DNA of 64,000 bases from Candidatus Nitrosopumilus sp. Its GTDB lineage: Archaea; Thermoproteota; Nitrososphaeria; Nitrososphaerales; Nitrosopumilaceae. Each line of letters begins with the position of its first letter. The stretch's first letter is position 1. Positions 1 through 64,000 of the stretch are shown here, in pieces. The stretch covers positions 1-64,000 of the forward strand of contig JAJETY010000001.1 of the NCBI GenBank assembly GCA_021268355.1, written 5' to 3'. The notes under the pieces are model-generated. The model did no database searches, was not told the origin of the DNA, and saw nothing but the letters and a program-made list of their open reading frames with translations. The translations under genes were made by a program, and so were the position numbers.

Positions 1-161
1 TATGCACACATTTACTTTAATTTGAAGTTAAAATAATTGTTCATGAGTTTGCTTTTTGGAACTGATACTCAGCCATGAAATTTGAAAATGCGCCAAAAGA
101 TGATTTTCTAGGAATTCTATCACACAAATATCCTTATTAATTCCATAATTGTTTTTTGTTC

Positions 162-548
162 ATGGTTAAAACTCCTGCTGACAAATGGAAGACAACAATT
201 GCAAAATATAGAAAACAATGTCAGAAAATCATTGGCATCTCAAAAGGCATCAGATATGCAGGTGTAATCAACAATTATGGCAGAACCTTGACTGGAATTG
301 TTCAGCCAAATTTGAAACCATTACTAAAATCAGAGCAGGTTAAAAATGAATTTTTCATCATTTCCACATTAATGTCACTTAGAAAAGAAACTGTCAACAC
401 AGTTGGAAAACTAGAACACGTCATATTACAACATCAAAAAGTCACAATTGTTTTATTACAAAAAAATGATGTTACTTTTTACGTTTCAATTAATCGAAAA
501 GAAAAGAATTTAGAGAAAATAATTTCTCTAATTAAAAAAGAAATCTAA
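162..548 (+). CDS. Small conserved thaumarchaeal protein (DUF6659-like), paralogue of the gene at 46025-46417
   Basis: This 128-aa soluble protein has no signal peptide or membrane segment. Its centre, IRYAGVINNYGRTLTG followed by VKPLL-like residues, matches the same region of the gene at 46025-46417 (IRHVGVINQLGRLIAG..VKPLL), so the two are paralogues. The alternating strand/helix pattern resembles small profilin/roadblock-type domains, but that is only an impression. An ATG at 162 is preferred over an in-frame TTG two codons earlier. Its 3' end overlaps the convergent VOC gene by 4 bp. Function unknown; the DUF6659 assignment is from memory. Confidence 0.75.
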   Translation: MVKTPADKWKTTIAKYRKQCQKIIGISKGIRYAGVINNYGRTLTGIVQPNLKPLLKSEQVKNEFFIISTLMSLRKETVNTVGKLEHVILQHQKVTIVLLQKNDVTFYVSINRKEKNLEKIISLIKKEI

Positions 549-955
549 GCTGGAGTAAATCCAACATATCCACTAGTTTGTTCTGCTTTATCAGCAAAAC
601 TGGGCTCAAACAGAGAGATCAAGTAATCATCAGGATCTGAGATAACTGCATTTTTTCCTGCATCTTTTTCAACAATCTCCCTATGGATCTTTACGCCTTT
701 CTCTCTTAGTTCTTCGACTGCAGATTTTACATCTCCAACAATGAAACCAATAGTGATTCCACTTGCCAAAGCATCACCGTGTTGTTCTGTAAGTGAAGCA
801 GGATGTAAACTCAACAAAGCACCAGAAGTTCCCAAATCTACCCAAGTTCTTCTTTGGTTCTTAATTGGAAGCCCAATTAGTTCGTGATAGAATGCCAAGG
901 ATTTGTCAAGGTCTTTAACAGCCAAAATTACGTTACCAACTTTTTTGATATTCAC
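545..955 (-). CDS. VOC-superfamily (glyoxalase/bleomycin-resistance/dioxygenase-like) protein
   Basis: The 136-aa protein opens with KKVGNVILAVKDLDKSLAFYHELIGLP, cut here as the typical start of a vicinal-oxygen-chelate module, and ends with the GKNAVISDPDDYLISLFEP segment, where a metal-ligand acidic residue usually sits in the second beta-alpha-beta-beta-beta unit. Length fits one complete VOC domain pair. Such proteins bind a divalent metal and act as glyoxalases, dioxygenases or sequestering proteins; the substrate cannot be told from sequence. The start is GTG at 955. It converges with the gene at 162-548, sharing 4 bp at the 3' ends. Confidence 0.8.
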   Translation of the reverse strand: MNIKKVGNVILAVKDLDKSLAFYHELIGLPIKNQRRTWVDLGTSGALLSLHPASLTEQHGDALASGITIGFIVGDVKSAVEELREKGVKIHREIVEKDAGKNAVISDPDDYLISLFEPSFADKAEQTSGYVGFTPA

Positions 956-1024
956 AGATTATCTATCTCATAGTTGTTTAAATCAATTTTCATTGTACTT
1001 CAACAAAAAGAGGGGCTTCTCTTT

Positions 1025-1243
1025 TTATTGGACTTCAACCATGGTTTCTGTTCTGTCTACGCCACTTATTTTTTGAATTTGATTTGCCACTTCTTTGATT
1101 TGACTTATTTGCTCGACATCAATTATTGCTACAGCATCAAATTGGCCGCTTGTTGGAAAAGACTCAATTACTGAAGTGACCTTTCTCAATCTTGCGGCAA
1201 TCAATTTTTTAGGAGATTTGACCAAAATTATTGCTCTTACCAT
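1025..1243 (-). CDS. Stand-alone Lrp/AsnC effector-binding (RAM) domain protein
   Basis: The 72-aa product is a lone alpha-beta RAM domain (MVRAIILVKSPKKLIAARLR start, central GQFDAVAIIDVEQI, end of the form GVDRTETMVEV). This fold oligomerises and binds amino acids in Lrp/AsnC regulators, but here no helix-turn-helix precedes it. Its ATG overlaps the last 7 bases of the second RAM gene just upstream, so the two are translated from one message. It could bind an amino acid and modulate a full-length Lrp in trans, or act as a small-molecule sensor; this is inference. Confidence 0.85.
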   Translation of the reverse strand: MVRAIILVKSPKKLIAARLRKVTSVIESFPTSGQFDAVAIIDVEQISQIKEVANQIQKISGVDRTETMVEVQ

Positions 1244-1476
1244 CCCAGATTTACCTCCACTTCGATGAGTGTTTCAGTAGTTACAATGTCCTTAATTTTT
1301 TTAAAATCAATTACCATGTTGTTTATTTCGTCTATGGTTCCACGCAACATCACACTAACGTCTGCACGACCTGTTACCACCATCACCTGTTTGACAATTT
1401 TGCGCTTTTTTTTGAGAATTTCAACTACTGAATCTACCTTTCCAGGTTTTACAGTTACAAGACATAGTGCTCTCAT
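1237..1476 (-). CDS. Stand-alone Lrp/AsnC effector-binding (RAM) domain protein, first gene of the pair
   Basis: A 79-aa RAM-only protein (MRALCLVTVKPGKVDSVVEI, then VMVVTGRADVSVMLRG, ending TTETLIEVEVNLGW). The GRADVSV stretch is the usual strand-turn of the effector domain. There is no DNA-binding domain. It is upstream of and overlaps the second RAM gene (1025-1243), which differs clearly in sequence, so the two may form hetero-oligomers. ATG at 1476; an AT-rich TATA-like stretch lies immediately upstream. Confidence 0.85.
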   Translation of the reverse strand: MRALCLVTVKPGKVDSVVEILKKKRKIVKQVMVVTGRADVSVMLRGTIDEINNMVIDFKKIKDIVTTETLIEVEVNLGW

Positions 1477-1511
1477 TATACATTATAGGAGGTAGAATCG
1501 GATAAAGATTC

Positions 1512-1799
1512 CTAATCAAATGCTTCCTGAGACCTAGCTTCTTCTAGATATGCCCGTCTTTCTTCATTGACTTTTTCTTGGTCAATTTCAATATCGTCAT
1601 CCACAATAACTATACCCATGTCACCAGAAGGTTCTTCTTTCTTAGTTTTTGCTGATTTTGCCTTGGTATCTATTGATTTAGTAGTGGTCTTTGCCTTTGT
1701 AGTTTTTGCTTTGTTTGTAGTTTTCTTTGCAGGTTTTGCTTCTGTTTTCTTTAAGGTCTTTGCCTTTGTAGATTTTACTTTAGATTTTTTTTCAGCCAT
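1512..1799 (-). CDS. Lys/Ala/Thr-rich low-complexity protein with acidic C-terminal tail
   Basis: The first ~55 of 95 residues are nearly all Lys, Thr and Ala in AKTTK-type repeats, giving a strongly basic, disordered segment reminiscent of histone H1 tails. The last ~35 residues switch to an acidic, helix-prone tail (GIVIVDDDIEIDQEKVNEE). Such a bipartite basic/acidic layout suggests nucleic-acid or ribonucleoprotein association, but no named family is recognised. It lies between the RAM pair and the histidine kinase, on the same strand as both, with its own gap on each side. Confidence 0.6.
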   Translation of the reverse strand: MAEKKSKVKSTKAKTLKKTEAKPAKKTTNKAKTTKAKTTTKSIDTKAKSAKTKKEEPSGDMGIVIVDDDIEIDQEKVNEERRAYLEEARSQEAFD

Positions 1800-1883
1800 T
1801 ATGTCGAAGAAACAGAGTTGACCATATTATTAAATATTTTGTTAAATCCTTATTGAAAAAATCATTCAAGCCGTAAAAAATCA

Positions 1884-3488
1884 TTAAAGATAATCAGGTT
1901 TGCTCAAAGGAAACTCTAAAGTGAATTGAGATCCTTCTCCCAAAACAGATTTTTTCAGATATAGATCGCCATTCATGCTTCTTGCAAGTTTTCTAGATAT
2001 GTACAATCCAAGACCGGCTCCGCCAAAAAATCTGTTTAATGTATCTGATGATTTAGAGAACTTGTCAAATAGATCCTGTTGAAGTTGGGGTTCGATACCT
2101 TTTCCGTCATCAATTATGTTAAAGTATATTTTTGAATTATCCTTTGTGATCTCCATTATGATGGAGCCACCATTTTTTGTAAACTCTATTGCATTTGTAA
2201 ATAGATTTCCTAGAATTTGAACAAGCATTGGAACGTTGATTTTAAATGATTCTTTCTCAAGACTAGTTAAAATTTTGAAATCTCTGTTGTTGGTTTCAAA
2301 CATTTGTGAAAAAGACAATTTCACTAACTTTTTAATTTCTGAAACATCAATATCCTTTAATAAGACATTTTCTGTTTTTAGTGTTTCAATTTTGAATGCC
2401 TCCAAAATATTGTTAATTTGTAGTTTTAATTGGTCTGATGAATCAATGATGTTTTGTAGTAGTTGTTGCACATATGGATCCTTATCTTTATCCATAAGCA
2501 TCTCAGAATACCCCCTTATTGTAACAAGTGATGTCTTCATTGAATGGGATATGGCACTGTTAAACAATTCCTTATCTGCATGGGCTTCTCTTAATGCTTC
2601 AATCTGACCGTTCAACATTTTATTGAGATTTTCCAATTCATTTCTATCTTTAGAAATAGAGTTAGATACAATGCTGAGTTCTTCAAATGAAAATGATACA
2701 TTTTTTTCTTTATTTGAGGACACAGCCAAGAGTTTTTCAATATTATTTGAAAATTTTCTGGCAGTTAAATTCACAATTAATGGCGAAAAAGCAAGGGGTA
2801 TAGACAGAGCCGTGACAATCGATATATTTTTTTGTGAATAAATGTTTGAATCTTGATTTACAAACAATACATACGAAAATTCTTTAGAAAATTCATAATC
2901 CAAATCACTGTCAAAAATTATTTTTTGAACAAATTCTTTAGGCGTATGTCCAATTACGTTTCCACCAATTACCAAATTTGTATGTAAGTCATAATTTTTA
3001 TAGGATGTTGATTTACTGAATAAATTTTGTTTTAGTATCGCCACAGCCGTTATTTCTTTTCCATTTACAAATGCACTTTGAGAAATTGCAAGATAATCTT
3101 CATTTAAAACTTGTATCCCTTTTGTGAAATCTATTGTTCTAATTTCATTAGGAACATAGGGTGTTACAATTTTTACCATTTCACCGTCAACAAAAATAAA
3201 TAAATTGTCAATTTGATCCTCAGCTAGAAAAGCAAACAAACTATCATCAAAAAAATTATTTTGTTTGTCATCCTTAAGATAATTCAGAATTGTTTTTAAT
3301 TCAATTTCAATATCTATTATGTCATTATTTACATCATCAACATAAGAAAGTTTTATGGAATCCACTCTCTTATCCAATTCAATTTTTTCATTATATGATG
3401 AAAATTGTTCAGATATCAAAATGACTGAAACAGTCGAAATAGATATTGTCAGAAGTATAATTACTTGAAGAAAGAAATTGATTTTCAT
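1884..3488 (-). CDS. Membrane sensor histidine kinase with atypical H-box, paired with the solute-binding fusion protein
   Basis: The 534-aa protein has an N-terminal membrane helix (residues ~5-25), an extracytoplasmic segment (~26-220), a second helix (~222-245), a HAMP/coiled-coil-like linker, a HisKA dimerisation domain around His315 and a HATPase_c domain (N-box Asn near 432, G1 DDGKG near 459, G2 GGAGLGL near 489). The H-box reads SHSMKTS: the phosphoacceptor His is present, but the acidic residue that normally follows it is Ser. ATP-binding motifs look intact. The start overlaps the stop of the 601-aa fusion gene by 4 bp, so the binding protein and kinase are probably co-translated and cooperate in sensing. 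No receiver is encoded directly downstream; the nearest are at 5875 and 9579. Confidence 0.9.
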   Translation of the reverse strand: MKINFFLQVIILLTISISTVSVILISEQFSSYNEKIELDKRVDSIKLSYVDDVNNDIIDIEIELKTILNYLKDDKQNNFFDDSLFAFLAEDQIDNLFIFVDGEMVKIVTPYVPNEIRTIDFTKGIQVLNEDYLAISQSAFVNGKEITAVAILKQNLFSKSTSYKNYDLHTNLVIGGNVIGHTPKEFVQKIIFDSDLDYEFSKEFSYVLFVNQDSNIYSQKNISIVTALSIPLAFSPLIVNLTARKFSNNIEKLLAVSSNKEKNVSFSFEELSIVSNSISKDRNELENLNKMLNGQIEALREAHADKELFNSAISHSMKTSLVTIRGYSEMLMDKDKDPYVQQLLQNIIDSSDQLKLQINNILEAFKIETLKTENVLLKDIDVSEIKKLVKLSFSQMFETNNRDFKILTSLEKESFKINVPMLVQILGNLFTNAIEFTKNGGSIIMEITKDNSKIYFNIIDDGKGIEPQLQQDLFDKFSKSSDTLNRFFGGAGLGLYISRKLARSMNGDLYLKKSVLGEGSQFTLEFPLSKPDYL

Positions 3489-5290
3489 TTTAATCCACCA
3501 AATTCAAAACTGATCACTTCCAAAAATCCTGATTGGTTAATTTGGCACCAATAAGACTGTATTTTACAATCATCTTGTAGTAATTCCGTTGCAACTGAAA
3601 TGGATTTTTTTGCTTTTATCAAAGCATCAATCTGTTGGTCAGATGTGAAGATATCCACTGTGGTATAGAACTCATTTAATTCATCTTCACTTAACTCTGT
3701 GTTTTCTGCAATAATTTTCACTGCCCTAGCAGGGTTTTCATTTAAAAAATCTACTGCTTGGTTTAATGATCTTATTATTTGGGCAACTTGATACATATTA
3801 TTTTGAACAAAACTTCCATGGAAAATCAATCCGTCAATGATATGGTAATTTGACTGTGATGGTGTGTAAACTATTTGATGTCCTAAAGCCACCGATTCCT
3901 CAAGATTTGGAGTCCATGTATGTCCAATTAAAACTTCATCATTCTCTATCGCTTTAGGTACATCATGACTAGAGATGACAACAAGTTCTACATTTTGAAT
4001 TGGGACACCTATTGATTTGATGTAATCACGAACTAGAAATTCGGAAAAAGATTTGTAATTAACAACTCCAGCTTTGACTTTGCAATGATCAGATGTATTA
4101 ATTGCGCAATCTGTATTTCTTAATTTTTCTATAGATGCATTATTTTTAATTACAATTCCATCATTTTCCAACGATTCATCTGAAATCCAAACTACGTTCG
4201 AATGCATTCCAAGTCTCTCGAATTCTATAGTATCTGCAACTACAATCATCATCCCATCAACGTAATTATTCCAGTACTGATCCACTGAATCCCGATACCG
4301 CATTTCTTGAACCAACTCTACATCTACCCCATTTTTTTCAAAAAATCCTGCTTCTTGCGCAAGCAGTAGGATATAGTTACCTGGAAAATCAGAATATGTA
4401 ATTTTAACTGGAGTTTCATTTGGAGAAAATATGAAAAAAATGATTACTATGATAGATATTGCTGGAAGAAAAACTGTCCAGTCAGGAATTTTTTTGCTTA
4501 ATTTATTTTTTAAATAATATCCAATACCAAAACCAAAAGCGCTAACCAAAATTATAGCTGGAAAAATCAGCATTACTACGTACTGTTCTTTTTTGTATTC
4601 TGAAATATGTTTTTTAGTAAAGTCTTCTGAAAATTTAGTTGTAGTTGTTTTTGCATCAAGCAGAATTTTCTTTTTTCCATCTATCATTGCATAATCTGTA
4701 AACTGTTCTTCAAATCCGATTTCAATTCCGGTAGAAGATTCTACAAATGTTCTAGCAGAATAATCCTCAGTAACTGGAACATTAATTTCAGGATATAATT
4801 GAGAAACATCAAAAGATGTTTGGCCAAAATACTCGTAAATTGTTAATTCCCCTAATTGGAATTCCTGAATAAATTCATTCTTTAGAATATCTCCTCCAAC
4901 ATCATAAACTGACATTGATGTCTTTGGAGGATTTGGCGGGAAATTAAAATACCCATCCTTATCCACATATTTTTTAGAGGTTCTCTCAAATTTTTCATCA
5001 AGAGACAGATTCCAAACTACCTCGTGATTTTTCAAATCAATATATGTATACGTACTTTTTACTTCAAGGATTTCAGGACCACTATCAGTTAGTGTTCTTG
5101 ACCAAATTAGTGAAATAGGAAAAGGTTCACCCAAGTTTGAATCTAAATCATCTGCAGTACGCATTTCACCCACATTATAATTGGTATGGGTAATCAGGAA
5201 TTCCTCAAGAGATGTATCTGTGTTCCAATATGAAAAATGAAGCGATAAAATTAACACAGTTAATCCAATAATTGACAAATAAATTTTCAT
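3485..5290 (-). CDS. Membrane protein fusing a PorA/DUF3068-like domain to an NMT1/SsuA-type solute-binding domain
   Basis: The 601-aa protein starts with a membrane helix (~3-20). Residues ~25-235 form an extracytoplasmic beta-rich domain resembling the DUF3068/PorA family (KKYVDKDGYFNFPPNPPKT region, STGIEIGFEEQFTDY near the end). Two membrane helices (~238-258, ~272-289) follow, then a C-terminal periplasmic-binding-protein fold (~293-590) of the NMT1/SsuA kind: KITYSDFPGNYILLLAQEAG, FFEKNGVDVELV, a DGMMIVVADT loop. In a classical transporter such a domain would feed a permease; here none is nearby, and the next gene, overlapping by 4 bp, is a histidine kinase. I infer a ligand receptor presenting signal to the kinase. 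The ligand is unknown. The same DUF3068-like domain recurs in the kinase at 6325-7875. Confidence 0.8.
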   Translation of the reverse strand: MKIYLSIIGLTVLILSLHFSYWNTDTSLEEFLITHTNYNVGEMRTADDLDSNLGEPFPISLIWSRTLTDSGPEILEVKSTYTYIDLKNHEVVWNLSLDEKFERTSKKYVDKDGYFNFPPNPPKTSMSVYDVGGDILKNEFIQEFQLGELTIYEYFGQTSFDVSQLYPEINVPVTEDYSARTFVESSTGIEIGFEEQFTDYAMIDGKKKILLDAKTTTTKFSEDFTKKHISEYKKEQYVVMLIFPAIILVSAFGFGIGYYLKNKLSKKIPDWTVFLPAISIIVIIFFIFSPNETPVKITYSDFPGNYILLLAQEAGFFEKNGVDVELVQEMRYRDSVDQYWNNYVDGMMIVVADTIEFERLGMHSNVVWISDESLENDGIVIKNNASIEKLRNTDCAINTSDHCKVKAGVVNYKSFSEFLVRDYIKSIGVPIQNVELVVISSHDVPKAIENDEVLIGHTWTPNLEESVALGHQIVYTPSQSNYHIIDGLIFHGSFVQNNMYQVAQIIRSLNQAVDFLNENPARAVKIIAENTELSEDELNEFYTTVDIFTSDQQIDALIKAKKSISVATELLQDDCKIQSYWCQINQSGFLEVISFEFGGLK

Positions 5291-5375
5291 GTATTTGCCT
5301 TGATGATTTCAAATTTAATGGTATTGAGCCAGTTTTTTGCTTAACACTCTTCCATAATGGATGAAAATCAAGTAT

Positions 5376-5389
5376 TATATTATAAAATA
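5376..5389 (+). promoter_or_regulatory. TATA-like box for the ArsR-like regulator
   Basis: The AT-only run around TTATATTATAAAAT lies ~20-33 bases before the ATG at 5409 and in the divergent gap between the fusion gene (start 5290) and the regulator. The position fits an archaeal TATA box giving a leaderless or nearly leaderless message. Because the stretch is almost symmetric it could also serve the opposite direction. Confidence 0.4.
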
Positions 5390-5408
5390 GTAATTTCATA
5401 TCTTAATC

Positions 5409-5819
5409 ATGATTGATTGGGATTCAAAAAAAGAATCACTTCAGGAATTGGAGTTAATGAAAGCGATTGAATATGAAGTAAAGACTTCAAGTAAATCAGA
5501 TTCAAGCGGATGGGTTCACATCAAAGAAACTAAAAAGATTGGAGAAATTCTTTCAACCTTGGGCGACCCTTTGACAAGACAAATCCTAATCGCACTTAAT
5601 AAAAAACCACATACTGCACTTGACTTGATGGAAGAGATTCCTGATGCTCCAAAGACTTCACTTTACAGAAAAATGAAAGATTTGGAAGAAAAGGGAGTTA
5701 TCAAAGTTGATTCATTTGAGCAAAAAGAAAACAAAAAGGTGGCGGTCTACAAATCTACAATCATGGGAATTCAAATAAACATGAAAGATGAAATCGATCT
5801 CTTCATACACATAAAGTAA
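5409..5819 (+). CDS. ArsR-like winged-helix transcriptional regulator
   Basis: The 136-aa protein has a winged helix in the middle: KIGEILSTLGDPLTRQILIAL, then HTALDLMEEI, recognition helix APKTSLYRKMKDLEEKGVI and a wing with YKSTIMGIQI. It resembles ArsR/HTH_20 archaeal regulators without a visible metal-binding Cys pair. It is divergent from the solute-binding/kinase genes and upstream of a receiver-kinase-kinase-receiver run, so it may control either set. ATG at 5409 with a TATA-like box just upstream. Confidence 0.85.
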   Translation: MIDWDSKKESLQELELMKAIEYEVKTSSKSDSSGWVHIKETKKIGEILSTLGDPLTRQILIALNKKPHTALDLMEEIPDAPKTSLYRKMKDLEEKGVIKVDSFEQKENKKVAVYKSTIMGIQINMKDEIDLFIHIK

Positions 5820-5874
5820 TCCCAAAAATGGGAATTAGGAATTGTTTATAATAGAAGATTGTTTGGATCGTTGT

Positions 5875-6231
5875 ATGAGTAAGAATATCTTACTAGTTGA
5901 TGACAATCAAAAGATTAGGGAGTTGTTTACTAGTTACTTGGAACTCAAGGACTTTAATGTTGATTCTCTGGATTCAGGAGTCGAGGTTATGAATAAGATT
6001 GAGTCAAATGACTATGATATTGTATTACTAGACATGGCAATGCCTCAAGTAAGTGGATTTGAGGTTTTAGTAAAAATGAACGAAAAACAATTTGACATGA
6101 ATAAAGTCATTGTATTAACTGCAGCAGATCTGAGCGATGAAGAAAAAGAGAAGATAAAATCATTTCAGATCAGGGCATTTCTAGAAAAACCAGCTGAACT
6201 AAGTACAATTATGGGACTAATTGGTAGCTAG
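5875..6231 (+). CDS. CheY-like single-domain response regulator
   Basis: A 118-aa receiver only: acidic pair in LLVDDNQ (Asp9, Asp10), phospho-acceptor Asp53 in VLLDMAMP, Thr in VLTAA and Lys in FLEKPAE complete the switch set. There is no output domain, so it must act through a partner, as is common in archaeal two-component systems. I chose the ATG at 5875; an upstream TTG at 5842 would add 11 residues unlike a receiver start. It precedes two histidine kinases on the same strand and is a clear homologue of the receiver at 9579-9932. Confidence 0.9.
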   Translation: MSKNILLVDDNQKIRELFTSYLELKDFNVDSLDSGVEVMNKIESNDYDIVLLDMAMPQVSGFEVLVKMNEKQFDMNKVIVLTAADLSDEEKEKIKSFQIRAFLEKPAELSTIMGLIGS

Positions 6232-6324
6232 TTAATAGAAATATTTATCATTAATCTTCAAATTTTCATTTTAATAATTAGTTTCTAAAAAAGAGTTTAT
6301 TAAAAAACATCCACTCTCTTAAAC

Positions 6325-7875
6325 ATGATTCAAAATTATGGGAAAATTATTGCAATCATTCTAGTAATTTCTGCTGGAGTAAATCTTTACTGGTTTTCAG
6401 TCATTATTCCAGAACAATTTTCACTTCCAACTAATTACTCCAGAAGCACAGAATTCTTTGGGAAAGACAAGATTGTTGGCGAATTTGGAGGCTCTTTTAA
6501 TGAAGAAACAAAACACCAGCGGAATTCCCTTGAAAGAGTAGTCAAACTAGACGGAGATATTCTAAAAATTGAGGCAGAAATTGTTTCAAAACACGTAATT
6601 TCAGATAAAGTTGTCTTTAATGCATTTGATAGCTATGATGTAGATCGAATTACTAAAAAACACGTTGATTCGGATTTGTACTATGCATTTCCATCAAATG
6701 TTGAAAAGACAAGTTATGATTTTCTGCATCCTGTAATTCACCGACCAACTACTATGCAATATGTTTCAACTCAAATAATTGATGACCTTGAGGTGTATTT
6801 TTTCCAATGTGCGCCATCAATTAACGATAACTCTGCCGCTTTTCCGCAATTTGAAGGCAAAACTATCAAAGTAGAGTATTCGTGTAATTTGTGGATAGAG
6901 CCCATTACTGGCAAGTTAATCAAAATGGAAATAGGATGGGATAATTATTTTGTGGAAGATGGTAAAAAAGTTCATCCAACACAGATTGGTGAGAGTGGAG
7001 CATCGGATCTATTTGTGTTTGATGCAGTGAAATTAGCAAAATATCAGTTGGAGATTCTGAACATCTATGAAAGAATTTTGCCTATGGTGTTTTGGATAAT
7101 TACGGGTTTGATGATATTAATTGTAATTTTTACACAAAGATTGAACGTTGCAACTAGTAAGGGGATTCAATCTCAACTTGAAATACAAAAACAAACTAAC
7201 GAATTTACTAATATGATTTCCCATGAACTAAAGACGCCTCTGACTCCAATTAGAGGTTACTGTGAAATGCTACGAGATCCTAAATTACTTGGTCCGTTAT
7301 CAGAAAAACAAGATAAAGCAGTTCAGAATATTGAGAAAGAGAGTTCAAATCTACTCAGTCTCATTGAAAAGATTCTGCTAGTTAGGAAGATGGAAAATGA
7401 ACTCTTTGAAATAATTCCTTCAGAAATATATCTAGACGATATGGTTACTGAGTTTATCCAAAAATTATCAAAAGAGATTTCAGATAAAGGAATCGAACTA
7501 AAAATTGATGTCAAAGATCATGAAAAGATAACTGTAGATTCAAGATTAATGTCACAAGTCTTTTCAAATATTATCCTAAATGCGATTGATTTTGTGCCCA
7601 AAAAAAATGGTAAGATCCAAGTTTCAGCAAAATTGGATGCAGATAATGTCACATTTAGAATATCCAACAACGGACCAGCAATTCCACAAAATGAGTCTGA
7701 TAACCTGTTCAAAAAATTCTATCAGTTGGATACATCGCTTACTAGGCCTCACGAAGGTTCAGGATTGGGGTTGGCAGTTTGTAAAGGAATAATAGAATCA
7801 CATGGTGGAAAAATATGGATTGAAAGCAATTCTGAAATGACATCATTTATTTTCAGAATACCTCGGAGAAAATAG
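6325..7875 (+). CDS. Sensor histidine kinase with PorA/DUF3068-like extracytoplasmic domain
   Basis: The 516-aa protein has an N-terminal helix (~8-26), an extracytoplasmic beta-rich domain (~27-245), a second helix (~252-270), HisKA with a normal H-box (ISHELKTPLTPIRGY, His300) and HATPase_c (N-box FSNIILNAIDF, G2 EGSGLGLAVCKG). The sensor region shares the order KKHVDSDLYYAFPSN..KTS, then EPITGKLIKMEIGW and EDGKKV, with residues ~105-215 of the solute-binding fusion at 3485-5290, so the two are homologous DUF3068-like modules used in different contexts. It is followed after 2 bp by a CHASE kinase, indicating one transcript. Confidence 0.9.
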   Translation: MIQNYGKIIAIILVISAGVNLYWFSVIIPEQFSLPTNYSRSTEFFGKDKIVGEFGGSFNEETKHQRNSLERVVKLDGDILKIEAEIVSKHVISDKVVFNAFDSYDVDRITKKHVDSDLYYAFPSNVEKTSYDFLHPVIHRPTTMQYVSTQIIDDLEVYFFQCAPSINDNSAAFPQFEGKTIKVEYSCNLWIEPITGKLIKMEIGWDNYFVEDGKKVHPTQIGESGASDLFVFDAVKLAKYQLEILNIYERILPMVFWIITGLMILIVIFTQRLNVATSKGIQSQLEIQKQTNEFTNMISHELKTPLTPIRGYCEMLRDPKLLGPLSEKQDKAVQNIEKESSNLLSLIEKILLVRKMENELFEIIPSEIYLDDMVTEFIQKLSKEISDKGIELKIDVKDHEKITVDSRLMSQVFSNIILNAIDFVPKKNGKIQVSAKLDADNVTFRISNNGPAIPQNESDNLFKKFYQLDTSLTRPHEGSGLGLAVCKGIIESHGGKIWIESNSEMTSFIFRIPRRK

Positions 7876-7877
7876 TT

Positions 7878-9560
7878 TTGCAGAGATCCACATCAAGTTC
7901 GCTGATTATTTTTTGTATCGGATTGATTGCTACAGCAATAGTTTGGTTTGCATTTTTTGAATTAATAGAATCTACTCAAATAAAATCATTTCAAGAGGAG
8001 AGTCATTCATTGATACAAAAAGTTGAATCAAGATTACAGGTGTATAATGGAATCCTTTTAGGCTCAGTTGGATTGTTTGCCGCTTCCGATGAGGTAACTC
8101 CTGAAGAATGGAGTACTTTTATCAAATCCACCAAACTCATTGAAAGCTATCCTGGAATACAGGGAGTAGGATTCAACAAATATCTTCAAAATGATTTTGA
8201 AAAACCAGAACTTGTAAAAAAAATGAATGAGTATGGGTACACAGATTTTGAAATAAAACCTGTGGGTTCAAGAGAAATGTATTTTCCGGTGATCTACATT
8301 TTTCCTGAAAATGAGGCAAACAAAAGGGCAATTGGATATGATATATACTCGGAATCTGTTCGTTCAAAAGCTGTAGATAACGCTATCACTCTTAATGAAA
8401 TGTCAATTACAGGAAAGATTGTTCTTGTTCAAGAAGGAGAGGGGGAAGCACAAAATGGATTCCTTATGTTGATTCCTGTTTATGAAAGCAATTTAGAACA
8501 AAAAATGAGTGGACTTATTTCAGCTGTTTTTAGGGTAAATGATTTAATTTTTGAAATTCTAGATGAAGACACTTTTCAAAAAAACAATGTCCGAATCTAT
8601 GAAACAGTAGAGTCTCAAGAAAATCAGTTATTTGATTCTAATAAATTCAATGAAATTTCTAATTTAAATGAGAACTTTTCATACATTGAGACAATTAGTT
8701 TTGGAAATATGGATTGGGTATTTGTTATAGATTCCCCCAAACCAGAACTTACCGATTCAGAAAAAAATCTGCTAATTGCAATTCCCATAGTGGGCGTGTC
8801 AATTAGCATTATGGGTTTTGTTTTATTTTTGAATTTTAACAAAACTGTGGTTGCAAAACAAATTCAAAAACGAAGAGATGAATTTGACTCAATGATCTCC
8901 CACGAATTGAAGACACCTCTTGTTCCAATTATGGGATATTGTGATATGTTGCTATATCCAGAATATCTAGGTAAATTAAATGATGGACAACTTCATGCTG
9001 TAAAAAAAATTGTGACAAATGTGGATCACATGAAAAGACTCATTCAAAATATTTTGGATAGTCAAAAGATGGATTTGAACCAGTTAAAATTAGAATACTC
9101 GACTGTCAATCTCAAAGAATTTATCTCTGAAATTGTTTTTTCACACGCCCCAATTACATCTGAAAAGGGAATTTCTTTGTCTATGAATAATATTCCTAAT
9201 ATTCAAGTCACACTAGATGCGTCTAGAATTAAAGAGGTAATTACCAACATCATTCTAAACGCCATAGATTTTCTTCCCGAAAAAAATGGAAAAATATCAA
9301 TTACTGCAAGAGAATTAGAAGATAATCTGAGAATATCAATTTCAAATAACGGTTCACAAATTCCACATGAACATCTGAATCTAATTTTTGATAAATTTCA
9401 TCAAGTAGAAACAGGGGTGACACGAAGACATGGAGGTTCTGGATTAGGATTGGCAGTTTGCAAGGGAATAATTCAACTTCACGGAGGTAAAATTTGGGTA
9501 GAAAGTGATAAAAATATCACAAGTTTCATTTTTGAAATTAATTTAAAACCTAATAAATGA
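7878..9560 (+). CDS. CHASE-domain sensor histidine kinase
   Basis: The 560-aa protein has a membrane helix (~8-28), a CHASE sensor (~60-240; typical YPGIQGVGFNKYL, YFPVIYIFPENEANKRAIGYD split here by position), a second helix (~298-320), HisKA with ISHELKTPLVPIMGY (His342) and HATPase_c ending GGSGLGLAVCKGIIQ. CHASE domains sense extracellular small molecules such as cytokinin-like or hydrophobic compounds; the ligand is not predictable. The start is a TTG two bases after the preceding stop, and no ATG is available before the helix. The kinase core is close to that of 6325-7875, suggesting tandem duplication with sensor replacement. Confidence 0.9.
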   Translation: MQRSTSSSLIIFCIGLIATAIVWFAFFELIESTQIKSFQEESHSLIQKVESRLQVYNGILLGSVGLFAASDEVTPEEWSTFIKSTKLIESYPGIQGVGFNKYLQNDFEKPELVKKMNEYGYTDFEIKPVGSREMYFPVIYIFPENEANKRAIGYDIYSESVRSKAVDNAITLNEMSITGKIVLVQEGEGEAQNGFLMLIPVYESNLEQKMSGLISAVFRVNDLIFEILDEDTFQKNNVRIYETVESQENQLFDSNKFNEISNLNENFSYIETISFGNMDWVFVIDSPKPELTDSEKNLLIAIPIVGVSISIMGFVLFLNFNKTVVAKQIQKRRDEFDSMISHELKTPLVPIMGYCDMLLYPEYLGKLNDGQLHAVKKIVTNVDHMKRLIQNILDSQKMDLNQLKLEYSTVNLKEFISEIVFSHAPITSEKGISLSMNNIPNIQVTLDASRIKEVITNIILNAIDFLPEKNGKISITARELEDNLRISISNNGSQIPHEHLNLIFDKFHQVETGVTRRHGGSGLGLAVCKGIIQLHGGKIWVESDKNITSFIFEINLKPNK

Positions 9561-9578
9561 GAAATTGAAAAAAATTAC

Positions 9579-9932
9579 ATGAAAGTCTTACTTGTCGATG
9601 ATTCTCTAGAAGTTACTGAAATGCTTACAGAGTTTTTTTCATTAAAAGGAGATCAAGTTGATCGTGCCCATGATGGAGAAGAAGCAGTCAATAAAATTTT
9701 GGAAACTAGATTTGATGTAATTATTTTAGATCTTGCAATGCCTAAAACCAGTGGATTTGAGGTATTGGAATTACTAAAAAATAAAAATAAACTTGAACCT
9801 GAGAAAATTTTTGTTTTGACAGCAATGAATATCACAAATAATGAAAGAGAAAAAATTGAGAAATATGGTGTTCATTTGCTACTAAAACCCATAAGCATAC
9901 ATGATTTGTATGCCTCAATAGAATCAAAATAG
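9579..9932 (+). CDS. CheY-like single-domain response regulator
   Basis: A 117-aa lone receiver: LLVDDSLE acidic pair, phospho-acceptor Asp51 in IILDLAMP, Thr in VLTAM, Lys in LLLKPIS. It follows the CHASE kinase by 18 bp on the same strand, making it the likely partner of one or both kinases. It shares the DLAMP..SGFEVL pattern with the receiver at 5875-6231. Output must be by protein interaction. Confidence 0.9.
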   Translation: MKVLLVDDSLEVTEMLTEFFSLKGDQVDRAHDGEEAVNKILETRFDVIILDLAMPKTSGFEVLELLKNKNKLEPEKIFVLTAMNITNNEREKIEKYGVHLLLKPISIHDLYASIESK

Positions 9933-9960
9933 TTTTAGAAAATTTCTAATTAATTTATGG

Positions 9961-9974
9961 TGCCGAGGGCAGGA
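9961..9974. repeat. 14-bp near-copy of the tRNA-Phe 3' end (possible attachment-site remnant)
   Basis: TGCCGAGGGCAGGA at 9961-9974 matches TGCCGAGGGCGGGA at 15419-15432, the 3' terminus of the tRNA-Phe gene, at 13 of 14 positions and in the same orientation. This GC-rich word stands out in an AT-rich intergenic region. The two copies bracket one very large surface-protein gene. No integrase is present, so an attachment site is only a suggestion. Confidence 0.4.
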
Positions 9975-10020
9975 GTACTAAAATAAAATTAACCCCTTTC
10001 TAACTAACTAACTATACTTT

Positions 10021-10047
10021 ATCATACATATCATACATATCATACAT
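10021..10047. repeat. Three perfect tandem copies of a 9-bp unit
   Basis: ATCATACAT is repeated three times without mismatch, directly after a short (CTAA)n-like run. It lies in the gap between the receiver gene and the 3' end of the 1725-aa gene. No hairpin or gene is evident here; slippage repeat is the simplest reading. Confidence 0.8.
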
Positions 10048-10139
10048 TTCACGAATAAAATTGAGTGTGTATCTTACAGTAGACCCTACATGATCATATA
10101 TTTTCTGATTCTTCAATGAAATCAGTTATCTTTTGATTG

Positions 10140-13100
10140 TTAGTTAAATGAAAACGAATTAGATCCTGCTTTCTTTTCTTTAATAACTAACTGTGTTTTT
10201 TGTAACTCAATTGTTGCCTTTTGTTTGATTAGTTGTTCAAATTCTCTATTTCGTTCATACTTATCTTCTAGCATTTTTGTATAATATTTTTGGGTTTTAT
10301 CATCAGCAGTTTCACGCATTTTTTGTATGGTCTCATGTGATTGTTTTTGTGCTAATTCCAATTTCCAGACTGATTCAGCCATGGCTTTTGCAATAATTTC
10401 ATCTTGTCTTTGTAATAGTGATTCTTTTAGTAAAATGGCTTTATTTCTTGCAATCTCTAATGCAATTTTTTTCTCTTCAATTAATTTGATATATTCGGAT
10501 ATCTTTTCTTCACTTTCATATTCTTTAGAAATTTCTTTTTTGTCAATTTCAGATGAATTTAGTATGGATTCTTTTTGAGTTATTTTCGATTGGAACACAT
10601 CTTCAATGTAAAGATACGACACATTTCTTTTTGAATCCCATAATCTAAATAATAAATTAGATTCAATATCTGATTTTGTAAAATATACATCATACTCTAC
10701 TACTGATTTATTCCCTTCTGTGTATGATTTTACAAAAGCGATATCGATTACTTTTTGTGGGTCTTTGATTTCAATTTGCTTTCCTTTCTCATACGTAACA
10801 CTGGTCTCAGTAAGATCATTTTTGATTTGTGGTGAATCAGTAAAGAATAGTGATGCATGTTCTAGAAATTCTGGTCCCAGTGAAATGTATGATTTTAGTA
10901 TGATTGAAACTGGAGTATCTTTTTGAATGTTGATTGGTGCAATATTTTTAATTTCATCATATCTGTATGATTTACCATTTATGACTAGTGGGGATTCATT
11001 AGTAAATGATGTCATAAAAGAAGGTGCGCATTTTGAACCACAGTTGCTACCACCACCAGATGCTACTCCAGAACTTCCTGCTGAAAATGTCGATGCAGTC
11101 TTTGTCCAAATTAACAAATCAGCGCCACTATCAATCTTGCATGCAGTTGCTCCAACATTTGTAGGATTTGTCAAATCATCACAAGTAGTAGATACCAAAA
11201 TCTCTGTCCCATCAAACTCTGTAATTAACCCATCAGAGCCAGCAACATCAGGAAGTACAATCTTTACTGGGGCACTAAAAGTCAACCTTCCATTTGGGTT
11301 TCCAAATTCCACTGAAACAGACGGAGTAAAAATTGAACTAGTGATGGTCTTTGGTGTAGGTACAGTAAGTTCACCAGTCCATGTTCCAGCAGCTGATGAT
11401 ATTTGTACACTAGAAGGTAAAACCACGTCTGCTACAGGTGAGTCAAATGTTACTTGAGAGGTAAGTGCCACCACTCCCTGATCATCTGCATAGTTTGAAA
11501 AATCCAGTTTGACTTGAGGTGATACCTCAAATGTTTCAGATGTTGTTAATGGTGGAATTAAATTAAAACCCGTATTGTCAGCAACTACAAAGTTACTTGC
11601 TCCACCCGTTTTTGCAAGATTGATGCTTGAACTGTTATCCACAACAACTGTTTGTGTAACTACTTTGGTATTTCCAGAATTATCAGTTACTGTGAAATAG
11701 ACTTTGTATTTTCCTCTGGTACTGGAATCTACTGCAGACGAATCAACGATAACCCTTGAAGTGATATCTCCATCTTCTACATCCTTTGCAGTATATGCAA
11801 ATTTAGGAATAGGTGCATTTAGATCAATTCTAATTAGTGTATCTCCGTCTAGTTTTAATGTAGGGGTATTACCTGCAGAAAATATTATTTTTTCAGTGAT
11901 GGTTGTGGAGAGTTGGCTTCCAGAAGTTTCAGTTAATTTGTATTCTGTATAGTAGATTTTATTTGATGAAGGAATTGTTCCAGTTATAGATACATCACTT
12001 TCATAAAGATATTGTCCAGTGAAACTATTTTGATAATACATTTTTGTGGCATGAGATGTAGTGTAAGTTTGTTCCTCTACCACATTTGCTACTGTTCCAT
12101 AATTGTAAGTATCAACACCTTTTACCAATGTTGTTGTAAAATCTGCAGAATTTCCATTGACTGTAAATGATGGATGAGTTGTATCTGATATTGGTGCAAC
12201 TAGTTGTTTTGATACAACATTGGAATCAGTCCCCGATATACCTTGAGAATTTTTTGCCTTTACTTTGAAATAATGTGTATTTGAATAAGATAATCCAGAA
12301 ATTACTTCACTAGTTTGAGTATCTATGGCATCGGTATATTGCGTATATGTGGCACCATCAGTTGATTGATAAATCTCATAGTCTGTAATGCTTGCACCAC
12401 CATCGTATGGAGCACTCCAAGATAAGGTAAATTCTTGAGAATTAGTGTGAGTCAATGTCAGATTTGTGATTCCACTGGGTGTAGCAAGTGCACTAGTTGT
12501 AACTCCCGTACTGGTTGCAGATACTGTTCCTACTCCTAATCCGTTAATTGCAGAGGTTCTGAACTGATAAGTCGTATTTGGAGTCAGACCAGTCGCACTG
12601 TATGTGGTCGCAGGTGATCCAGTGTTTGCAGTTACCTGACTCCATGTTCCACCTGAATTCGTACTCTGTTCAATTTTGTATCCTGTTGGAGACATGCCAT
12701 ATGTGGGGGCATTCCATGAGAGATTGATTTTACTAGTTGGAATGGTAGAGTCCTTTGCAGCAACAAGTGACAGAGTCTGACTAGGTATTTGATTTTGAGT
12801 ATTTACTTCCCAAAATGACATAGTAGATCTTTGGCAGCTTGCACAGGCATTCCAGCCAGTATTACTTGTAACTGCCAAATACTGATTGTCAAATATGCTA
12901 AAAGGATTCACAGTAAAGATAGAACCAAAATAATTTCGATTCCAATCATATTGATTACTGCCACCCACTCCAGGAGCTTGGCAGCCAAAGTGTTTTGGGT
13001 TTGCAGGATCATTTAGATTGAATTGAGTAAAACCATTACCTCCATGTGCAGTTACTCCTCCAAAATTTGTTCCGTTTTGGAGTTGGTATGTAAAAACATC

Positions 13101-15317
13101 TCTAATCTTGGCATGAGAAGAACAAAGACCACCAGTATATTTCGAATAAACAACAGTAGGAGTTGAAGGATCATTTAGATTAATGATGTTGATTATGCCA
13201 TCTCTAGAACCCGCAGCCACTTTCTGAGTTTCGGCAGTAATAATATAGTTAGTTCCATTTAACAATTGAAAAGTATCAATTATGATAGAATCAGAACCAT
13301 AGGTCTGAACACATGTATAGCATATATCAAAACTAGGATCGGATACCTTACTTTTGTAAGATACCAATTTGATATTTGAAAGTTCATTCAAGTTTAGTAT
13401 ACTTAATGACTTATCATGGATATTTGGGACGGCAGCAAAATTTGTTCCATTATTTAGTTTGAAAATTGAAATATTACTTTTGAAATTTGCAGGCAATACT
13501 GATAGCGAATTAAGAACTTGAGATGAAGTAGATTTAATGTTTGAAGGATCATTTAGATTGTACAGTACAATAGGTCCTGCAACATTAGTTCCTGAAACAG
13601 TTATTTGTTGAGCCGCACCAATTAGAAAATTTGTCCCATTTGAATGCTGAAAGGTAGCCAAATTTGATTTTGAAATCCATGCAGGGGTCGTTGATGCAGT
13701 TAATTGTTTTGCAATAGTGAGATTTGATGGGTCAGTAGCATTGACAACTAAAAGAGAGGTTAAAGAATTTCTCATCAATAAATAAGGAAGATTGTTAATT
13801 TCAAGGGCTTTGACCTCAATCATGTTTGCAATTTTATTCTGAAAAATGGTAGCCCAACCATTTGCAAATCTTGTTACTTGAGATGGATTTGACAAACTAT
13901 CAATATCATAAATTGTAAATCCATCATTTACCTGATAATCTTCAAATGTTCCAAACATGGTAATCAGATATCTTGAGCCATTAGTAGTGTAAAATACATC
14001 AGAATCAGTTTGGTATGATATGCCATTATTATCTACTGAAATTTTAGAAAACTGATTAATTGAATCAGGAGTCTGACCACCATTCACAGCAGGCAAAGTT
14101 CCAATCTCTACTATCTGGACTCCATCATCATCAGAAGAAGTAATTATTGCATATTTTTTGTCAGAATCTGTAAAAAAGTCAAAACCAAAAGCACCATTTA
14201 ATTCGGTAAATCCATTTGTGTCATCAGTTTGAGAGTTTGTAGAATATAGAAGATTCAACTCATTGAGATTAATTATTTCAAATCCGTCTTCAGTATTGCT
14301 TGTAGATAATGCAAATAAACTAGAGCCAACAGTAAATGTTCCAACCTTTCCACTACCGCCTAAAATAGTGCTAGAACTATCTGAAATATTGTCAACTAAA
14401 ACAGGGTTTGTCAAATTACTCAGGTCATAAATTGCAAATTGCTTTCCCGTCTCGCTCCTAATTGCAGCATAATTTTTTGAATATTTTGTAAAGACATCAA
14501 CTGAAGTGGGACTGATTATAGAGTCAGACGAGAGATCGTACTCTTTTATCATAGTTACATTTGAAGGGTCTGTCAGATTGATTATTGTAAAATGACTCTC
14601 ATTTTTTGATGTAATGATACCATATGGATTCCCAGAAACTGAAAAAGTTGATGAATCACTAGGTCCATCAAGTTTTGTAAATCCGTTTATGCCATCTGTT
14701 TCAGAATCAACTCCAACTATTGTTGTAGGATCATTCATGTTGACTATCTGAAATCCCTTATCATCATATGATGTAACAAGTGAATAGTTTGTTCCATTTG
14801 ATAAAGTGAATACGTTTACAGAGTTTGCCCCATCTAGTTCCAAAAATCCGTTAAACCCATCAAACTCTGCATCAAGAGGTACAGGTTTTAGAGGATTTGT
14901 CATGTTTAAGATTTGAATTCCATCATCAATTCCTGAAACAACTACTCCGTATCTCTTGGCTCCAATTGAAAATGATTTCACATCTGCTGCACCATCAAGT
15001 GCAGTGTATCCTGAGATACCATCAGTCTTTGAAGCAACAGCTACAATGTTTGTTGGATTATTCAGATTCATTAACTGAATTCCATCATCATCATATGATG
15101 CAACTATTGCAAAGTTTGTTCCATTTGCAAGCTGAAATACGGAGACTGCTTTTGCCCCATCTAGTTCCAAAAATCCGTTAACCCCATCAGACTCTGCATC
15201 ACTTGAAGTTGCTCCATATGGGGTTGCTCCAAAAGCATGTCCTCCAGTCAAAATCATACATACAGAGAAAATAAAAAATAGCAAAAATACAGTATTTTCA
15301 TTATCGGTCAATAGCAA
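10140..15317 (-). CDS. Giant secreted repeat protein: beta-propeller-like repeats, two FN3 domains, Ig-like domain, coiled-coil tail
   Basis: The 1725-aa protein has a signal-like hydrophobic N-terminus (~8-30). Residues ~40-890 hold many repeats of the form DGxNGFxxLDGA..VxxFxxxNGTxFAI..DDDGIQ, LVIVD/beta-propeller-like. Two fibronectin type III domains follow (~895-1070; INLSWNAPTYG, FTLSWSAPYDG), then an Ig-like/DUF5011 module (KDVEDGDITSRV..VTDNSGNT), a domain ending LLIWTKTASTFSAGSSG, a CGSKC pair and a Lys/Glu/Gln-rich coiled coil in the last ~200 residues. No C-terminal membrane anchor is seen. It is probably cell-surface or secreted and adhesive. The start is TTG at 15317; another TTG lies two codons on. 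It sits alone between tRNA-Phe and a copy of that tRNA's 3' end. Confidence 0.85.
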   Translation of the reverse strand: MLLTDNENTVFLLFFIFSVCMILTGGHAFGATPYGATSSDAESDGVNGFLELDGAKAVSVFQLANGTNFAIVASYDDDGIQLMNLNNPTNIVAVASKTDGISGYTALDGAADVKSFSIGAKRYGVVVSGIDDGIQILNMTNPLKPVPLDAEFDGFNGFLELDGANSVNVFTLSNGTNYSLVTSYDDKGFQIVNMNDPTTIVGVDSETDGINGFTKLDGPSDSSTFSVSGNPYGIITSKNESHFTIINLTDPSNVTMIKEYDLSSDSIISPTSVDVFTKYSKNYAAIRSETGKQFAIYDLSNLTNPVLVDNISDSSSTILGGSGKVGTFTVGSSLFALSTSNTEDGFEIINLNELNLLYSTNSQTDDTNGFTELNGAFGFDFFTDSDKKYAIITSSDDDGVQIVEIGTLPAVNGGQTPDSINQFSKISVDNNGISYQTDSDVFYTTNGSRYLITMFGTFEDYQVNDGFTIYDIDSLSNPSQVTRFANGWATIFQNKIANMIEVKALEINNLPYLLMRNSLTSLLVVNATDPSNLTIAKQLTASTTPAWISKSNLATFQHSNGTNFLIGAAQQITVSGTNVAGPIVLYNLNDPSNIKSTSSQVLNSLSVLPANFKSNISIFKLNNGTNFAAVPNIHDKSLSILNLNELSNIKLVSYKSKVSDPSFDICYTCVQTYGSDSIIIDTFQLLNGTNYIITAETQKVAAGSRDGIINIINLNDPSTPTVVYSKYTGGLCSSHAKIRDVFTYQLQNGTNFGGVTAHGGNGFTQFNLNDPANPKHFGCQAPGVGGSNQYDWNRNYFGSIFTVNPFSIFDNQYLAVTSNTGWNACASCQRSTMSFWEVNTQNQIPSQTLSLVAAKDSTIPTSKINLSWNAPTYGMSPTGYKIEQSTNSGGTWSQVTANTGSPATTYSATGLTPNTTYQFRTSAINGLGVGTVSATSTGVTTSALATPSGITNLTLTHTNSQEFTLSWSAPYDGGASITDYEIYQSTDGATYTQYTDAIDTQTSEVISGLSYSNTHYFKVKAKNSQGISGTDSNVVSKQLVAPISDTTHPSFTVNGNSADFTTTLVKGVDTYNYGTVANVVEEQTYTTSHATKMYYQNSFTGQYLYESDVSITGTIPSSNKIYYTEYKLTETSGSQLSTTITEKIIFSAGNTPTLKLDGDTLIRIDLNAPIPKFAYTAKDVEDGDITSRVIVDSSAVDSSTRGKYKVYFTVTDNSGNTKVVTQTVVVDNSSSINLAKTGGASNFVVADNTGFNLIPPLTTSETFEVSPQVKLDFSNYADDQGVVALTSQVTFDSPVADVVLPSSVQISSAAGTWTGELTVPTPKTITSSIFTPSVSVEFGNPNGRLTFSAPVKIVLPDVAGSDGLITEFDGTEILVSTTCDDLTNPTNVGATACKIDSGADLLIWTKTASTFSAGSSGVASGGGSNCGSKCAPSFMTSFTNESPLVINGKSYRYDEIKNIAPINIQKDTPVSIILKSYISLGPEFLEHASLFFTDSPQIKNDLTETSVTYEKGKQIEIKDPQKVIDIAFVKSYTEGNKSVVEYDVYFTKSDIESNLLFRLWDSKRNVSYLYIEDVFQSKITQKESILNSSEIDKKEISKEYESEEKISEYIKLIEEKKIALEIARNKAILLKESLLQRQDEIIAKAMAESVWKLELAQKQSHETIQKMRETADDKTQKYYTKMLEDKYERNREFEQLIKQKATIELQKTQLVIKEKKAGSNSFSFN

Positions 15318-15418
15318 TTCCTAAAACGCATAATACTAAGAATGATTCCGTTTCTCAATATTTTTTCAAAAAACTCATAGAATTTAATCATCACTGGTAC
15401 TTTAGTCAAAAAGGTGTA

Positions 15419-15492
15419 TGCCGAGGGCGGGATTTGAACGCGCGACAGCCCGGTCTTCAGCCGAGTGCTCTCCCAGGCTGAGCTACCTCGGC
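15419..15492 (-). tRNA. tRNA-Phe (GAA)
   Basis: The minus strand folds as a 74-nt cloverleaf: acceptor GCCGAGG/CCTCGGC, D-arm GCTC/GAGC, anticodon stem CTCGG/CCGGG with loop CTGAAGA (anticodon GAA), T-loop TTCAAAT and discriminator A. There is no intron and no encoded CCA. The T-stem reads GCGCG against CCCGC, leaving a C-C opposition at 52-62 where G-C is normal. A TATA-like AATTAAAG (plus-strand) lies 26-33 bp upstream, and a run of five T follows the 3' end. Confidence 0.93.
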
Positions 15493-15534
15493 ACTCAAAA
15501 AATGTCAATAGTTGAGGAATTAAAGTGTGTCTTT

Positions 15535-16071
15535 TTAGATCTTCCAAAGAATGTCTTTTCTTCCATTTCTTTTGTTTATTATTCTGCTAAGAACAAAAAA
15601 CAGATCAGATAATCTATTGAGATAGATTATACAATTTGAATTAATTTCATCTTTTTCAGCAAGGAGGACTGTTAGAGTTTCAGCTCTGCGAATAACAGTT
15701 CTAGCAAAATGCAATTGAGATGCGGGGACAATGCCTCCCGGAAGTATGAAATTAGTTAATGAAGGAAGTTCTGATTCAAACACATCTATTTTTTCTTCCA
15801 AAACACTGATCATTTCTAGAGAAACTCTATTTTTTACATCATTAAGATTGGGGTTTGAAAGGTCAGAACCCACAATGAATAGATCATTTTGAATTTTTTG
15901 AAGAATGTTAAACACATCTTCGTCTAGAGGGTTAGATAATACTATGCCTAAAGCCGCATTTGCCTCATCTACGGCACCATATGCAAAAATTCTAGGATGT
16001 GATTTTGAAATGCGAAAATCTCCTTGAAGAGAGGTATTGCCGTCATCTCCGGTTTTGGTGTATATTTTCAT
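15535..16071 (-). CDS. pduO: Cob(I)alamin adenosyltransferase, PduO type
   Basis: The 178-aa protein matches the PduO/MMAB family along its full length: MKIYTKTGDDGNTSLQ (ATP-binding start), FAYGAVDEANAALG, a FIVGSDLSNP segment and the FILPGG..AS..H..RTVIRRAE core with the conserved Arg that contacts ATP. It transfers the 5'-deoxyadenosyl group from ATP to cob(I)alamin to make adenosylcobalamin, needed by methylmalonyl-CoA mutase of the 3-hydroxypropionate/4-hydroxybutyrate cycle in this group. It ends 42 bp from the tRNA-Phe gene on the same strand. The cobalt transporter cbtAB at 32.8-33.8 kb serves the same cofactor. Confidence 0.92.
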   Translation of the reverse strand: MKIYTKTGDDGNTSLQGDFRISKSHPRIFAYGAVDEANAALGIVLSNPLDEDVFNILQKIQNDLFIVGSDLSNPNLNDVKNRVSLEMISVLEEKIDVFESELPSLTNFILPGGIVPASQLHFARTVIRRAETLTVLLAEKDEINSNCIIYLNRLSDLFFVLSRIINKRNGRKDILWKI

Positions 16072-16151
16072 AAAATTATTGGACGTGATTCAATTATTAT
16101 GTTGTTCGAAATACTCAAAACTCTTTAGGAGATGACACATACCCAAAATTA

Positions 16152-16685
16152 ATGGTTGAAGATTTTTTTAAAATATCTGCCAATCTAAAAAATATTTCCA
16201 GACAAGGCTGGATTGACAAATTAGGAATTCCAAATCCTGAATCCGTCGCAGATCACACATTTTCTATGGCAATTATCGGTATGGTTATTTCCGATTTAGA
16301 AAATCTCAACTCAGAAAAAATCTTGAAAATGATTTTACTTCATGATTTAGCAGAATCAGAAATTGGAGATATTGTACCTGAGCAGATGAGTTTGGAAGAT
16401 AAACACAAATTAGAGAATTCTGTATTTGACAAAATCTTAAAACAATTACCTTCGTCACTTAATTTAACATATAGAGAAATTTGGAAAGAGTATCAAGAAA
16501 ATAAATCACTTGAAAGTCAAATCGTTCATCAAATTGATAAATTAGAGATGGCATTGCAAGCAAAAATTTACCAGTCACAAGGATACCCTAAAGAAAAATT
16601 AGACATTTTCTTTGAATCTGCGAAATCAAACATGACTCATCCAAAACTAAAAGAATTATTTACAAAGATTGTCAATCAACAATAA
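16152..16685 (+). CDS. HD-domain nucleotidase (HDDC2/YfbR-like)
   Basis: A 177-aa HD protein: GWIDKLGIPNPESVADHTF, then LLHDLAESEIGDIVPEQ, give the first His, the HD pair and the distal acidic residues of the metal site. The family includes 5'-deoxynucleotidases that dephosphorylate dNMPs in a Co/Mn-dependent way. It is divergent from the adenosyltransferase. Its TAA stop overlaps the ATG of the next small gene by one base (TAATG), indicating translational coupling. Confidence 0.85.
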   Translation: MVEDFFKISANLKNISRQGWIDKLGIPNPESVADHTFSMAIIGMVISDLENLNSEKILKMILLHDLAESEIGDIVPEQMSLEDKHKLENSVFDKILKQLPSSLNLTYREIWKEYQENKSLESQIVHQIDKLEMALQAKIYQSQGYPKEKLDIFFESAKSNMTHPKLKELFTKIVNQQ

Positions 16686-16909
16686 TGTCTGAATCTGAGA
16701 AAGATGAATTAATTGATGCTCAAAAGCAGGTTATAGGAATACTGTTTGAAGTAATTAAAAGATTACAGGCCAATAGTGACTTGGATGAAGAGTATTTTGA
16801 GATAGTTACAAAAAAAGAAAGTAATGAAAGTAGATTAAATGAAATTCTGGTTCAAAGAAAAGAAAATTCTGAAATTGTTGGTAGACTCTTAGAACAACTA
16901 CAGGTTTAG
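16685..16909 (+). CDS. Small coiled-coil hypothetical protein
   Basis: A 74-aa Glu/Lys/Leu-rich, largely helical protein (ELIDAQKQVIGILFEVIKRL start). No named family is recognised. Translationally coupled to the HD nucleotidase upstream by a TAATG overlap, so it may be an accessory of that enzyme. Its last 4 bases overlap the convergent gene at 16906. Confidence 0.65.
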   Translation: MSESEKDELIDAQKQVIGILFEVIKRLQANSDLDEEYFEIVTKKESNESRLNEILVQRKENSEIVGRLLEQLQV

Positions 16910-17205
16910 TGACCACAACTGCAATCATCGTCGGAGATTATTCTTAGATGAGCTGTTTGCTGATATTTGTCTTGAATGTAATTAGAGAGGTTGGCAATTC
17001 GAATAATCGGTCCTCTGGTCTTCCAACTACCTTCATTTTCAAACCAGAATTCTATTTCATCAACATCATATCTTTCCCCGCTTTCTACCAATTCCTTAAA
17101 AATAGATTTTATCTCCTCCACTTCTGATTCAGATATTGTAGTTTTATCTTCAACCATCGTAGTAATTTCATTTAATTTTATTATCACATTATTGGTAAGT
17201 GGCAT
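16906..17205 (-). CDS. Small conserved protein with C-terminal CSCGH motif
   Basis: A 99-aa protein beginning MPLTNNVIIKLNEIT. It has an acidic helical N-terminal half, a mid-region DVDEIEFWFENEGSWKTRGP and a C-terminal DDDCSCGH that could bind a metal. I chose the ATG at 17205; the open frame continues upstream to 17301, but that would run into the promoter and start of the divergent gene at 17283. No family is recognised. Confidence 0.65.
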   Translation of the reverse strand: MPLTNNVIIKLNEITTMVEDKTTISESEVEEIKSIFKELVESGERYDVDEIEFWFENEGSWKTRGPIIRIANLSNYIQDKYQQTAHLRIISDDDCSCGH

Positions 17206-17282
17206 GTTTTTTTTATTGTCGTATTGTATAACAATCTTTTGAGGTAATACTGTTTTTATAACAATCAGATATTTTGCCAAGT

Positions 17283-17630
17283 ATGCAATACTTTCAAGCA
17301 TTAAAGCTTGGCCAAAAGAGAGTAGCAGAAGCCAGAGAATATCTCAATAAATTAACTGATGGAAAAGCAATGCCTGCCTTGGCATTAACTGATACTAAAT
17401 CAAATGTTTGGCAGCCAGTGGGAGAAGAGAATCTTTATGCATTTGTTGATGAATCGGCAGGGTTTGTTTTGACTGATAATAGTGGATACATTCTTGCATT
17501 AGTTGACAATTCAGGAGCTTCAAAGACCATTGTTCAAGGTGTGACAAAAGAACAAAAAGAAAAACTGGAAAAAGCATTTGAATTAGACGGCATACCAAAG
17601 TTTGAAGGCAAGGTTATTCTCCCAGTTTAA
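17283..17630 (+). CDS. Conserved hypothetical protein
   Basis: A 115-aa protein beginning MQYFQALKLGQKRVAEAREY. The rest alternates short strands and helices (FVLTDNSGYILALVDNSGAS) without Cys or membrane segments. No family is recognised. An ATG at 17283 is preferred over an in-frame TTG three codons upstream. It is followed by the ornithine cyclodeaminase-type gene on the same strand after 54 bp. Confidence 0.65.
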   Translation: MQYFQALKLGQKRVAEAREYLNKLTDGKAMPALALTDTKSNVWQPVGEENLYAFVDESAGFVLTDNSGYILALVDNSGASKTIVQGVTKEQKEKLEKAFELDGIPKFEGKVILPV

Positions 17631-17684
17631 CCTAGCCTCAAATAAAACGTAAAGCTTTAGTTATGATTGTGTTGAGATAATTAA

Positions 17685-18908
17685 ATGAGTAAATATTCGC
17701 AAGAGATCGAAGTGAGTGGCCACCTAATTGATTCTTTGATTTTAACAAAGATTTTTGATAAAATCATGGATTTGCAAGGCGAGTTTCAAGTTCAAGAGAT
17801 CAATATTGGTAAAAAGAAAAAGGATCAATCTTACGCGCGATTATTAGTTAAAGGAAAAAATCAAAAACATCTTGATGAAATTTTGCAAACAATATACAGA
17901 GAGGGTGCTGTATCCAAAGTTCAAAAAGAAATTTCTCTAAAGAAATCTCCAAAAAATAATGTAATGCCTGACAACTTTTACAGTACAACAAATAATCATA
18001 CTCAAGTCTTTTACAAAGGGAACTGGATTCAAGTAGAAAACATGATGATGGATAAATGCATAGTTCTAAAGGCAAATAGAGCTTTTTGTGTGCCATTTAG
18101 AGATGTAAAAAAGGGTGATCAAATCATCGTGGGAGAGGGTGGAGTAAAGATAAACCCTCCAGAAAGACCAAGGGAGGGCTCAAATGTATTTGAATTTATG
18201 GGAAGTTCAAGTTCTAGTGAAAGACCAACTCAACACATTGCAAAAAAAGTGGCAGATGATATTTACAAAACCAAAAAAAGTGGTGGAAAAATTGTCATTG
18301 TGGGAGGTCCAGCCATAGTTCACACTGGTGCATCGGATGCTGTTTCAGAATTGATTAGATCAGGATATGTTGATGGGGTATTAGCTGGAAATGCGTTAGC
18401 CGTTCACGATATTGAGTATGCAACATTAGGGACATCTCTTGGAATGAATGTCAAGGATGCAACATTGGCATATCATGGTCACAGAAACCACATGGATGCA
18501 ATAAACTCTGTTTTCAAGGCGGGCTCTATTGCAAATATGGTAAAATCAAAAAAACTAACAAAAGGAATCATGTATGAATGTGTCAAGAATAATGTTCCTT
18601 TCGTTCTAGCAGGATCCATCAGGGATGATGGTCCATTACCAGATGTCATTACTGATGTCGCGCAAGCCCAAAGAGAATACAAAAAAGTCCTCAAGGATGC
18701 TAAAATGGTGATAATGATATCTACAATGCTTCATTCCATTGCCACAGGTAACATGTTGCCAGCAAATGTCAAAGTTATAGTTGTTGATATCAATCAACCA
18801 ACAGTCACAAAGCTGATGGATAGAGGGACATGGCAAGCATTAGGTATTGTTTCTGATGTTGGAGCATTTTTACCAATGGTTGCAAATCAGATCAGGAAAA
18901 AGAAATAA
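17685..18908 (+). CDS. TIGR00300-family protein, archaeal ornithine cyclodeaminase type (LOR/SDH conserved region)
   Basis: The 407-aa protein has the N-terminal LOR/SDH domain (SQEIEVSGHLIDSLILTKIF, GVKINPPERPREGSNVFEFM by parts) and a C-terminal nucleotide-binding domain (GGKIVIVGGPAIVHTGASDA, DGVLAGNALAVHDIEYA, ending VIVVDINQPTVTKL). The family includes the archaeal ornithine cyclodeaminase that makes proline from ornithine with NAD, and the C-terminal part of AgrE. It is full length. In this lineage it would supply proline; the assignment is by family recognition. Confidence 0.82.
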   Translation: MSKYSQEIEVSGHLIDSLILTKIFDKIMDLQGEFQVQEINIGKKKKDQSYARLLVKGKNQKHLDEILQTIYREGAVSKVQKEISLKKSPKNNVMPDNFYSTTNNHTQVFYKGNWIQVENMMMDKCIVLKANRAFCVPFRDVKKGDQIIVGEGGVKINPPERPREGSNVFEFMGSSSSSERPTQHIAKKVADDIYKTKKSGGKIVIVGGPAIVHTGASDAVSELIRSGYVDGVLAGNALAVHDIEYATLGTSLGMNVKDATLAYHGHRNHMDAINSVFKAGSIANMVKSKKLTKGIMYECVKNNVPFVLAGSIRDDGPLPDVITDVAQAQREYKKVLKDAKMVIMISTMLHSIATGNMLPANVKVIVVDINQPTVTKLMDRGTWQALGIVSDVGAFLPMVANQIRKKK

Positions 18909-18981
18909 TTTTCAGAAAATTCAGATGTTTCTTTTTACCGATAAAATTCGTTTCATCTAATAATAATTACTATTTTTCAAT

Positions 18982-19605
18982 ATGAAAAAAAGATACGAGT
19001 ATTTTAAATGGAAAAATATGTTACGGTTGTTATTGAAAAATACAGAACACCTTGGAATATTCGTCATCCTTTCTGTACTAATTCTAATTCCAATTTTCAA
19101 TGATGCTTCTGCTGAAACTCTAAAAATTGCAAATTTTGTAGATCCAAACAAAAGTCCACAACATTATCTGGACAGATATTACAATGAACCAACATACAAG
19201 TCATGGTTTGATAGAAACTATCCTGACATGAGTATTGAACAAGCAGTAGGAATTAGTACTGAAAAGTCAGTTATGGATTCAATTCTTCAAAAAGAAATCA
19301 TTCAAGAGGCTGATGCAACATTAGGTCGCCAAGAGTCAGAAGACACTAATAATTCTGAGACTGCACAGATGATTTTAGCAATTGGTGGGTTAGGCATATT
19401 ATTTGGTGCTGTTTATGGAGTAAAAAGAAAAGTAAATGACAATACTAGACAAATTTCTATTAACACGGACTCTATCCGAAGAAAGATCATTCGTCCTGTA
19501 ATTAGAACAAATCCCAAAGAAATACTTCAATTGAGACTTGCAAAAGGAGAGATATCTTTTGAGGAATATGAAAAAATAAGTGATAAACTAGCTAGTGGTG
19601 ATTAA
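18982..19605 (+). CDS. Membrane protein with C-terminal SHOCT-like motif
   Basis: The 207-aa protein has a hydrophobic helix near residues 24-42 (signal anchor ending DASAET), an extracytoplasmic segment with YLDRYYNEPTYKSWFDRNYP, a second helix (~130-150, LAIGGLGILFGAVYGV) and a cytoplasmic tail ending in ILQLRLAKGEISFEEYEKI, a typical short C-terminal (SHOCT) oligomerisation motif. Function unknown. An alternative start is an internal ATG at 19018. Its 3' end overlaps the convergent aminotransferase gene by 18 bp. Confidence 0.75.
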   Translation: MKKRYEYFKWKNMLRLLLKNTEHLGIFVILSVLILIPIFNDASAETLKIANFVDPNKSPQHYLDRYYNEPTYKSWFDRNYPDMSIEQAVGISTEKSVMDSILQKEIIQEADATLGRQESEDTNNSETAQMILAIGGLGILFGAVYGVKRKVNDNTRQISINTDSIRRKIIRPVIRTNPKEILQLRLAKGEISFEEYEKISDKLASGD

Positions 19606-20961
19606 TGAATTCTTTTTGGAATTGTATTCATTAAAATTATTTTTCTTGAGATCTTCAAAAAACTGTTGAATCATTTTGAGTCCAGATACAATTTTGGGGG
19701 CGTTATCTTTTACAAACTGGGTTCTCTCTGAACTTGTCTTAGGCTTATTCAGCAAATAATTTTTGTAAGCAGCAGATCCATCATAATCAACGAATGCTAT
19801 TCTTGCACTAAAATCAGTCCTCTCCAAAACCAAACTATCGCCACCCACAATTGCTGTATGGTATGGATGAACAATTAATGCCTCTGAAAGTTTTTGAGAT
19901 GTGGAGATTTTTGCTTTTTGCAAGTCAGGAGCAAATGCATTGAAATCAGCTAAGAGATAAAACGTCGCGTCAGGTTTTGTCGTTTTAACTCCCTCAATTG
20001 CAGATAATTCGTGAAAAGTATATTCACCCATCAAATGATGAATGTTTCTAGTTACTTCAAAATACTCATCAATTTCAGAACTAATCTCAAAACCTGCTAC
20101 TGCAGCATGTTGGATAGGGGTAGATACGGCGGTATATTCTGTCGCAAGAATTTTTTTGAATTGTGCTTTGAGTTCAGTTGCATGTTGTGGAAAAATAACA
20201 TAGCCAAGACGATAGCCTCCAGCAGCATGGGATTTTGACAGTCCATTGGTGACAAATGTTCCTTCTGGGTAAATTTTTCCCATACTGACAAACTTGGAAA
20301 AGTCATAGCAAGTTTGGGCATAAATTTCATCAGAAATCACTGTGATATTTTGTTCCCTGCAAACATCGGCAATTTCTTCTAATTCTAGTTTATCATAGAG
20401 TAATCCAGTGGGATTATTAGGGTTATTAAGAATCAATATTTTTTGTCGGTCTTGTAATCTCAATCCAAGTTTTCTTAAATCAGCTGGAGATATTTTCTTA
20501 TTTGCTCTGGTCGGAAGCATGTGATAATTCTTTTTTAGAAATCTTATCTGAGGAAGATATCCCAGCCAAGCTGGAGTAGGCAAAATTACTGTACCGTGTA
20601 AAATTTCTAAGAGATTAAAGATGAGTTCTTTTGTTCCAGGTCCGACATAAACTCTGTCGGGAAGTACATCCATATCGTAATAATGTTTGTTATATTTTGA
20701 AATTGCATTTCTAAGTTCAGGAATTCCTGGAACTGCTGCATATTCTCCTTTGTGGACATTTTTAATCAATGTCTCTTGAATGATTTTAGGAACCGGGAAG
20801 GGGGATTGACCAAATGCAAACCCATAGAATCCAAAAGAACATTCTTGGTGAGGACAATCCGAGTGAAATTCTTGAAGAAATGTATTGAGTTTGAGATTTT
20901 CAGGCATTTCAATATCTTCAACCTGCTGATCTACTATGAATTTCAATGATGACAATAGCAT
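19588..20961 (-). CDS. PLP-dependent aminotransferase class I/II
   Basis: A 457-aa fold-type I aminotransferase: GEYAAVPGIPELRNAIS, YVGPGTKELIFNLLEIL, NNPNNPTGLLYDKLELEEI, DEIYAQTCYD and the PLP-Lys region TNGLSKSHAAGGYRLGYV. These are the standard aspartate-aminotransferase-like motifs; the family converts amino acids and 2-oxo acids. The substrate is not decided. It is slightly longer than usual, with an alternative ATG 18 codons in. Adjacent to the acyl-CoA synthetase but separated by 54 bp, on the same strand. Confidence 0.85.
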   Translation of the reverse strand: MLLSSLKFIVDQQVEDIEMPENLKLNTFLQEFHSDCPHQECSFGFYGFAFGQSPFPVPKIIQETLIKNVHKGEYAAVPGIPELRNAISKYNKHYYDMDVLPDRVYVGPGTKELIFNLLEILHGTVILPTPAWLGYLPQIRFLKKNYHMLPTRANKKISPADLRKLGLRLQDRQKILILNNPNNPTGLLYDKLELEEIADVCREQNITVISDEIYAQTCYDFSKFVSMGKIYPEGTFVTNGLSKSHAAGGYRLGYVIFPQHATELKAQFKKILATEYTAVSTPIQHAAVAGFEISSEIDEYFEVTRNIHHLMGEYTFHELSAIEGVKTTKPDATFYLLADFNAFAPDLQKAKISTSQKLSEALIVHPYHTAIVGGDSLVLERTDFSARIAFVDYDGSAAYKNYLLNKPKTSSERTQFVKDNAPKIVSGLKMIQQFFEDLKKNNFNEYNSKKNSLITTS

Positions 20962-21015
20962 TTTCCAAATAAAGTAATTTTATGTTAAAGTGATGGCATC
21001 AAAAAGTGAATTTTC

Positions 21016-22941
21016 TCAACTCAATTTTGGAACCTCATCCAATACATGAGGATTTTCAAGAGATGACAAATCACCCAGATCCACGCCTAATAATTTGGCT
21101 TTTAAGAGTCTCCTAAGAATTTTTCCAGTTCTAGTTTTTGGTAAATCAGTTAATTGAAATACAAACTTGGGTTTGGCAACTTTACCTATTTTTTCACCAA
21201 TATAGTCAGAAATCAAATTTTCTAAATTACTATCTTCTTTTTTATCTGAAACAAAAAAAACAACAATTGCCTCTCCTGTTAATTCATCAGGTATTGCGAT
21301 TGAAGCCGCGTCAGAAATTTTTTCATGAGAAATAACTGTATGTTCAATTTCTGCGGTGCTCATTCTATGTCCTGAAACATTTATCACATCATCTGTCCTT
21401 CCTCTCATATACCATAGTCCATCATCATCTACATACACATAATCTCCATGAAACCAAATATTCTCAAAACGTGACCAATAGGTTTCAATGAATCTTTGGT
21501 TATCATTTAGTAGTCCACGAGTCATACCAGGCCAAGGAGATTTAATTACCAAGTAACCATTTTTTCCCCTAACAGAACTGCCATCATCATCTACAACATC
21601 TAAATTCATTCCAGGGACTGGAATTCCAACAGTGGTAGGTTTTAGATTCATTCCGGGGAAAACGGATAACATCGCACCTCCAATTTCAGTTCCCCCTGAC
21701 AGGTTCATTATTGGGATTTTTTTATTTCCAACTTTTTCAAATAACCACCACCAGGAATCTTCATCAAGAGGCTCCCCTGTGGTAGGGATGTTTTTGATTT
21801 TATCTAAAGAGAAATTGTTTAATGGTACTTCATTATTTTTCTTGAACAATCTTGTTGCAGTTGGAGATATTCCAAAAATTGTTGCGTTGTAATCCGAGAG
21901 AATCTGCCACACTCTATCGGATTTAGGAAAATCCAGTGCACCGTCATAAATTACAGAACTAGCACCCATCATAAGTAGTCCATATACATTCCACACAAGA
22001 CCTGTTATCCATCCAATATCTGCAGGCCAAAATAAGACATCTTTTGCCTGTAAATCAATCAAATATGCTGCTTGATGCCCTGCAAATACCGAAAATCCTC
22101 CATGAACATGCACTACACCCTTTGGTTTTCCCGTGGTTCCCGAAGTATACAAGATGAAGAGAGGATCTTCAGAATCCATTATTTCAGTATCACAAATAGA
22201 ATTCTGAGATTCTACTAGTTTGTTATAAAAAATAGTATTCTCTGATTTTTCATATTTGTCCAATCCCTTGTAGTTTACAATTATTGTTTTTTCAATATTG
22301 GAATTTACAATTGCTTTTTGCATTGTATTTTTTTGGAATACCGGTTTGCCCTTTCTAAAAAAACCATCAGACACAAAAAGAACTTTTGCGTTACAATCTT
22401 GTAATCTAATATGAAGTGACTCAGTACTATAACCAGAAAAAATAACAGTTTGTGTTGCACCAATTTTAGCAGAGGCCAAAATTGCTAAAATCGCTTCCTC
22501 GATCATTGGAAGATAGATAGCTACAACATCCCCCTTTTTGACACCTAAAGATTTTAAACCATTTGCCAGTTTTGAAACTTTTTCATCTAATTCTTTGTAA
22601 GATAATTTGGATGTTGTTCCATCTTCAGATACAAAATGATATGCAGTTTTATCAGGATTTATTTTCTTGAATTTTTCGACAGTTGATTTGTAGATGTTTG
22701 TTTTTCCATTTACAAACCATTTTGAATGAGCAATCCCATCTGAAACATCTAAAATTTTAGTATAAGGAGAATCCCAAACCACACCAATATCTTTATCGAC
22801 AGCATCCCAAAACCATTCTAATTCTTCACGGGATTTTTTAGATAATTCTAAAAGTGATGATATTTCATGTTTCTGCATAAATCTAAAGATGTTGGATTCT
22901 TCAATTTGTTTTTGTGTTGGAATAAATTCAAAATTTGACAA
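21016..22941 (-). CDS. AMP-forming acyl-CoA synthetase (acetyl-CoA synthetase-like)
   Basis: The 641-aa adenylate-forming enzyme has an Acs-type N-terminal extension, P-loop LYTSGTTGKPKGVVHVHGG, WPADIGWITGLVWNVYG, TTGEPLDEDSWWW, the hinge YMRGRTDDVINVSGHR and the catalytic-Lys tail KTRTGKILRRLLKAK. It activates a short carboxylic acid with ATP and CoA to the acyl-CoA, AMP and PPi. The exact substrate (acetate, propionate, 3-hydroxypropionate) is not fixed by the sequence. Nitrosopumilus-type archaea are reported to use ADP-forming synthetases in the 3HP/4HB cycle, so this one may serve acetate or propionate assimilation. Confidence 0.88.
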   Translation of the reverse strand: MSNFEFIPTQKQIEESNIFRFMQKHEISSLLELSKKSREELEWFWDAVDKDIGVVWDSPYTKILDVSDGIAHSKWFVNGKTNIYKSTVEKFKKINPDKTAYHFVSEDGTTSKLSYKELDEKVSKLANGLKSLGVKKGDVVAIYLPMIEEAILAILASAKIGATQTVIFSGYSTESLHIRLQDCNAKVLFVSDGFFRKGKPVFQKNTMQKAIVNSNIEKTIIVNYKGLDKYEKSENTIFYNKLVESQNSICDTEIMDSEDPLFILYTSGTTGKPKGVVHVHGGFSVFAGHQAAYLIDLQAKDVLFWPADIGWITGLVWNVYGLLMMGASSVIYDGALDFPKSDRVWQILSDYNATIFGISPTATRLFKKNNEVPLNNFSLDKIKNIPTTGEPLDEDSWWWLFEKVGNKKIPIMNLSGGTEIGGAMLSVFPGMNLKPTTVGIPVPGMNLDVVDDDGSSVRGKNGYLVIKSPWPGMTRGLLNDNQRFIETYWSRFENIWFHGDYVYVDDDGLWYMRGRTDDVINVSGHRMSTAEIEHTVISHEKISDAASIAIPDELTGEAIVVFFVSDKKEDSNLENLISDYIGEKIGKVAKPKFVFQLTDLPKTRTGKILRRLLKAKLLGVDLGDLSSLENPHVLDEVPKLS

Positions 22942-22984
22942 GTTTCAATTTTTAAAATTAGATTGACTGTAAAAAGATTTTAGA

Positions 22985-23248
22985 TTATGAAATATCTATG
23001 CCAAGACGCCTAGCACACGCAATTGCCGCTTTACCATAATCTTCTGAAATTCCTGCTTTTTCAAATTCTTTGATTCTTTTGTTTCCAATTAATGTAGTAT
23101 TTTCATGATAATATTCTCTTAAAATCGAGCCTATTTGCTCATCTAATCTCTTACGTGTAGAGTCGTTCATGCCTGCCTGAAGTACAGTAGCATCAGATGT
23201 TGCCAAAATTTTGATAAATTCTATTTCTTCTAGCGATAATTGAGACAT
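22985..23248 (-). CDS. Small conserved protein at the end of the gatCAB operon
   Basis: An 87-aa helical protein (LSLEEIEFIKILATSDATVL, YGKAAIACARRLGIDI). Its start shares one base with the gatB stop, so it is the last gene of the aspS-gatC-gatA-gatB transcript. Not recognised as a named family. The tight coupling suggests a role with Asn-tRNA formation or simple co-expression. Confidence 0.75.
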   Translation of the reverse strand: MSQLSLEEIEFIKILATSDATVLQAGMNDSTRKRLDEQIGSILREYYHENTTLIGNKRIKEFEKAGISEDYGKAAIACARRLGIDIS

Positions 23249-24654
23249 TACTGTTCTATCTGTTTTTTAAGTACATCCAAGGTTAGTTTAGGATCTGCTT
23301 TTCCTTTTGTTTTTTGCATGACTTTTCCCACAAGATAGTTTATTGTCTGTGGGTTAGATTTTGCCTGCTCAACAGCTTGAGGCTCCTCAGAAATTACATC
23401 TTTAATTATTACAAGTAATTCTGATTCGTCAGAAACATTGCCCAAATCTAAATCAGTAATTATTTGAGATAATTCTTTTCCAGTTTTTACAATTTCATGC
23501 AATGCGTTTTTGGCAGAGTTTCTTGAAATCTTTCCATTCTGAATCGCATCTGCTAAATCACCTAGATGTTTTGGGGTAATTTTTGAAGCCTCTCGTTTTT
23601 CTCGTGTATCAACTAATCCCATTAAATCAGTTGTAATTATATTTGCAATTTCTTTTGCATTTGCTTCCGTATGAGAGTCCTCAAACAAGTCAGAATAGAA
23701 TTTGTCTGATGACAAAACATCTGCAACCTGATTGGGAATTTTGTATTTAGAAACATATCTTTCTTTTTTTGAACTTATACTCTCAGGCATTTCTAATTTT
23801 AATTTCTGTAGAATTTCAGGATTAATTGTGACCCATGGAATATCTCCTTCCAAGAAATATCGATAGTCTAAAGCTTCTTCTTTTGAACGAGATGAGATAG
23901 TAATCTTTCTTTTGTCATCCCAGTGTCGAGTTTCTTGAGATATTTCAATTTCTCTAGAATGAAGACTCTCTTGTCGTGTAATTTCAAAATGGACAGCTTT
24001 TTCAAGATCATGAAAGGAACCTATATTTTTTATCTCAACTTTCTTGCCACCTTCAATTGAAACGTTTGCGTCAGCTCTCATCGCACCTTCCAAACTAGGA
24101 TCTGAGACTCCAAGATTTTCTAGCAAATCAGATAAAATGTTGAGAAATTCTCTAACTTGTTTTGGATTCTCAAAATCAGGCTCAGTGACAATCTCTACTA
24201 AGGGCGTGCCTGCACGGTTATAATCTACAAGAGTTATTTGGTTTTTTGAAGAATTTCCTTCGTAAATCAGCCTACCAGGGTCTTCCTCAAGTTGGATTCT
24301 AGTAATTCTAATTTTTTTGTCCCCCACCATGATTGAACCCGAACCCCCAACACTGGTATCACCATAGATGTTTAGCTGAGTGATTTGGAAGTTTTTTGGT
24401 AAATCAGGATAGAAATAATTTTTTCGAAAAAATGCGATTTTCTCAGGAGTAGAACAATTTAGAGCCATAGCAATCATTGTTGCTTTTTTTACAGCATCTT
24501 GATTTAATCTAGGTAAACTTCCAGGTAATCCCATACACACAGGGCAAATATTTTCATTAATATCGAATTGACGGTAGTTTGCCTTACATGAACAAAATAA
24601 TTTACTTTCAAGATTTGTTAATTGACAGTGAATCTCTAAACCAATTTTAGTCAT
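23248..24654 (-). CDS. gatB: Asp/Glu-tRNA amidotransferase subunit B
   Basis: The 468-aa protein has the GatB start MTKIGLEIHCQLTNLESKLF, the zinc Cys pairs CSC..ICPVCMGLPGSLP, the kinase-like cradle (QLEEDPGRLIYEG, DYNRAGTPLVEIVTEPD, ADANVS) and a C-terminal helical/YqeY tail. GatB phosphorylates the aspartyl or glutamyl group on the mischarged tRNA and accepts ammonia delivered from GatA. It overlaps gatA by 4 bp. Length and motifs are normal. Confidence 0.95.
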   Translation of the reverse strand: MTKIGLEIHCQLTNLESKLFCSCKANYRQFDINENICPVCMGLPGSLPRLNQDAVKKATMIAMALNCSTPEKIAFFRKNYFYPDLPKNFQITQLNIYGDTSVGGSGSIMVGDKKIRITRIQLEEDPGRLIYEGNSSKNQITLVDYNRAGTPLVEIVTEPDFENPKQVREFLNILSDLLENLGVSDPSLEGAMRADANVSIEGGKKVEIKNIGSFHDLEKAVHFEITRQESLHSREIEISQETRHWDDKRKITISSRSKEEALDYRYFLEGDIPWVTINPEILQKLKLEMPESISSKKERYVSKYKIPNQVADVLSSDKFYSDLFEDSHTEANAKEIANIITTDLMGLVDTREKREASKITPKHLGDLADAIQNGKISRNSAKNALHEIVKTGKELSQIITDLDLGNVSDESELLVIIKDVISEEPQAVEQAKSNPQTINYLVGKVMQKTKGKADPKLTLDVLKKQIEQ

Positions 24655-26096
24655 ATTGGTACCTCCGGTAGTTTCACAGTTTTTTCCAGAGCATATGCTG
24701 CTTGAAGAAGCATATTTTCATTCATAGAGTCAGCCAAGAATTGAATTCCAATTGGCAATCCATTCGAAATAGCAAATGGAACTGAAATGGCAGGTTTCCC
24801 AGTAAGATTTGCAGTAACCGTGTTAATATCAACTAAAAATAGCGCTACAGGATCATCAATTTTTTCTCCAAGTTTGAATGGCAGAACAGGAACTGTTGGT
24901 GACAATAATAAATCATATTTTTTAAATGCCTCATTGATCTCTTTGGTTAATTTGTTTTTCACTTTGAGAGCTTTTAGGAAATATTTTCCAGCATGTCCTG
25001 CAGATGGAACAAAACCTCCAATTATCATTCTTCTTGTAACTTCAGGTCCAAAATTCTTTCTTGCTTTTTGTATGTATGAGTTGAATTCATATCCTTCCAA
25101 AGAAAAATCATATCCGTATCTCAAGTTGTCATATCTTGCCAGATTACTTCCTGCTTCAGTCGCAGTAATTGTGTAATACGCCGCAACTGAGTATTTTACC
25201 ATGTCTAGTGACACTTCTTCGCAAGTTGCCCCTAAGTTTTCAAGTTTTGATATAGCTTCTTTTGTCGCAGACAATACAGCGGGATCGGTTCCATCCGCAA
25301 TCATCTCCTTAATTATGCCTATTTTCTTACCTTCAATGCCTGAATCTATGCCTGAAAGGTAATCTTCATTTTTGTTATCAACAGTAGTATTGTCATTAGA
25401 GTCTAAACCGGCAATCATGTTTAGTAAAAATGCATTATCTTTTACAGTTCTAGTTACGGGTCCAATTTGCTCAATACTGTTTGCATATGAGATAAGACCG
25501 AATCGGCTAATCAACCCATATGTTGGCTTTAATCCTACTACAGAACAAAAACTAGCAGGATTTCTTACAGAACCCCCAGTGTCAGAACCCAATGATGCTA
25601 CACATTCAAATGCGCTAACAGAAACAGCACTTCCTCCTGATGACCCACCAGGAGTATAATCCAAATTCCAAGGATTTTTGCTAGGACCATATGCACTAAA
25701 TTCAGTAGTCAAACCCATCGCAAACTCATCCATGTTTACTTTTCCTATGAATATCGCATCTTTTGCTTTTAATTTTGAAATTACAGTTGCATCATAAGGA
25801 GCTACAAAATTCTCAAGCATTTTAGAGGCGCACGTGGTTTTACTATTCTTAATACACATGTTATCTTTTATTGATATGGGCATTCCAAAACATGCACCCA
25901 CTTTTTGACCAGATTTTATTTTTTTGTCAATCTCTCTTGCTTGGTTTAGCGCATCCTCATTTACATTTAGAAACGCATGCAATTTTTCATCAACACTGCG
26001 AATTCTTTCTAATGTTGATGCAATAAAATCTTCAGCTGAAATGTTTCCATTTTGTACCTCTTGCACATAATCTAAAGCAGAAATTTTAAGATTCAT
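24651..26096 (-). CDS. gatA: Asp/Glu-tRNA amidotransferase subunit A
   Basis: A 481-aa amidase-signature protein. The Lys-cis-Ser-Ser triad elements are visible: GKVNMDEFAMG, the Gly/Ser-rich GGSSGGSAVSVSAF and the nucleophile region GSDTGGSVRNPASF. GatA hydrolyses glutamine and channels ammonia to GatB. It shares one base with gatC upstream and 4 bp with gatB downstream, a fully coupled operon. Confidence 0.95.
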   Translation of the reverse strand: MNLKISALDYVQEVQNGNISAEDFIASTLERIRSVDEKLHAFLNVNEDALNQAREIDKKIKSGQKVGACFGMPISIKDNMCIKNSKTTCASKMLENFVAPYDATVISKLKAKDAIFIGKVNMDEFAMGLTTEFSAYGPSKNPWNLDYTPGGSSGGSAVSVSAFECVASLGSDTGGSVRNPASFCSVVGLKPTYGLISRFGLISYANSIEQIGPVTRTVKDNAFLLNMIAGLDSNDNTTVDNKNEDYLSGIDSGIEGKKIGIIKEMIADGTDPAVLSATKEAISKLENLGATCEEVSLDMVKYSVAAYYTITATEAGSNLARYDNLRYGYDFSLEGYEFNSYIQKARKNFGPEVTRRMIIGGFVPSAGHAGKYFLKALKVKNKLTKEINEAFKKYDLLLSPTVPVLPFKLGEKIDDPVALFLVDINTVTANLTGKPAISVPFAISNGLPIGIQFLADSMNENMLLQAAYALEKTVKLPEVPI

Positions 26097-26362
26097 TATG
26101 ACATCTTTGGAGCTCGAACATAGGTACCTTTGTAATGATTTAATTTTTCAATTAATTTTTCTTCAAATGGAATATACTCATCTTCACGTAAATCTGTAAT
26201 TGGAATTTCTTGCATTGTTATTTCTTCATCTTCGACTCCGGCGGAATCCAGAATGTCGAAATAATCAATCATTGCATGTACTTTATCTACATACTCTTTA
26301 TGATCATCCACTTCGATTTTCATTAATTTTGCTACTTTCTCAATCTCTTCTTCTGTAACCAT
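26096..26362 (-). CDS. gatC: Asp/Glu-tRNA amidotransferase subunit C
   Basis: An 88-aa GatC: EEEIEKVAKLMKIEVDD start, YFDILDSAGVEDEE middle and an extended tail ending YVRAPKM. GatC wraps around GatA and bridges it to GatB. It shares its last base with the gatA start and begins 10 bp after aspS. Confidence 0.9.
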   Translation of the reverse strand: MVTEEEIEKVAKLMKIEVDDHKEYVDKVHAMIDYFDILDSAGVEDEEITMQEIPITDLREDEYIPFEEKLIEKLNHYKGTYVRAPKMS

Positions 26363-26372
26363 TTTACTACAC

Positions 26373-27683
26373 CTATGGTGTTAGTCTGTCAACATCTCTT
26401 GGATAAAATGTTACATCACGAATGTTTTCTGTGCCTGTTAATGCCATAATTAGCCTCTCAAGGCCGATACCACATCCAGCATGTGGAGGAACTCCATAAT
26501 CAAATGCGCCTAAGTGATACTCAAATGCATCCGTGTTCATTCCTTTGTTTTTCATCCTTTCTGCTAATTCATCCCGTTTTTCAATTCTTGTGCTGCCTGA
26601 AGACAATTCCAAATCTCCAAACATCAAGTCAAATGATTCTGAAATTTTAGGGTTGGATTTACTGTCTTTAACATAGAATGGTTTTGGTGCCAATGGCCAA
26701 TCCTTGATAAAATAAAATCCTTCAAGACCTATTTTTTTAAGATTTGAAGGATAAAGATCATCACCCCATTCAGTTTTTGCACCTGCTTTTTGCATTTTGT
26801 CAACTAAATCATCATAGGAATATTGAGGGATGGACTCAGGAATTTCTGGGATCAGAAATTCAGTATCAGGATTATCTTTTGCATAATCAGAAACTGTTTT
26901 GATTGAAACTTTGATAATTTCTTCTATTCGTTTCATCACATCATTGTAATCAACAAAAGCTTCTTCCAAATCAATAGATATTGCTTCAGCAAGATGTCTA
27001 TTAGTTCTTGATGGTTCAGCTCTAAAAATTGGAGCAATCTCAAAAACTTTCTCAAAACTCATAGTGAGTTGTTCTTTGTACAACTGAGGACTCTGAGCTA
27101 AGAAAGCTTCTTTGTTATAGTAAAAAATTGGAAACAGTGCTGCTCCACCCTCAGTTGCTGTTGCAATCATTTTAGGAGTATTGATTTCAACAAAATTCTG
27201 ATCATTAAAGTAACTACGAATTGATTTTAAAACTAAACTTCTAGTGTTGAAAATATGTTGCAATACCTTTCTTCTAAGATCAATAGGTCTAACTTCTAAT
27301 CGTGTATCTATATTTTTGACAGTCTTTGCTATGGGTTCAAATGGAGGAATTTTTTCAACTTCTGAGAATACCCTAAGTTCAGTCGGTACTACTTCATAAC
27401 CCATAGGAGCTTTTTCAGATGATTTCACATTTCCAGTAATTGCGATTGAAGAATGTGCTTTTAGTGAGGAGATTTTTTCACGTATTTCATCAGGACAATC
27501 TCCTTTTTTTGCAACAATTGAAACATCACCATTTTTGTCTCTAATTGTGGCAAAACTGATGTTTCCATGTCCTCTAATAGTCAAAACCCATCCCATTACA
27601 GTAACTTGTGTTCCATCCATTGAAGAATTGATTTCATTGGAATAATGAGATCTTCGTAAAGTTCCTAACTCAGTTTCAATCAT
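26373..27683 (-). CDS. aspS: Aspartyl-tRNA synthetase, archaeal type, probably non-discriminating
   Basis: The 436-aa class IIb synthetase has an OB-fold anticodon-binding domain (~20-105) and the catalytic core: motif 2 IFRAEPSRTNRHLAEAISID, later motif 3 GCGIGLERLIMALTG. In the anticodon domain the loop reads KAPMGYEV, with Pro where discriminating archaeal enzymes carry Lys; as I recall this Pro goes with relaxed tRNA recognition. Leading an operon with gatCAB supports a non-discriminating enzyme that makes Asp-tRNA-Asn for amidation. The specificity call is inference. Confidence 0.93.
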   Translation of the reverse strand: MIETELGTLRRSHYSNEINSSMDGTQVTVMGWVLTIRGHGNISFATIRDKNGDVSIVAKKGDCPDEIREKISSLKAHSSIAITGNVKSSEKAPMGYEVVPTELRVFSEVEKIPPFEPIAKTVKNIDTRLEVRPIDLRRKVLQHIFNTRSLVLKSIRSYFNDQNFVEINTPKMIATATEGGAALFPIFYYNKEAFLAQSPQLYKEQLTMSFEKVFEIAPIFRAEPSRTNRHLAEAISIDLEEAFVDYNDVMKRIEEIIKVSIKTVSDYAKDNPDTEFLIPEIPESIPQYSYDDLVDKMQKAGAKTEWGDDLYPSNLKKIGLEGFYFIKDWPLAPKPFYVKDSKSNPKISESFDLMFGDLELSSGSTRIEKRDELAERMKNKGMNTDAFEYHLGAFDYGVPPHAGCGIGLERLIMALTGTENIRDVTFYPRDVDRLTP

Positions 27684-27795
27684 AATTTACTGTACTCCAT
27701 ATTTCATGGTGTAATTAATTTTTATATTTGCTAATTAACTAATCCGCTAATTTTCATAATGCTTATAGCCAGCACCAATTCCACTCCAAAACAAG

Positions 27796-27978
27796 ATGGA
27801 CATTCTAATTGGAATCGTTATCGCATTTATCATAATTGTAGCAGGATATGTAGGATATCACGCATCTCAAAACACAGATCTTGGTGGACATGATATTTCA
27901 CTAGAATTAGAGGTTCTAAATACAAACACTAATTCCATTCAAACATTGAATCAAGTGGTAATAAAGTCAATTTCTTGA
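27796..27978 (+). CDS. Single-helix membrane microprotein
   Basis: A 60-aa product with an N-terminal helix (MDILIGIVIAFIIIVAGYVG) and a polar Asn/Thr-rich tail. ATG at 27796, divergent from aspS. No family is recognised; its size and position fit a genuine small membrane protein. Confidence 0.5.
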   Translation: MDILIGIVIAFIIIVAGYVGYHASQNTDLGGHDISLELEVLNTNTNSIQTLNQVVIKSIS

Positions 27979-28026
27979 TAATTACATGTAATTTACATTA
28001 ATTTACCAGTAACTTTCACAATTTTC

Positions 28027-28236
28027 ATGCCACTTACAAATAAAGAAATGATTGTTGCTGTTATCTCAAATGGAATTGCAGTGTTTTCTTTATTACAAGA
28101 GAGAGACGAACTTCCTAAAAATACGACAATGTATGATTTTGTCTTAAAAGTAATTCCTGAAGATCTCAAACCAGAGTTAACTGTGGAGTTAATTGACGAA
28201 GTTTTCCAGTATGTAACATCCGCACATAGTTCTTAA
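28027..28236 (+). CDS. Small conserved hypothetical protein
   Basis: A 69-aa soluble protein (MPLTNKEMIVAVISNGIAVF, then VIPEDLKPELTVELIDEVF). It begins 48 bp after the membrane microprotein and ends 26 bp before purP, on the same strand, so it is probably part of the same transcript. No family is recognised. Confidence 0.6.
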   Translation: MPLTNKEMIVAVISNGIAVFSLLQERDELPKNTTMYDFVLKVIPEDLKPELTVELIDEVFQYVTSAHSS

Positions 28237-28262
28237 ACCCCAAAATTCTAGTATATCATAAC

Positions 28263-29288
28263 ATGACCTCGATTGCAACACTTGGTTCTCACTGTTCTTT
28301 ACAGGTTCTAAAGGGTGCAAAAGATGAAGGGTTGAAAACGATTCTTGTTTGTGAGAAAAAAAGAGAGAGATTATACCGTAGATTTCCATTTATTGATGAG
28401 TTAATCATCGTAGACAAATTCAAGGAGGTACTAGATGAGAAATGTCAAAAAACCCTAGAACAAAATGATGCAGTTTTGATTCCTCATGGAACTTTGATTG
28501 CTCAGATGAGCTCAGAAGAAATTGAATCAATCAAGACTCCTGTTTTTGGTAACAAGTGGATTCTAAGATGGGAATCAGATAGAGAGATGAAGGAAAAACT
28601 GATGAGAGAGGCAAATCTTCCAATGCCAAAACCAGTTACAAATCCAAGTCAAATTGAAAAATTATCAATTGTCAAAAGACAGGGTGCTGCAGGAGGAAAG
28701 GGTTACTTTATGGCAGCAAATGAGGAAGATTACAATACAAAAAGAAACCAATTGATTTCAGAAGGAGTAATTTCTAAAGAAGAAACATTGTATATCCAAG
28801 AATATGCTGCCGGTGTTTTGGCATACTTGACATTTTTCTATTCTCCTCTAAAAGATGAGTTGGAATTCTATGGAGTTGATCAAAGACATGAATCAGACAT
28901 TGAAGGATTGGGAAGAATCCCTGCTGAACAGCAATTAAAATCAAACAGAGTACCATCATTCAATGTTATTGGTAATAGCCCATTAGTATTGCGTGAATCA
29001 TTATTGGATGAAGTATACACAATGGGCGAAAATTTTGTAGAAGCTGCAAAAAGAATAGTCGCACCAGGTATGAACGGTCCTTTTTGCATCGAAGGAGTTT
29101 ACGATGAGAATGCAAAATTCACATCTTTTGAATTCTCTGCAAGAATTGTTGCGGGTTCAAATATCTACATGGATGGTTCACCATACTATTCTCTATTATT
29201 CAATGAAACAATGAGTATGGGTAAACGAATTGCCAGGGAAGTAAAGAACGCTACAGAAACTAATCAGATTGATAAAGTCACAACATAA
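28263..29288 (+). CDS. purP: FAICAR synthetase (formate-dependent), PurP
   Basis: The 341-aa ATP-grasp protein begins TSIATLGSHCSLQVLKGAKD, the PurP N-terminal signature, with later VKRQGAAGGKGYFMA, IQEYAAGVLAYLTFFYSPL and FEFSARIVAGSNIYMDGSPY. In archaea PurP makes FAICAR from AICAR, formate and ATP, replacing the folate-dependent PurH transformylase in purine biosynthesis. Length and motifs are normal. The gene is convergent with phnE, only 2 bp apart. Confidence 0.92.
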   Translation: MTSIATLGSHCSLQVLKGAKDEGLKTILVCEKKRERLYRRFPFIDELIIVDKFKEVLDEKCQKTLEQNDAVLIPHGTLIAQMSSEEIESIKTPVFGNKWILRWESDREMKEKLMREANLPMPKPVTNPSQIEKLSIVKRQGAAGGKGYFMAANEEDYNTKRNQLISEGVISKEETLYIQEYAAGVLAYLTFFYSPLKDELEFYGVDQRHESDIEGLGRIPAEQQLKSNRVPSFNVIGNSPLVLRESLLDEVYTMGENFVEAAKRIVAPGMNGPFCIEGVYDENAKFTSFEFSARIVAGSNIYMDGSPYYSLLFNETMSMGKRIAREVKNATETNQIDKVTT

Positions 29289-29290
29289 AA

Positions 29291-30088
29291 TTAATTACTT
29301 TTTGCTCTAACTTCCATCCCATGTTGAGATTTTATGATGTATTTGTCTCTGATTTTCACACTTACCCAATCAATTACCAAAACCGCTGCTAGTACTACCA
29401 ACATAAAGACGGCAGCCTTTCCATACTCAAAGAATTTGATATAGTTGATAATGTAAAAACCAATTCCCCCAGCTCCGACTAGTCCGAGAATACTTGTTTG
29501 ACGGACGTTGTAATCAAACATGTAAAGCATTTGGCTTAAGAGATGAGATGCAGACTCGGGGATTACAACATATCGAATTAATTGCCATTTTGAAACACCA
29601 ATTGAACTGACAGCATCCATAGGATCAGAATCAATTGTTTCAATTGATTCATACTGTAACTTCGCAACAAATCCAATTGTATACATGATAATAGCTAGAA
29701 CACCTGCAAAAGGTCCCAATCCAACCATAATTACAAACAAGATGGCCCAAAGGATTGAGGGAAATGTACGAATTGCTGCTAATAATGCACGAATTGGGGC
29801 ATAAACATACTTGCTATTGAGATTTCTAGCAGCAAGCATACTCATTGGTAAAGCAATTGCAACACCAACAATAGTTCCAATAAATGCCATTTGAATTGTT
29901 TCAAACATCGCCCATAGAGCAGTTGGAATATACTTTGGCTCCACTAAGAGCATCTCTTCAGCAACAATTCCAAGATTAGGTAATCCTTGAACAAAATCTA
30001 TTGGATTTGCGTCTATGTTGTATGATGCAGCTACAAGTAAGGCAATGATCACACCAATTACAATATTATTTTTTGGAGTCATCAGCAT
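29291..30088 (-). CDS. phnE: Phosphonate-type ABC transporter permease
   Basis: A 265-aa inner-membrane permease with about six helices and the EAA-like loop (SSIGVSKWQLIRYVVIPESA). ETIQMAFIGTIVGVAIALP and FPSILWAILFVIMVGLGPF are typical of PhnE. It works with the ATPase upstream and the binding protein at 30915-32003. Its start overlaps phnC by 23 bp (an alternative ATG at 30082 still overlaps). Confidence 0.9.
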   Translation of the reverse strand: MLMTPKNNIVIGVIIALLVAASYNIDANPIDFVQGLPNLGIVAEEMLLVEPKYIPTALWAMFETIQMAFIGTIVGVAIALPMSMLAARNLNSKYVYAPIRALLAAIRTFPSILWAILFVIMVGLGPFAGVLAIIMYTIGFVAKLQYESIETIDSDPMDAVSSIGVSKWQLIRYVVIPESASHLLSQMLYMFDYNVRQTSILGLVGAGGIGFYIINYIKFFEYGKAAVFMLVVLAAVLVIDWVSVKIRDKYIIKSQHGMEVRAKSN

Positions 30089-30896
30089 ACATCTCCATAA
30101 TTTCTTCTGTACTCAAATCCCCAGTTTGAAAATCAACAATCGTATCTCCTTCCACACCAATCTCTAGAATTTTTTGACCTTCTTTGATAACAGCAACACG
30201 ATTTGCATATTCCAAAGCAAGTTGCATATCATGATGTACCATGATGGCAGTTAGATTCATTCTCTTTTGAGCATCTGTAATCAAATCCATTATTTCACGA
30301 GCAGTGACATGATCTAATTCAGAAACAATTTCATCAGCAAGCAATATGGAAGGGTGCTGCATTAATGCTCTGGCAATTGCAACTCTTCTCTTTTCACCAC
30401 CACTCAACATGTATGCCTTCCTTTCTTCTTTTCCAGACAAGCCAACCTGAGAGATAATTTTTTTAGCTTCATTAATTTCATCTTCTGGAAATTTTTTAAG
30501 AAATGATTGAATTTTACCTAATCTAGGCAAAGCACCAATGAGAATATTTTCAATAACTGTACTATTTTTCACCAATCCTAGATTTTGAGGAATGTATCCG
30601 ATGGTGTGCATCATTTTTTTAAATTTTTTATCATTCATTTTTGGAGTTACGTAATCAATTTTGATTATACCTTTACTAGGAATCATCATACCATTCATCA
30701 ACTTTAGTAGGGTAGATTTTCCTGAACCAGATTGTCCCACAATAGCATAATTTGTTCCTCTATCAATAGACATGTTAATTCCTTCTAGCGCAAAATTTTT
30801 TGAATCATATGATGTCCATACACCATTCATTTGAATAATTTTCTTTGTTGCAATTGAAGAAAAAGGAAGGTTTTTGGTCATCTGAATTTGTTTCAT
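30066..30896 (-). CDS. phnC: Phosphonate-type ABC transporter ATPase
   Basis: A 276-aa ABC ATPase: Walker A GQSGSGKST, Q-loop region YIPQNLGLV, signature LSGGEKRRVAIARAL, Walker B ILLADEIVSELD, H-loop IMVHHD. The YIPQNLGLVKNSTVIENIL stretch is close to PhnC. It energises import of a phosphonate, or of phosphite or phosphate, together with phnE and phnD. It overlaps phnE and lies 18 bp downstream of phnD. Confidence 0.92.
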   Translation of the reverse strand: MKQIQMTKNLPFSSIATKKIIQMNGVWTSYDSKNFALEGINMSIDRGTNYAIVGQSGSGKSTLLKLMNGMMIPSKGIIKIDYVTPKMNDKKFKKMMHTIGYIPQNLGLVKNSTVIENILIGALPRLGKIQSFLKKFPEDEINEAKKIISQVGLSGKEERKAYMLSGGEKRRVAIARALMQHPSILLADEIVSELDHVTAREIMDLITDAQKRMNLTAIMVHHDMQLALEYANRVAVIKEGQKILEIGVEGDTIVDFQTGDLSTEEIMEMYADDSKK

Positions 30897-30914
30897 TTTT
30901 CAGAATACCTATTT

Positions 30915-32003
30915 TTATTTGCTATAGTTTGATTTGTCAAGAATCTTCTGATCAAGACCTGTTAATGCACTAATGAACTGACCGAATTCTCCTATGTGCA
31001 TAGTTGTAGTTGTTGGAACTAGGGCTTCAGCACCATACAAGTCAACCAAAAGTGAATTGTGTTCATCATAGTTTAGTTTGATAAGCGTATCCACTAATGC
31101 ATTTTTGGTAGATTCTGACATGTCAGCATTCACCATAAAGACATGGGATGGTACTGGTCCAATAGTTGTAACTGGACGTAACTTCTTTTGATCATCTAAA
31201 TCTAGATACTTTTGGGGGGCGATGTCTGAACCAAATGCAACATCAACTTTTCCTTCTAGAAGTAATGTCAATGCTGCTTTATATCCACCTGCAAAAGTAT
31301 AGCTTTCAAAGCTGTTTGCTAATGCAGATTCAAGTGCTACTATGTCATCACCTTCAATCATCACATGTCCTTCAGTAACCAACGTTCCCATAGGTCTTAC
31401 AAAACCAGAAGAACCAGTCATACTAGTGAATGCAACTTTTTTACCAACTGTATCTTCAATTGATTGAAGAGAATTATTTTCTGCCAGAGTCCAAACTGTT
31501 GCTTGATAGTTGACTTTGCCTCCAACAAGTTCTGCCAATACTGCTTCTGCACCTGTTCTTTCATGAGTAATCCATGCAGGTCCAGTATCCATAAAGGCAG
31601 CATCAATATGGCCAAATCTCATACCTTCGATAATGGTCTCATAATTAGTTGGAATAACCACTTCAACATCAATACCCAAATTACTTTCAAGGAATTGTTC
31701 TAGGGCTTGTGCCTTTGGAGTTAATTCATCGGCTTTTTCAACTGGAATGAATCCTATTGTCAAGGTGTCAACATCTACAGATTTTGAATCAGATGAAACA
31801 TTGATGATTCCGTTTTCTATAAGAAATTCAATTCCATTGAGAAAAGTTGCATCATCTACAGCGCCCTCGGACCACCATCCAGCATTATTCTTAATCCATT
31901 CAGGAATAGAACTCTGTGCTTGTGCTGTTTGGCTCAAGGGGATTGTTGCAATGCCAATAGCTGCAAATGCAACAATAATCGCCAAAGTTGTTTTTTGTTT
32001 CAT
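30915..32003 (-). CDS. phnD: Phosphonate-type ABC transporter binding protein carrying an N-terminal WIKNNA..WW domain
   Basis: The 362-aa protein has a signal peptide (~1-30, ending TAQAQS). It then carries a ~40-residue domain of the form IPEWIKNNAGWWSEG..DD..F..GIEFLI..GII (~32-75), identical in pattern to the two repeats at the end of the protein at 37941-39545. From ~82 on it is a PhnD/periplasmic phosphate-phosphonate binding fold (LTIGFIPVEKADELTPKAQA, FGHIDAAFMDTGPAWI, AFTSMTGSSGF). The extra domain may anchor the binding protein to the surface layer; that is inference. Confidence 0.9.
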   Translation of the reverse strand: MKQKTTLAIIVAFAAIGIATIPLSQTAQAQSSIPEWIKNNAGWWSEGAVDDATFLNGIEFLIENGIINVSSDSKSVDVDTLTIGFIPVEKADELTPKAQALEQFLESNLGIDVEVVIPTNYETIIEGMRFGHIDAAFMDTGPAWITHERTGAEAVLAELVGGKVNYQATVWTLAENNSLQSIEDTVGKKVAFTSMTGSSGFVRPMGTLVTEGHVMIEGDDIVALESALANSFESYTFAGGYKAALTLLLEGKVDVAFGSDIAPQKYLDLDDQKKLRPVTTIGPVPSHVFMVNADMSESTKNALVDTLIKLNYDEHNSLLVDLYGAEALVPTTTTMHIGEFGQFISALTGLDQKILDKSNYSK

Positions 32004-32089
32004 GATTTCTAAAAAATTAGGAAGAGCTAAATTATTTAAACCGAATTTTCATTCCAAAGACTAATTCTAAATCTATAGAATGAGAACAA

Positions 32090-32449
32090 CTATGGGCTAG
32101 ATTTTGGATTATCCGTATTTGGATACAAGTTCAAACTGGGCTCAAGGTTATCTACAGTAATCTCCACCTTTCCTATTCTACTTCGATATTGTTTGATTTT
32201 CTTTCCCTCTGGAGAAATGATGAATTTATCAACTTCAGCCAATGCAAGATCCTCCAAATTTGAGAGGGTCTTATAGACAGTTGAAAGGGAAATTTTCAAT
32301 TCTTCTGCAATTTGTGTTGCATCTTTTGATTCATTTTTTACTGAAAATAATACTGCCCTAGTACATACATTGCTTAAAGATTCAATTATTTTTTGAGTTA
32401 TGTCAAATTCTGATAATTGAATAATGTTCGGCTTTGACATAGAGATCAC
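32090..32449 (-). CDS. ArsR/HTH-type transcriptional regulator, second of a tandem pair
   Basis: A 119-aa winged helix (FDITQKIIESLSNVCTRAVL, ATQIAEELKISLSTVYKTLS). It is a close paralogue of the gene immediately upstream. A GTG at 32449 overlaps that gene's stop as GTGA; an ATG at 32440 is the alternative. It lies 87 bp upstream of phnD on the same strand, so phosphonate/phosphate uptake or cobalt uptake are plausible targets. Confidence 0.8.
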   Translation of the reverse strand: MISMSKPNIIQLSEFDITQKIIESLSNVCTRAVLFSVKNESKDATQIAEELKISLSTVYKTLSNLEDLALAEVDKFIISPEGKKIKQYRSRIGKVEITVDNLEPSLNLYPNTDNPKSSP

Positions 32450-32778
32450 TTGTTTGGTAATAGGGTCAGTACTGGTTCTGGTTTCTTGATGGAGATATCT
32501 GCTTTGCTTATCCTGCTGCGATAAACTTTGTATTTTCTACCCTTGTCAGATAGCATCCATTTTTCAACTTCAATTAGTGTAAGTTCTTCAAGATCAGATA
32601 GTTTTTTGTAAACTGAACTTAAAGGAATTTTCAATTTGTCTGAAAGTTCAGCGGCAGTATTTCCTTTTCTAATTATAGAAAATAGTATAGCGCGAGATTC
32701 AGAATCAGCCAAAGCTTCTATAACTTTTTGAGTAATATCGTATTTTTTTAGTTGTGGTAATGTCAGTTTCCTAGACAT
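32446..32778 (-). CDS. ArsR/HTH-type transcriptional regulator, first of a tandem pair
   Basis: A 110-aa winged helix (YDITQKVIEALADSESRAIL, TAAELSDKLKIPLSSVYKKL). YRSRISKADISI matches YRSRIGKVEITV of its neighbour, marking a tandem duplication. Overlaps the downstream paralogue by 4 bp. No metal-binding Cys cluster is seen. Located between cbtAB and phnCDE, all on the minus strand. Confidence 0.8.
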   Translation of the reverse strand: MSRKLTLPQLKKYDITQKVIEALADSESRAILFSIIRKGNTAAELSDKLKIPLSSVYKKLSDLEELTLIEVEKWMLSDKGRKYKVYRSRISKADISIKKPEPVLTLLPNK

Positions 32779-32845
32779 GCAAAGTAAAAAAAATTCACGA
32801 TATATTTAAACGAGATCTTTTTGTTCTCATTCTATAGATTAAGAA

Positions 32846-33574
32846 TTAGCTGTAATGAGTTGTTTCTTGTTGAGGGAAGACCTTTCTCCAAAAAAGTCCA
32901 AGAATTATTCCAATAGATGCCCAAAATGACGTAACACCAAGAGCAGACATTAATCTAAACTCATTTACCAATGTCATAGGCGCAGTTATTTTATCAGGAT
33001 TTTCAGGCATTGCAAAAAATACTGCCGAAATGAAAATACCGTAACCCAACAAGGCAACAACTTTTTTGTTGTTTTTCAGTCTCTTTGATAATTGATAAAA
33101 ACCAATTGCACCAAATCCCGAAATTGCAATAAATGACAAATATAGAATTGATCTAAGAATAACAGTTTCACCTTCACCTACGGTTGGCGGATTTGCAGGA
33201 TATTTCAAAAATGGAATGATGTAAAGTGTAAACCACATAATCCCAGCAAGAAGTAATGATTTTTTGATATCATTATTTCCTGGGAGTGCATTTCTGGACA
33301 GTGCAAATACTATGCCAAATAGAGATCCAACAGAAACCCCTAGAATTACACCAGCTAGAATCTGCCCACTTTTCTGCCAGGTTCTATATCCTTCATATTC
33401 AACCCAAAATTCAGGAGTGTCTTCCTCCTCACCGGATGCAAACAAATTTTGATTTTCAATTCCTATTGCTTGTTCCAAATAAGGTTCTACAATGGCAAAA
33501 TTTACCGTGCCATGAACAAGTCCTGCAAACGCACCAGATACTAGTACAATTATTATAAAAAGAGACGTTTTCAT
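32846..33574 (-). CDS. cbtA: Cobalt transporter subunit CbtA
   Basis: A 242-aa membrane protein with about five to six helices: FIIIVLVSGAFAGLVHGTVN start, GQILAGVILGVSVGSLFGIV, WFTLYIIPFLKYPANPPTVG. The NPPTVG segment and layout are those of the predicted cobalt transporter CbtA. It begins 12 bp after cbtB. It would supply cobalt for cobalamin, consistent with the adenosyltransferase gene at 15535-16071. Confidence 0.85.
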   Translation of the reverse strand: MKTSLFIIIVLVSGAFAGLVHGTVNFAIVEPYLEQAIGIENQNLFASGEEEDTPEFWVEYEGYRTWQKSGQILAGVILGVSVGSLFGIVFALSRNALPGNNDIKKSLLLAGIMWFTLYIIPFLKYPANPPTVGEGETVILRSILYLSFIAISGFGAIGFYQLSKRLKNNKKVVALLGYGIFISAVFFAMPENPDKITAPMTLVNEFRLMSALGVTSFWASIGIILGLFWRKVFPQQETTHYS

Positions 33575-33586
33575 GATAAAGGACTC

Positions 33587-33802
33587 CTAATGGCATGGAA
33601 AGCCAGCAGCGTGTCTCATATCATGAGTAAGTTCATGGATATACAAATCAGTGAATGCTTGTTCACCATAAACTAGACTGAAAACATGTCCTTGATCAAA
33701 CCCTACAACAAATAATCCTGCTGCAAAGATAATACCTAATGCAATAATTGCTAATTTTGGTACTTGTGATTTAGACACATTAATTTGTCTTGTTTCAGAC
33801 AT
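33587..33802 (-). CDS. cbtB: Cobalt transporter subunit CbtB
   Basis: A 71-aa single-helix protein (KLAIIALGIIFAAGLFVVGF) followed by a His-rich extracytoplasmic tail, IHELTHDMRHAAGFPCH, the CbtB hallmark thought to bind cobalt. It precedes cbtA on the same strand. Divergent from the HTH gene at 33879. Confidence 0.9.
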   Translation of the reverse strand: MSETRQINVSKSQVPKLAIIALGIIFAAGLFVVGFDQGHVFSLVYGEQAFTDLYIHELTHDMRHAAGFPCH

Positions 33803-33878
33803 GAAGTTTGCACCAGCTGAATGTATTTAAGCTCTTGGATGATTTATCCAATTTATAAAGAAACAGGTTTAACGATCA

Positions 33879-34508
33879 ATGAAAAAAAACATTCAAGCAT
33901 TACAAAATATCGTTTCAAGAAAAGGTTCCAGTAAAGTACTAACATTTAGCATTCCTCATGTATTCAAGGCACTCCAATTATTATCAGAAGAGAAATTTGT
34001 AAGTAGAGCAACTTTGGGTAAAGAGATTCGATTAGGAGAAGGTGCTGTAAAGACATTGATTCTGCATCTAAAGGAAGCAAAGATGATAGATTCCACAAGA
34101 TCAGGAAATTTTCTGACAGAAAAAGGGAAAAAATTTACATCACAATTACAAAAAATAATTCCAAATGAATGCATAATTGAAAAAAATCTACTTACTCCTA
34201 AAAAAATTAATCATGCCATAATCTTGAAAAAATATGCATCTTCTATAAAGGCAGGGTTAGAACAGAGAGATTATGCAATAATGTATGGTTCTTCTGGATG
34301 TACAACATTGGTGTTCAAAAATAATAGGTTTGTATTTCCAGGAGAGGACAAAGATTGTCTAAGTAAAGATGAAAAAACAAAACAGACGCTTTTAGATAAT
34401 CTTAAACCATCAGAAGGAGATGTTGTGATTATTTCATCATCAGATGATTCATTTGTAGCAGAAATATCCGCAAAAAATTCTGCATTATGGACAATTGCTA
34501 CAAATTAA
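33879..34508 (+). CDS. Winged-helix regulator with C-terminal DUF4443-like domain
   Basis: The 209-aa protein has an N-terminal winged helix (FSIPHVFKALQLLSEEKFVS, LGEGAVKTLILHLKEAKMI) and a C-terminal alpha/beta domain (AIMYGSSGCTTLVFKNNRFV, GDVVIISSSDD) that resembles DUF4443; the latter call is tentative. It is divergent from cbtB and could sense metal or redox state. It overlaps, in another frame, only the 5' extension of the DsbA-like frame, which I do not include. Confidence 0.75.
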   Translation: MKKNIQALQNIVSRKGSSKVLTFSIPHVFKALQLLSEEKFVSRATLGKEIRLGEGAVKTLILHLKEAKMIDSTRSGNFLTEKGKKFTSQLQKIIPNECIIEKNLLTPKKINHAIILKKYASSIKAGLEQRDYAIMYGSSGCTTLVFKNNRFVFPGEDKDCLSKDEKTKQTLLDNLKPSEGDVVIISSSDDSFVAEISAKNSALWTIATN

Positions 34509-34543
34509 AGAAGACTTTTACTAGTATTGAGAAAAAATCTAAT

Positions 34544-35188
34544 ATGTCAAAATTCCAATTTCTCATCATTCCAGTTGTGATAGGTATTATCGGCGGAGCG
34601 TTTTTGGTAGTTTATCCAGAGTCTGAAAAAAATACCGCAAATTTGACACCCACAAAATTGATTGAAACCGGCTCTCCGATATTGGGAGATGCAACTGCTT
34701 CAATTACAATTTTAGAGTGGGGAGATTATCAATGCACTTATTGTTACAAATTCCACCAAAACACCCTTGAGATAATAAATGAAGATTTCATAAAAAATGG
34801 TAAAGTAAAATTAGTTTTCAAAGATTTTCCTCTCAATGGACCGGATTCAGTTTTAGCCGCTGAAGCATCCTATTGTGCAGAAGACCAGGAGAAATATTGG
34901 GAATATCATGATGAATTATACAAGAATTGGGGTGGAGAAAGAACAGGTTGGATAACTAGAGAGTCATTAGATAGATTTGCCATAACAGTTGATTTGGATT
35001 TGCAAGAATTTAACAAATGCCTTGATGATCACAAATATAAAAACAAGGTTGATGCATTATACGAATTTGGTAGAGATATTGGAATTGATGCAACCCCTTC
35101 ATTTCTGGTATTCAATGATGAAAAAATTATCAAAATAAGAGGAAATCAACCACTAGAGGTATTCCTCAAAACAATTGACGAGTTGTGA
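34544..35188 (+). CDS. DsbA-family thiol oxidoreductase (thioredoxin fold), membrane-anchored
   Basis: The 214-aa protein has an N-terminal signal anchor (FLIIPVVIGIIGGAFLVVY) and a DsbA/thioredoxin_4 domain with active site DYQCTYCYKFHQNT (CxxC = CTYC), a cis-Pro loop DATPSFLVFND and the usual helical insert. It would form or isomerise disulfides outside the cell membrane. An ATG at 34544 is chosen; the frame is open from 34487, but those codons precede the anchor and overlap the upstream gene. The large extracellular Cys proteins here could be clients. Confidence 0.88.
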   Translation: MSKFQFLIIPVVIGIIGGAFLVVYPESEKNTANLTPTKLIETGSPILGDATASITILEWGDYQCTYCYKFHQNTLEIINEDFIKNGKVKLVFKDFPLNGPDSVLAAEASYCAEDQEKYWEYHDELYKNWGGERTGWITRESLDRFAITVDLDLQEFNKCLDDHKYKNKVDALYEFGRDIGIDATPSFLVFNDEKIIKIRGNQPLEVFLKTIDEL

Positions 35189-35250
35189 AAAAATGAAAAA
35201 ACAAAACAATCAATCAAAATTAATAACTGCATAGTTGGGAGTAATCACAA

Positions 35251-36531
35251 ATGGGTAAAATAGACATAGAAAAACAAGATTCTGTTCAAATTTATAAAAT
35301 TCGTAAAACACTCGAGGAATTATCAAGAAAGTCAGGTCGAGGAACAGAATTAATCACGGTATACATACCAAAAGGAAAACAACTTCATGAAATTATTGGT
35401 GCACTTCAACAAGAACAAGGTACTGCAGACAATATCAAATCAGATCTTACAAGAACCCATGTGGTAGATTCCTTAGGAAAAGTTGTTCAAAGGTTAAAGC
35501 TCTACAAAAAAACTCCTGAAAGAGGATTGGTTATGTTTTGTGGTGCATTGCCGCCAGAGGAAGGTGGTCCATTAGGAAGCGAAGTGGTAAAAGTTTGGGA
35601 AATAGATCCTCCGAAAGATTTGAATCAGTATCTTTACAGATGTGATGACCACTTCCATGTAGATATTCTAAAAGATATGCTCAAAGATGACAACCTGATT
35701 GGATTCTTGGCAATTGATTCAAAAGATGCAGGATGGGGATTATTACATGGAGATAAAATTGAAGTTTTATCTCAAACAGGTTCAGGAGTTGCAGGAAAAC
35801 ATAGGCAAGGGGGTCAATCAGCAAAAAGATTCCAAAAACTTAGAGAGATGGAATTGACATATTACTTTAACAGAGTCGCCCAAACGACAAGAGAATATTT
35901 TATTGATATTTATCCAGTTAAGGGATTGGTAATTTCTGGACCAGGTCCTACAAAAGAAGATTTCATTAACGGAAACTATCTAGAGTATAGATTACAAAAC
36001 AACATCATTGCAACAATTGACTCGTCATATTCAGGTGCAGAGGGAATTAGAGAGGCATTTGGAAAAGCTTCAGATATTTTAGGTAACTTTAGACTTGTTG
36101 AAGAAAAGAAAATGGTAGAAGATCTCTTTAGAGAAATTAACGGAAATACTGGAAAAGGATCATACGGATTACAGGAAGTCATAGATTATCTAAAAAACAA
36201 CGTAGTTGAAACGTTGATTATTACAGACGACACAAACTTGAACAGAGTTGAGGGTTTATGCAAAAGATGCAAACATCTGCAAGAAGACATAGTAGAAAGA
36301 CCAGAAGTCATTCCAAAGAAAACAGCATACATTAACAATCCATGTCCAGGATGTAACTCCATGGAAGTTGAAGCAAATGAGCAAGATATTGTAGATTATT
36401 TGGAGTTATTAGCATCAAAGACAGGTTCAAAATTAGAAGTTGTTTCAGGAAGTGCAGAACACGGAAATATGTTAGCAAGTCTTGGAAAAATTGGTGCGAT
36501 TTTAAGATATAATCCAGGTCACGCTAAATAG
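35251..36531 (+). CDS. prf1: Peptide chain release factor aRF1
   Basis: A 426-aa archaeal/eukaryotic class 1 release factor. Stop-codon recognition motifs NIKSDLT and YRCDDHF are in the N domain, the catalytic GGQ is in GKHRQGGQSAKRF, and two CxxC pairs (CKRC, CPGC) form the C-terminal zinc ribbon. It reads all three stop codons and triggers peptidyl-tRNA hydrolysis. Full length. Its 3' end overlaps the convergent HIT gene by 8 bp. Confidence 0.96.
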   Translation: MGKIDIEKQDSVQIYKIRKTLEELSRKSGRGTELITVYIPKGKQLHEIIGALQQEQGTADNIKSDLTRTHVVDSLGKVVQRLKLYKKTPERGLVMFCGALPPEEGGPLGSEVVKVWEIDPPKDLNQYLYRCDDHFHVDILKDMLKDDNLIGFLAIDSKDAGWGLLHGDKIEVLSQTGSGVAGKHRQGGQSAKRFQKLREMELTYYFNRVAQTTREYFIDIYPVKGLVISGPGPTKEDFINGNYLEYRLQNNIIATIDSSYSGAEGIREAFGKASDILGNFRLVEEKKMVEDLFREINGNTGKGSYGLQEVIDYLKNNVVETLIITDDTNLNRVEGLCKRCKHLQEDIVERPEVIPKKTAYINNPCPGCNSMEVEANEQDIVDYLELLASKTGSKLEVVSGSAEHGNMLASLGKIGAILRYNPGHAK

Positions 36532-36928
36532 ATGCTCGAATCTTTTTAGCCAGTTCTTCTAGTTCAGAGTCATTTGAGATTTGTCTTTTTGTCCAAACAG
36601 TTCCTTTGTTATTATATCTAGGAATAATGTGTATGTGTACATGTGGAATTATCTGCTTGGCAGCACGACCATTATTTTGAGCAAGACTAAACGCATCAGC
36701 ATTTGCCCCACTGAGAATTGCATTTGCAATTTTTGGTACGAGTTCGAATAGTTTTCCAACATTCTGAGGAGTCATTTCAGTAATTCTTTCATGGTGTTCA
36801 CGTGGAATTACCAGACTGTGACCTACGTCAATTGGATATCTATCTAAAAATGATACATGAGACTCATCCTCGTAAAGAATATGGGCATCCCTTTTTCCGT
36901 CTAAAATATCACAAAAGATGCAAGTCAT
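36524..36928 (-). CDS. HIT-family nucleotide hydrolase/transferase
   Basis: A 134-aa HIT protein: N-terminal CIFCDILDGK (zinc-type CxxC), GHSLVIPREHHERITEM and the histidine triad HVHIHIIPRY. The family cleaves nucleoside phosphoramidates or dinucleotides such as Ap4A. Convergent with aRF1. Confidence 0.92.
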   Translation of the reverse strand: MTCIFCDILDGKRDAHILYEDESHVSFLDRYPIDVGHSLVIPREHHERITEMTPQNVGKLFELVPKIANAILSGANADAFSLAQNNGRAAKQIIPHVHIHIIPRYNNKGTVWTKRQISNDSELEELAKKIRASI

Positions 36929-37036
36929 AAATTCTGAAATTTGTGATTTTATTTATTATTTTTTAGAAAAACACTCTAGTGGAACACATGTTTATCGAAT
37001 GGTTAATTAGGGCAAATTTCAGAGTTTGAGCAACCC

Positions 37037-37636
37037 ATGGGCCGAAAAGAAAGAAGAGAACGTGAACAAAAACGTGAAAATTACGCCACTAAACATTCAG
37101 CTCAGCAAAGAAAGAATACACTAATTGCTGCTGGAGTTTTAGCAGTAATTGCATTAATCGTAGGTTATGCCGCATATCTTTTTGTCACAATGGATCAAAG
37201 TACAGCACCAGGCGGTCCTGAAAATGCCGGTGCATTAGGTAGTGATCACGCACATGCGGCTATCGCAGTTAGAATTTTTGGAGATTATTTTGACTTTTCA
37301 GCACCAGCATATCAAATCAAATCAAGTTGGATTCACTTTGAAGGTAGAGATGGTTCCACAGTACACAAACATGCAACAGGTGTTACCTTAGGATACCTAT
37401 TTGAGACACTAGCATTAGGTCTTGATGACAAGTGTTTCGTATTCCAAGATGGAAGAGAGTTTTGTACAAATGAGGACTATTCTCTAAAGTTCTTCTATAA
37501 CGGTAACCAAGTTGAAGATATCAGAGATATTGAAATTATGGAAGATGATAGAATTTTGATATCCTATGGTGGAGAGACGGCTGAAGAGATCGAAGGACAA
37601 TTAATAGAATTAGAGAGTCAAAGAATAGTCAAATAG
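37037..37636 (+). CDS. Membrane-anchored conserved protein with extracytoplasmic His-rich domain
   Basis: A 199-aa protein with a basic N-terminus, one helix (~30-50, LIAAGVLAVIALIVGYAAYL), then an exported domain with SDHAHAAIAV, YQIKSSWIHFEGRDGSTVHK, TGVTLGYLFETLAL and two Cys (DKCFVF, EFCTNE). The His cluster and paired Cys could bind copper or another metal, but no named family is recognised. It is typical of what I expect in this phylum. ATG at 37037. Confidence 0.75.
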   Translation: MGRKERREREQKRENYATKHSAQQRKNTLIAAGVLAVIALIVGYAAYLFVTMDQSTAPGGPENAGALGSDHAHAAIAVRIFGDYFDFSAPAYQIKSSWIHFEGRDGSTVHKHATGVTLGYLFETLALGLDDKCFVFQDGREFCTNEDYSLKFFYNGNQVEDIRDIEIMEDDRILISYGGETAEEIEGQLIELESQRIVK

Positions 37637-37640
37637 AATT

Positions 37641-37835
37641 TCAAGATTCTTGAGTTGTAAATTGTGCCATCTTGTCAAAGAACATGTAATACCCACAGCG
37701 AACACATCTAAGAACGGTCAAATAGGTTGTAAGGAATTCTTTATCCTCAAACCTACCGCTGAGTTTGACATTTTCACCTGCAATTTCTGCTTTGTTACTT
37801 TTACAAACAGGGCATTCTAGGGCTTTTTGATCCAT
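37641..37835 (-). CDS. Small zinc-ribbon protein
   Basis: A 64-aa protein with two Cys pairs, CPVC near residue 8 and CVRC near residue 44, spaced as a zinc ribbon, and a beta-hairpin between. The C-terminal part reads GYYMFFDKMAQF. Convergent with the gene at 37037 (4 bp gap). Possibly a nucleic-acid or protein-binding accessory. Confidence 0.75.
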   Translation of the reverse strand: MDQKALECPVCKSNKAEIAGENVKLSGRFEDKEFLTTYLTVLRCVRCGYYMFFDKMAQFTTQES

Positions 37836-37940
37836 TAGAAAAAGCCAGTAAAATTACAATTTAAACTCAATGGACATGATCAATTATACGAATTTCGAAA
37901 AATGAGATTTGTTCTAATATGGCAAAAAAATAATCTAATT

Positions 37941-39545
37941 ATGAGATTTCTTATCCTAAGCATTTCACTTTTGGCTTTATTTTCAGTTCCATTAGCATTT
38001 GGACAGCACCATGGTGGAGAACAAGCACCACCAGTATCATTTGGAGATGGTGAATTAACCATAAACACTACTATATTTCCAGCAGATTATACCGTAGGAA
38101 AAGATTCCAATCTGGATTTGAATATTCGATTATTTGATACTGTGTCAAATCTGAATATTGAAAGTGTTACCTATAGAGTGCAAATATTTCAGGGCACACA
38201 ACTAGTTGCAAATCAAATGTTTTATGATCAGGATGGAGAGTTGAATGTAAAAATTAAGCCAAAATCTGGTTGTGGAGAAAAAGAGTTGTGGAAATGTACT
38301 ACGTATTTTGGTGAAAATGACCCCATTGTTCCAAACGCACTTGTTTCATCTGCATCTAGTATGCCAGTAATTTCAGGCCCAGTTTTTCATGAAAGCGGAG
38401 AATACACAGTAAAGACATCCATTATTGGAGCTAAAAACCCAAAAACTCAGACATCTGAAGATATAGAGTTTGAAACAACATTATTCATTCCATCTGAAAA
38501 AATTTTCACTGTATCAATAAATCAAAACGAATACAAAATTCCTGTAAAAAATTATCAAGATCCAATTAGAGATATGATTTTTGATTCAGACACTAAAGAA
38601 TTATCATTTGAAATTCCATTTGATTGGAGTCACTTAGAGCACACAAAACATTTGAAAAATTCTTTTGAATTTCCAAAAACATTTCTTGGTTTTGAAAACG
38701 TGTATGGTTTTACTGCAATTGTAAATGATGAATTTGTCATACCAAATGCATTACATTATGACACGATATCAAAAAAGGATACTAACGTAATTCATTTTAT
38801 GATTGATCAAGAGAATCTAAAGAAGATAAAAAACAATTCAGAAGATTTGAAAATTTCTATTTTACCTGGTAGTGATTCGACTTTTGAGAAAAAAGAAATA
38901 CAGTTTGATGATCAATATTCTGCATTAATTCAATATGACCATATTTTTTCACAAGAAAAAGAGTTAACGCTTAGCATTGTGTTTTTTGAGAATGGAGAAC
39001 ATATGAAAAATGTCAGATATGGGTATTCAATAACCCATCCTAATGGATTTGAGGAATTAAACACAGGTGGAAATCAGAATGTCTTGGGAATTACATTACC
39101 TCAAGGAAATGAAATTAGGGAATTTGGTATATCTCAAGAAGGAAAATATGAAATACAGTTTGTCTTGATTGGTAAAGATTCTACTGATTTACCTAGATAT
39201 CTTTATTCAAAATTTGATTTAGAATTAATTGAAAATAAAGAAAATAGGGAAAATACACAAATTCTTAGCCAGACAAAAGAGATTCCTGCATGGATAAAGA
39301 ATAATGCGAAATGGTGGGCAGAAGGTTCCATTGATGACTCTTCATTTACAAAAGGACTAGAATTTTTAATCAAAGAAAAAATCATGAATGTTAATTCATC
39401 GGTTGAAACAACAAGTTCCTCAAAAGAGATTCCTGCATGGATAAAGAATAATGCGAAATGGTGGGCAGAAGGTTCCATTGATGAAGGTTCTTTTGTCCTA
39501 GGCATAGAATTTTTGATTAAACAAGGAATTATTCAGGTAGAATAG
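37941..39545 (+). CDS. Secreted protein with two C-terminal WIKNNA..WW domains
   Basis: The 534-aa protein starts with a clear signal peptide (MRFLILSISLLALFSVPLAF). A His-rich QHHGG follows cleavage, then two or three beta-sandwich-like domains. The last ~100 residues hold two copies of EIPAWIKNNAKWWAEGSIDD-type domains, the same module as in phnD. An ATG at 37941 is chosen because it gives a perfect signal peptide; the frame opens 13 codons earlier. The role is probably cell-surface; no enzyme motif is seen. Confidence 0.8.
   Translation: MRFLILSISLLALFSVPLAFGQHHGGEQAPPVSFGDGELTINTTIFPADYTVGKDSNLDLNIRLFDTVSNLNIESVTYRVQIFQGTQLVANQMFYDQDGELNVKIKPKSGCGEKELWKCTTYFGENDPIVPNALVSSASSMPVISGPVFHESGEYTVKTSIIGAKNPKTQTSEDIEFETTLFIPSEKIFTVSINQNEYKIPVKNYQDPIRDMIFDSDTKELSFEIPFDWSHLEHTKHLKNSFEFPKTFLGFENVYGFTAIVNDEFVIPNALHYDTISKKDTNVIHFMIDQENLKKIKNNSEDLKISILPGSDSTFEKKEIQFDDQYSALIQYDHIFSQEKELTLSIVFFENGEHMKNVRYGYSITHPNGFEELNTGGNQNVLGITLPQGNEIREFGISQEGKYEIQFVLIGKDSTDLPRYLYSKFDLELIENKENRENTQILSQTKEIPAWIKNNAKWWAEGSIDDSSFTKGLEFLIKEKIMNVNSSVETTSSSKEIPAWIKNNAKWWAEGSIDEGSFVLGIEFLIKQGIIQVE
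39274..39484 (+). repeat. Exact 64-bp direct repeat inside the secreted-protein gene
   Basis: Bases 39274-39337 and 39421-39484 are identical over 64 bp, offset by 147 bp (49 codons). They encode the two WIKNNA..WW modules. Identity extends to synonymous positions, which points to recent duplication or gene conversion. Confidence 0.9.
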
Positions 39546-39655
39546 AAATTTCATAAAGTAAACTATCTTTATTTTAGTTTTGAATTCAAAATTAAATCAA
39601 TAAATGGATTGATTTTAAAACAAAGTCTAAATTATAGCAATCAAAAATTCCATCT

Positions 39656-41332
39656 ATGGAAGGTATCTCTAGTAGAAATGTTGTTGAAGGAACATCTCGT
39701 GCTCCACAAAGAGCAATGTACAAAGCTATGGGATTAGATGATAGTGATTTATCAAAACAAATGATCGGGGTTTGCCATACAGGGAATGAGGCAACTCCAT
39801 GTAACATTCACCTTCCAAGATTAGCCCTTAAAGCAAAAGAAGGAGTTTCTGATGCAGGTGCAACACCTAGAGAATTTTCAACAATAGCAGTTAGTGATGG
39901 AATTGCAATGGGTCATGAAGGAATGAAATCTTCTCTAGTATCTCGCGAAGTAATTGCGGATTCAATAGAATTAATGGTAAGAGCACATCAATACGATGCA
40001 CTGGTTGGAATTGCAGGATGTGATAAGAGTCTTCCAGGAACAATGATGGCAATGGCTAGATTGAATGTTCCATCAGTTTTTGTTTATGGTGGAACCATTA
40101 TGCCAGGAATGTTAAATGGTGAAGAATTAACAGTTGTGGATGTTTACGAAGCAGTAGGGGCATATGACGCAGGACAGTTATCATTAGAAGGTCTAAAAAA
40201 TATTGAAAATACTGCATGTCCAAATGAAGGTTCATGTGGAGGAATGTTCACCGCAAACACAATGGCATCAATCTCTGAAGCCATAGGTCTTGCATTACCT
40301 GGTAGTGCCAGTCCACCTGCAGAAGATGATAGAAGAGAGAAGATGGTGTATGACACAGGAGTTGCTTGTGCAAAAGCATTACAGATGGATATCAGACCTA
40401 GAGAAGTCCTAACTTTTGAGGCATTTGAAAATGCAATTACCATGTTAAATTCTGTAGGAGGTTCAACAAACGGAATTTTGCATTTGCTAGCACTAGCAAA
40501 TGAGGTGAATATCAAATTAACATATGATGATTTTGAAAGAGTAAGAAAAAAGACACCACATATTGCAGACATGAAACCTGGCGGAAACTATGTAATGAAT
40601 TCCCTTGACAAAATTGGAGGAATACCATTTGTTCTTAAGAGATTACTTGACAAGGGATTGTTAAATGAAAACTGTATTACAATTACTGGAAAAACTATCA
40701 AAGAAAACTTGAATTCCATGGTTATGCCTCAAACAGAACAACAAATTATCAGACCTATGGAAAACCCAATTCACAATGTGGGCACAGCAGTAATTCTCAA
40801 AGGTTCACTTGCACCAGATGGCGCAGTGATCAAAACTGCAGGGGTAGAAATGACAAAATTCACAGGTAAAGCTCGCGTATTTGACAGAGAAGAGTTTGCA
40901 TTTGAGGCAGTAAAAAGAGGAGATATCGATGAAGGACATGTGGTTGTAATCAGATACGAAGGTCCTAAAGGCGGTCCAGGAATGAGGGAGATGTTAGCAA
41001 CAACTGCAGCCCTTGTAGGTCAAGGATTAGGTAAAAAAGTTGCAATGGTTACAGACGGACGATTCTCAGGAGGAACTAGAGGATTCATGGTAGGACACGT
41101 TGCACCAGAAGCATATGTTGGAGGGCCAATTGCACTTGTAAAAGATGATGATGAAATTACTATAGATACTGAAACTAACATAATTGATCTTCATGTTTCA
41201 TCTGAAGAATTAGAAAATAGAAGAAAAGAATGGAATCCACCAAAACCAAATTACACTTCAGGAGCATTGGCAAAATTCGCAACACTTGTAGGGTCTGCCG
41301 CAGAAGGCGCCATTACAAAAGCTAATCTATAG
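39656..41332 (+). CDS. ilvD: Dihydroxy-acid dehydratase
   Basis: The 558-aa protein has all DHAD landmarks: [68 protein letters not shown] (iron-sulfur Cys in the three segments), [12 protein letters not shown] and [20 protein letters not shown]. It dehydrates dihydroxy-isovalerate and dihydroxy-methylvalerate in valine, leucine and isoleucine synthesis. Convergent with the HEPN-like gene, 11 bp overlap. Confidence 0.96.
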
Positions 41333-41876
41333 AAATTTTTTCAAAATCTAATTTTTCTTGTTCATTAACATAAATTTCTAATAACTCATTCCATGCTTTT
41401 TGGAAATCAGAACTAAATTTTTTGAATCCAGACATGGTAGATAATGAAATTTTTGATTTTGGGTTGTATGAAACTTCATTTATGGAAATACAGTGAACGG
41501 TGTCATTTCTTACTTCAAATAATCTAGACATTTCTCGTGTAAATTCGGGTCCAAACACCTTCCAGTCAAGAAACGTTCTAATTTTTCTGTTAATCGGAAC
41601 AAGATTAAGAAGATAAAGTAATTCACTACCATCACTTTCGTTAGAGTATCTAACAATTCGTAATCGAATTATCTCATCAAACAAAAAGGCCATTTTTGAA
41701 AACGCGGATAACACACTATCCCTATTTCTTGAAATAGTCAATTTGGAATTAAATCCATTTTTGATTGTTCCATCGGTGATAAAGTAATGCTTATTTTTAT
41801 CAATTAAATACAATCGAATTTTTGGAGAAACTTTCTTCCTTTTTTTGGTATTTGTGACAAATTTTGTGACATTCAT
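41322..41876 (-). CDS. Unknown protein with HEPN-like RNDTVH motif
   Basis: A 184-aa mostly helical protein, basic at the N-terminus. Near residue 140 it carries [10 protein letters not shown], matching the Rx4H pattern with a polar residue after Arg that defines many HEPN ribonucleases and tRNA/mRNA toxins. No antitoxin partner is adjacent, so activity is uncertain. An ATG at 41876 is preferred; a TTG lies 7 codons earlier. Could equally be a non-enzymatic helical protein. Confidence 0.6.
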
Positions 41877-42191
41877 GAGGCATAAAACCTTCAACAATCA
41901 ATTAAGGATTTGGAAGATTATCTGAAAAATAATGATCAAATTGTCCACAATCTTTATAGATCAGCGATCAAGATTACCTGTAGAGATAACAGGTACAAAA
42001 ATAGATTATTCTTATCAAATTTCTGTTATCTACTAAAGGTGAATTTTTCTATGTGTATTAGTCACGCATTTCTTTTTTTATGGAAAACGAAAATTTACGG
42101 AAAATTAATAGACAAATTATAGAAAAAATGATGAAAAACTCCTATTAATTTAGTAGAATGAAATAACTGCAATACGGTGAATTAGAAAAAA
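41877..42191. other. AT-rich gap without a convincing gene
   Basis: The only longer frame (41910-42122, TTG start, 70 codons) has a composition typical of random AT-rich sequence and no motif. I see no hairpin or tRNA-like fold. Confidence 0.5.
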
Positions 42192-42299
42192 ATGGATAAG
42201 GAATGGTTAAGGGTGAAAAGTGGACGAAGTAAAGGATGTAAGGATTGTCTCAAACACAGATGTGTTCCAAATAGTTGTAGTTGTCTTTGCCATAAATGA
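42192..42299 (+). CDS. Cys-rich microprotein with C-terminal CxCxCHK
   Basis: A 35-aa product whose second half is GCKDCLKHRCVPNSCSCLCH plus Lys: six Cys and two His in about 20 residues, clearly metal-binding. The end CSCLCHK parallels CYCMCHK in the microprotein at 55428-55559. ATG at 42192, TGA at 42297. No family is recognised. Confidence 0.6.
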   Translation: MDKEWLRVKSGRSKGCKDCLKHRCVPNSCSCLCHK

Positions 42300-42350
42300 T
42301 AAATCTAAACTGAACAATACGCTTAATTTGATAGTTTTTTTGCGGTAATT

Positions 42351-42455
42351 ATGAAAATAACCGTTAAAGAGGGCTGGAGTCAAAATAGTAAACTGGCCAT
42401 TTTGGCTATCGGAGTAAGTATTCTTGCAATAGTTACCGTTGTCGTTATTGACTAG
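42351..42455 (+). CDS. Single-helix membrane microprotein
   Basis: A 34-aa product: polar start MKITVKEGWSQNS, then one helix LAILAIGVSILAIVTVVVID. ATG at 42351. The clean amphipathic layout supports a real gene; function unknown. Confidence 0.5.
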   Translation: MKITVKEGWSQNSKLAILAIGVSILAIVTVVVID

Positions 42456-42505
42456 ATTTAAAACTCTAATCGTGATCAAATTTTAAAAACAATATTAGAA
42501 ATTTA

Positions 42506-42640
42506 CTACTTTTTTTCCTTAGTAGGTTTTGAATGTGCCTTTACCATATGTCTCATAGTTCGATCAGGATCACTAAACTCCATTTTGCAAATTCTACATA
42601 CTAAACTAGGTTGTTCTGTCTTTTTTCCAAATAGTTTCAT
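42506..42640 (-). CDS. Single C2H2 zinc-finger microprotein
   Basis: A 44-aa protein with one C2H2 finger, CRICKMEFSDPDRTMRHMVK followed by AH (C-x2-C-x12-H-x4-H; His in MRH and KAH), and Lys-rich flanks. The ATG at 42640 is chosen over a start 18 codons upstream whose added residues look non-coding. Archaeal single fingers of this size are probable DNA/RNA or protein adaptors. Confidence 0.7.
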   Translation of the reverse strand: MKLFGKKTEQPSLVCRICKMEFSDPDRTMRHMVKAHSKPTKEKK

Positions 42641-42779
42641 GTTGTTGCGATAATAATGTACAATATGAACTATGCATGAAAAATTTGTTTTCAAAATTAA
42701 ATTTCAACGCATCTACTCAATTAATAGGAATAATGAAGAATGCCATTAATTATTAAAAGTGGATGTTTTCGATGATTTT

Positions 42780-43211
42780 ATGATTTGTTCCAAATGTAAA
42801 AATGATTTAGATGAAAGCAATTTTGTCGGTTTGTTGTTTTTAGATGGTGAAGATGTTTGGGTCGATAATTTTTATCATATCAAGTGCAATACCAAAGAAC
42901 TAAATCAAAACCATGAAAATCTAGTTTTTGCTTCAGCAATGGATTGTTTTAATCAATTTCATCAAAAATACGATTCAAATATCATGATAAATGTGCTAAA
43001 ATCCTACAAAACAATCTATGCAAGTAAAAACATCAGCACTTATGTCCGGGTTGATAAGAAAAATGGAATTACTTCAATTTTTACACCTATTCCGTATTGT
43101 TTCAGTGATGATGCAGAGTTTGAAAAAATCGTATTTTTTAACAATAGCAAAGACATTACAGTTGAAAGGCATAATCCAGATAGTACTATAGATTACTTGA
43201 GAATGGTTTAA
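42780..43211 (+). CDS. Hypothetical protein with N-terminal CxxC
   Basis: A 143-aa protein starting MICSKCKNDLDESNFVGLLF, with further Cys/His (YHIKCN) that complete a LIM- or ribbon-like zinc site, then an acidic alpha/beta domain. An ATG at 42780 is chosen; an in-frame GTG at 42759 would add 7 residues. No family is recognised. Confidence 0.65.
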   Translation: MICSKCKNDLDESNFVGLLFLDGEDVWVDNFYHIKCNTKELNQNHENLVFASAMDCFNQFHQKYDSNIMINVLKSYKTIYASKNISTYVRVDKKNGITSIFTPIPYCFSDDAEFEKIVFFNNSKDITVERHNPDSTIDYLRMV

Positions 43212-43321
43212 TTTTCTACCTCATAATAAAAATGACAACTAGGGCAAATCCACCATAAAGAGTCAGATTCTTGTATCTTCTCACACAATACATGACATTT
43301 ACTACAAAAATGGCAAAACAT
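43208..43321 (-). CDS. Zinc-ribbon microprotein
   Basis: A 37-aa product: MFCHFCSKCHVLCEKIQESD, then WWICPSCHFYYEVEN. The CxxC pairs at both ends are spaced like a compact zinc ribbon. It converges with the gene at 42780-43211, sharing 4 bp at the stops. Confidence 0.6.
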   Translation of the reverse strand: MFCHFCSKCHVLCEKIQESDSLWWICPSCHFYYEVEN

Positions 43322-43370
43322 GAATGAGTTTTGTTAAAAATTTAAAAAATACTATGGGTATAATGTAATA

Positions 43371-43547
43371 CTGTCAGAAGAAGAAAGTGGTAGCAAGGTT
43401 GGAGTAATTATTTTCCTATTTGCTCTAGTAATTGTTGCATTGTTATTTGTAGAGATATTACCAAATACTCAATTCGATTTGAATGGAAATGGAATCATTT
43501 CATTATCTGAATATGTGGAATATGTCTGGAATAATCCAGTTCCTTAG
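43371..43547 (+). CDS. Membrane microprotein with EF-hand loop, start codon non-canonical
   Basis: The frame encodes about 58 residues: a short acidic start (SEEESGSK), one helix (VGVIIFLFALVIVALLFVEI-like), then DLNGNGIISLSE, a 12-residue EF-hand loop (positions D1, N3, N5, G6, I8, E12), and YVEYVWNNPVP. No in-frame ATG, GTG or TTG precedes the helix; I place the start at CTG 43371. Either a rare start is used or the gene has decayed. Confidence 0.5.
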   Translation: MSEEESGSKVGVIIFLFALVIVALLFVEILPNTQFDLNGNGIISLSEYVEYVWNNPVP

Positions 43548-43627
43548 ATTCTAAAAAACCCAATCTGGCATAATTGATCTGGTTTTGGTTTTTCAGAGTT
43601 ATATGCTACAAAAATATTAAAAGATGT

Positions 43628-43786
43628 ATGCTTCCAAAAGGGGATTTACCATGTGAATGTATGGATTGTGGTGAACAATTCACTTATTCCAAAAAACCAA
43701 TGCAAACACATTCAGAACTTTTGAAAAAACACCGATGTCCAAAGTGCGGACATTTTGCATTAAAAACAAAAAGTAACACATTGTAA
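43628..43786 (+). CDS. Zinc-ribbon microprotein
   Basis: A 52-aa protein: LPCECMDCGEQFTYSKKPMQ, then LLKKHRCPKCGHFALKT. The Cys pairs CMDCG and CPKCG form a standard zinc ribbon. The ATG at 43628 is chosen over an open extension upstream. Confidence 0.7.
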   Translation: MLPKGDLPCECMDCGEQFTYSKKPMQTHSELLKKHRCPKCGHFALKTKSNTL

Positions 43787-43988
43787 ATCCATTCAACTTC
43801 ATAATGGAAATTACAGCAAGACATACCAACATTAGAGAAAAATATCCCGCATTTTTCCACACATATGGGATTTTCTCGGTAAATTATAGAAATAGAATGA
43901 ATAGTCAATATTCTAAGAAATGAACTAGATTAGATTACGATTATCACTTGGAATACGGTTTAACTAAAAGAGATATAACAAAAATTAG

Positions 43989-44090
43989 TTATGGAATTAG
44001 CATAACTGCAATTCCAATTATTGACAGCACACCAATTAAGAATACTGCCCTTTCCCTATGATCTTTTCTCAATTTTCTTTCGCTGATCAT
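43989..44090 (-). CDS. Single-helix membrane microprotein
   Basis: A 33-aa product with a charged cytoplasmic start MISERKLRKDHRERA and one helix VFLIGVLSIIGIAVMLIP. The positive-inside pattern is textbook; function unknown. Confidence 0.5.
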   Translation of the reverse strand: MISERKLRKDHRERAVFLIGVLSIIGIAVMLIP

Positions 44091-44293
44091 AAAATAATTT
44101 ACTAGATTTTTCATTTAAACAACCGTATCACAATTTTACAAAAATAAAAGACATTATCATTTTTGGAACTAGTGTTTTACAAGTAAAAATCAGTTAAAAT
44201 CACGCACAATTATTTTATTGGGAATTGTCAGAAGATAACAAACAGATTTGAAAATCAGTGTGATAGTTATACTATGAATATCCATTTCAAAAC

Positions 44294-44668
44294 ATGATTG
44301 CAAGATCCATGAAATGTACTAGTTGCAACAACCAAGTCATTGAAAGATTCACAAATGATGAATATTCAGAGTATTTGCAAAACAAGAAACGTGCTGAAAG
44401 GCAAGGGATTGAACTAGGGTGGTTTTGTATTAATTGTGCCGATAGAATGTGTGTAATGTGTAGAAATGGCCTGGTATCAAATTTTATTCCAGCACAAGAA
44501 CAAGGAGAAATAAGAAAGAAGATCCCTACTTGCAAAAACTGCTTTGATAAATTCAAAAAACAATTGGCAAATCCAGACGAAATTGATCCAAAAAGATTAG
44601 AACATCTTCCCAACGTGACTCATGAAGAGTGGCAAAATTTTATTGAAAAGATCAGTAAGAAAGATTAG
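44294..44668 (+). CDS. Zinc-binding protein with multiple CxxC motifs
   Basis: A 124-aa protein with CTSCNN near the start, a central CINCADRMCVMCRNG cluster and CKNCF before a basic helical tail (DKFKKQLANPDEIDPKRLEH). Eight or more Cys suggest two zinc sites. ATG at 44294; Met6 at 44309 is an alternative. No family is recognised. Confidence 0.7.
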   Translation: MIARSMKCTSCNNQVIERFTNDEYSEYLQNKKRAERQGIELGWFCINCADRMCVMCRNGLVSNFIPAQEQGEIRKKIPTCKNCFDKFKKQLANPDEIDPKRLEHLPNVTHEEWQNFIEKISKKD

Positions 44669-44722
44669 AAACTTCTTCTTTACCACTAGTTTCATAACAC
44701 TAGTTTTTCATAAATATAAAAA

Positions 44723-44884
44723 ATGATTAGAAATAGTATGGCTAAACTTTGCATTCATTGCAGTAAAGCATTCCACTCTGTGAGTGAATTTACATGTTCC
44801 AGAGAATGTAAACTTGCAATTTTTGACCGTTTATTGACCAAAAGTAAATTAGAAAGGCAAGATCTTTTTGCGTTGCTTGCCTGA
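44723..44884 (+). CDS. Cys4 zinc-finger microprotein
   Basis: A 53-aa product (48 if the second ATG at 44738 is used): AKLCIHCSKAFHSVSEFTCS, then RECKLAIFDRLL. CIHC..C..C resembles FCS/MYM-like treble-clef zinc knuckles, as in the microprotein at 56528-56617. Confidence 0.6.
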   Translation: MIRNSMAKLCIHCSKAFHSVSEFTCSRECKLAIFDRLLTKSKLERQDLFALLA

Positions 44885-44956
44885 GAATTTTTTTGCAGAA
44901 TATCAGAATTAAATTAACAGGTTATCTTTTTCCCATAAATTAGATTAAGTTATTCT

Positions 44957-46018
44957 TCAAATCCATTTTTTCTTTTTAAAATAAGAGAAAAGAATAACGC
45001 CAACTCCACCCATGAATGACAAAACAATTGGATACGAGTATGGGTATGATAATTCAGGCATATATTGAAAATTCATCCCAAAAACACCAGCAATCACAGT
45101 AATTGGAACACAGATTGTTGCCACAAGTGCCAATGTTTTCATAATTTCATTTGTTCTATGAGAAACTACTGACAAATAGTAATCATTCAATGAAGATAAT
45201 TTTTCCTTTGCAACATCCAAAGAAGACAAAATTTGAGTAATGTGATCATTTATGTTTCTAAAATAAATCATAGTTGATTCGTTTATGAGAACAGATTCAT
45301 ATTCGTTCAAATTTAGAAAAATCTTTTCTAAGGGTTGTATAGAATTTTGAATAACTAGAAGGTCATCTTGCAGTGAATCCATAATGATTAAGCTATCTTT
45401 TGATGTACTATGAGTAATTGATTTTTTTAATGTGTCAATTTTCTCAATCATTTTTCTTAGTACTACAAAATAGTTATCAGTGACCGCATCAATTAGTGCA
45501 TAAAATAGATAATCAGAGTCACTCTCATGAATTTTTTTCCTTCCCTCTCTAATTCTATTTCTGACAGGTTCAAAGACATCATCTTCATACTCTTGTAAGG
45601 AAATTAACAGATTTTTCTTTAAGATCAGATTTAGGTGTTCCATTTTTATTTCATCATTCGAATCAAGGTAGAACATTTTCAAAATGACATATATCGAATC
45701 AGAATATTCTTCAATTTTTGAAATCCGGTTAGTGTTTGCTACATCCTCTAAAACTAATTTGTGAATATTGAAATGAGTACCAATTTTTTGGATTAATTCA
45801 GAATCATGGATTCCAGTAACATTTAACCAACTTACACCTGATTTTTCATCAATTATTGACAGTTTATCTGTTGGAATCTCTTCTTCTAAAACAGATTTTT
45901 CGTGAAAATTGATTAATTGAAGTTTAATTTTTTCAGTCTTGTTTTCCCCCACATACACAATACTTCCAGGCGCATCTCCAGGTTTTTTTGATGATTTTCT
46001 AAATAATTTTAGCCCCAT
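44957..46018 (-). CDS. corA: CorA-family magnesium/cobalt transporter
   Basis: A 353-aa CorA: a large cytoplasmic N-terminal domain (VSWLNVTGIHDSELIQKIGT, HKLVLEDVANTNRISKIEEY), a long stalk helix, two C-terminal membrane helices with the filter motif GMNF (FGMNFQYMPEL) and a Lys-rich end KKKKWI. It forms pentameric Mg2+ channels. It starts 6 bp after the DUF6659-like gene on the same strand, suggesting one transcript. Confidence 0.94.
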   Translation of the reverse strand: MGLKLFRKSSKKPGDAPGSIVYVGENKTEKIKLQLINFHEKSVLEEEIPTDKLSIIDEKSGVSWLNVTGIHDSELIQKIGTHFNIHKLVLEDVANTNRISKIEEYSDSIYVILKMFYLDSNDEIKMEHLNLILKKNLLISLQEYEDDVFEPVRNRIREGRKKIHESDSDYLFYALIDAVTDNYFVVLRKMIEKIDTLKKSITHSTSKDSLIIMDSLQDDLLVIQNSIQPLEKIFLNLNEYESVLINESTMIYFRNINDHITQILSSLDVAKEKLSSLNDYYLSVVSHRTNEIMKTLALVATICVPITVIAGVFGMNFQYMPELSYPYSYPIVLSFMGGVGVILFSYFKKKKWI

Positions 46019-46024
46019 TGGTCA

Positions 46025-46417
46025 TCAGATAGTTGAAATTATGATGTCATCAAATAGCATCTCTGCTTTTTTAATTATTTTTTTATCATCTGCATCAGGT
46101 TCAGCAGTTATCAATACAAGATTATCTTTGATTGGAATGCTAATTATTAGTTGATTTTTACGTCTTGATGAAATATAATCAATTTCGCCAAGAATGCTAT
46201 CTAGTTCTTTTCTCATTTTAAAATCTAATTGCATTTGCATATAGATCATAGATATTTTTTCATGTTCTAAAAGCGGCTTCACACCATCCCTAAATCCGCC
46301 TGCAATCAATCTACCAAGTTGGTTAATAACACCAACATGCCGAATTTTGTCTTCTTTTGATAACGCACTACATGCATTGTTTAGTTTTTTTATTTCATTT
46401 AGAGAGAGGATAGCCAT
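46025..46417 (-). CDS. Small conserved protein (DUF6659-like), paralogue of 162-548
   Basis: A 130-aa soluble protein. IRHVGVINQLGRLIAGGFRD and VKPLLEHEK align with the protein at 162-548. The C-terminal half (LIISIPIKDNLVLITAEPDA) is beta-alpha like a roadblock/profilin-type fold. It sits 6 bp upstream of corA, so it may modulate that transporter; this is inference. Confidence 0.75.
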   Translation of the reverse strand: MAILSLNEIKKLNNACSALSKEDKIRHVGVINQLGRLIAGGFRDGVKPLLEHEKISMIYMQMQLDFKMRKELDSILGEIDYISSRRKNQLIISIPIKDNLVLITAEPDADDKKIIKKAEMLFDDIIISTI

Positions 46418-46570
46418 TTTTCTTATTTTTTTAAGGTTTTTTTTCTAGGAGTTTTCCCATTGGTTTTGCCTTCAAACCTGTTTACAGCATTCTGAACCAA
46501 AAGTCCAGTATTAAAACACTATGGAAAATTCACCACATCAATAATGTGAAGAGTGAAAAATAAGGAGTTG

Positions 46571-48166
46571 CTATTCATCCAATCCTAAAACATCATAGTA
46601 GGATTTTGGAATCATTTGTTGTGCCTTAAAAAATACATTATTCGCAGCAGCGTCAAGAACATATGTCCTTGCCCAGTCATCCTCACTTCGAATAGAACGT
46701 CCAAATCCTTGAAGGAGTTTAGTCAAGGTTTGAGAGGTGTACCACAGAGGGAATTTATCCATTTTTGCTTTGATTCGTTTTTCCTTATAGTTTGGATAAG
46801 GCACCTTAGCTATTATCTGAAAACGAGATAGATCATCTTTTAGATCAACTCCCTCCCAAAGTGAAGATGATAGTAAAACACCTGTTGGATCTGATTCATG
46901 CTCAGAAATTATTTCATCTTGAGTTTTACCATCCTTATTTTTGCTATGACAAATCCTGATTCTTCGGGTGTTTTTTGGTGAAAGGTATCTAAGGATTTTT
47001 TGGCATCGAGGTATTGAGGAGGTAAGAATCAATCCACGTTCTGCAGAATGTTCATCTAATATCCTATCAATAGTTTTGATTACTTCTAATTCATCGTCTT
47101 CAGTGGAGCCATAACTTAATCGCCTAATATTAAGAAGTTCTATGCTTCTATTTTTGATAGGGAATGGTGATTTTGGAGTATCGACAAATGCAACTTCATC
47201 CTTTTTCAACCCCATGTTTTCACAGAAACTTTGTTTGTCAATTGTAGCAGACATGAAAATCTGATATTCGGTTTCAAAAAACTCATTTGCAAATTTTGAA
47301 ACATCTATTGGTTTAACTGATATAGTTCTAAAATTACCATTCAAATCACGGACCGGATCATTTACAACAAAATTGTCTTTGTCTGAAGCAATATCAATTT
47401 TGGCTTGTGCAGCTCTGTCATAACGTCTTTCTAATCTAGAAATTAATTCATAGTCAGGATCATTTTCAAATCCAGGACTTTCTTTGATGTCTTTAATTTT
47501 TTTAGCATAAGAGTAAGCAATATCATCAGTTAAAGAAATCATGGAATCTAAATCAGTAAAATCATATTTTTCAGGATTTAGATTACATTCATCAACTTGT
47601 CCTGCAAATATATCAAATCCCACAAATTGAATTATTTGATCTTCAATCTTATGCGCTTCATCAAAAACAGATGCTTTTCTATCAAGATAATCCTCAAATA
47701 ATTTCTTGTTAAATTTCATAATTTGAAAAAATGCATGATAGTTCCAAAGAGAGTGTTTTGAGACTAGTGCATCATATTTTTGGAGATAGTAATGACACGA
47801 TTGTTCATCCAATGTGTTTTCTTCTACTTGTTTTATGGTTGGTTTGAATTTACAGGTTTCAATTACTTCCTTCCCATTTTTACTAGTTCGCTCAATACAT
47901 TCACCTTTTTCACAGGTTAAACCCCACCTCAACGCACGTCTAGAATTATCAACTTTCTCAGACTCCATCAATTTTAAACATGGAAAGTTTTGTTTTCCTT
48001 TGACGGGCTTCAAAAAAGGAATATCCTTGATATATTGATCCTGCAAATGTTTGGAGGCAGTTACGGTAAATGAACTATCAAAAAAATTAGAAACGGTTGC
48101 ACCTACCAAGGATTTTCCAACGCCTGTAGGTGCGCATAGAATTATTTTCTTGTAACCTTGATTCAA
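46571..48166 (-). CDS. XPD/Rad3-type ATP-dependent DNA helicase with Fe-S cluster
   Basis: The protein has Walker A CAPTGVGKS, DEAH box VFDEAHKIED, five Cys between (FPC, LTC, GEC, ETC, QSC), four of which fit the XPD iron-sulfur cluster, and C-terminal helicase motifs SSSLWEGVDLKDD and QGFGRSIRSEDDWA. It is a 5'-3' helicase of the DinG/XPD group in repair. The TTG start given yields 531 residues but cuts the Q-motif: the same frame continues upstream (FVPRDIQKKILADIEEQ) to about 48247 without any ATG/GTG/TTG. The real start is therefore probably a rare codon such as CTG at 48247. Confidence 0.93.
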   Translation of the reverse strand: MNQGYKKIILCAPTGVGKSLVGATVSNFFDSSFTVTASKHLQDQYIKDIPFLKPVKGKQNFPCLKLMESEKVDNSRRALRWGLTCEKGECIERTSKNGKEVIETCKFKPTIKQVEENTLDEQSCHYYLQKYDALVSKHSLWNYHAFFQIMKFNKKLFEDYLDRKASVFDEAHKIEDQIIQFVGFDIFAGQVDECNLNPEKYDFTDLDSMISLTDDIAYSYAKKIKDIKESPGFENDPDYELISRLERRYDRAAQAKIDIASDKDNFVVNDPVRDLNGNFRTISVKPIDVSKFANEFFETEYQIFMSATIDKQSFCENMGLKKDEVAFVDTPKSPFPIKNRSIELLNIRRLSYGSTEDDELEVIKTIDRILDEHSAERGLILTSSIPRCQKILRYLSPKNTRRIRICHSKNKDGKTQDEIISEHESDPTGVLLSSSLWEGVDLKDDLSRFQIIAKVPYPNYKEKRIKAKMDKFPLWYTSQTLTKLLQGFGRSIRSEDDWARTYVLDAAANNVFFKAQQMIPKSYYDVLGLDE

Positions 48167-48449
48167 TTGTTCTTCAATATCAGCAAGAATTTTTTTTTGA
48201 ATATCTCTGGGAACGAATTGTTCAGGGAATTTTTGTAAAATAGACAGGATTAATCTGAATTTTCTTTTATATTAAAAGCATGAAGGTTCTTGTAATATCG
48301 GAATTAATGTATTTGAGGATATACCTAGATCAGTTTTTAATAGCATAGATTTTTGTTTTCAAATGGTTCAGAGTCTAAGAATTACATAGTATTCAAAGTG
48401 TGGATTGTGTGAAAAAATTCGTTAAATCCAAGTATGTTGTTAATACAGC

Positions 48450-48539
48450 ATGGCTTTTACTAAATGCCCTGAATGTGGAGAAATGAGATTTGATAAAAAA
48501 GCAAATCGCTGTGCAAACTGCGGGTACCAAGTTGGATAG
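48450..48539 (+). CDS. Zinc-ribbon microprotein
   Basis: A 29-aa product, KCPECGEMRFDKKANRCANC, then GYQVG. It is a minimal complete zinc ribbon (CxxCG..CxxCG). ATG at 48450; a nested inverted repeat begins 10 bp after the stop. Confidence 0.65.
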   Translation: MAFTKCPECGEMRFDKKANRCANCGYQVG

Positions 48540-48549
48540 TTTAATGATG

Positions 48550-48590
48550 CCCAGTGAGTGCATTACATGAATGCATACTATCTCACTGGG
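48550..48590. repeat. Nested inverted repeat (41 bp) after the zinc-ribbon microgene
   Basis: Outer arms CCCAGTGAG / CTCACTGGG (9 bp) enclose inner arms TGCATT / AATGCA (6 bp) around ACATG, with TACTAT between the 3' arms. On RNA this makes a two-part stem of 15 pairs with one asymmetric bulge. It lacks a T-run, so it is more a structured 3' UTR, small RNA or protein-binding site than a classic terminator. Confidence 0.7.
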
Positions 48591-48700
48591 TTGTTGGCGT
48601 GCAAACCAATTACTGTTAAAGTAACAATTATCTCATAAAAAGTTGTCCCATGATTACACAATAACACCTTTACTTTAATTCAAAATTCTTTAATTCTTAC

Positions 48701-48832
48701 ATGATAGCATATTGTTCATGTTATAAGAAGAATCTAGCATTGGATGAGGCTAGAATTAGATATGAAAATTGGTATCATAGAAAGGGTGTTTGGCATATTG
48801 CTCACTTTATAAGTTTAGAGAATTTCTTTTAA
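48701..48832 (+). CDS. Hypothetical microprotein with CxC
   Basis: A 43-aa product (MIAYCSCYKKNLALDEARIR, then NWYHRKGVWHIAHFISLE). It contains a CxC and three His and is aromatic-rich. ATG at 48701. No family is recognised; coding status moderate. Confidence 0.5.
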   Translation: MIAYCSCYKKNLALDEARIRYENWYHRKGVWHIAHFISLENFF

Positions 48833-48945
48833 AGTTTCAATAAGGAGATGATTCCCGTTACGTTAATTCACATAGTTTACAGTATAAAATCAAAATTGAA
48901 TATCAGTAGAAAGCATATATCAATATTTAATTTAGGATTAGTTGA

Positions 48946-49299
48946 ATGAACAGAATTGCATTAATTGACGGATTTGAAGAAGATAAGGTCCGAGAAACAC
49001 TTGATGTAATGCTTCGAGATAAAGAGAATGAGTTTAGAGAACTTGCAAAAACACTAAACATTCCAACAAATACGAATGACTGGCAAGTGATAGTTTTAAA
49101 ATTCTGCTTAGACTTTAAGGAATGTCTCACTATTTGGACAGATTCTGTGGAGCCAAACTCTATCAAAAATGCAAAATGTATGACCATAATGCGAGAACTT
49201 GCAAAGGGTAAGGAAAATTTCTCTGAAATTATCAACATGCAAAATGTTGCTCAAACCCTATTCTCAGAGTTTAATGAAACATACAGGAGATTGACCTAA
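48946..49299 (+). CDS. Hypothetical helical protein
   Basis: A 117-aa helical, acidic protein (MNRIALIDGFEEDKVRETLD, later IMRELAKGKENFSEIINMQN). No motif or family is recognised. ATG at 48946. Isolated by more than 100 bp on each side. Confidence 0.6.
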   Translation: MNRIALIDGFEEDKVRETLDVMLRDKENEFRELAKTLNIPTNTNDWQVIVLKFCLDFKECLTIWTDSVEPNSIKNAKCMTIMRELAKGKENFSEIINMQNVAQTLFSEFNETYRRLT

Positions 49300-49343
49300 G
49301 TACAACTATTGTCAAAGAGTTAGAATCCAAACAAACTACATTA

Positions 49344-49430
49344 TTACCATTCTTGGTCAGGATTCTCTAGTCTAGCCCATTTGTTTTGGATAATTTGAAG
49401 TATTTTTTTCCTATAGAGCGATTGGAACAT
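49344..49430 (-). CDS. Hypothetical basic microprotein
   Basis: A 28-aa product, MFQSLYRKKILQIIQNKWAR, then LENPDQEW. It is an amphipathic basic helix with a short acidic end. ATG at 49430. Coding by composition only. Confidence 0.4.
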   Translation of the reverse strand: MFQSLYRKKILQIIQNKWARLENPDQEW

Positions 49431-49542
49431 GATCCTATTATACAAAATTTGTATTTAATAACCACGTAGAAATCATATGTGAACACTTTGAAATATGCTT
49501 TTCAGTGATTGAGTTTAATATCTAGTAAGTATATCAAATATC

Positions 49543-49860
49543 ATGGAATTGCTAGATGACAAAATGAGAGTCTGGTTAGAAAGTGCAAAATTTGTAAAGC
49601 CCAATCCTGGCGTATATGTTCTTTACAATAGGAGTAAACATCCAATATACATAGGTGAGACAAATAATCTAGAGGAGACGTTTACAAAATATGTAGAAAC
49701 AGATTTTGAAGACGATGAATGTAAGAAAAAAACCCAGTTTTACCAAAGGGTTTTTACAGATAATCCAAAAGAATTACAATTGCAGTTACTTGAGCAATTT
49801 AGAAATGAAACTAATGAGTTGCCTTCTTGCAATTCGGAAATCAAAGTGGAAACCCACTAA
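49543..49860 (+). CDS. GIY-YIG-fold protein, catalytic Arg missing
   Basis: The 105-aa protein matches the GIY-YIG nuclease core: NPGVYVLYNRSKHPIYIGET gives the GIY (GVY) and YIG strands, and the last helix LLEQFRNETNELPSCN keeps the Glu and Asn. The Arg normally eight residues after YIG is Thr (NNLEETFTKY), and the insert is acidic. It is therefore probably a binding or inactive derivative, though residual activity is possible. Confidence 0.65.
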   Translation: MELLDDKMRVWLESAKFVKPNPGVYVLYNRSKHPIYIGETNNLEETFTKYVETDFEDDECKKKTQFYQRVFTDNPKELQLQLLEQFRNETNELPSCNSEIKVETH

Positions 49861-50072
49861 ACACATATTCATTCATACTGAAATTTTCATTAACAATAAA
49901 AAAAGTATGATGTTTTTAAAATCTCAAGTTAATATTATCTTTAGATTTTGAGAAAATTTTAAAATCGTAAAAGGATTTGAAGGGTGGTAAAGAAATAAGA
50001 TTTGGCTCATAAAATATTACCTAGGCACAAAATTAGAGAAAACAATTAATCCAAGATTAGACAATTTAAGCA

Positions 50073-50210
50073 ATGCATCAATGCTATTATTGTGAGCAGA
50101 TTTTTGATTCGAAAGAAGCACTTTATGACCATGTCGAAATACATTCAGATTCTGAAAGAAATAAGGAAATAATGGAAAGAAAAAAGAAATCAAAAAAAAC
50201 TGAATTTTAA
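50073..50210 (+). CDS. Single C2H2 zinc-finger microprotein
   Basis: A 45-aa product with one finger, CYYCEQIFDSKEALYDHVEI then H (C-x2-C-x12-H-x3-H), and a Lys-rich tail ending KKKSKKTEF. ATG at 50073. It is one of four such miniature fingers in this region. Confidence 0.7.
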   Translation: MHQCYYCEQIFDSKEALYDHVEIHSDSERNKEIMERKKKSKKTEF

Positions 50211-50288
50211 TCCTAATTAAAAAAAATAGAGTAAAGGTAAGAAATTATCACATTCACGAGGTGATATAACAACTTGGAATTATAAAAT

Positions 50289-50555
50289 ATGGATTGGGTT
50301 GAAACGTTACTTCGTAAATCATGTGACAGAACATTAACTAAAGAAGAAGTTCTTCATAGTCTATTTCACATGATAGAAGTAAATGAAAATACTCTAAATC
50401 AAATTCAATCAGACAAAAGAGATTTTGGTCCAGAGTTAGAGGAGTTAAAACAAACAGAGATTAGGGATTTGGATTTCCATCTCAAATATTATAGAAGTCT
50501 AGTTAATTACATTAATTCAATTCATGAAAATAAAATTTTTGAGAAGCAATATTGA
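50289..50555 (+). CDS. Hypothetical helical protein
   Basis: An 88-aa helical protein (MDWVETLLRKSCDRTLTKEE, later LKYYRSLVNYINSIHENKIF). No Cys cluster or membrane helix. ATG at 50289. Unrecognised. Confidence 0.55.
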   Translation: MDWVETLLRKSCDRTLTKEEVLHSLFHMIEVNENTLNQIQSDKRDFGPELEELKQTEIRDLDFHLKYYRSLVNYINSIHENKIFEKQY

Positions 50556-50740
50556 TTACAAAAAAATATTTTCTGATTAATAATTTTTGAGAGAAAATTT
50601 TTTGATTCATTTTAATCTTCCAGATTATCTCCAGGATTAAGTTCAGAAAGAGTATTTCAATTTAATTTAGGTAGTTTTTCAGTTTTGAGATAGTAGTTGA
50701 AATAATTTATTTAGAAAAACAGATTTCATTGAGAATTTTT

Positions 50741-51277
50741 TTATAGTCTCAAATGTTGGATTTTTGCATGATATTCGGATTGTTTATCTAAATTATTACC
50801 ATAATCAGTAGTTTCATCGTATTCTACTAATTTTTCTTCAAAAAGAGTTTGTAACTTTTCAATTTCTTGAGCAATCATTTTACCCGAATCTTCTTTAGCA
50901 AGTTGTTTTCGTTGATCTTCATTTTTTCCTCTAGTAGGATATTTCTTACCTTCAAATTTAGTTTGGATTTGAGAAATGTTTTCACGTTTTATCAATTCTG
51001 CTAAATCAAAACGAGTTTGTTCATATTTTAGAAGATCATCACTTGCTTCAGAAGATCTTACGGATGATAATAGTGGACAAAACTCTACAGAAATCTGAAT
51101 ATTTTTGATCAGAAACAATATTTCACTTCCCATCTTTTCAGAATCAATGGTCCAGGTAAATCCGTATTTTATAACACTATGAGAATCTGCATATGAGGCA
51201 GGATTATGTTCCGCCTTAAAATCACTCCAATTTAATGAGTATTGTTTATCCCAAAAGAGAGTCTCATTTTCACTCAT
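50741..51277 (-). CDS. DUF922-like protein lacking the zinc-site histidines
   Basis: The 178-aa protein begins SLNWSDFKAEHNPASYADSH, like the LSWsDFkg start of DUF922 predicted Zn-proteases. The expected HEQxHFD box appears as LLKYEQTRFDLAEL, with Tyr and Arg replacing the two His. A long Lys/Glu helix follows. No signal peptide is seen. It is probably a catalytically dead homologue; the family assignment is tentative. Confidence 0.6.
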   Translation of the reverse strand: MSENETLFWDKQYSLNWSDFKAEHNPASYADSHSVIKYGFTWTIDSEKMGSEILFLIKNIQISVEFCPLLSSVRSSEASDDLLKYEQTRFDLAELIKRENISQIQTKFEGKKYPTRGKNEDQRKQLAKEDSGKMIAQEIEKLQTLFEEKLVEYDETTDYGNNLDKQSEYHAKIQHLRL

Positions 51278-51317
51278 TGTCTAATAATTAGTGAATTTCA
51301 GCATAATTAGATTGTGA

Positions 51318-51521
51318 TTAAGATATTTTACCATCTCGTCCGCTAAGTTTTCCAATTGGCTGGGAATTCTCAAATCCCAACCAGGAGTAGTTTTGAGATT
51401 CCAAAGATTTATGAAAATTCTGATGATCTACCAATGATGAATCACCCCAATTTCCATTATAAATGAAAGGACATTTTTGATAAGTGCCATTTTTTTGGAT
51501 ACCTTTGCATGTGATTAACAA
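51318..51521 (-). CDS. Possible small Cys/His protein
   Basis: A 67-aa frame with TTG start: LITCKGIQKNGTYQKCPFIY, later VDHQNFHKSLES. The C..C..H..H spacing could bind zinc, and it lies upstream of the DUF922-like gene on the same strand. Coding status is uncertain. Confidence 0.4.
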   Translation of the reverse strand: MLITCKGIQKNGTYQKCPFIYNGNWGDSSLVDHQNFHKSLESQNYSWLGFENSQPIGKLSGRDGKIS

Positions 51522-51538
51522 AACAGTTTATCTCTAGA

Positions 51539-51829
51539 TTGGGAATTGAAATATTTTTTGTTATAATAATGTGCTATTGGATAATAGTAGGCTCAATTGA
51601 CAGTGAGCTCAATTTGTTCACGGACAAAATTGGATCATTTTTTCAACCCATTTTGATCAAAATACAAGACATGTTTTATTTTAACAATTTTTCACGAGAT
51701 AAATCATTACAAATATTGGAAGCAAGAATGATTGCTTGTTTGATATCTGGCCGTAACTCCCAAAGAGTCGATGAAAAAAAGATATCAAACTCGCTTGCTT
51801 TCCAAATTCAAACTATTAATTTTAGATAA
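51539..51829 (+). CDS. Possible membrane-associated hypothetical protein
   Basis: A 96-aa frame with TTG start (an ATG exists at 51569) and one hydrophobic stretch (IEIFFVIIMCYWIIVGSI), then a basic region (DEKKISNSLAFQIQTINF). No motif. Coding status is uncertain. Confidence 0.35.
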   Translation: MGIEIFFVIIMCYWIIVGSIDSELNLFTDKIGSFFQPILIKIQDMFYFNNFSRDKSLQILEARMIACLISGRNSQRVDEKKISNSLAFQIQTINFR

Positions 51830-51844
51830 TTATAAGATTAATTT

Positions 51845-51922
51845 ATGAATAGTCGATTTTACATCTGGATGGGTGTTTCAGTAGTCGCATTAGCTGTGGG
51901 ATTCATACTTTTGTTCAGTTAG
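51845..51922 (+). CDS. Single-helix membrane microprotein
   Basis: A 25-aa product, MNSRFYIWMGVSVVALAVGF then ILLFS: essentially one transmembrane helix. ATG at 51845. Confidence 0.45.
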   Translation: MNSRFYIWMGVSVVALAVGFILLFS

Positions 51923-52068
51923 ATAATTAATTTTTGATTCTATACTTAATTTTCATGGTTTTTTTATTTTATCAGAATTTTAATGAATAAATAATTACCA
52001 TATGATCAGATGTGGTTTACAATCACAATGGTACATCACATATAGATTATGAAGATTATATGTGCCAA

Positions 52069-52317
52069 TTAATTTGGATGAGAATTTAAAGTATAATCAA
52101 ATTTTTCTTCATCTGTGAATAGTTTAAAATTATTTTTTGCTAAATCTAACATATCATGAAATGCAGGACAGTAATTGTCAATAGAAAATATTTCTTGACA
52201 ATCAGGACACACAATAACAGTATGATTTCCCCAGTCACATTCAATATCATTTATTAATTCAAAATTAACAGTCCCATTACACACGCATTTAATATTTTGA
52301 AATTTTTTAAGATTCAT
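52069..52317 (-). CDS. Small zinc-ribbon-like protein
   Basis: An 82-aa protein with KCVCNGTV near residue 11 and VIVCPDCQEIF near residue 37, a CxC/CxxC ribbon, then a helical tail (FHDMLDLAKNNFKLFTDEEK). ATG at 52317; divergent from the gene at 52375. Confidence 0.65.
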   Translation of the reverse strand: MNLKKFQNIKCVCNGTVNFELINDIECDWGNHTVIVCPDCQEIFSIDNYCPAFHDMLDLAKNNFKLFTDEEKFDYTLNSHPN

Positions 52318-52374
52318 AAAAACCAGATTTTAAAATTAAATATAATTTATTAAAAGTAGATTTTGAATGAAAAT

Positions 52375-52578
52375 ATGACAGAATGTCCAACTTGTAAATT
52401 ATCTATGGAATCACATTCCACATCAGAATTAATGGAATGTTGTATGAAACAAATTGACGACGAATTTACTGAAGAACAACAAGGAATTTGTCCAAATTGT
52501 AAACATGAAATAAAAAAACACTCAGATAAAGAACTTGCAGAATGTACTATAGAATACCTTAAATCAGGAATTCAGTAG
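52375..52578 (+). CDS. Tandem zinc-motif microprotein (two CPxC..HS..EL.EC repeats)
   Basis: A 67-aa protein made of two homologous ~24-residue units, CPTCKLSMESHSTSELMECC and CPNCKHEIKKHSDKELAECT, joined by an acidic linker. Each has CxxC, a His and a Cys, suitable for one zinc each. A TATA-like TTTATTAAAAG lies ~27 bp upstream of the ATG at 52375, supporting this start over a TTG at 52363. Confidence 0.7.
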   Translation: MTECPTCKLSMESHSTSELMECCMKQIDDEFTEEQQGICPNCKHEIKKHSDKELAECTIEYLKSGIQ

Positions 52579-52618
52579 TCCAGTTAAAATTAAACAATAG
52601 TAAAGTAAAATTCAGATA

Positions 52619-53209
52619 TTGAACCAAACTACACAAAAATTAATTGAAAGATTCACCCCTATGTGGACTAATAAACAAGTTTGGGAATTTGATCAATTAA
52701 ACGAAGAACTAAGATTCGATGTAATCTATGTTAATCCACAAGAGTACAAAGATAGTCTTTGGAAATCAAAATTAACCTATCCAGATTCAGAGGTTCGAGA
52801 TACCGTGGTTAGAACATTTGAACATATGCTAGATGGGGAAGAATTATGGATTTCAAATGTAAATAAGAAAAAAATTGATGAGAATCACATACCATACCTC
52901 ATGGCTGTTATGGCTGATGTGATGATTGAAGAAGAGATCTGTTTGAATTTTAGAATTGAAAATGATTGTTTTGTGGCAAGTATTGATTTAGATGCAGATG
53001 TAATAGATTGTAAAGAATTTTTTGAAGAATTCTACCATTTAGCAACAGGGTTCAACTATGAGACAGACACTGGAATTCCTGAGGATGAGACTGAAGCTGA
53101 GATTTATCTTACAAGACTTCAAGAAGAATTTGATGAAAAAATGAAATTATTATTGGGAGATAAATATCTTCCAGGAAATAATGACCCAGATACAATAAAT
53201 GCAAAATAA
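52619..53209 (+). CDS. Hypothetical acidic protein
   Basis: A 196-aa soluble acidic protein: NQTTQKLIERFTPMWTNKQV start, central IPYLMAVMADVMIEEEICLN, C-terminal DETEAEIYLTRLQEEFDEKM. No family is recognised. The start is TTG at 52619; a TTAAAATTAAA box ~30 bp upstream fits a leaderless message. Confidence 0.65.
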   Translation: MNQTTQKLIERFTPMWTNKQVWEFDQLNEELRFDVIYVNPQEYKDSLWKSKLTYPDSEVRDTVVRTFEHMLDGEELWISNVNKKKIDENHIPYLMAVMADVMIEEEICLNFRIENDCFVASIDLDADVIDCKEFFEEFYHLATGFNYETDTGIPEDETEAEIYLTRLQEEFDEKMKLLLGDKYLPGNNDPDTINAK

Positions 53210-53244
53210 TTTATCTAAAATACATGAACATATCATGATTATAC

Positions 53245-53580
53245 ATGTCACAAAATAGACCACATAGAAGGTTTTCAAAAAAAGGGCCTTCTCTAACTAC
53301 CGAACAAAAGGTTGAGACGTTCATTTTGAGAAATTCAGAAAACGGTTATTTTACCAAAGTCTCTACCATCCCATACAAATTTGAAATCTCTGAAAGTAAA
53401 GCATGGGATATTGTAGGTGAGCTTTTGTCAAATGGAAAAATAGAATCAATTCATGATGAAATATCAGGAGAAATGAAATTGTGTAAAAATGGACAAACTT
53501 ATTCAATTATGAATAATGAGCAAAAAAGAAAAAAACAGAATACAAAAAATTTCAAAAATAAGAATAAGAAGGTAGACTAA
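53245..53580 (+). CDS. Winged-helix-like protein with basic tail
   Basis: A 111-aa protein with a possible winged helix (TTEQKVETFILRNSENGYFT, ESKAWDIVGELLSNGKIESI) and a disordered Lys/Asn-rich C-terminus. It may bind nucleic acid. ATG at 53245, 35 bp after the previous gene. Confidence 0.6.
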   Translation: MSQNRPHRRFSKKGPSLTTEQKVETFILRNSENGYFTKVSTIPYKFEISESKAWDIVGELLSNGKIESIHDEISGEMKLCKNGQTYSIMNNEQKRKKQNTKNFKNKNKKVD

Positions 53581-53623
53581 ATAATCAAACAGATATTTAT
53601 TCCAAAAAATACATTAAATCAAT

Positions 53624-53713
53624 ATGGATGATGAAAATTTACCTACACAATGTCATCCAATAATAACACCGAAAAAGAAAAAAGAATTGGATAAGAGAAA
53701 TGATACAGTGTAA
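53624..53713 (+). CDS. Basic microprotein overlapping the next zinc finger gene
   Basis: A 29-aa product (MDDENLPTQCHPIITPKKKK, then ELDKRNDTV). It overlaps the following zinc-finger gene by 14 bp, which suggests translational coupling. Coding by context only. Confidence 0.4.
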   Translation: MDDENLPTQCHPIITPKKKKELDKRNDTV

Positions 53714-53849
53714 ATTATGCGGCACTCCATTAGGCAAGGAACCCACTACTGTAGAATTAGAAAAACATTGGAAAAAACACCACAGTTGGCATTGGGAATC
53801 TAACAAGGATAAATCACCAGAAGAGGCATTATTAAAAAAAAGAGAATAG
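53700..53849 (+). CDS. C2H2-like zinc-finger microprotein
   Basis: A 49-aa product: IQCKLCGTPLGKEPTTVELE, then KHWKKHHSWHWE. CxxC followed by His-x3-HH gives a C2H2-type site. ATG at 53700, inside the end of the preceding microgene. Confidence 0.6.
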   Translation: MIQCKLCGTPLGKEPTTVELEKHWKKHHSWHWESNKDKSPEEALLKKRE

Positions 53850-54101
53850 TCAGATTATAGAATATTTTTAGATTAAAGCACACGTGGAACACATATCAAA
53901 ATATTGTTGATCATTCAGCCTCAAACGATAAAACTAGTTGATATCTTGCAAACATTTGTTTTAAAAAAAATAAAAAATTTCAACTAATTTTCAAAAAATA
54001 AGGATATTTTGAATATAGTTTTTAGAATTAAATATTTTTTAGCAAGAGAAGATAAAAAAATTTACTTTTAATCAATTAAAGAAATTTTACAATTACGGCT
54101 C

Positions 54102-54335
54102 ATGTCAGTAATAGAGGCATATGATATCAAAGCAAGAAAAAAAGTGTCAATGAAAGACCCAGAACCATATCTTATGAAAAACGGTTCATGGGCATTGAGA
54201 GGAACTAGCTCTGAGACGGGGATCAAACTATTCAAAATTGTTGGAAGAACAAAACCATCAATCACTCAGTCAAAGTTTGAAGCATTCAAAAATCTGTTCA
54301 CTAGCAGAAAATGTGAATGTAACAAAGATTGCTAG
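54102..54335 (+). CDS. DUF5679-like protein whose ribbon cysteines are lost
   Basis: The 77-aa protein reads VIEAYDIKARKKVSMKDPEP, then MKNGSWALRGTSSETGIKLF. This follows the DUF5679 pattern EAYCVKCRKKVEMKDP / NGRPA..G.CPVCGTKMF, but DIKA stands where CVKC is expected and SSETG where CPVCG is expected. A basic extension ends KCECNKDC. It is probably a fold retained without zinc; the family call is from memory. Confidence 0.65.
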   Translation: MSVIEAYDIKARKKVSMKDPEPYLMKNGSWALRGTSSETGIKLFKIVGRTKPSITQSKFEAFKNLFTSRKCECNKDC

Positions 54336-54402
54336 TTATTTTTTTATTTCAAAGTAAGTTCACATTAGAAAGAATTAATGTAAGATTTTTGACACATATT
54401 TA

Positions 54403-54870
54403 ATGTCATTTGATATAGATTGGAGAAAAAATTTTTACGGCATTTCATGGGCTCATGAAAAAGATAGGATAGTTGTTTCAATAGTTTTTGAAGATAAAGA
54501 CGAAGCAATCGAAATATCTAGGAATATAGAAGATTGGAGTGAAAAATTTACAAGATTAACAATTATTGAAAAAGAAGATGATGAGTTTGCACTATGTTGT
54601 TATCAAGACCCCCAAGTCTCAAAAAGCGATAAACATATCGGATTATTTAGAACTGGAATGAGGCAAAGTAGTGGGTACAATCAGGTTAAACCGATTATTC
54701 AAGAAAAGGCACCATTATTACAAATTGCATTTGCAGCAGATGCAATAGATATTACCACTTATGAGGATATTTCAAAACTAATTCCAATTAGAAAATTTAG
54801 AATCATTAATGAAAAAGACTTGAAAAAACAGGAATTCTATTATGAGAAAATGTCTACTTTATCTAATTAA
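54403..54870 (+). CDS. Hypothetical protein
   Basis: A 155-aa alpha/beta protein (SFDIDWRKNFYGISWAHEKD, later GLFRTGMRQSSGYNQVKPII). No Cys cluster, membrane helix or recognised family. ATG at 54403. A perfect 11-bp hairpin follows 6 bp after the stop. Confidence 0.6.
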   Translation: MSFDIDWRKNFYGISWAHEKDRIVVSIVFEDKDEAIEISRNIEDWSEKFTRLTIIEKEDDEFALCCYQDPQVSKSDKHIGLFRTGMRQSSGYNQVKPIIQEKAPLLQIAFAADAIDITTYEDISKLIPIRKFRIINEKDLKKQEFYYEKMSTLSN

Positions 54871-54876
54871 AAATGA

Positions 54877-54901
54877 TAGGATTCTAAAAATTAGAATCCT
54901 A
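54877..54901. terminator. Perfect 11-bp hairpin after the 155-aa gene
   Basis: TAGGATTCTAA and TTAGAATCCTA are exact reverse complements separated by AAA. The location just past the stop codon suggests transcription termination or 3'-end protection, but there is no T-run. Confidence 0.55.
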
Positions 54902-55026
54902 CCATTTATGGTCGGGTAATAGTTTTAATCAAAATTCAATATAAAGAATAACTACTGATTTATTCATATTTTTGATACTGATAAATCGTTCATTCTTGTT
55001 AAATAGAAAATTGTCCATATCAAATT

Positions 55027-55107
55027 ATGAATAATGACAATTACAATTCATCATGGGAAGAGGCAATTGGTCTTTCTTGGTTAATTTCTGAGGAAGAACA
55101 GGCCTAA
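55027..55107 (+). CDS. Possible acidic microprotein
   Basis: A 26-aa product (MNNDNYNSSWEEAIGLSWLI, then SEEEQA). ATG at 55027. It is short and supported only by composition; it is followed by two hairpins. Confidence 0.35.
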   Translation: MNNDNYNSSWEEAIGLSWLISEEEQA

Positions 55108-55118
55108 GTCATGACATA

Positions 55119-55181
55119 TTCCACATTTTAGGCTAAAAAACTACGTATGTGGAAAAAAGTCCTTAGCAGAAACTAAGGATT
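55119..55181. repeat. Two consecutive inverted repeats
   Basis: TTCCACAT (55119-55126) pairs with ATGTGGAA (55147-55154), and AGTCCTTAG (55158-55166) pairs with CTAAGGATT (55173-55181) with one G-T wobble around CAGAAA. Together they could be a small structured RNA or a 3'-UTR element between microgenes. Confidence 0.5.
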
Positions 55182-55227
55182 GAATTTCATTTTTAATACA
55201 TAAATCTCATAAGAAAAAAAATACGAT

Positions 55228-55386
55228 ATGCATTGTGATGATAAAAGAACATTGTTTGTCTTAAGACAAGGTATAGAAGAAACATGGGATGCGTTAAGGA
55301 AATCAGATTTTTCCAACGAATTTTTGATAAATAAATTAACTGAGGAAATAAAGGAATATTTTGAATATAAATCTGAAAGTAAATGA
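55228..55386 (+). CDS. Hypothetical helical microprotein
   Basis: A 52-aa helical protein (MHCDDKRTLFVLRQGIEETW, then LINKLTEEIKEYFEYKSE). ATG at 55228. No motif is recognised; codon use looks genuine. Confidence 0.5.
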   Translation: MHCDDKRTLFVLRQGIEETWDALRKSDFSNEFLINKLTEEIKEYFEYKSESK

Positions 55387-55427
55387 ATTTTTAAGTAATG
55401 TTCAACTTAAGATTGTAGAGTTTCTGA

Positions 55428-55559
55428 ATGTCATTAATTAAGCATACAAAAGAATGTCAGTATAGAATGGACAACGATATGCCTCATACTAATTGTTACT
55501 GTATGTGTCACAAAATCATCATGGCAGATTCAAAGAAATTAGAATCAAGAACTTTTTGA
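55428..55559 (+). CDS. Cys-rich microprotein with CxCxCHK
   Basis: A 43-aa product: HTKECQYRMDNDMPHTNCYC, then MCHKIIMADSKK. Its CYCMCHK matches CSCLCHK at the end of the microprotein at 42192-42299. Converges with and overlaps the gene at 55545 by 15 bp. Confidence 0.55.
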   Translation: MSLIKHTKECQYRMDNDMPHTNCYCMCHKIIMADSKKLESRTF

Positions 55560-55781
55560 TTCTTTTTCTGGTTCAAAATTTTCAATTATTTCACTCACAC
55601 GAATCAAAATAGTTTCTTTAATTTGTTCTTGAGTCATCCCAGAGGTATGCATAAGTTTCATTTGATCAAGTAATGCAAAATGAACTCGTCCTTGGAGATA
55701 ATCAACAATGCTAAATCCTTGTTTTGGGAATTCTGTAACAAATAATTCGTGCTCAGAGAAATCAGATGGTTTTTCAGTCAT
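55545..55781 (-). CDS. Hypothetical small protein
   Basis: A 78-aa protein (MTEKPSDFSEHELFVTEFPK, later MHTSGMTQEQIKETILIRVS). The ATG at 55781 is chosen; the frame is open to 55868 but would overlap the divergent gene's start. Unrecognised. Confidence 0.6.
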   Translation of the reverse strand: MTEKPSDFSEHELFVTEFPKQGFSIVDYLQGRVHFALLDQMKLMHTSGMTQEQIKETILIRVSEIIENFEPEKESKSS

Positions 55782-55850
55782 GAGACAAGTTATCAAAAAC
55801 CAGTTATAAAATTTCCAAAAATTCATTAAAGTATCAAATTTATTCAATGT

Positions 55851-56201
55851 ATGACAGAGTTCATCCACAAACCATATGACAAAATATACGTTAGAGATAT
55901 GATCAAACTTGATTTAGACGATCTCATAGGCATGATGTCATCATTAGAATCGGCTAATGCCTATTGGGTTGATGGAGTATTATTTGCTAGTTTTGCAATG
56001 ACCGAATCTGAAGAGCTTGCAAAAAAAGAGATGCAAAATGAAATGTACTTAGACAAAATCATTTTTGCCAAGTATGAAAACTATACCAAGACAGTAAAAT
56101 CATCTACAAATCTTGAAATTGGCATACTTAATATGAGTAAAAGCAAATTATACCAAGATTTGATTGAATGGTTGAAATCCCAACCAATTTGGAATGATTG
56201 A
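55851..56201 (+). CDS. Hypothetical protein
   Basis: A 116-aa protein (DKIYVRDMIKLDLDDLIGMM, then GVLFASFAMTESEELAKKEM). No Cys cluster or membrane segment. ATG at 55851, divergent from the gene at 55545. Unrecognised. Confidence 0.6.
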   Translation: MTEFIHKPYDKIYVRDMIKLDLDDLIGMMSSLESANAYWVDGVLFASFAMTESEELAKKEMQNEMYLDKIIFAKYENYTKTVKSSTNLEIGILNMSKSKLYQDLIEWLKSQPIWND

Positions 56202-56249
56202 GTTTTTAAATAAAATTTACTAGTTACAATCGAATGATCATCATAATAA

Positions 56250-56390
56250 TTACATGCAATCAGTATGAATTTCTTCATCTGTTGTATGTCCCAATTTACC
56301 ACATGTGAATTGACTAGGTTTGAAACATATATCGCATTTTTTGTACACAAACAGTTGTTCACCGCAAATTCGGCATGAAGCATCCTTCAT
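56250..56390 (-). CDS. Zinc-binding microprotein, divergent partner of the CTAATTAG array
   Basis: A 46-aa product: DASCRICGEQLFVYKKCDIC, then FKPSQFTCGKLGHTTDEEIH and TDCM. Six Cys and two His give a two-site treble-clef or ribbon arrangement. A TATA-like AT stretch lies upstream, followed by the 14-bp palindromic array shared with the gene at 56528. Confidence 0.65.
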   Translation of the reverse strand: MKDASCRICGEQLFVYKKCDICFKPSQFTCGKLGHTTDEEIHTDCM

Positions 56391-56427
56391 GCATATCGTT
56401 TGTTAAAAATAAAATTTAAACGATATC

Positions 56428-56497
56428 AAAATTAGAATAGACTAATTAGGTAATGCTAATTAGTTTATACTAATTAGAATAGACTAATTTTCAAAGC
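56428..56497. promoter_or_regulatory. 14-bp periodic array of CTAATTAG palindromes between divergent microgenes
   Basis: Five contiguous 14-bp units start at 56428, 56442, 56456, 56470 and 56484. Units 2-4 begin with the exact palindrome CTAATTAG; units 1 and 5 carry AAAATTAG and CTAATTTT. The tail TTAGAATAGA is shared by units 1 and 4. The array ends just before a TATA-like TTTAATTAAAA that lies ~25 bp before the ATG at 56528, and on its other side lies the promoter of the gene starting at 56390. This is an operator-like layout. Confidence 0.75.
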
Positions 56498-56527
56498 ATT
56501 TAATTAAAATTTTTTCAAAAAAAAATA

Positions 56528-56617
56528 ATGGAAAAAAATTGTAAAGTCTGTGGAAAGAATTTAGAATCTAACTTCAAAATTTGTTCGATGGAATGCACAT
56601 TAATTTCAGGATACTAA
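56528..56617 (+). CDS. Cys4 zinc-finger microprotein
   Basis: A 29-aa product: MEKNCKVCGKNLESNFKICS, then MECTLISGY. It has CxxCG followed by C-x3-C, similar to the microprotein at 44723-44884. TATA-like TTTAATTAAAA ~25 bp upstream implies a leaderless message controlled through the adjacent palindrome array. Confidence 0.65.
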   Translation: MEKNCKVCGKNLESNFKICSMECTLISGY

Positions 56618-56648
56618 TTTTAAAATAACATTCTTAAAATTGTAAAAT

Positions 56649-56858
56649 GTGAGTGAAGACATTAGTGAAATAATGAAAATTTTAGATTTTATCAAAAATA
56701 GAGCTGAGATAAATGAAACAACTGCAATCAGACATATACATAGAAGGTTTGGAATTAATGAAGAGGAAATTGAGGTAATACTTGAAACCTTGACCAATCA
56801 AAATAAAATTGTCAAAATCTATGATGACGAATATCAGGAAAACAGATTTAGGGTTTGA
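56649..56858 (+). CDS. Winged-helix-like small DNA-binding protein
   Basis: A 69-aa protein: ISEIMKILDFIKNRAEINET, AIRHIHRRFGINEEEIEVIL, ETLTNQNKIVKIYDDEY. Three helices and a wing fit a minimal winged helix. GTG start at 56649, 31 bp after the zinc microgene, so it is probably in the same transcript and could be the factor acting on the array. Confidence 0.6.
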   Translation: MSEDISEIMKILDFIKNRAEINETTAIRHIHRRFGINEEEIEVILETLTNQNKIVKIYDDEYQENRFRV

Positions 56859-56883
56859 CTATTAAATCAATGTTTTTAAGACA

Positions 56884-57426
56884 ATGAGGGGGAAAATCAG
56901 TATGATATTGAAGTCAGAAAAATCAATTAAAGAATATCTTCAAAAATTACCGGATGATACCATCATCAAATATTATCTTGATGTAGAGTATAGTCCATTT
57001 CCCATATTGGTAATAGAGGAGTATACCAGAAGATTCAAGAAAAAAACAAAAAATGAGATTATCAAAGATTTGAAATATCAAGGAAAATTAGCACGTAAAA
57101 AAACACAAGAGTTAGGCAAAATGGCAAAAAAACACAAGCTTGTTGACGACATCACTAGACAAAAATCAGATGAAATTATCAAACATGCTAAAAAGAAAGG
57201 GTTTGAAATTAGTAAAGTAATTTCAAAAAAGAAAACAGATCTAACTTCCAAATTAAGAAAGACAACAAAATCAGGTATTGTGAAAAAAAGAATTTCAAAG
57301 ACTCTAAAATCACCCACCCAGAGACATCTAGATGAATTACAAAAACTTGGAAAATTAAAAAAACAAGGTTTGATTACTGCGAAGGAATTTCAAGATGCAA
57401 AGAAAAAAATTCTTGCAAAGATTTGA
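56884..57426 (+). CDS. Lys-rich helical protein with C-terminal SHOCT-like motif
   Basis: The 180-aa protein starts MRGKISMILKSEKSIKEYLQ, has a long Lys-rich helical centre and ends LDELQKLGKLKKQGLITAKE-FQDAKKKI, a SHOCT oligomerisation motif like that in the membrane protein at 18982-19605. Probably a basic, self-associating, possibly nucleic-acid-binding protein. Confidence 0.65.
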   Translation: MRGKISMILKSEKSIKEYLQKLPDDTIIKYYLDVEYSPFPILVIEEYTRRFKKKTKNEIIKDLKYQGKLARKKTQELGKMAKKHKLVDDITRQKSDEIIKHAKKKGFEISKVISKKKTDLTSKLRKTTKSGIVKKRISKTLKSPTQRHLDELQKLGKLKKQGLITAKEFQDAKKKILAKI

Positions 57427-57455
57427 ATAGATTGTTATTAGTTCAAACTATCAAT

Positions 57456-57872
57456 TCAATATTTTTCATTTATTTTTAAGATAGAAATCCAATTTTCAAG
57501 GAACTTCCTATTTATTTCAATAAAGGTGTTTGAATTATCGTTTAATGTTTTAGCATAGTTTTTTCCTTGTTCTATATTGGTGATTGTCATTTTGTGTATT
57601 ATTGAACGAAATTTTATTGTCTCATCAGACATATTTTCAAAAATTTCTTTGAAATTTTTAGGGATAAAATTATCTAATTCTGATTTGTTGAAAAATTCCT
57701 TTTGAAGCAATAATTGAGACATGAAATTATCTTTCCATAATTTGTAATATTCATTTTGTAAATCAAATAATGTTTGTTGAATATGAGGAATATTTTGTTC
57801 CAATTCAAGAAAATATTTTTTACTAATATTCTCAAATATTTCAAAATCATCAGTTTTGAAATTTGATGACAT
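57456..57872 (-). CDS. Helical phasin-like protein
   Basis: A 138-aa all-helical protein (NISKKYFLELEQNIPHIQQT, TNIEQGKNYAKTLNDNSNTF, NRKFLENWISILK). The long amphipathic helices resemble polyhydroxyalkanoate granule phasins, but no PHA synthase is in the window, so this is a weak suggestion. ATG at 57872. Confidence 0.55.
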   Translation of the reverse strand: MSSNFKTDDFEIFENISKKYFLELEQNIPHIQQTLFDLQNEYYKLWKDNFMSQLLLQKEFFNKSELDNFIPKNFKEIFENMSDETIKFRSIIHKMTITNIEQGKNYAKTLNDNSNTFIEINRKFLENWISILKINEKY

Positions 57873-57978
57873 GAGTTATTTTATCAATAATTGGATTTAA
57901 ACTAGTTGATTATAATAAATTGAAAATTGATCTCAAAATGAAATGAATATACATTAGTAAAAAATAGTATAAATCTAA

Positions 57979-58278
57979 ATGATTACGTTTGAAAATAGAG
58001 TTAGATATGAATACAAGATAAAAACTGCCAAGGTTAACACTCTTGTTAATTCAATATTGAGACACAGAGAACCAAAAAGTCAAGAGGCTAAAGATGCATC
58101 AAAATTTCTAGATTTACTCATCACAGAAATAGACAGATTTTATGATGAAAATAGTGACATTTTATCAAAGAAAGGCAAATTACCACATCCTCGTTCTCGT
58201 TTGCCTGAAAATAAAGAGTGGAATGAAAACGTAGAAAAATATTATGAGAAAAACCCCCGAAAGAGACCTAAAAAATAA
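57979..58278 (+). CDS. Hypothetical helical protein, related to 62115-62447
   Basis: A 99-aa basic helical protein. LDLLITEIDRFYDENSDILS, then KKGKLP, aligns with VKLLVQEIEAYFRKYRGVLT, KYGILP of the gene at 62115-62447. A Pro/Arg-rich tail follows (PHPRSRLPENKEW). ATG at 57979. Confidence 0.6.
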   Translation: MITFENRVRYEYKIKTAKVNTLVNSILRHREPKSQEAKDASKFLDLLITEIDRFYDENSDILSKKGKLPHPRSRLPENKEWNENVEKYYEKNPRKRPKK

Positions 58279-58312
58279 AATTAAAAAAGATTAGATTTTT
58301 GGAATTATTTCA

Positions 58313-58996
58313 TTAATGGCAAGATGCACAATTGCATTCTTCGCCACAATTACAAACCCCATCTTCAGAACATGTACATCCTTCAGAATCTGCTTCACAT
58401 GCCATTCCGTGATCACCGTCGCCACAAGAACATCCTTCACCACAAGAACAGGTTCCATCTTCTGAACAATCACAGCCCATTCCGTGTTTCATATCACCAC
58501 AGAAACATCCATGCATTCCATCTCCGCAATTACATCCGTCTGGACCGCAGGAACATCCATGATGATATTGATCACCCATCATTTTGGACATGTGTTTCAT
58601 ATGATCTTTGAGACTCATAGATTGTATCATTTCATACATCCTATCAAACATCTTCATCATGTGAGATTTTTCTGAATCAGTCATTGAATCCCATGCAGAA
58701 ACTAATTGCATTCTGTGAAGATCAAATAACATCTCCATTTTGGCCATAGCCATATGAGAACTTACAGATGAATCACTTAGTGCAGGTAAGGATTTTCGTT
58801 CTCCTGTAGAAGTGAAGTCTTCAGGAGTACATAGTCTATCTCCACAAACTTTGTCTTTAGTAGCCATTCCATATTTCATACTTTTTGTGCCTTTAGCTTT
58901 TACAGCATCAGCAGACTCTATGAAATCGATTTGAGCAACAATTGCCATTGATAAAACAATAGCAACTAAGAACAAAGCAGAGTATCCATTTTTCAT
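58313..58996 (-). CDS. Secreted His/Met/Cys-rich metallothionein-like protein
   Basis: The 227-aa protein has a signal peptide (~1-30), a CGDRLC pair, a central His/Met-rich helical region (residues ~80-145: DLHRMQLVSAWDSM, HMMKMFDRMYEM, HMKHMSKMMGDQYHH) and a C-terminal ~80 residues with about 20 Cys in CxC pairs (GCSCG, GCNCG, GCFCG, GCDCS, TCSCG, ECNCASCH). Clusters of CxC with Gly and Asp are metallothionein-like; His/Met are typical copper ligands. It is exported, so it may buffer or scavenge copper at the cell surface. No known family is recognised as a whole. ATG at 58996; its transcript appears to stand alone. Confidence 0.75.
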   Translation of the reverse strand: MKNGYSALFLVAIVLSMAIVAQIDFIESADAVKAKGTKSMKYGMATKDKVCGDRLCTPEDFTSTGERKSLPALSDSSVSSHMAMAKMEMLFDLHRMQLVSAWDSMTDSEKSHMMKMFDRMYEMIQSMSLKDHMKHMSKMMGDQYHHGCSCGPDGCNCGDGMHGCFCGDMKHGMGCDCSEDGTCSCGEGCSCGDGDHGMACEADSEGCTCSEDGVCNCGEECNCASCH

Positions 58997-59148
58997 TATT
59001 AATACAATATATGAAGTTCATAAAAAGGAAAGTGTGTATTTCCAGGCTTGATAATTAATAATTTTACTATTTAAAAAGAAATTATCATTAAAATTCCTTA
59101 AATTGAATTCTAAAAATGCTTTTATCTTTAAATTCATATTAAATTTTG

Positions 59149-59259
59149 TTGGATACAGTTCCAAATCACACCCTTATAGGAGAAAGTAAGGAAGAAATAA
59201 CAATATTAGAAGAAAAGATCAAGAGGGTAGAGGAACTAATTCAGGAAATCAATGATTAA
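59149..59259 (+). CDS. Possible acidic coiled-coil microprotein
   Basis: A 36-aa product with TTG start: DTVPNHTLIGESKEEITILE, then EKIKRVEELIQEIND. The heptad-like helix supports coding; no family. Confidence 0.4.
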   Translation: MDTVPNHTLIGESKEEITILEEKIKRVEELIQEIND

Positions 59260-59306
59260 AATCAAGTCTAGAAATTCTCAAATATTATTAAACAAAAAAT
59301 ACAATC

Positions 59307-59501
59307 ATGGAAAATCCTACTGAGATAAATTCAGTTTATTGGGATGAAGGAACAAAATCATGGCAATACAAAGTTGTTCCAGTTGAAGAATATCACGGAT
59401 TTACTGAATGTCAACATTGCAGGAGACCGATGTCTCATAACATAAAGAGTGAAGGTGAGTTCAAAGTAGTTTATGTCAAATGTGCATGCACGAGAAAATA
59501 G
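59307..59501 (+). CDS. Small zinc-ribbon protein
   Basis: A 64-aa protein: VYWDEGTKSWQYKVVPVEEY, FTECQHCRRPMSHNIK, YVKCACTRK. CxxC and CxC pairs form a ribbon. ATG at 59307. It ends where the convergent microgene (stop at 59502) begins. Confidence 0.7.
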   Translation: MENPTEINSVYWDEGTKSWQYKVVPVEEYHGFTECQHCRRPMSHNIKSEGEFKVVYVKCACTRK

Positions 59502-59579
59502 TTATTTTGTATAAGACATGTAGATTAAAACTCCGGACAAAATAACAATCAAAATTGCAGGAGGCATCCAAGATTTCAT
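59502..59579 (-). CDS. Single-helix membrane microprotein coupled to the nuclease gene
   Basis: A 25-aa product, MKSWMPPAILIVILSGVLIY then MSYTK. Its ATG overlaps the TGA of the upstream nuclease gene as ATGA, strong evidence for translational coupling and for the gene being real. Confidence 0.55.
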   Translation of the reverse strand: MKSWMPPAILIVILSGVLIYMSYTK

Positions 59580-60247
59580 GTATTTACCTCAGTGTTAAGA
59601 TAGTATTGTTCTAAGCGTTCGAATAAGGGTTCAACATAATCATCACATGTTTTTACAAATTCTTGACGAGTATTTTTTTCACTGCTAACAAGTATGACTA
59701 CTTGGTTAATTTTTTGTCCAGTAACCTCCTGAAACATTTGGGCATAGCAAGTTGTCTGCAAGTAATATTCATACATATATTCATCAACTTGAGGTTTTCG
59801 TTTTGTTTTATAATCAATTATTGATAATTCGCCATTATATTTTGCGATAAGATCACTAGTCCCAGCTACTTTCAGTTTATCAGAATACATTCGTTGTTCG
59901 ATACATGTGACATCATCAATATTTTCTAGATATGGTTTTAGATTATTAAAATGAGCAATAGGAAGTAAATCAAATTCTTGTAAATTTAATTTATTTGTCA
60001 AATAGTCTTCTATAATTTGATGTGATTGAGTTCCAATATGCTGAGATTGTGCTGTAATATATTGATGGGCAGGTTCATTTTCTTTCCATAATGCCAAACC
60101 ACTCTTCTTTTCATCAGGAGCAGTTGCAGAAAGAATTGTGTTTATTGAAGGATATATTTTATCAAATTTTGTTTGATACCAATGTCCATCTTCCCTGTCA
60201 AGTAGAGTTGGTTCTCTAATTTTCAACATATTAGAAAAATTAGGCAT
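59576..60247 (-). CDS. PD-(D/E)XK nuclease, MGME1/exonuclease-like
   Basis: The 223-aa protein has IYPSINTILSATAPDEKKSG, GTQSHQIIEDYL, and the catalytic core KVAGTSDLIAKYNGELSIID then YKTKRKPQ (D..D-x-K arrangement: Asp in TSDL, IDYK). Downstream YYLQTTCYAQMFQEVTG is typical of RecB/MGME1-like single-strand DNA exonucleases. It probably acts in repair or DNA end processing. It is followed by a coupled membrane microgene. Confidence 0.82.
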   Translation of the reverse strand: MPNFSNMLKIREPTLLDREDGHWYQTKFDKIYPSINTILSATAPDEKKSGLALWKENEPAHQYITAQSQHIGTQSHQIIEDYLTNKLNLQEFDLLPIAHFNNLKPYLENIDDVTCIEQRMYSDKLKVAGTSDLIAKYNGELSIIDYKTKRKPQVDEYMYEYYLQTTCYAQMFQEVTGQKINQVVILVSSEKNTRQEFVKTCDDYVEPLFERLEQYYLNTEVNT

Positions 60248-60358
60248 AAAATAATTTGCAATATTAGTAATTTAATGCTAAACTTTGACAAAAATTATAC
60301 CAAATGTTCAGAAGAAGTTTATTTTCAAAAGCATGTTTGTTTGAAAACAGGAACTATT

Positions 60359-60496
60359 CTAATACATGGTCTTCATTCTTTTTCTTTTTCTAGAATCCTT
60401 TTCATTATTTGAGGCCTTAACGGAATAATCGTATTCAGGATAAAGGTTCTCAAATCGCTTTTCAACACTTGCTTCATTTTCAGAATTTTCGCTCAT
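60359..60496 (-). CDS. Charged microprotein
   Basis: A 45-aa product (MSENSENEASVEKRFENLYP, EYDYSVKASNNEKDSRKRKR). An acidic start and a strongly basic end suggest disorder and nucleic-acid contact. ATG at 60496. Unrecognised. Confidence 0.5.
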   Translation of the reverse strand: MSENSENEASVEKRFENLYPEYDYSVKASNNEKDSRKRKRMKTMY

Positions 60497-60591
60497 ATGT
60501 ACACACTACTTTCTTGGAATAATTGACGAGGGGTGATTGGAAATATAATGGTACAAACACAAAAAATTAGAGTTGCATTGACACTTCATAT

Positions 60592-60681
60592 CTAATCAAA
60601 TTCCGCATCGTATTTTGAATCAGACTCTTCATCTAAATCATCATACTCATCATAGTCTGAGTTTTCATTGTAATAGCTCAT
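60592..60681 (-). CDS. Acidic Asp/Tyr-rich microprotein
   Basis: A 29-aa product (MSYYNENSDYDEYDDLDEES, then DSKYDAEFD), highly acidic. ATG at 60681. Possibly a DNA mimic or simply disordered; coding by composition. Confidence 0.4.
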   Translation of the reverse strand: MSYYNENSDYDEYDDLDEESDSKYDAEFD

Positions 60682-60733
60682 GGCAAAAGTGCGTTGATTT
60701 TCTTGAATTTAAACTATATGAACAATTTGTTCT

Positions 60734-60796
60734 TTATTCAATAAGAATTTCTTCAATGTCTTCTTCCAAAAAGGTTAACCCATCATACCAGTTCAT
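60734..60796 (-). CDS. Possible acidic micropeptide
   Basis: A 20-aa frame, MNWYDGLTFLEEDIEEILIE. It is a compact acidic amphipathic helix upstream of the acidic microgene at 60592. Weak evidence. Confidence 0.25.
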   Translation of the reverse strand: MNWYDGLTFLEEDIEEILIE

Positions 60797-61106
60797 AGAA
60801 AGAACGCTGAAAATTCTTTATTTAAGAATTTTTGAAATAACGATCATCAGATGGATCAGTTTTTCAGATATTGAAGTAGATCAAATTAATTTAGATAATA
60901 ATTCATGTTCAAAAAACTATAACAAAAACTAATCATCAAAATTTGTATTTCTTTGGATTGGAGGTATGTGTATAATTACAAATTCTTTTTTCTTTTTTAT
61001 TCTGAACATAATATGAAAACATGAATTTGTCATATAAGCGACAAGTAGAACTTATCTATAATCAGTGAAACCCTCAAAAATTCCATAAGAACTAGAAAAT
61101 ATTTAG
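60797..61106. other. AT-rich gap without visible feature
   Basis: Frames here are short and repetitive; I see no hairpin, tRNA-like fold or convincing start codon. Confidence 0.5.
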
Positions 61107-61508
61107 TTATTTGATCATTTGTCGAAATTTATCAAATTCAGATTTTGTTTTTACAAATTGATCTGTATTAATTTTCAATGAAAAGAGAGGCTCCATTTTT
61201 TCATTAATAAGAAATATTCGTTCATCAAATATCACGGTTTCAATAAATTCATCATTAGGATAAACAGTAAATTGAAAGAATTGTTCATCAGTCTTAATTT
61301 TTAATTGAAAACCCATAAAAAGTCCGAGTTCCTCGTCTTTGTTTAGAAATCCTGTCAAACTGGCTCTAAGTGAAGGATTATCATTTACATCATCATAGTT
61401 ATTCTCATTATCAATTACACATGCAACGGGTTTTCCTTGAAGATGTAAAATGACAGATTTGTTGGTAGGCGCATAATCTTCAGTATTGCTCATTTTGTCT
61501 AAAGGCAT
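61107..61508 (-). CDS. Hypothetical acidic beta-rich protein
   Basis: A 133-aa protein (VILHLQGKPVACVIDNENNY, LGLFMGFQLKIKTDEQFFQF, then MEPLFSLKINTDQFVKTKSE). Alternating strands suggest a beta-barrel-like fold. An ATG five codons in (Met6) is an alternative. Unrecognised. Confidence 0.6.
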   Translation of the reverse strand: MPLDKMSNTEDYAPTNKSVILHLQGKPVACVIDNENNYDDVNDNPSLRASLTGFLNKDEELGLFMGFQLKIKTDEQFFQFTVYPNDEFIETVIFDERIFLINEKMEPLFSLKINTDQFVKTKSEFDKFRQMIK

Positions 61509-61561
61509 ATCTTATCAAAGAATTTCAGTATTGTTAAGTATCACGATTTTCTAATGGAAAC

Positions 61562-61696
61562 ATGAGCAATCTTGATGATTCCATTGGAAAGATTCTACTA
61601 GAGTTACAAAAAGATGATCCTGAGACATTTGCAAAATTAATGAAAAAGGCTCAAGAAGAGAATCCAGAACTGTTGGAAGACACAGATGAGAAATAG
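61562..61696 (+). CDS. Helical microprotein
   Basis: A 44-aa product (MSNLDDSIGKILLELQKDDP, ETFAKLMKKAQEENPELLED). A clear helix-loop-helix pattern with charged ends. ATG at 61562; divergent from the gene at 61107. Confidence 0.55.
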   Translation: MSNLDDSIGKILLELQKDDPETFAKLMKKAQEENPELLEDTDEK

Positions 61697-61743
61697 TTCA
61701 CAATAACCACCGATTTTAAACTAAAATCATTCTAATAATCTCC

Positions 61744-61848
61744 TTGAGATACAAATGCCTTATTTGCAATGTTGTTTTAGGAACACCGAGAAAACTAGAA
61801 GACCATCTACAAATTGAGCATAAATGGGGCAAAAAACGTGATAAATAG
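61744..61848 (+). CDS. Single C2H2 zinc-finger microprotein
   Basis: A 34-aa product, RYKCLICNVVLGTPRKLEDH, then LQIEHKWGKKRDK (C-x2-C-x12-H-x4-H). TTG start at 61744; no ATG is available. It is the fourth of the miniature single fingers and among the smallest proteins in the window. Confidence 0.6.
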   Translation: MRYKCLICNVVLGTPRKLEDHLQIEHKWGKKRDK

Positions 61849-61908
61849 GCTCAAAAAAATAGGTATGACATGAATTAATTTTTTAGGGAATACCAATTAC
61901 AAAATCTA

Positions 61909-62118
61909 TTGAATTTCATATCAAAAAAAGTTCTAGATTTTCAAAAAAAGAAACTAGAATCAGCTGAAGAGACTTTGAGAAAATACATTAAAGAAGTAGA
62001 AAAGCTTGAGAATGAAGATAAGCCAAAAGAATTAGAAAATTCTAGAAAAATGATAAAAATTTGGACAGATAATATTGATAAAATTAAAAAAGAAATTAAA
62101 AAAATAGAGTCAAGATGA
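61909..62118 (+). CDS. Coiled-coil microprotein
   Basis: A 69-aa Lys/Glu coiled coil (LDFQKKKLESAEETLRKYIK, later IKIWTDNIDKIKKEIKKIE). TTG start at 61909. Its stop overlaps the next ATG as ATGA. Confidence 0.55.
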   Translation: MNFISKKVLDFQKKKLESAEETLRKYIKEVEKLENEDKPKELENSRKMIKIWTDNIDKIKKEIKKIESR

Positions 62119-62447
62119 AATTCAAAAAAGATTCAGAATCATTAAAAGAGAATTCAGAGTTGAGAATTCTTGCAGAATACAACAGACGATTCAAACAGTT
62201 GAAAATAACTCAGAAAAAAGTCAACAAATTACGAGACCATGAAATGGATAAAGAGGCAGATAAGATTCAAGATCTAGTAAAATTACTAGTACAAGAGATT
62301 GAAGCATATTTTAGAAAATATAGAGGAGTCCTAACAAAATACGGGATATTACCAGAATACCCTCTAGAAATTAACGATATTACAAAACAAGAAATAGAAA
62401 AAGCCAATGCTTGGCAGAGTGCTCATAGAAAAAAATTTGGAATTTAA
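62115..62447 (+). CDS. Hypothetical helical protein, related to 57979-58278
   Basis: A 110-aa basic helical protein. VKLLVQEIEAYFRKYRGVLT, KYGILPEYPLEIN resembles the gene at 57979-58278. Coupled to the coiled-coil gene upstream by an ATGA overlap. No family is recognised. Confidence 0.6.
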   Translation: MKFKKDSESLKENSELRILAEYNRRFKQLKITQKKVNKLRDHEMDKEADKIQDLVKLLVQEIEAYFRKYRGVLTKYGILPEYPLEINDITKQEIEKANAWQSAHRKKFGI

Positions 62448-62465
62448 AAAAGAAAAATTTAGGAG

Positions 62466-62654
62466 TTATTGCAATGAATAATGAATGTCACAAAATAGAA
62501 CCGTTCCATTTGGGAATGTTTTTGCAGTTATGGCGTGACCATCTTCTAACCCTTTACCGCACACATAACACTCCACTTTACTTACAGATGTTTTGATTTC
62601 TTGCTTTTTGAAAATTTGCATATCTTGCAAAATTGCTCTTTTTGCCCCCTGCAT
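62466..62654 (-). CDS. Zinc-binding microprotein divergent from trpE
   Basis: A 62-aa protein: MQIFKKQEIKTSVSKVECYV, CGKGLEDGHAITAKTF, VLFCDIHYSLQ. CYVCG..H..CDIH is a four-ligand treble clef. The ATG at 62654 is chosen: the open frame continues to 62699 but would start inside the inverted repeat and TATA region. Confidence 0.7.
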   Translation of the reverse strand: MQGAKRAILQDMQIFKKQEIKTSVSKVECYVCGKGLEDGHAITAKTFPNGTVLFCDIHYSLQ

Positions 62655-62688
62655 GATGATTATTATGCGATCAACTATACTATAAAGG

Positions 62689-62705
62689 TACCGTACCATA
62701 CGGTA
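62689..62705. promoter_or_regulatory. Perfect inverted repeat (operator-like) between the zinc microgene and trpE
   Basis: TACCGTACCATACGGTA: 7-bp arms TACCGTA and TACGGTA around CCA. It abuts a TATA-like TTTATAGTATAG (minus strand, ~27 bp before the ATG at 62654) and lies ~50 bp upstream of trpE. The position suits a dimeric repressor acting on one or both genes. Confidence 0.6.
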
Positions 62706-62753
62706 ATAAATTCATTCTATAAGATGAATAAATCTACACAAAAATTATGATAA

Positions 62754-64000
62754 ATGAATCTACTTTACAATTTAAATAATAAACCGGATGAATTTTGTTT
62801 ATGGGTGGACGCCTTTGGAGAGACATCAGTAAAAGTAGTACCCCTAGATTTATCTGAAAATCAATTTCAAATTTACAATAAAATTTCAAGAAATTATTCA
62901 CATTCATTTCTCTTTGAATCTCTCACAGGACCTGAGGTTTTAGCTGAAACGTCTGTGATGGGATTTGATCCAAAGATTATTCTCAAAGGATATTCAGATA
63001 GAGTTGAGATTATTCAAAATAATGAAACAAAAGTAATTCAAACCAAAGACCCATTTTTTGAATTGAAAAAATTACTTGGAAAATCAGATAATCAAAGTTA
63101 CAGATATCTTGGAGGTGCTGTTGGAGTAGTTAATTATGATGCAATTAGAATGGTTGAAAACATTCCAGATAACCATAGTTCCCCACAACCATTAATGGAA
63201 TTTGGGATTTATGATGATGGGTTGTTGTACGATAATTTACACAAAAAATTATTTTATTTTTATCATGATGAAAATAGATTTAAAAAATTAAAAATGAGTG
63301 AAGATGTATTTGGAGAATTTCATTCTAGTAAAGTAACTCCGAATATGGATGAAATGAAATTCTCTGAAATTGTGAACAGGGCAAAGGAATACATTCATCA
63401 TGGAGACATATTTCAAGTAGTTCTATCAAGAAAATTTGCATTTGATACTGATGGTGATAATTTAACATTATACAAAACATTACGAAGACTAAATCCTTCA
63501 CCATACATGTATCATCTAAAACAAAACAATAAAACAATAATCGGGGCATCACCAGAAATGCTTGTTAGAATTACTAATGATAAAGTAGAAACATTTCCAA
63601 TCGCAGGAACTAGAAAAGTTACTGATGATGAAGACAAAAATGAAAAATTAGCAGAAGAGCTAATCAAAGATGAAAAAGAGTTGGCAGAGCACACAATGCT
63701 TGTGGATTTAGGCAGAAATGATATTGGACGTGTCTGCAGATATGGCTCTGTCCATCCAGAATCATTAATGGAGATAAAGAGATTCAGTCATGTTCAGCAT
63801 ATTGTTAGTCATGTAGTAGGTAATTTAGCACCTGAAAACGACATGTTTGATGCGTTTAAAGCAGTTTTTCCTGCTGGAACAGTATCAGGAGCACCAAAAG
63901 TTAGAGCCATGGAGATTATTGATGAGTTAGAAACGGAGGCACGTGGACCATATGCAGGAGCAGTAGGATATTTTTCCTACAACGGATGTTGTGATTTTGC
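62754..64000 (+). CDS. trpE: Anthranilate synthase component I (3' end outside window)
   Basis: The frame runs off the window after 415 codons. It begins MNLLYNLNNKPDEFCLWVDA and carries FLFESLTGPEVLAETSVMGF, DIFQVVLSRKFAFDT, NPSPYMYHLK, GASPEMLVRI, AGTRKV, HTMLVDLGRNDIGRV and FPAGTVSGAPKVRAMEIIDE, the full chorismate-binding core of TrpE. It makes anthranilate from chorismate with ammonia from TrpG. The last visible residues (AGAVGYFSYNGCCDFA) belong to the final active-site strand; only the end is missing. Confidence 0.95.
   Translation, partial: MNLLYNLNNKPDEFCLWVDAFGETSVKVVPLDLSENQFQIYNKISRNYSHSFLFESLTGPEVLAETSVMGFDPKIILKGYSDRVEIIQNNETKVIQTKDPFFELKKLLGKSDNQSYRYLGGAVGVVNYDAIRMVENIPDNHSSPQPLMEFGIYDDGLLYDNLHKKLFYFYHDENRFKKLKMSEDVFGEFHSSKVTPNMDEMKFSEIVNRAKEYIHHGDIFQVVLSRKFAFDTDGDNLTLYKTLRRLNPSPYMYHLKQNNKTIIGASPEMLVRITNDKVETFPIAGTRKVTDDEDKNEKLAEELIKDEKELAEHTMLVDLGRNDIGRVCRYGSVHPESLMEIKRFSHVQHIVSHVVGNLAPENDMFDAFKAVFPAGTVSGAPKVRAMEIIDELETEARGPYAGAVGYFSYNGCCDF

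Follow-up and report, generated by a model that had tools for sequence, protein, structure and literature searches.

Histidine kinases regulated by an extracytoplasmic solute-binding protein have been described in bacteria, with structures cited in PMC6321045 for XylFII/LytS of Clostridium beijerinckii, TorT/TorS and LuxP/LuxQ. According to PMC11113362, the binding protein contacts the kinase in both ligand-free and ligand-bound states, and many of these kinases adjoin a binding-protein gene. In archaea, binding-protein-driven chemoreceptors are known from haloarchaea (work of Kokoeva 2002, as cited in PMC11113362 and PMC9602780). NitT/TauT binding proteins beside kinases of Beggiatoaceae were remarked on in PMC5108060, which suggests co-transferred genes and a role in transport systems, not a receptor clade. 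The PorA/LmcA-like domain has been described as exclusive to actinobacteria (PMC9678360).

The window analysed here, a 64,000-nucleotide stretch of a Candidatus Nitrosopumilus genome, encodes a fusion protein (FUS) and a histidine kinase (HK) whose genes overlap by four bases, as the initial annotation had stated; the shared bases are ATGA (Table 1). The FUS-HK gene pairing is beyond chance and recurs in distant relatives, and among a family of NMT1-kinase pairs FUS/HK stands out as an unusual, double-headed case. FUS and HK probably (at roughly 75%) form one transmembrane receptor, in which ligand binding falls to the NMT1 domain and the adjacent kinase is switched by it. The basis of this reading is the gene pair, its domains, the conserved pairing, the lack of a recognised transporter partner, and an ancestry in common with kinase-linked NMT1 proteins.

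Domains of the fusion protein and its partner kinase

Table 1. Features of the FUS/HK locus and the adjoining sensory island, in window positions
Feature	Positions	Strand	Basis
HK, partner histidine kinase, 534 aa; TM1 7-25, outside region ~26-220, TM2 221-239	1884..3488	(-)	ORF call, Pfam, hydropathy
HATPase_c of HK, N and G boxes intact	1902..2228	(-)	Pfam, motif alignment
H-box of HK, residues 314-321	2526..2549	(-)	motif alignment
ATGA overlap, FUS stop / HK start	3485..3488	(-)	sequence
FUS, PorA-like / NMT1 fusion protein, 601 aa	3485..5290	(-)	ORF call, Pfam, structure model
FUS residues 290-601, NMT1-type bilobal binding domain, predicted outside	3488..4423	(-)	Pfam, model, Foldseek, VIA-align
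Cys395 + Cys403 of FUS, within insertion	4082..4108	(-)	alignment
FUS residues 271-289, third membrane segment	4424..4480	(-)	hydropathy
FUS residues 238-256, second membrane segment	4523..4579	(-)	hydropathy
FUS residues 39-217, PorA/LmcA-like beta domain, predicted outside	4640..5176	(-)	Pfam, orthologue, model, Foldseek, profile
FUS residues 1-19, N-terminal membrane segment	5234..5290	(-)	hydropathy; model helix 2-22
HTH protein (HTH_20/HxlR-like), divergent	5409..5819	(+)	Pfam, synteny
REC1, stand-alone receiver domain	5842..6231	(+)	Pfam, synteny
PorA-domain histidine kinase, same sensory island; PorA intact	6325..7875	(+)	Pfam, synteny
CHASE-domain histidine kinase, same sensory island	7878..9560	(+)	Pfam, synteny
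REC2, stand-alone receiver domain	9579..9932	(+)	Pfam, synteny

The joining of a PorA-like half to an NMT1 half was annotated correctly, but FUS has three hydrophobic segments, not two helices; the predicted cytoplasmic loop between the second and third comprises about 14 residues by hydropathy. Matches above the curated cut-offs of PF13379 (E=2e-9, 38.1 bits, cut-off 24.7) and PF09084 (E=2.5e-7, 31.3 bits, cut-off 20.5), together with the bilobal fold of the predicted model, place FUS in the NMT1/NMT1_2 superfamily. The bilobal model is confident: block means of pLDDT are mostly 86-96 across residues 290-570 and fall to ~61 near 390-400. Its best VIA-align match is CmpA (Z 25.9, rmsd 3.8, 300 aligned), and the matches it lists are solved chains of the NMT1 type or of a related binding fold, the ligands of high-ranking ones being bicarbonate, nitrate, sulfonates, 2-aminoethylphosphonate/taurine, pyrimidines and thiamin. 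Across 19 aligned relatives a G-H pair is invariant, and in many it is followed by T-W; FUS has retained both. The insertion containing Cys395 and Cys403 occupies the same positions in the orthologue of FUS (genome G104) and is missing from the aligned single-domain relatives. THI5-like enzymes have the same fold, but FUS is predicted to be outside and membrane-anchored, and this identity was rejected, as was a plasmid origin: 19 of the plasmid records searched match, all in the NMT1 part only, at <60% identity and with none covering 80% of the query. A scan of the contigs of the genome with FUS alone as the query found no relative.

The PorA-like half is weak in the window protein alone (14.3 bits against PF11271, under the cut-off of 29.5), and the orthologue scores 34.2 bits against the same profile. 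The best PDB match for this side of FUS is the crystal structure of LmcA, a member of the PorA family (Foldseek E 2e-9 to 3e-9); an 11-row profile of the PorA side reached the LmcA sequence at E=0.021 only. As this part is outside the VIA-align coverage, its fold rests on the PorA profile together with the Foldseek matches to LmcA, for which no aligned range was given. PorA domains score over the cut-off in 52 of 250 genomes of the family, where they are the sensor halves of ~500-aa histidine kinases, and the PorA-NMT1 fusion occurs in two of the 250, the window and G104, the latter having the sole other full-length fusion found. These data place in archaeal sensors a domain that had been reported as confined to actinobacteria.

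HK matches HisKA (E=1e-12) and HATPase_c (E=8e-24). Although the HisKA profile matches, the H-box departs from the canonical form at two functional residues: the histidine is retained, with serine replacing both the adjacent acidic residue (the general base) and the hinge proline (+5), a double change that is found also in the G104 orthologue. Because the H-box is without its acidic general base and proline, the kinase activity of HK is uncertain. Of seven other HisKA loci in the genome, six show H[ED]..[TN]P and one (L219, which has an in-frame stop) gave none. The outside region of HK had no Pfam match to dCache (hhalign probability 8.7%, linker only), and Foldseek with its poor model (pLDDT 44.6) gave no match at E <=0.001, LuxQ chains at E 0.5-0.9 being left unused. 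Among 250 genomes, a full-length relative of this region is present only in G104, ten further matches consisting of a ~75-residue piece. With the domain unmatched to dCache and poorly modelled, the docking partner of the relatives discussed below is not evident in FUS-HK.

Gene context and ancestry

The FUS and HK genes are both intact in two genomes at ~41% identity, with the overlap kept in G104 (gap -4), and a broken pair of this type is present in G117. The genes for HTH, REC1, FUS and HK occur together in the window and G104 and are jointly missing from the otherwise collinear G105; synteny comparison indicates that FUS-HK was inverted and moved as a single unit within the window.

In 400 genomes of the class, 22 of 27 close NMT1 relatives of FUS (all rows >100 bits) are followed immediately, on the same strand, by a kinase gene, the exceptions being two tandem copies in G221 and the proteins of G363, G302 and G299; ABC genes lie within four ORFs of none of the 27, window included. 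Among 21 lower-scoring NMT1 proteins, mostly from the top of the list, 16 have ABC neighbours and one has a kinase directly downstream (Fisher P 6e-8 for the kinase comparison, the rows not being fully independent); the 75.9-bit second piece of a G323 gene and other lower rows were left out. FUS thus has the genetic linkage of a binding-protein-coupled kinase receptor, in these counts and in synteny, and neither it nor its close relatives have the neighbours of an importer's binding subunit. Conservation of the gene pair, one of the checks that the initial annotation had proposed, is borne out, and the relatives beside an ABC permease or ATPase instead of a kinase that it named as contrary evidence were sought among the 27 and not found. 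Many thaumarchaea and some bacteria carry simpler NMT1-kinase pairs, NMT1 being the only part of FUS common to all kinase-linked relatives.

The tree of 62 NMT1 domains was built from ORFs of 80 loci recognised by BLAST (at least 60 bits, 200-420 aa), the window, and the genome's own ABC protein, with the L164 orthologue trimmed to its NMT1 part. FUS and its orthologue pair at 100/100 within a 27-row clade (99/98) that includes bacteria and contains 24 kinase-linked rows, three others and no ABC-linked row, a kinase on either side and either strand being counted as linked. Many named loci and numbered genomes are the same records (e.g. L164 = G104), so the locus survey, tree and context counts overlap. 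The bacterial members of the clade again have a dCache/HAMP kinase or sensor as the partner, and dCache_1 is found at E<0.001 in eight of nine clade loci.

The remark that no permease or ATPase lies near FUS also stands: no ABC gene was recognised within four ORFs of it when ORFs of positions 1-20000 were matched against a single ABC ATPase and a single permease, nor by Pfam among the seven proteins of 1884-9932. The nearest ABC genes found are those of a complete PhnD-type operon (29291-32003), ~25 kb from FUS. Four BPD permeases were recognised in the genome: the one in this operon and the one of an NMT1-type importer on contig C67 each have their own binding protein, and the remaining two, of unassigned type, sit together on contig C38.

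A proposed receptor and its rivals

That a binding protein has turned receptor is well supported by the kinase and ABC counts among close relatives and by phylogeny; ligand binding and contact with HK are inferred, as are the topology, signal direction, receiver and output of the model. The NMT1 domain, on the outer face of the membrane, would bind a small solute, and its closure would alter how it contacts HK, at the extracytoplasmic domain and/or the membrane helices, shifting the kinase/phosphatase balance. With so few cytoplasmic residues in FUS, the signal presumably must exit through a partner. HK may then signal to one of the stand-alone receivers. REC1 is the simplest candidate, and the HTH protein, its partner in the module, is the likely output. 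The PorA/LmcA-like barrel could be a second extracytoplasmic module, kin to the sensor half of PorA-type kinases, serving as a second input or docking surface. A more elaborate version is rather unlikely: a two-ligand co-receptor, with NMT1 for a small dissolved nutrient and the barrel for a lipid or hydrophobic envelope molecule, both acting via a kinase-family protein that, without catalytic base and hinge, would not behave as an ordinary autokinase but would act as a phosphatase, or would switch the PorA and CHASE kinases next to it in the island.

It is improbable that the barrel is the true sensor, with NMT1 reduced to a passive docking arm that no longer has a ligand; PorA is the sensor half of ~500-aa kinases in the family, one of them intact next door at 6325, but NMT1 is the part that all kinase-linked relatives have in common, and FUS retains the G-H and T-W residues. 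NMT1 proteins are mostly ABC binding subunits, and NCBIfam matches of FUS are to transport families, though far under cut-off (SsuA_fam 56 versus 163.5 bits), so that FUS might serve an importer encoded elsewhere, with the kinase an incidental neighbour or a regulator of uptake. Gene context rules against this assignment: no close relative has ABC neighbours, the permeases other than the C38 pair are served by their own binding proteins, and a PorA fusion with a membrane hairpin would be unusual for a transport subunit; we regard it as very improbable. Least probable is a decaying or non-signalling remnant, with HK catalytically dead and FUS left over. The off-consensus H-box and the broken pair in G117 point that way, but both ORFs are intact in two diverged genomes with the same H-box change, and the N and G boxes of HK are retained.

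Comparison with known systems

The single receptor proposed for FUS and HK resembles XylFII/LytS, TorT/TorS and LuxP/LuxQ, as those are described in the sources cited above, in that an outside binding protein would regulate a histidine kinase, and differs in that those systems are bacterial. Their binding proteins belong to families other than the NMT1 type. No NMT1 domain, PorA/LmcA-like domain or membrane hairpin between two outside domains is known in any of them. BasB/BasT and CosB/CosT of Halobacterium salinarum are reportedly archaeal binding proteins that serve a receptor, but the partner is said to be a chemoreceptor and not a histidine kinase, and the binding proteins to be of other families.

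FUS/HK also resembles the thaumarchaeal and bacterial pairs of NMT1 protein and dCache kinase, which have an NMT1 domain of the same clade and the same gene order, with an overlap or short gap. Their binding proteins differ from FUS in lacking a PorA domain and in being anchored by one N-terminal segment only, and their kinases differ from HK in having dCache or 4HB-like outside domains, HAMP (in most) and a standard H-box. The C-terminal regulatory domains of CmpC and NrtC (PDB 9uai, 8wm7) likewise put an NMT1-type domain to regulatory use, but within an ABC ATPase subunit and not in a kinase-paired membrane receptor. LmcA and PgfA of mycobacteria have a beta-barrel PorA/DUF3068 domain, as FUS does, without a kinase or NMT1 domain, and are described in PMC8972800 and PMC9678360 as acting in cell-envelope lipid trafficking or lipoglycan synthesis.

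The claim that this architecture differs from known archaeal sensors applies to the PorA-NMT1 fusion, on its rarity and on the archaeal two-component census, whose main text contains no occurrence of NMT1, PorA or substrate-binding; it does not extend to the principle, given the bacterial kinases, haloarchaeal chemoreceptors and simpler thaumarchaeal pairs. Very little is known of what ammonia-oxidising archaea sense and by what means, and FUS/HK hints at how they may perceive their surroundings. The anchored, kinase-tied NMT1 clade, which spans thaumarchaea and several bacterial phyla, is a set of candidate outside ligand-binding domains. If confirmed, FUS/HK would be, as far as the literature searched shows, the first archaeal histidine kinase described as driven by a binding protein.

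The FUS and HK gene pair

The window belongs to a genome of 1.34 Mb (98% complete) related to Nitrosopumilus, and the nearest named full-length match of FUS, the 601-aa PorA-like/NMT1 fusion protein, is in Nitrosopumilus sp. GoM_MAG4 (L164, genome G104) among the 80 loci kept from a scan of named genomes. As the initial annotation had proposed, the FUS gene overlaps the gene of the 534-aa partner histidine kinase HK by 4 bp (ATGA); of the domain types it assigned to FUS, NMT1 also stands and PorA-like is supported less firmly. Hydropathy indicates three hydrophobic segments rather than two membrane helices. The structure model contains a beta-rich domain (residues 39-217) and, from residue 290 onward, a confident bilobal NMT1 domain, an assignment that is secure. 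Because of the hydrophobic segments and the positive-inside rule, FUS probably comprises an anchor, an outside domain, a membrane hairpin with ~14 cytoplasmic residues including several lysines, and a second outside domain. According to Pfam and hydropathy, HK consists of TM1, an outside region of ~195 residues, TM2, HisKA and HATPase_c.

The PorA assignment, weak from FUS alone (PF11271, 14.3 bits), is supported by the orthologue (34.2 bits, past the cut-off), by the sensor halves of ~500-aa PorA kinases, 29-34% identical to this domain, and by matches of the FUS model to the mycobacterial structure LmcA (Foldseek rows 40-42, E 2e-9 to 3e-9). A profile of 11 PorA-like domains also had LmcA as its top PDB match, weakly (E=0.021). 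LmcA is described as forming a beta-barrel that contains cavities, and is suspected of binding lipids (PMC8972800). Among 250 genomes of the family to which the window belongs, 52 have PF11271 above cut-off, mostly in open frames of kinase length (~480-640 aa), in contrast to a statement in PMC9678360 that DUF3068 is exclusive to actinobacteria. FUS looks as if, in a PorA kinase, the kinase behind the sensor half had been exchanged for a membrane helix followed by an NMT1 domain.

Features of the window and of compared loci
Feature	Location	Coordinates	Strand	Description
FUS gene	window	5290..3485	-	ORF overlapping the HK gene
HK gene	window	3488..1884	-	ORF starting inside the FUS stop overlap
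1725-aa protein	window	10140-15317	-	fn3 and Ig-like domains; right edge of sensory island
ABC operon	window	29291-32003	-	complete: PhnD-type binding protein (PF12974 E=1e-42), ATPase, permease
NMT1 protein	L106, G269	2060-4368	-	low-scoring; precedes kinase and two receivers
Broken pair copy	L037, G117	9168-11649		NMT1 and kinase ORFs split by stops
Metallopeptidase	L034, G098	5509-6672	-	Matrixin-type, adjoining an NMT1-kinase pair
Metallopeptidase	L040, G131	12482-13501	+	Matrixin-type, adjoining an NMT1-kinase pair
NMT1 tandem duplicate	L035, thaumarchaeon	7115-9115		receptor protein
NMT1 tandem duplicate	L139, Thiotrichaceae bin	5923-8029		receptor protein

Kinase linkage of NMT1 relatives

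Full-length FUS occurs in two of the 250 family genomes (the window's own and G104). Its NMT1 half, taken alone, points to a wider family. A profile built from 12 proteins of this kind was searched against 400 class genomes and gave scores in two bands; all 27 places above 100 bits and 21 of the lower-scoring ones were checked. Conservation of the gene pair was borne out in the high band, where a kinase gene lies directly downstream on the same strand at 22 places (gaps of -4 to 52 bases); of the other five, G363, G302 and G299 have one each, and G221 has a tandem pair whose next kinase is on the opposite strand. Relatives adjoining ABC genes instead of a kinase, the observation named beforehand as contrary to a receptor role, were not found: a BLAST comparison with a single ATPase and a single permease recognised no ABC gene within four ORFs of any of the 27. 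Low-scoring places have ABC genes at 16 of 21 and a kinase next at one; this one, in G269, a genome of the class but from a different order and family, is perhaps a separate, independent pairing. Fisher P values for the two bands (6e-8 for kinase-next, 9e-9 for ABC) are optimistic because the genomes are related. Matrixin-type peptidases beside two pairs could possibly release or cleave the sensor or its ligand.

The scan of named genomes contributes nine bacterial loci, from Nitrospirae (2), Nitrospinia, Omnitrophota, Riflebacteria, Magnetococcales, Thiotrichaceae, Pseudomonadales and one unassigned bacterium; as most of these are metagenome bins, an individual placement could reflect a binning error. 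In all nine, a gene for a kinase or for a dCache-HAMP sensor follows downstream in the same orientation; in Thiotrichaceae two copies of NMT1 come first, then a gap of 755 bases, and in Omnitrophota the contig edge ends the ORF ahead of any kinase domain. dCache_1 was detected in eight (E<0.001, mostly under Pfam's own cut-off). In a tree of 62 NMT1 domains, with long branches and poor support for deeper order, FUS and its orthologue fall within a 27-row clade (support 99/98) of 24 kinase-linked, three other and no ABC-linked rows. The simplest reading would be one receptor lineage moving between bacteria and thaumarchaea.

The sensory island and the altered kinase

The G104 island runs in a single direction as HTH (HxlR-like)-REC1-FUS-HK-PorA kinase-CHASE kinase-REC2, REC1 and REC2 being stand-alone receivers, and G105 has only the last three genes at the same site with the same flanking genes. 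The window has the gene set of G104 with FUS-HK inverted and outside HTH. Therefore, across these three genomes HTH-REC1-FUS-HK is present or absent jointly, and FUS and HK move as one. Identity among the three is mostly 84-98% for flanking proteins, a few being lower, but only 41-72% for the sensory proteins. Relatives of the HTH gene occur at five of the loci scanned for gene context (the window, L032, L034, L036 and L039), all carrying high-scoring NMT1-kinase pairs. The 1725-aa fn3/Ig-like protein is missing from the collinear G104 and G105.

The outside domain of HK had no recognised relative beyond G104 among the 250 family genomes or in profile and predicted-structure comparisons, and so the PorA-NMT1 fusion and the unusual kinase go together. 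In an alignment of 19 kinases, 17 keep both the acidic residue that follows the H-box histidine and the +5 proline; only HK and its orthologue carry serine at the two positions. In CpxA, the glutamate is the general base and the proline the helix-disrupting point of a bending movement (PMC3904827). HK has intact N and G boxes. Because two genomes at ~41% identity share the change, specialisation appears more likely than decay.

Possible mode of working

The membrane-held NMT1 domain is predicted to bind a solute and close, which would alter its contact with HK and hence the output of this putative kinase; a stand-alone receiver, the form of ~75% of thaumarchaeal response regulators (PMC5847659), may relay the signal, and the PorA barrel may contribute a second input or docking face. 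The principle of a binding-protein-driven kinase is already known, and NMT1-class (NitT/TauT) proteins beside kinases have been remarked on in Beggiatoaceae (PMC5108060). No description of archaeal NMT1-kinase pairs was found in the literature searched, with most subscription journals outside its coverage. The kinase-linked NMT1 clade and the range over which it is spread are new, as are the fusion of PorA-like and NMT1 domains and the change in the H-box. Many binding-protein-regulated kinases are encoded adjacent to the binding-protein gene (PMC11113362), and XylFII/LytS, TorT/TorS and LuxP/LuxQ, in which binding proteins contact kinases with and without ligand (PMC6321045), may serve as bacterial precedents for the way FUS and HK work.

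Follow-up and report, generated by a model that had tools for sequence, protein, structure and literature searches.

The fungal copper thioneins are eukaryotic metallothioneins built from repeats, while the prokaryotic SmtA/BmtA and MymT are small, cytoplasmic proteins. In the metallothioneins of Oikopleura, metal capacity is set by the number of repeats, which differs between populations (PMC8283569). Among ammonia-oxidising archaea (AOA), which depend on copper, Nitrososphaera viennensis upregulates the Cys-rich protein Csp when Cu is limited, and a promoter motif of its copper-limitation response has been described (PMC7785015). AOA have been reported to lack known Cu efflux genes yet withstand higher Cu than AOB do, and copper-replete N. 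maritimus reportedly releases weak, unidentified Cu ligands (PMC9723733). A search of the open-access literature found no description in ammonia-oxidising archaea of a protein such as the one presented here.

This protein is encoded on the minus strand of the window, the 64,000-nucleotide stretch of Candidatus Nitrosopumilus sp. DNA that was analysed (contig JAJETY010000001.1, positions 1 to 64,000). The open reading frame is complete, with an ATG start, and no other in-frame ATG lies between the upstream stop and the start codon. The product contains 22 Cys, 24 Met and 11 His, has a mass of ~21 kDa without its signal, and is Cys-rich in its last 81 residues only (Table 1). Judging from the sequence, we think it somewhat probable that it is an exported cell-surface metal buffer which would act like a copper metallothionein, with Cu(I) as the most likely metal.

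Table 1. Coordinates of the gene and of the parts of its product within the window.
Feature	Position	Strand	Description or basis
Whole gene	58313..58996	(-)	227 aa, metallothionein-like, presumed exported; stop codon 58313-58315
Hydrophobic presumed export signal, residues 1-31, ends ADA	58904..58996	(-)	Sequence; ADA followed by (V/A)K kept across relatives; helix 5-22 in model
VCGDRLC segment, residues 50-56	58829..58849	(-)	Recurs near N-terminus of many exported Nitrosopumilaceae proteins
Met/His-rich three-helix domain, residues 80-139	58580..58759	(-)	Predicted structure; 8/13 invariant columns Met or His
Cys-rich tail, residues 147-227	58316..58558	(-)	20 Cys, nine CxC, no CC
C-terminal cap CTCSEDGVCNCGEECNCASCH, residues 207-227	58316..58378	(-)	Most conserved portion of tail among relatives

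The first-pass annotation had described a signal peptide followed by two ligand-rich regions, one rich in His and Met and the other holding about 20 Cys in CxC pairs within the last ~80 residues. Both regions were borne out, with 16 Met and 7 His among the 70 residues from 77 to 146 and with 20 Cys and nine CxC in the 81-residue tail. A signal peptide is likewise plausible, in that the hydrophobic start of the window protein and the ADA-VK junction that ends it are kept across relatives. As this junction is conserved across many related N-termini, we read it as a putative signal-peptidase site and the N-terminus as a probable export signal.

Some 20 residues past the presumed ADA cleavage site, the segment VCGD(R/K)LC opens many otherwise unrelated exported proteins of the Nitrosopumilaceae (L003-L030, L057-L091), and looks like a common sorting or attachment element. 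Its carriers include multicopper-oxidase-like proteins (our reading of L088-L091), metallo-beta-lactamase and DUF1264 proteins, and proteins with a repeated domain of ~105 aa for which no Pfam family was found above cutoff. In other Nitrosopumilus species, large exported proteins of roughly 390-810 aa alternate this ~105-aa domain with CxC modules, with 35-73 Cys in all (L032:160-2163, L036:628-3066, L031:682-2262, L033:679-2262 and L038:835-2013). The presence of VCGDRLC at the N-terminus of multicopper-oxidase-like proteins in related genomes would fit a chaperone that hands copper to enzymes at the surface, for instance ammonia monooxygenase or multicopper oxidases. We nevertheless regard a chaperone as most improbable: the CGD(R/K)LC coding pattern occurs in the window genome only once, at 58829-58849, the gene is absent from most genomes of the genus, and a stoichiometric chaperone would not need 20-44 Cys.

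Helices were predicted by AlphaFold at residues 80-103, 107-126 and 129-139 of the full-length model, and the helical domain folded alone reached a mean pLDDT of 87. The confidence of the full-length model was too low for a fold search, and a search of the PDB with the model of the helical domain returned no match. Met and His occupy 8 of the 13 invariant positions of the domain, more than their share of all residues would give (p = 0.014, Fisher test), which lends modest support to a possible ligand role, the sequences being few and related. In other Nitrosopumilaceae proteins the same domain, at 30-35% identity, is also found N-terminal to a DUF1264 domain (E 2e-17) or to a metallo-beta-lactamase domain (E 2.5e-11).

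The tail carries its 20 Cys in 81 residues without a single CC pair, and contains one aromatic residue (Phe), one Lys and no Arg, with a pI of 4.05. When the tail was shuffled with its composition preserved, 0.03% of the shuffles had at least nine CxC and were also free of CC (p = 0.0003), and every other ATG-initiated ORF of at least 60 aa in the window has three CxC at most. The model shows no structure for the tail (pLDDT mostly 33-52), and the window copy has no DNA-level repeat array there. Metallothioneins as a class are rich in Cys (about 20-30%), which they arrange in CxC motifs, and have few or no aromatics in the Cys domain; the tail shows both features, its single Phe comparing with zero aromatics in the complete tails of two orthologs (G078 and G074). 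The class is also marked by low mass and a Cys domain alone, from which the 227-aa protein departs. So many sulfur residues, 46 of the 227 when the 24 Met and the 22 Cys are added up, could also belong to a sacrificial antioxidant, whose surface Met and Cys would scavenge peroxide and nitric-oxide-derived oxidants, and AOA genomes have been reported to lack catalase (PMC9723733). Such a role seems very unlikely, however, for a protein whose CxC spacing, His and conserved Met/His positions it would all leave unneeded, and beside whose gene no adjoining recycling reductase gene was seen.

The homologue search in Nitrosopumilaceae that had been suggested for this protein found orthologs, all in Nitrosopumilus genomes. 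At least seven genomes of the genus other than the window's have the gene, six of them at the same syntenic site and with the same gene order around it (G078, G085, G075, G020, G074 and G063). A profile built from residues 1-146, run against 95 genus and 250 family genomes, scored 267-300 bits in seven Nitrosopumilus genomes including the window's and at most 118 bits in all else. An eighth genome (G075) has the tail only, at a contig end adjoining the conserved flank. The gene is accessory, being present in 8 of the 95 genus genomes searched when this partial copy is counted. The N-terminal and helical profile gives a better count of the gene than a profile of the CxC tail, which missed the true orthologs in G074 and G063 and whose tally of 10 of 95 is a lower bound that mixes two protein types. 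Named relatives are the Gulf of Mexico MAGs GoM_MAG4 and GoM_MAG5, the isolate PfA and 21_Oct_SF_Bin27, and the close ones among them, being Nitrosopumilus MAGs, agree with a Nitrosopumilus host; a more distant copy (G105, 60% identity in the conserved part) lies on a short contig without flanks.

Across the N-terminal 143 codons, dN/dS values of 0.12-0.34 indicate purifying selection. Together with the orthologs, the synteny and the shuffles, these values led us to reject chance or artefact as an explanation for the gene. A viral or phage origin was also rejected, as phage records gave no match and viral contigs no confirmed one, and so was a wider spread through the phylum, since the 398 genomes searched yielded same-genus matches and, besides these, a single weak one that is broken by two internal stops and was taken as chance. 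Two related genomes (G064 and G034) have both flanking genes but no gene between them, the distance being about 310 bp in the first and 43 bp in the second. These two group together beside G085 on the flanking-gene tree, which is unrooted and of modest support, so that the gene may either have been gained inside the genus or have been lost repeatedly.

The tail itself varies greatly between species. Complete CxC tails hold 12 (G085), 16 (G105), 20 (window), 24 (G074) and 44 (G078) Cys. In the longest of these, from a single-contig genome, a 27-bp unit (GCNCGDGQH) is repeated without error to 8.7 copies, and in the tail of G074 (GoM_MAG5) a different 27-bp unit (GCSCGDGEH) is present in 4.7 copies that are likewise perfect; the repeats read GCSCGEGEH in G105 and GCSCGHDET in G075, and the G020 tail has an assembly gap inside its repeats. 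The perfect 27-bp repeats are lineage-specific, and one CxC and one His are gained with each unit. All CxC tails end in a similar cap, CTCSEDG(V/I)CNC...C(N/T)C(A/T)(S/T)CH, and Cys, His and Met together make up 31-35% of every complete one, whatever its length. The G063 genome, which looks like that of the cultured model N. maritimus SCM1, encodes an ortholog (G063:C1, about 789747-790391, minus strand) with the conserved two thirds and then a His-rich tail of 8 Cys and 11 His. The first-pass annotation had made its reading depend on whether the Cys pattern is conserved. Orthologs do share this pattern, along with the C-terminal cap, though not strictly, most Cys having been swapped for His in G063. 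Because of that swap, the constraint looks to be on a metal-ligand-rich tail rather than on a CxC tail or any one sequence.

Variation in length is also common in the repeats of surface proteins, and a presumably exported protein with such a tail might instead be structural or adhesive, its Cys forming disulfides that cross-link the envelope. In exported proteins of larger size, like modules do alternate with the repeated domain of ~105 aa, and two relatives match collagen-like adhesins through Gly-rich repeats, weakly and far below cutoff. All complete CxC tails have even numbers of Cys, which would suit disulfides but does not discriminate, as it follows from the CxC units. We consider this explanation quite unlikely in view of the arrangement of the tail: the two Cys of a CxC do not readily form a disulfide with one another, and the motif is the metallothionein signature; the tail has no predicted regular fold; and His is added with each repeat. 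The exchange of Cys for His in G063, moreover, preserves metal ligands and not disulfides.

A surface metal buffer, by comparison, is suggested by syntenic orthologs under purifying selection, by the over-representation of Met and His at invariant positions of the helical domain, by a tail whose Cys number varies as each perfect 27-bp repeat adds a CxC and a His, and by the replacement of Cys with His in the G063 ortholog. Its likeness to a copper metallothionein is argued by the dense CxC without CC, the few aromatics and the near absence of basic residues in the tail. Copper would also fit a genome in which no HMA domain was found, against 14 of 14 control genomes that have one, and the reports that AOA tolerate Cu without known efflux genes and that N. 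maritimus releases Cu ligands (PMC9723733). Counting against a buffer, oxic seawater would be expected to oxidise exposed thiols that are not already loaded with metal.

No feature of the sequence singles out copper; it is established for metallothioneins that CxC tails bind many soft metals, Zn, Cd and Hg among them. Since the metal cannot be read from the sequence by itself, the strongest rival is a metallothionein-like surface sponge that would detoxify Zn, Cd, Hg or Ag, outside copper handling. The accessory distribution of the gene would suit such a sponge, as would the His present in every repeat unit and dominant in the G063 tail. We nonetheless judge it unlikely. Met-rich helices should be better suited to Cu(I) than to either Zn or Cd, the use of copper by marine ammonia oxidisers is exceptional, and Lys beside Cys is almost absent, in contrast to typical Zn/Cd thioneins.

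If the protein is a copper buffer, its N-terminal signal would export it, and the thioether and imidazole ligands of the Met/His helices could make the first capture of Cu(I) or Cu(II). The CxC tail, disordered when empty, would then wrap around Cu(I) and hold it in thiolate clusters. The variation observed between species may mean that capacity is tuned through gain or loss of CxC repeats or through the swap of Cys for His, an idea that draws on the scaling of capacity with repeat number in Oikopleura metallothioneins (PMC8283569). The surface would in this way be protected from excess copper and/or provided with a reserve close to the copper enzymes of ammonia oxidation; of the two, protection is slightly favoured, given the accessory nature of the gene. 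Its absence from most Nitrosopumilus genomes means that copper handling does not depend on it.

A broader proposal is possible, though we hold it as doubtful: that these proteins constitute an archaeal family of their own, dedicated to a metallothionein role at the surface, with a helical Met/His receiver domain that would pass copper on to a CxC store, the capacity of which differs between species through tandem-repeat expansion and Cys-to-His replacement, and that the family belongs to the copper-ligand and copper-tolerance system of marine AOA. With 8-44 Cys in the tail, the family offers a concrete, testable candidate for AOA copper ligands or tolerance. An ortholog apparently exists in the cultured model N. 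maritimus, and the natural tail-length variants provide material for examining how the number of repeats determines capacity.

The surroundings of the gene were also surveyed. None of the flanking genes tested has a metal-related family, and a metal operon by neighbourhood was rejected on this basis. A small divergent ORF of about 36 aa with a TTG start in the window (59149-59259 (+)) adjoins the gene in relatives too, and its counterpart in L002 reads MDTVPNHTLIGENEEELMRLEEKIKMIEEFIQEINE. Between the gene and this ORF, four relatives (L054, L053, L094 and L055) have a palindrome, CCCAAATTTGGG / CCCAAATATGGG, roughly 100-150 bp before the ATG; it is nearly unique in their genomes, cannot be recognised in the window and is a possible operator. 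The palindrome CCCAAATWTGGG was rejected as regulatory evidence: it lies upstream in four relatives and is unrecognisable in the window, and its sole further copy in six genomes has an unrelated context. At 59307-59501 (+) is a 64-aa protein with CQHC and CAC motifs, present in 68 of the 95 genus genomes at 60-94% identity and without a Pfam family above cutoff. The locus is flanked at 59576-60247 (-) by a PD-(D/E)XK nuclease family protein (PF12705, E 4e-10) with about 90% identity among the gene-bearing species.

It had been suggested that the protein belongs to no standard family, and indeed no match above threshold was obtained in Pfam, NCBIfam or the PDB; isolated tails likewise gave none to Pfam or NCBIfam metallothioneins. 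The best match to any metallothionein model was that of the relative L034 to PF01439 (E 0.027), at 15.8 bits against a cutoff of 23. The protein may thus be metallothionein-like in action while standing outside the known metallothionein families. It shares with SmtA/BmtA (PF02069) and MymT its prokaryotic origin, its richness in Cys and, by prediction, metal binding, and has no match to PF02069. Like the Csp of N. viennensis (NVIE_028200, PMC7785015), it combines a helical domain with many Cys in an ammonia-oxidising archaeon. The Cys of Csp, however, line the interior of a four-helix bundle, whereas the window protein has three predicted helices and no Cys in residues 77-146, and identity with Csp was rejected for this lack of helical Cys. 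PF03860, used as a stand-in for Csp, had no match in the 95 Nitrosopumilus genomes, a weak negative given the short model.

The short helical domain and its W..(L/M)T..E motif recall DUF3106 and Spy-like helical metal-stress proteins. DUF3106 gave weak matches in 6 of 13 members (best E 9e-4), all below the Pfam cutoff of 24.3 bits, with 20.0 bits for L003 as the best and 11.1 bits for the window protein. The CxC-module exported proteins of five other genomes (G012, G016, G096, G108 and G109) share the VCGDRLC start and have closely similar CxC modules (e.g., CNCSEDGTCSCGAGC), but their modules alternate with the ~105-aa repeated domain and they lack the Met/His helices. With repeat-built metallothioneins such as Oikopleura OdiMT2 (PMC8283569), the window protein has in common a CxC-rich, aromatic-poor Cys domain and a capacity apparently altered through the number of tandem units. 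It differs from them in its presumed export, in the acidity of a tail almost free of Lys and Arg, and in the fusion of that tail behind VCGDRLC and the Met/His helices.
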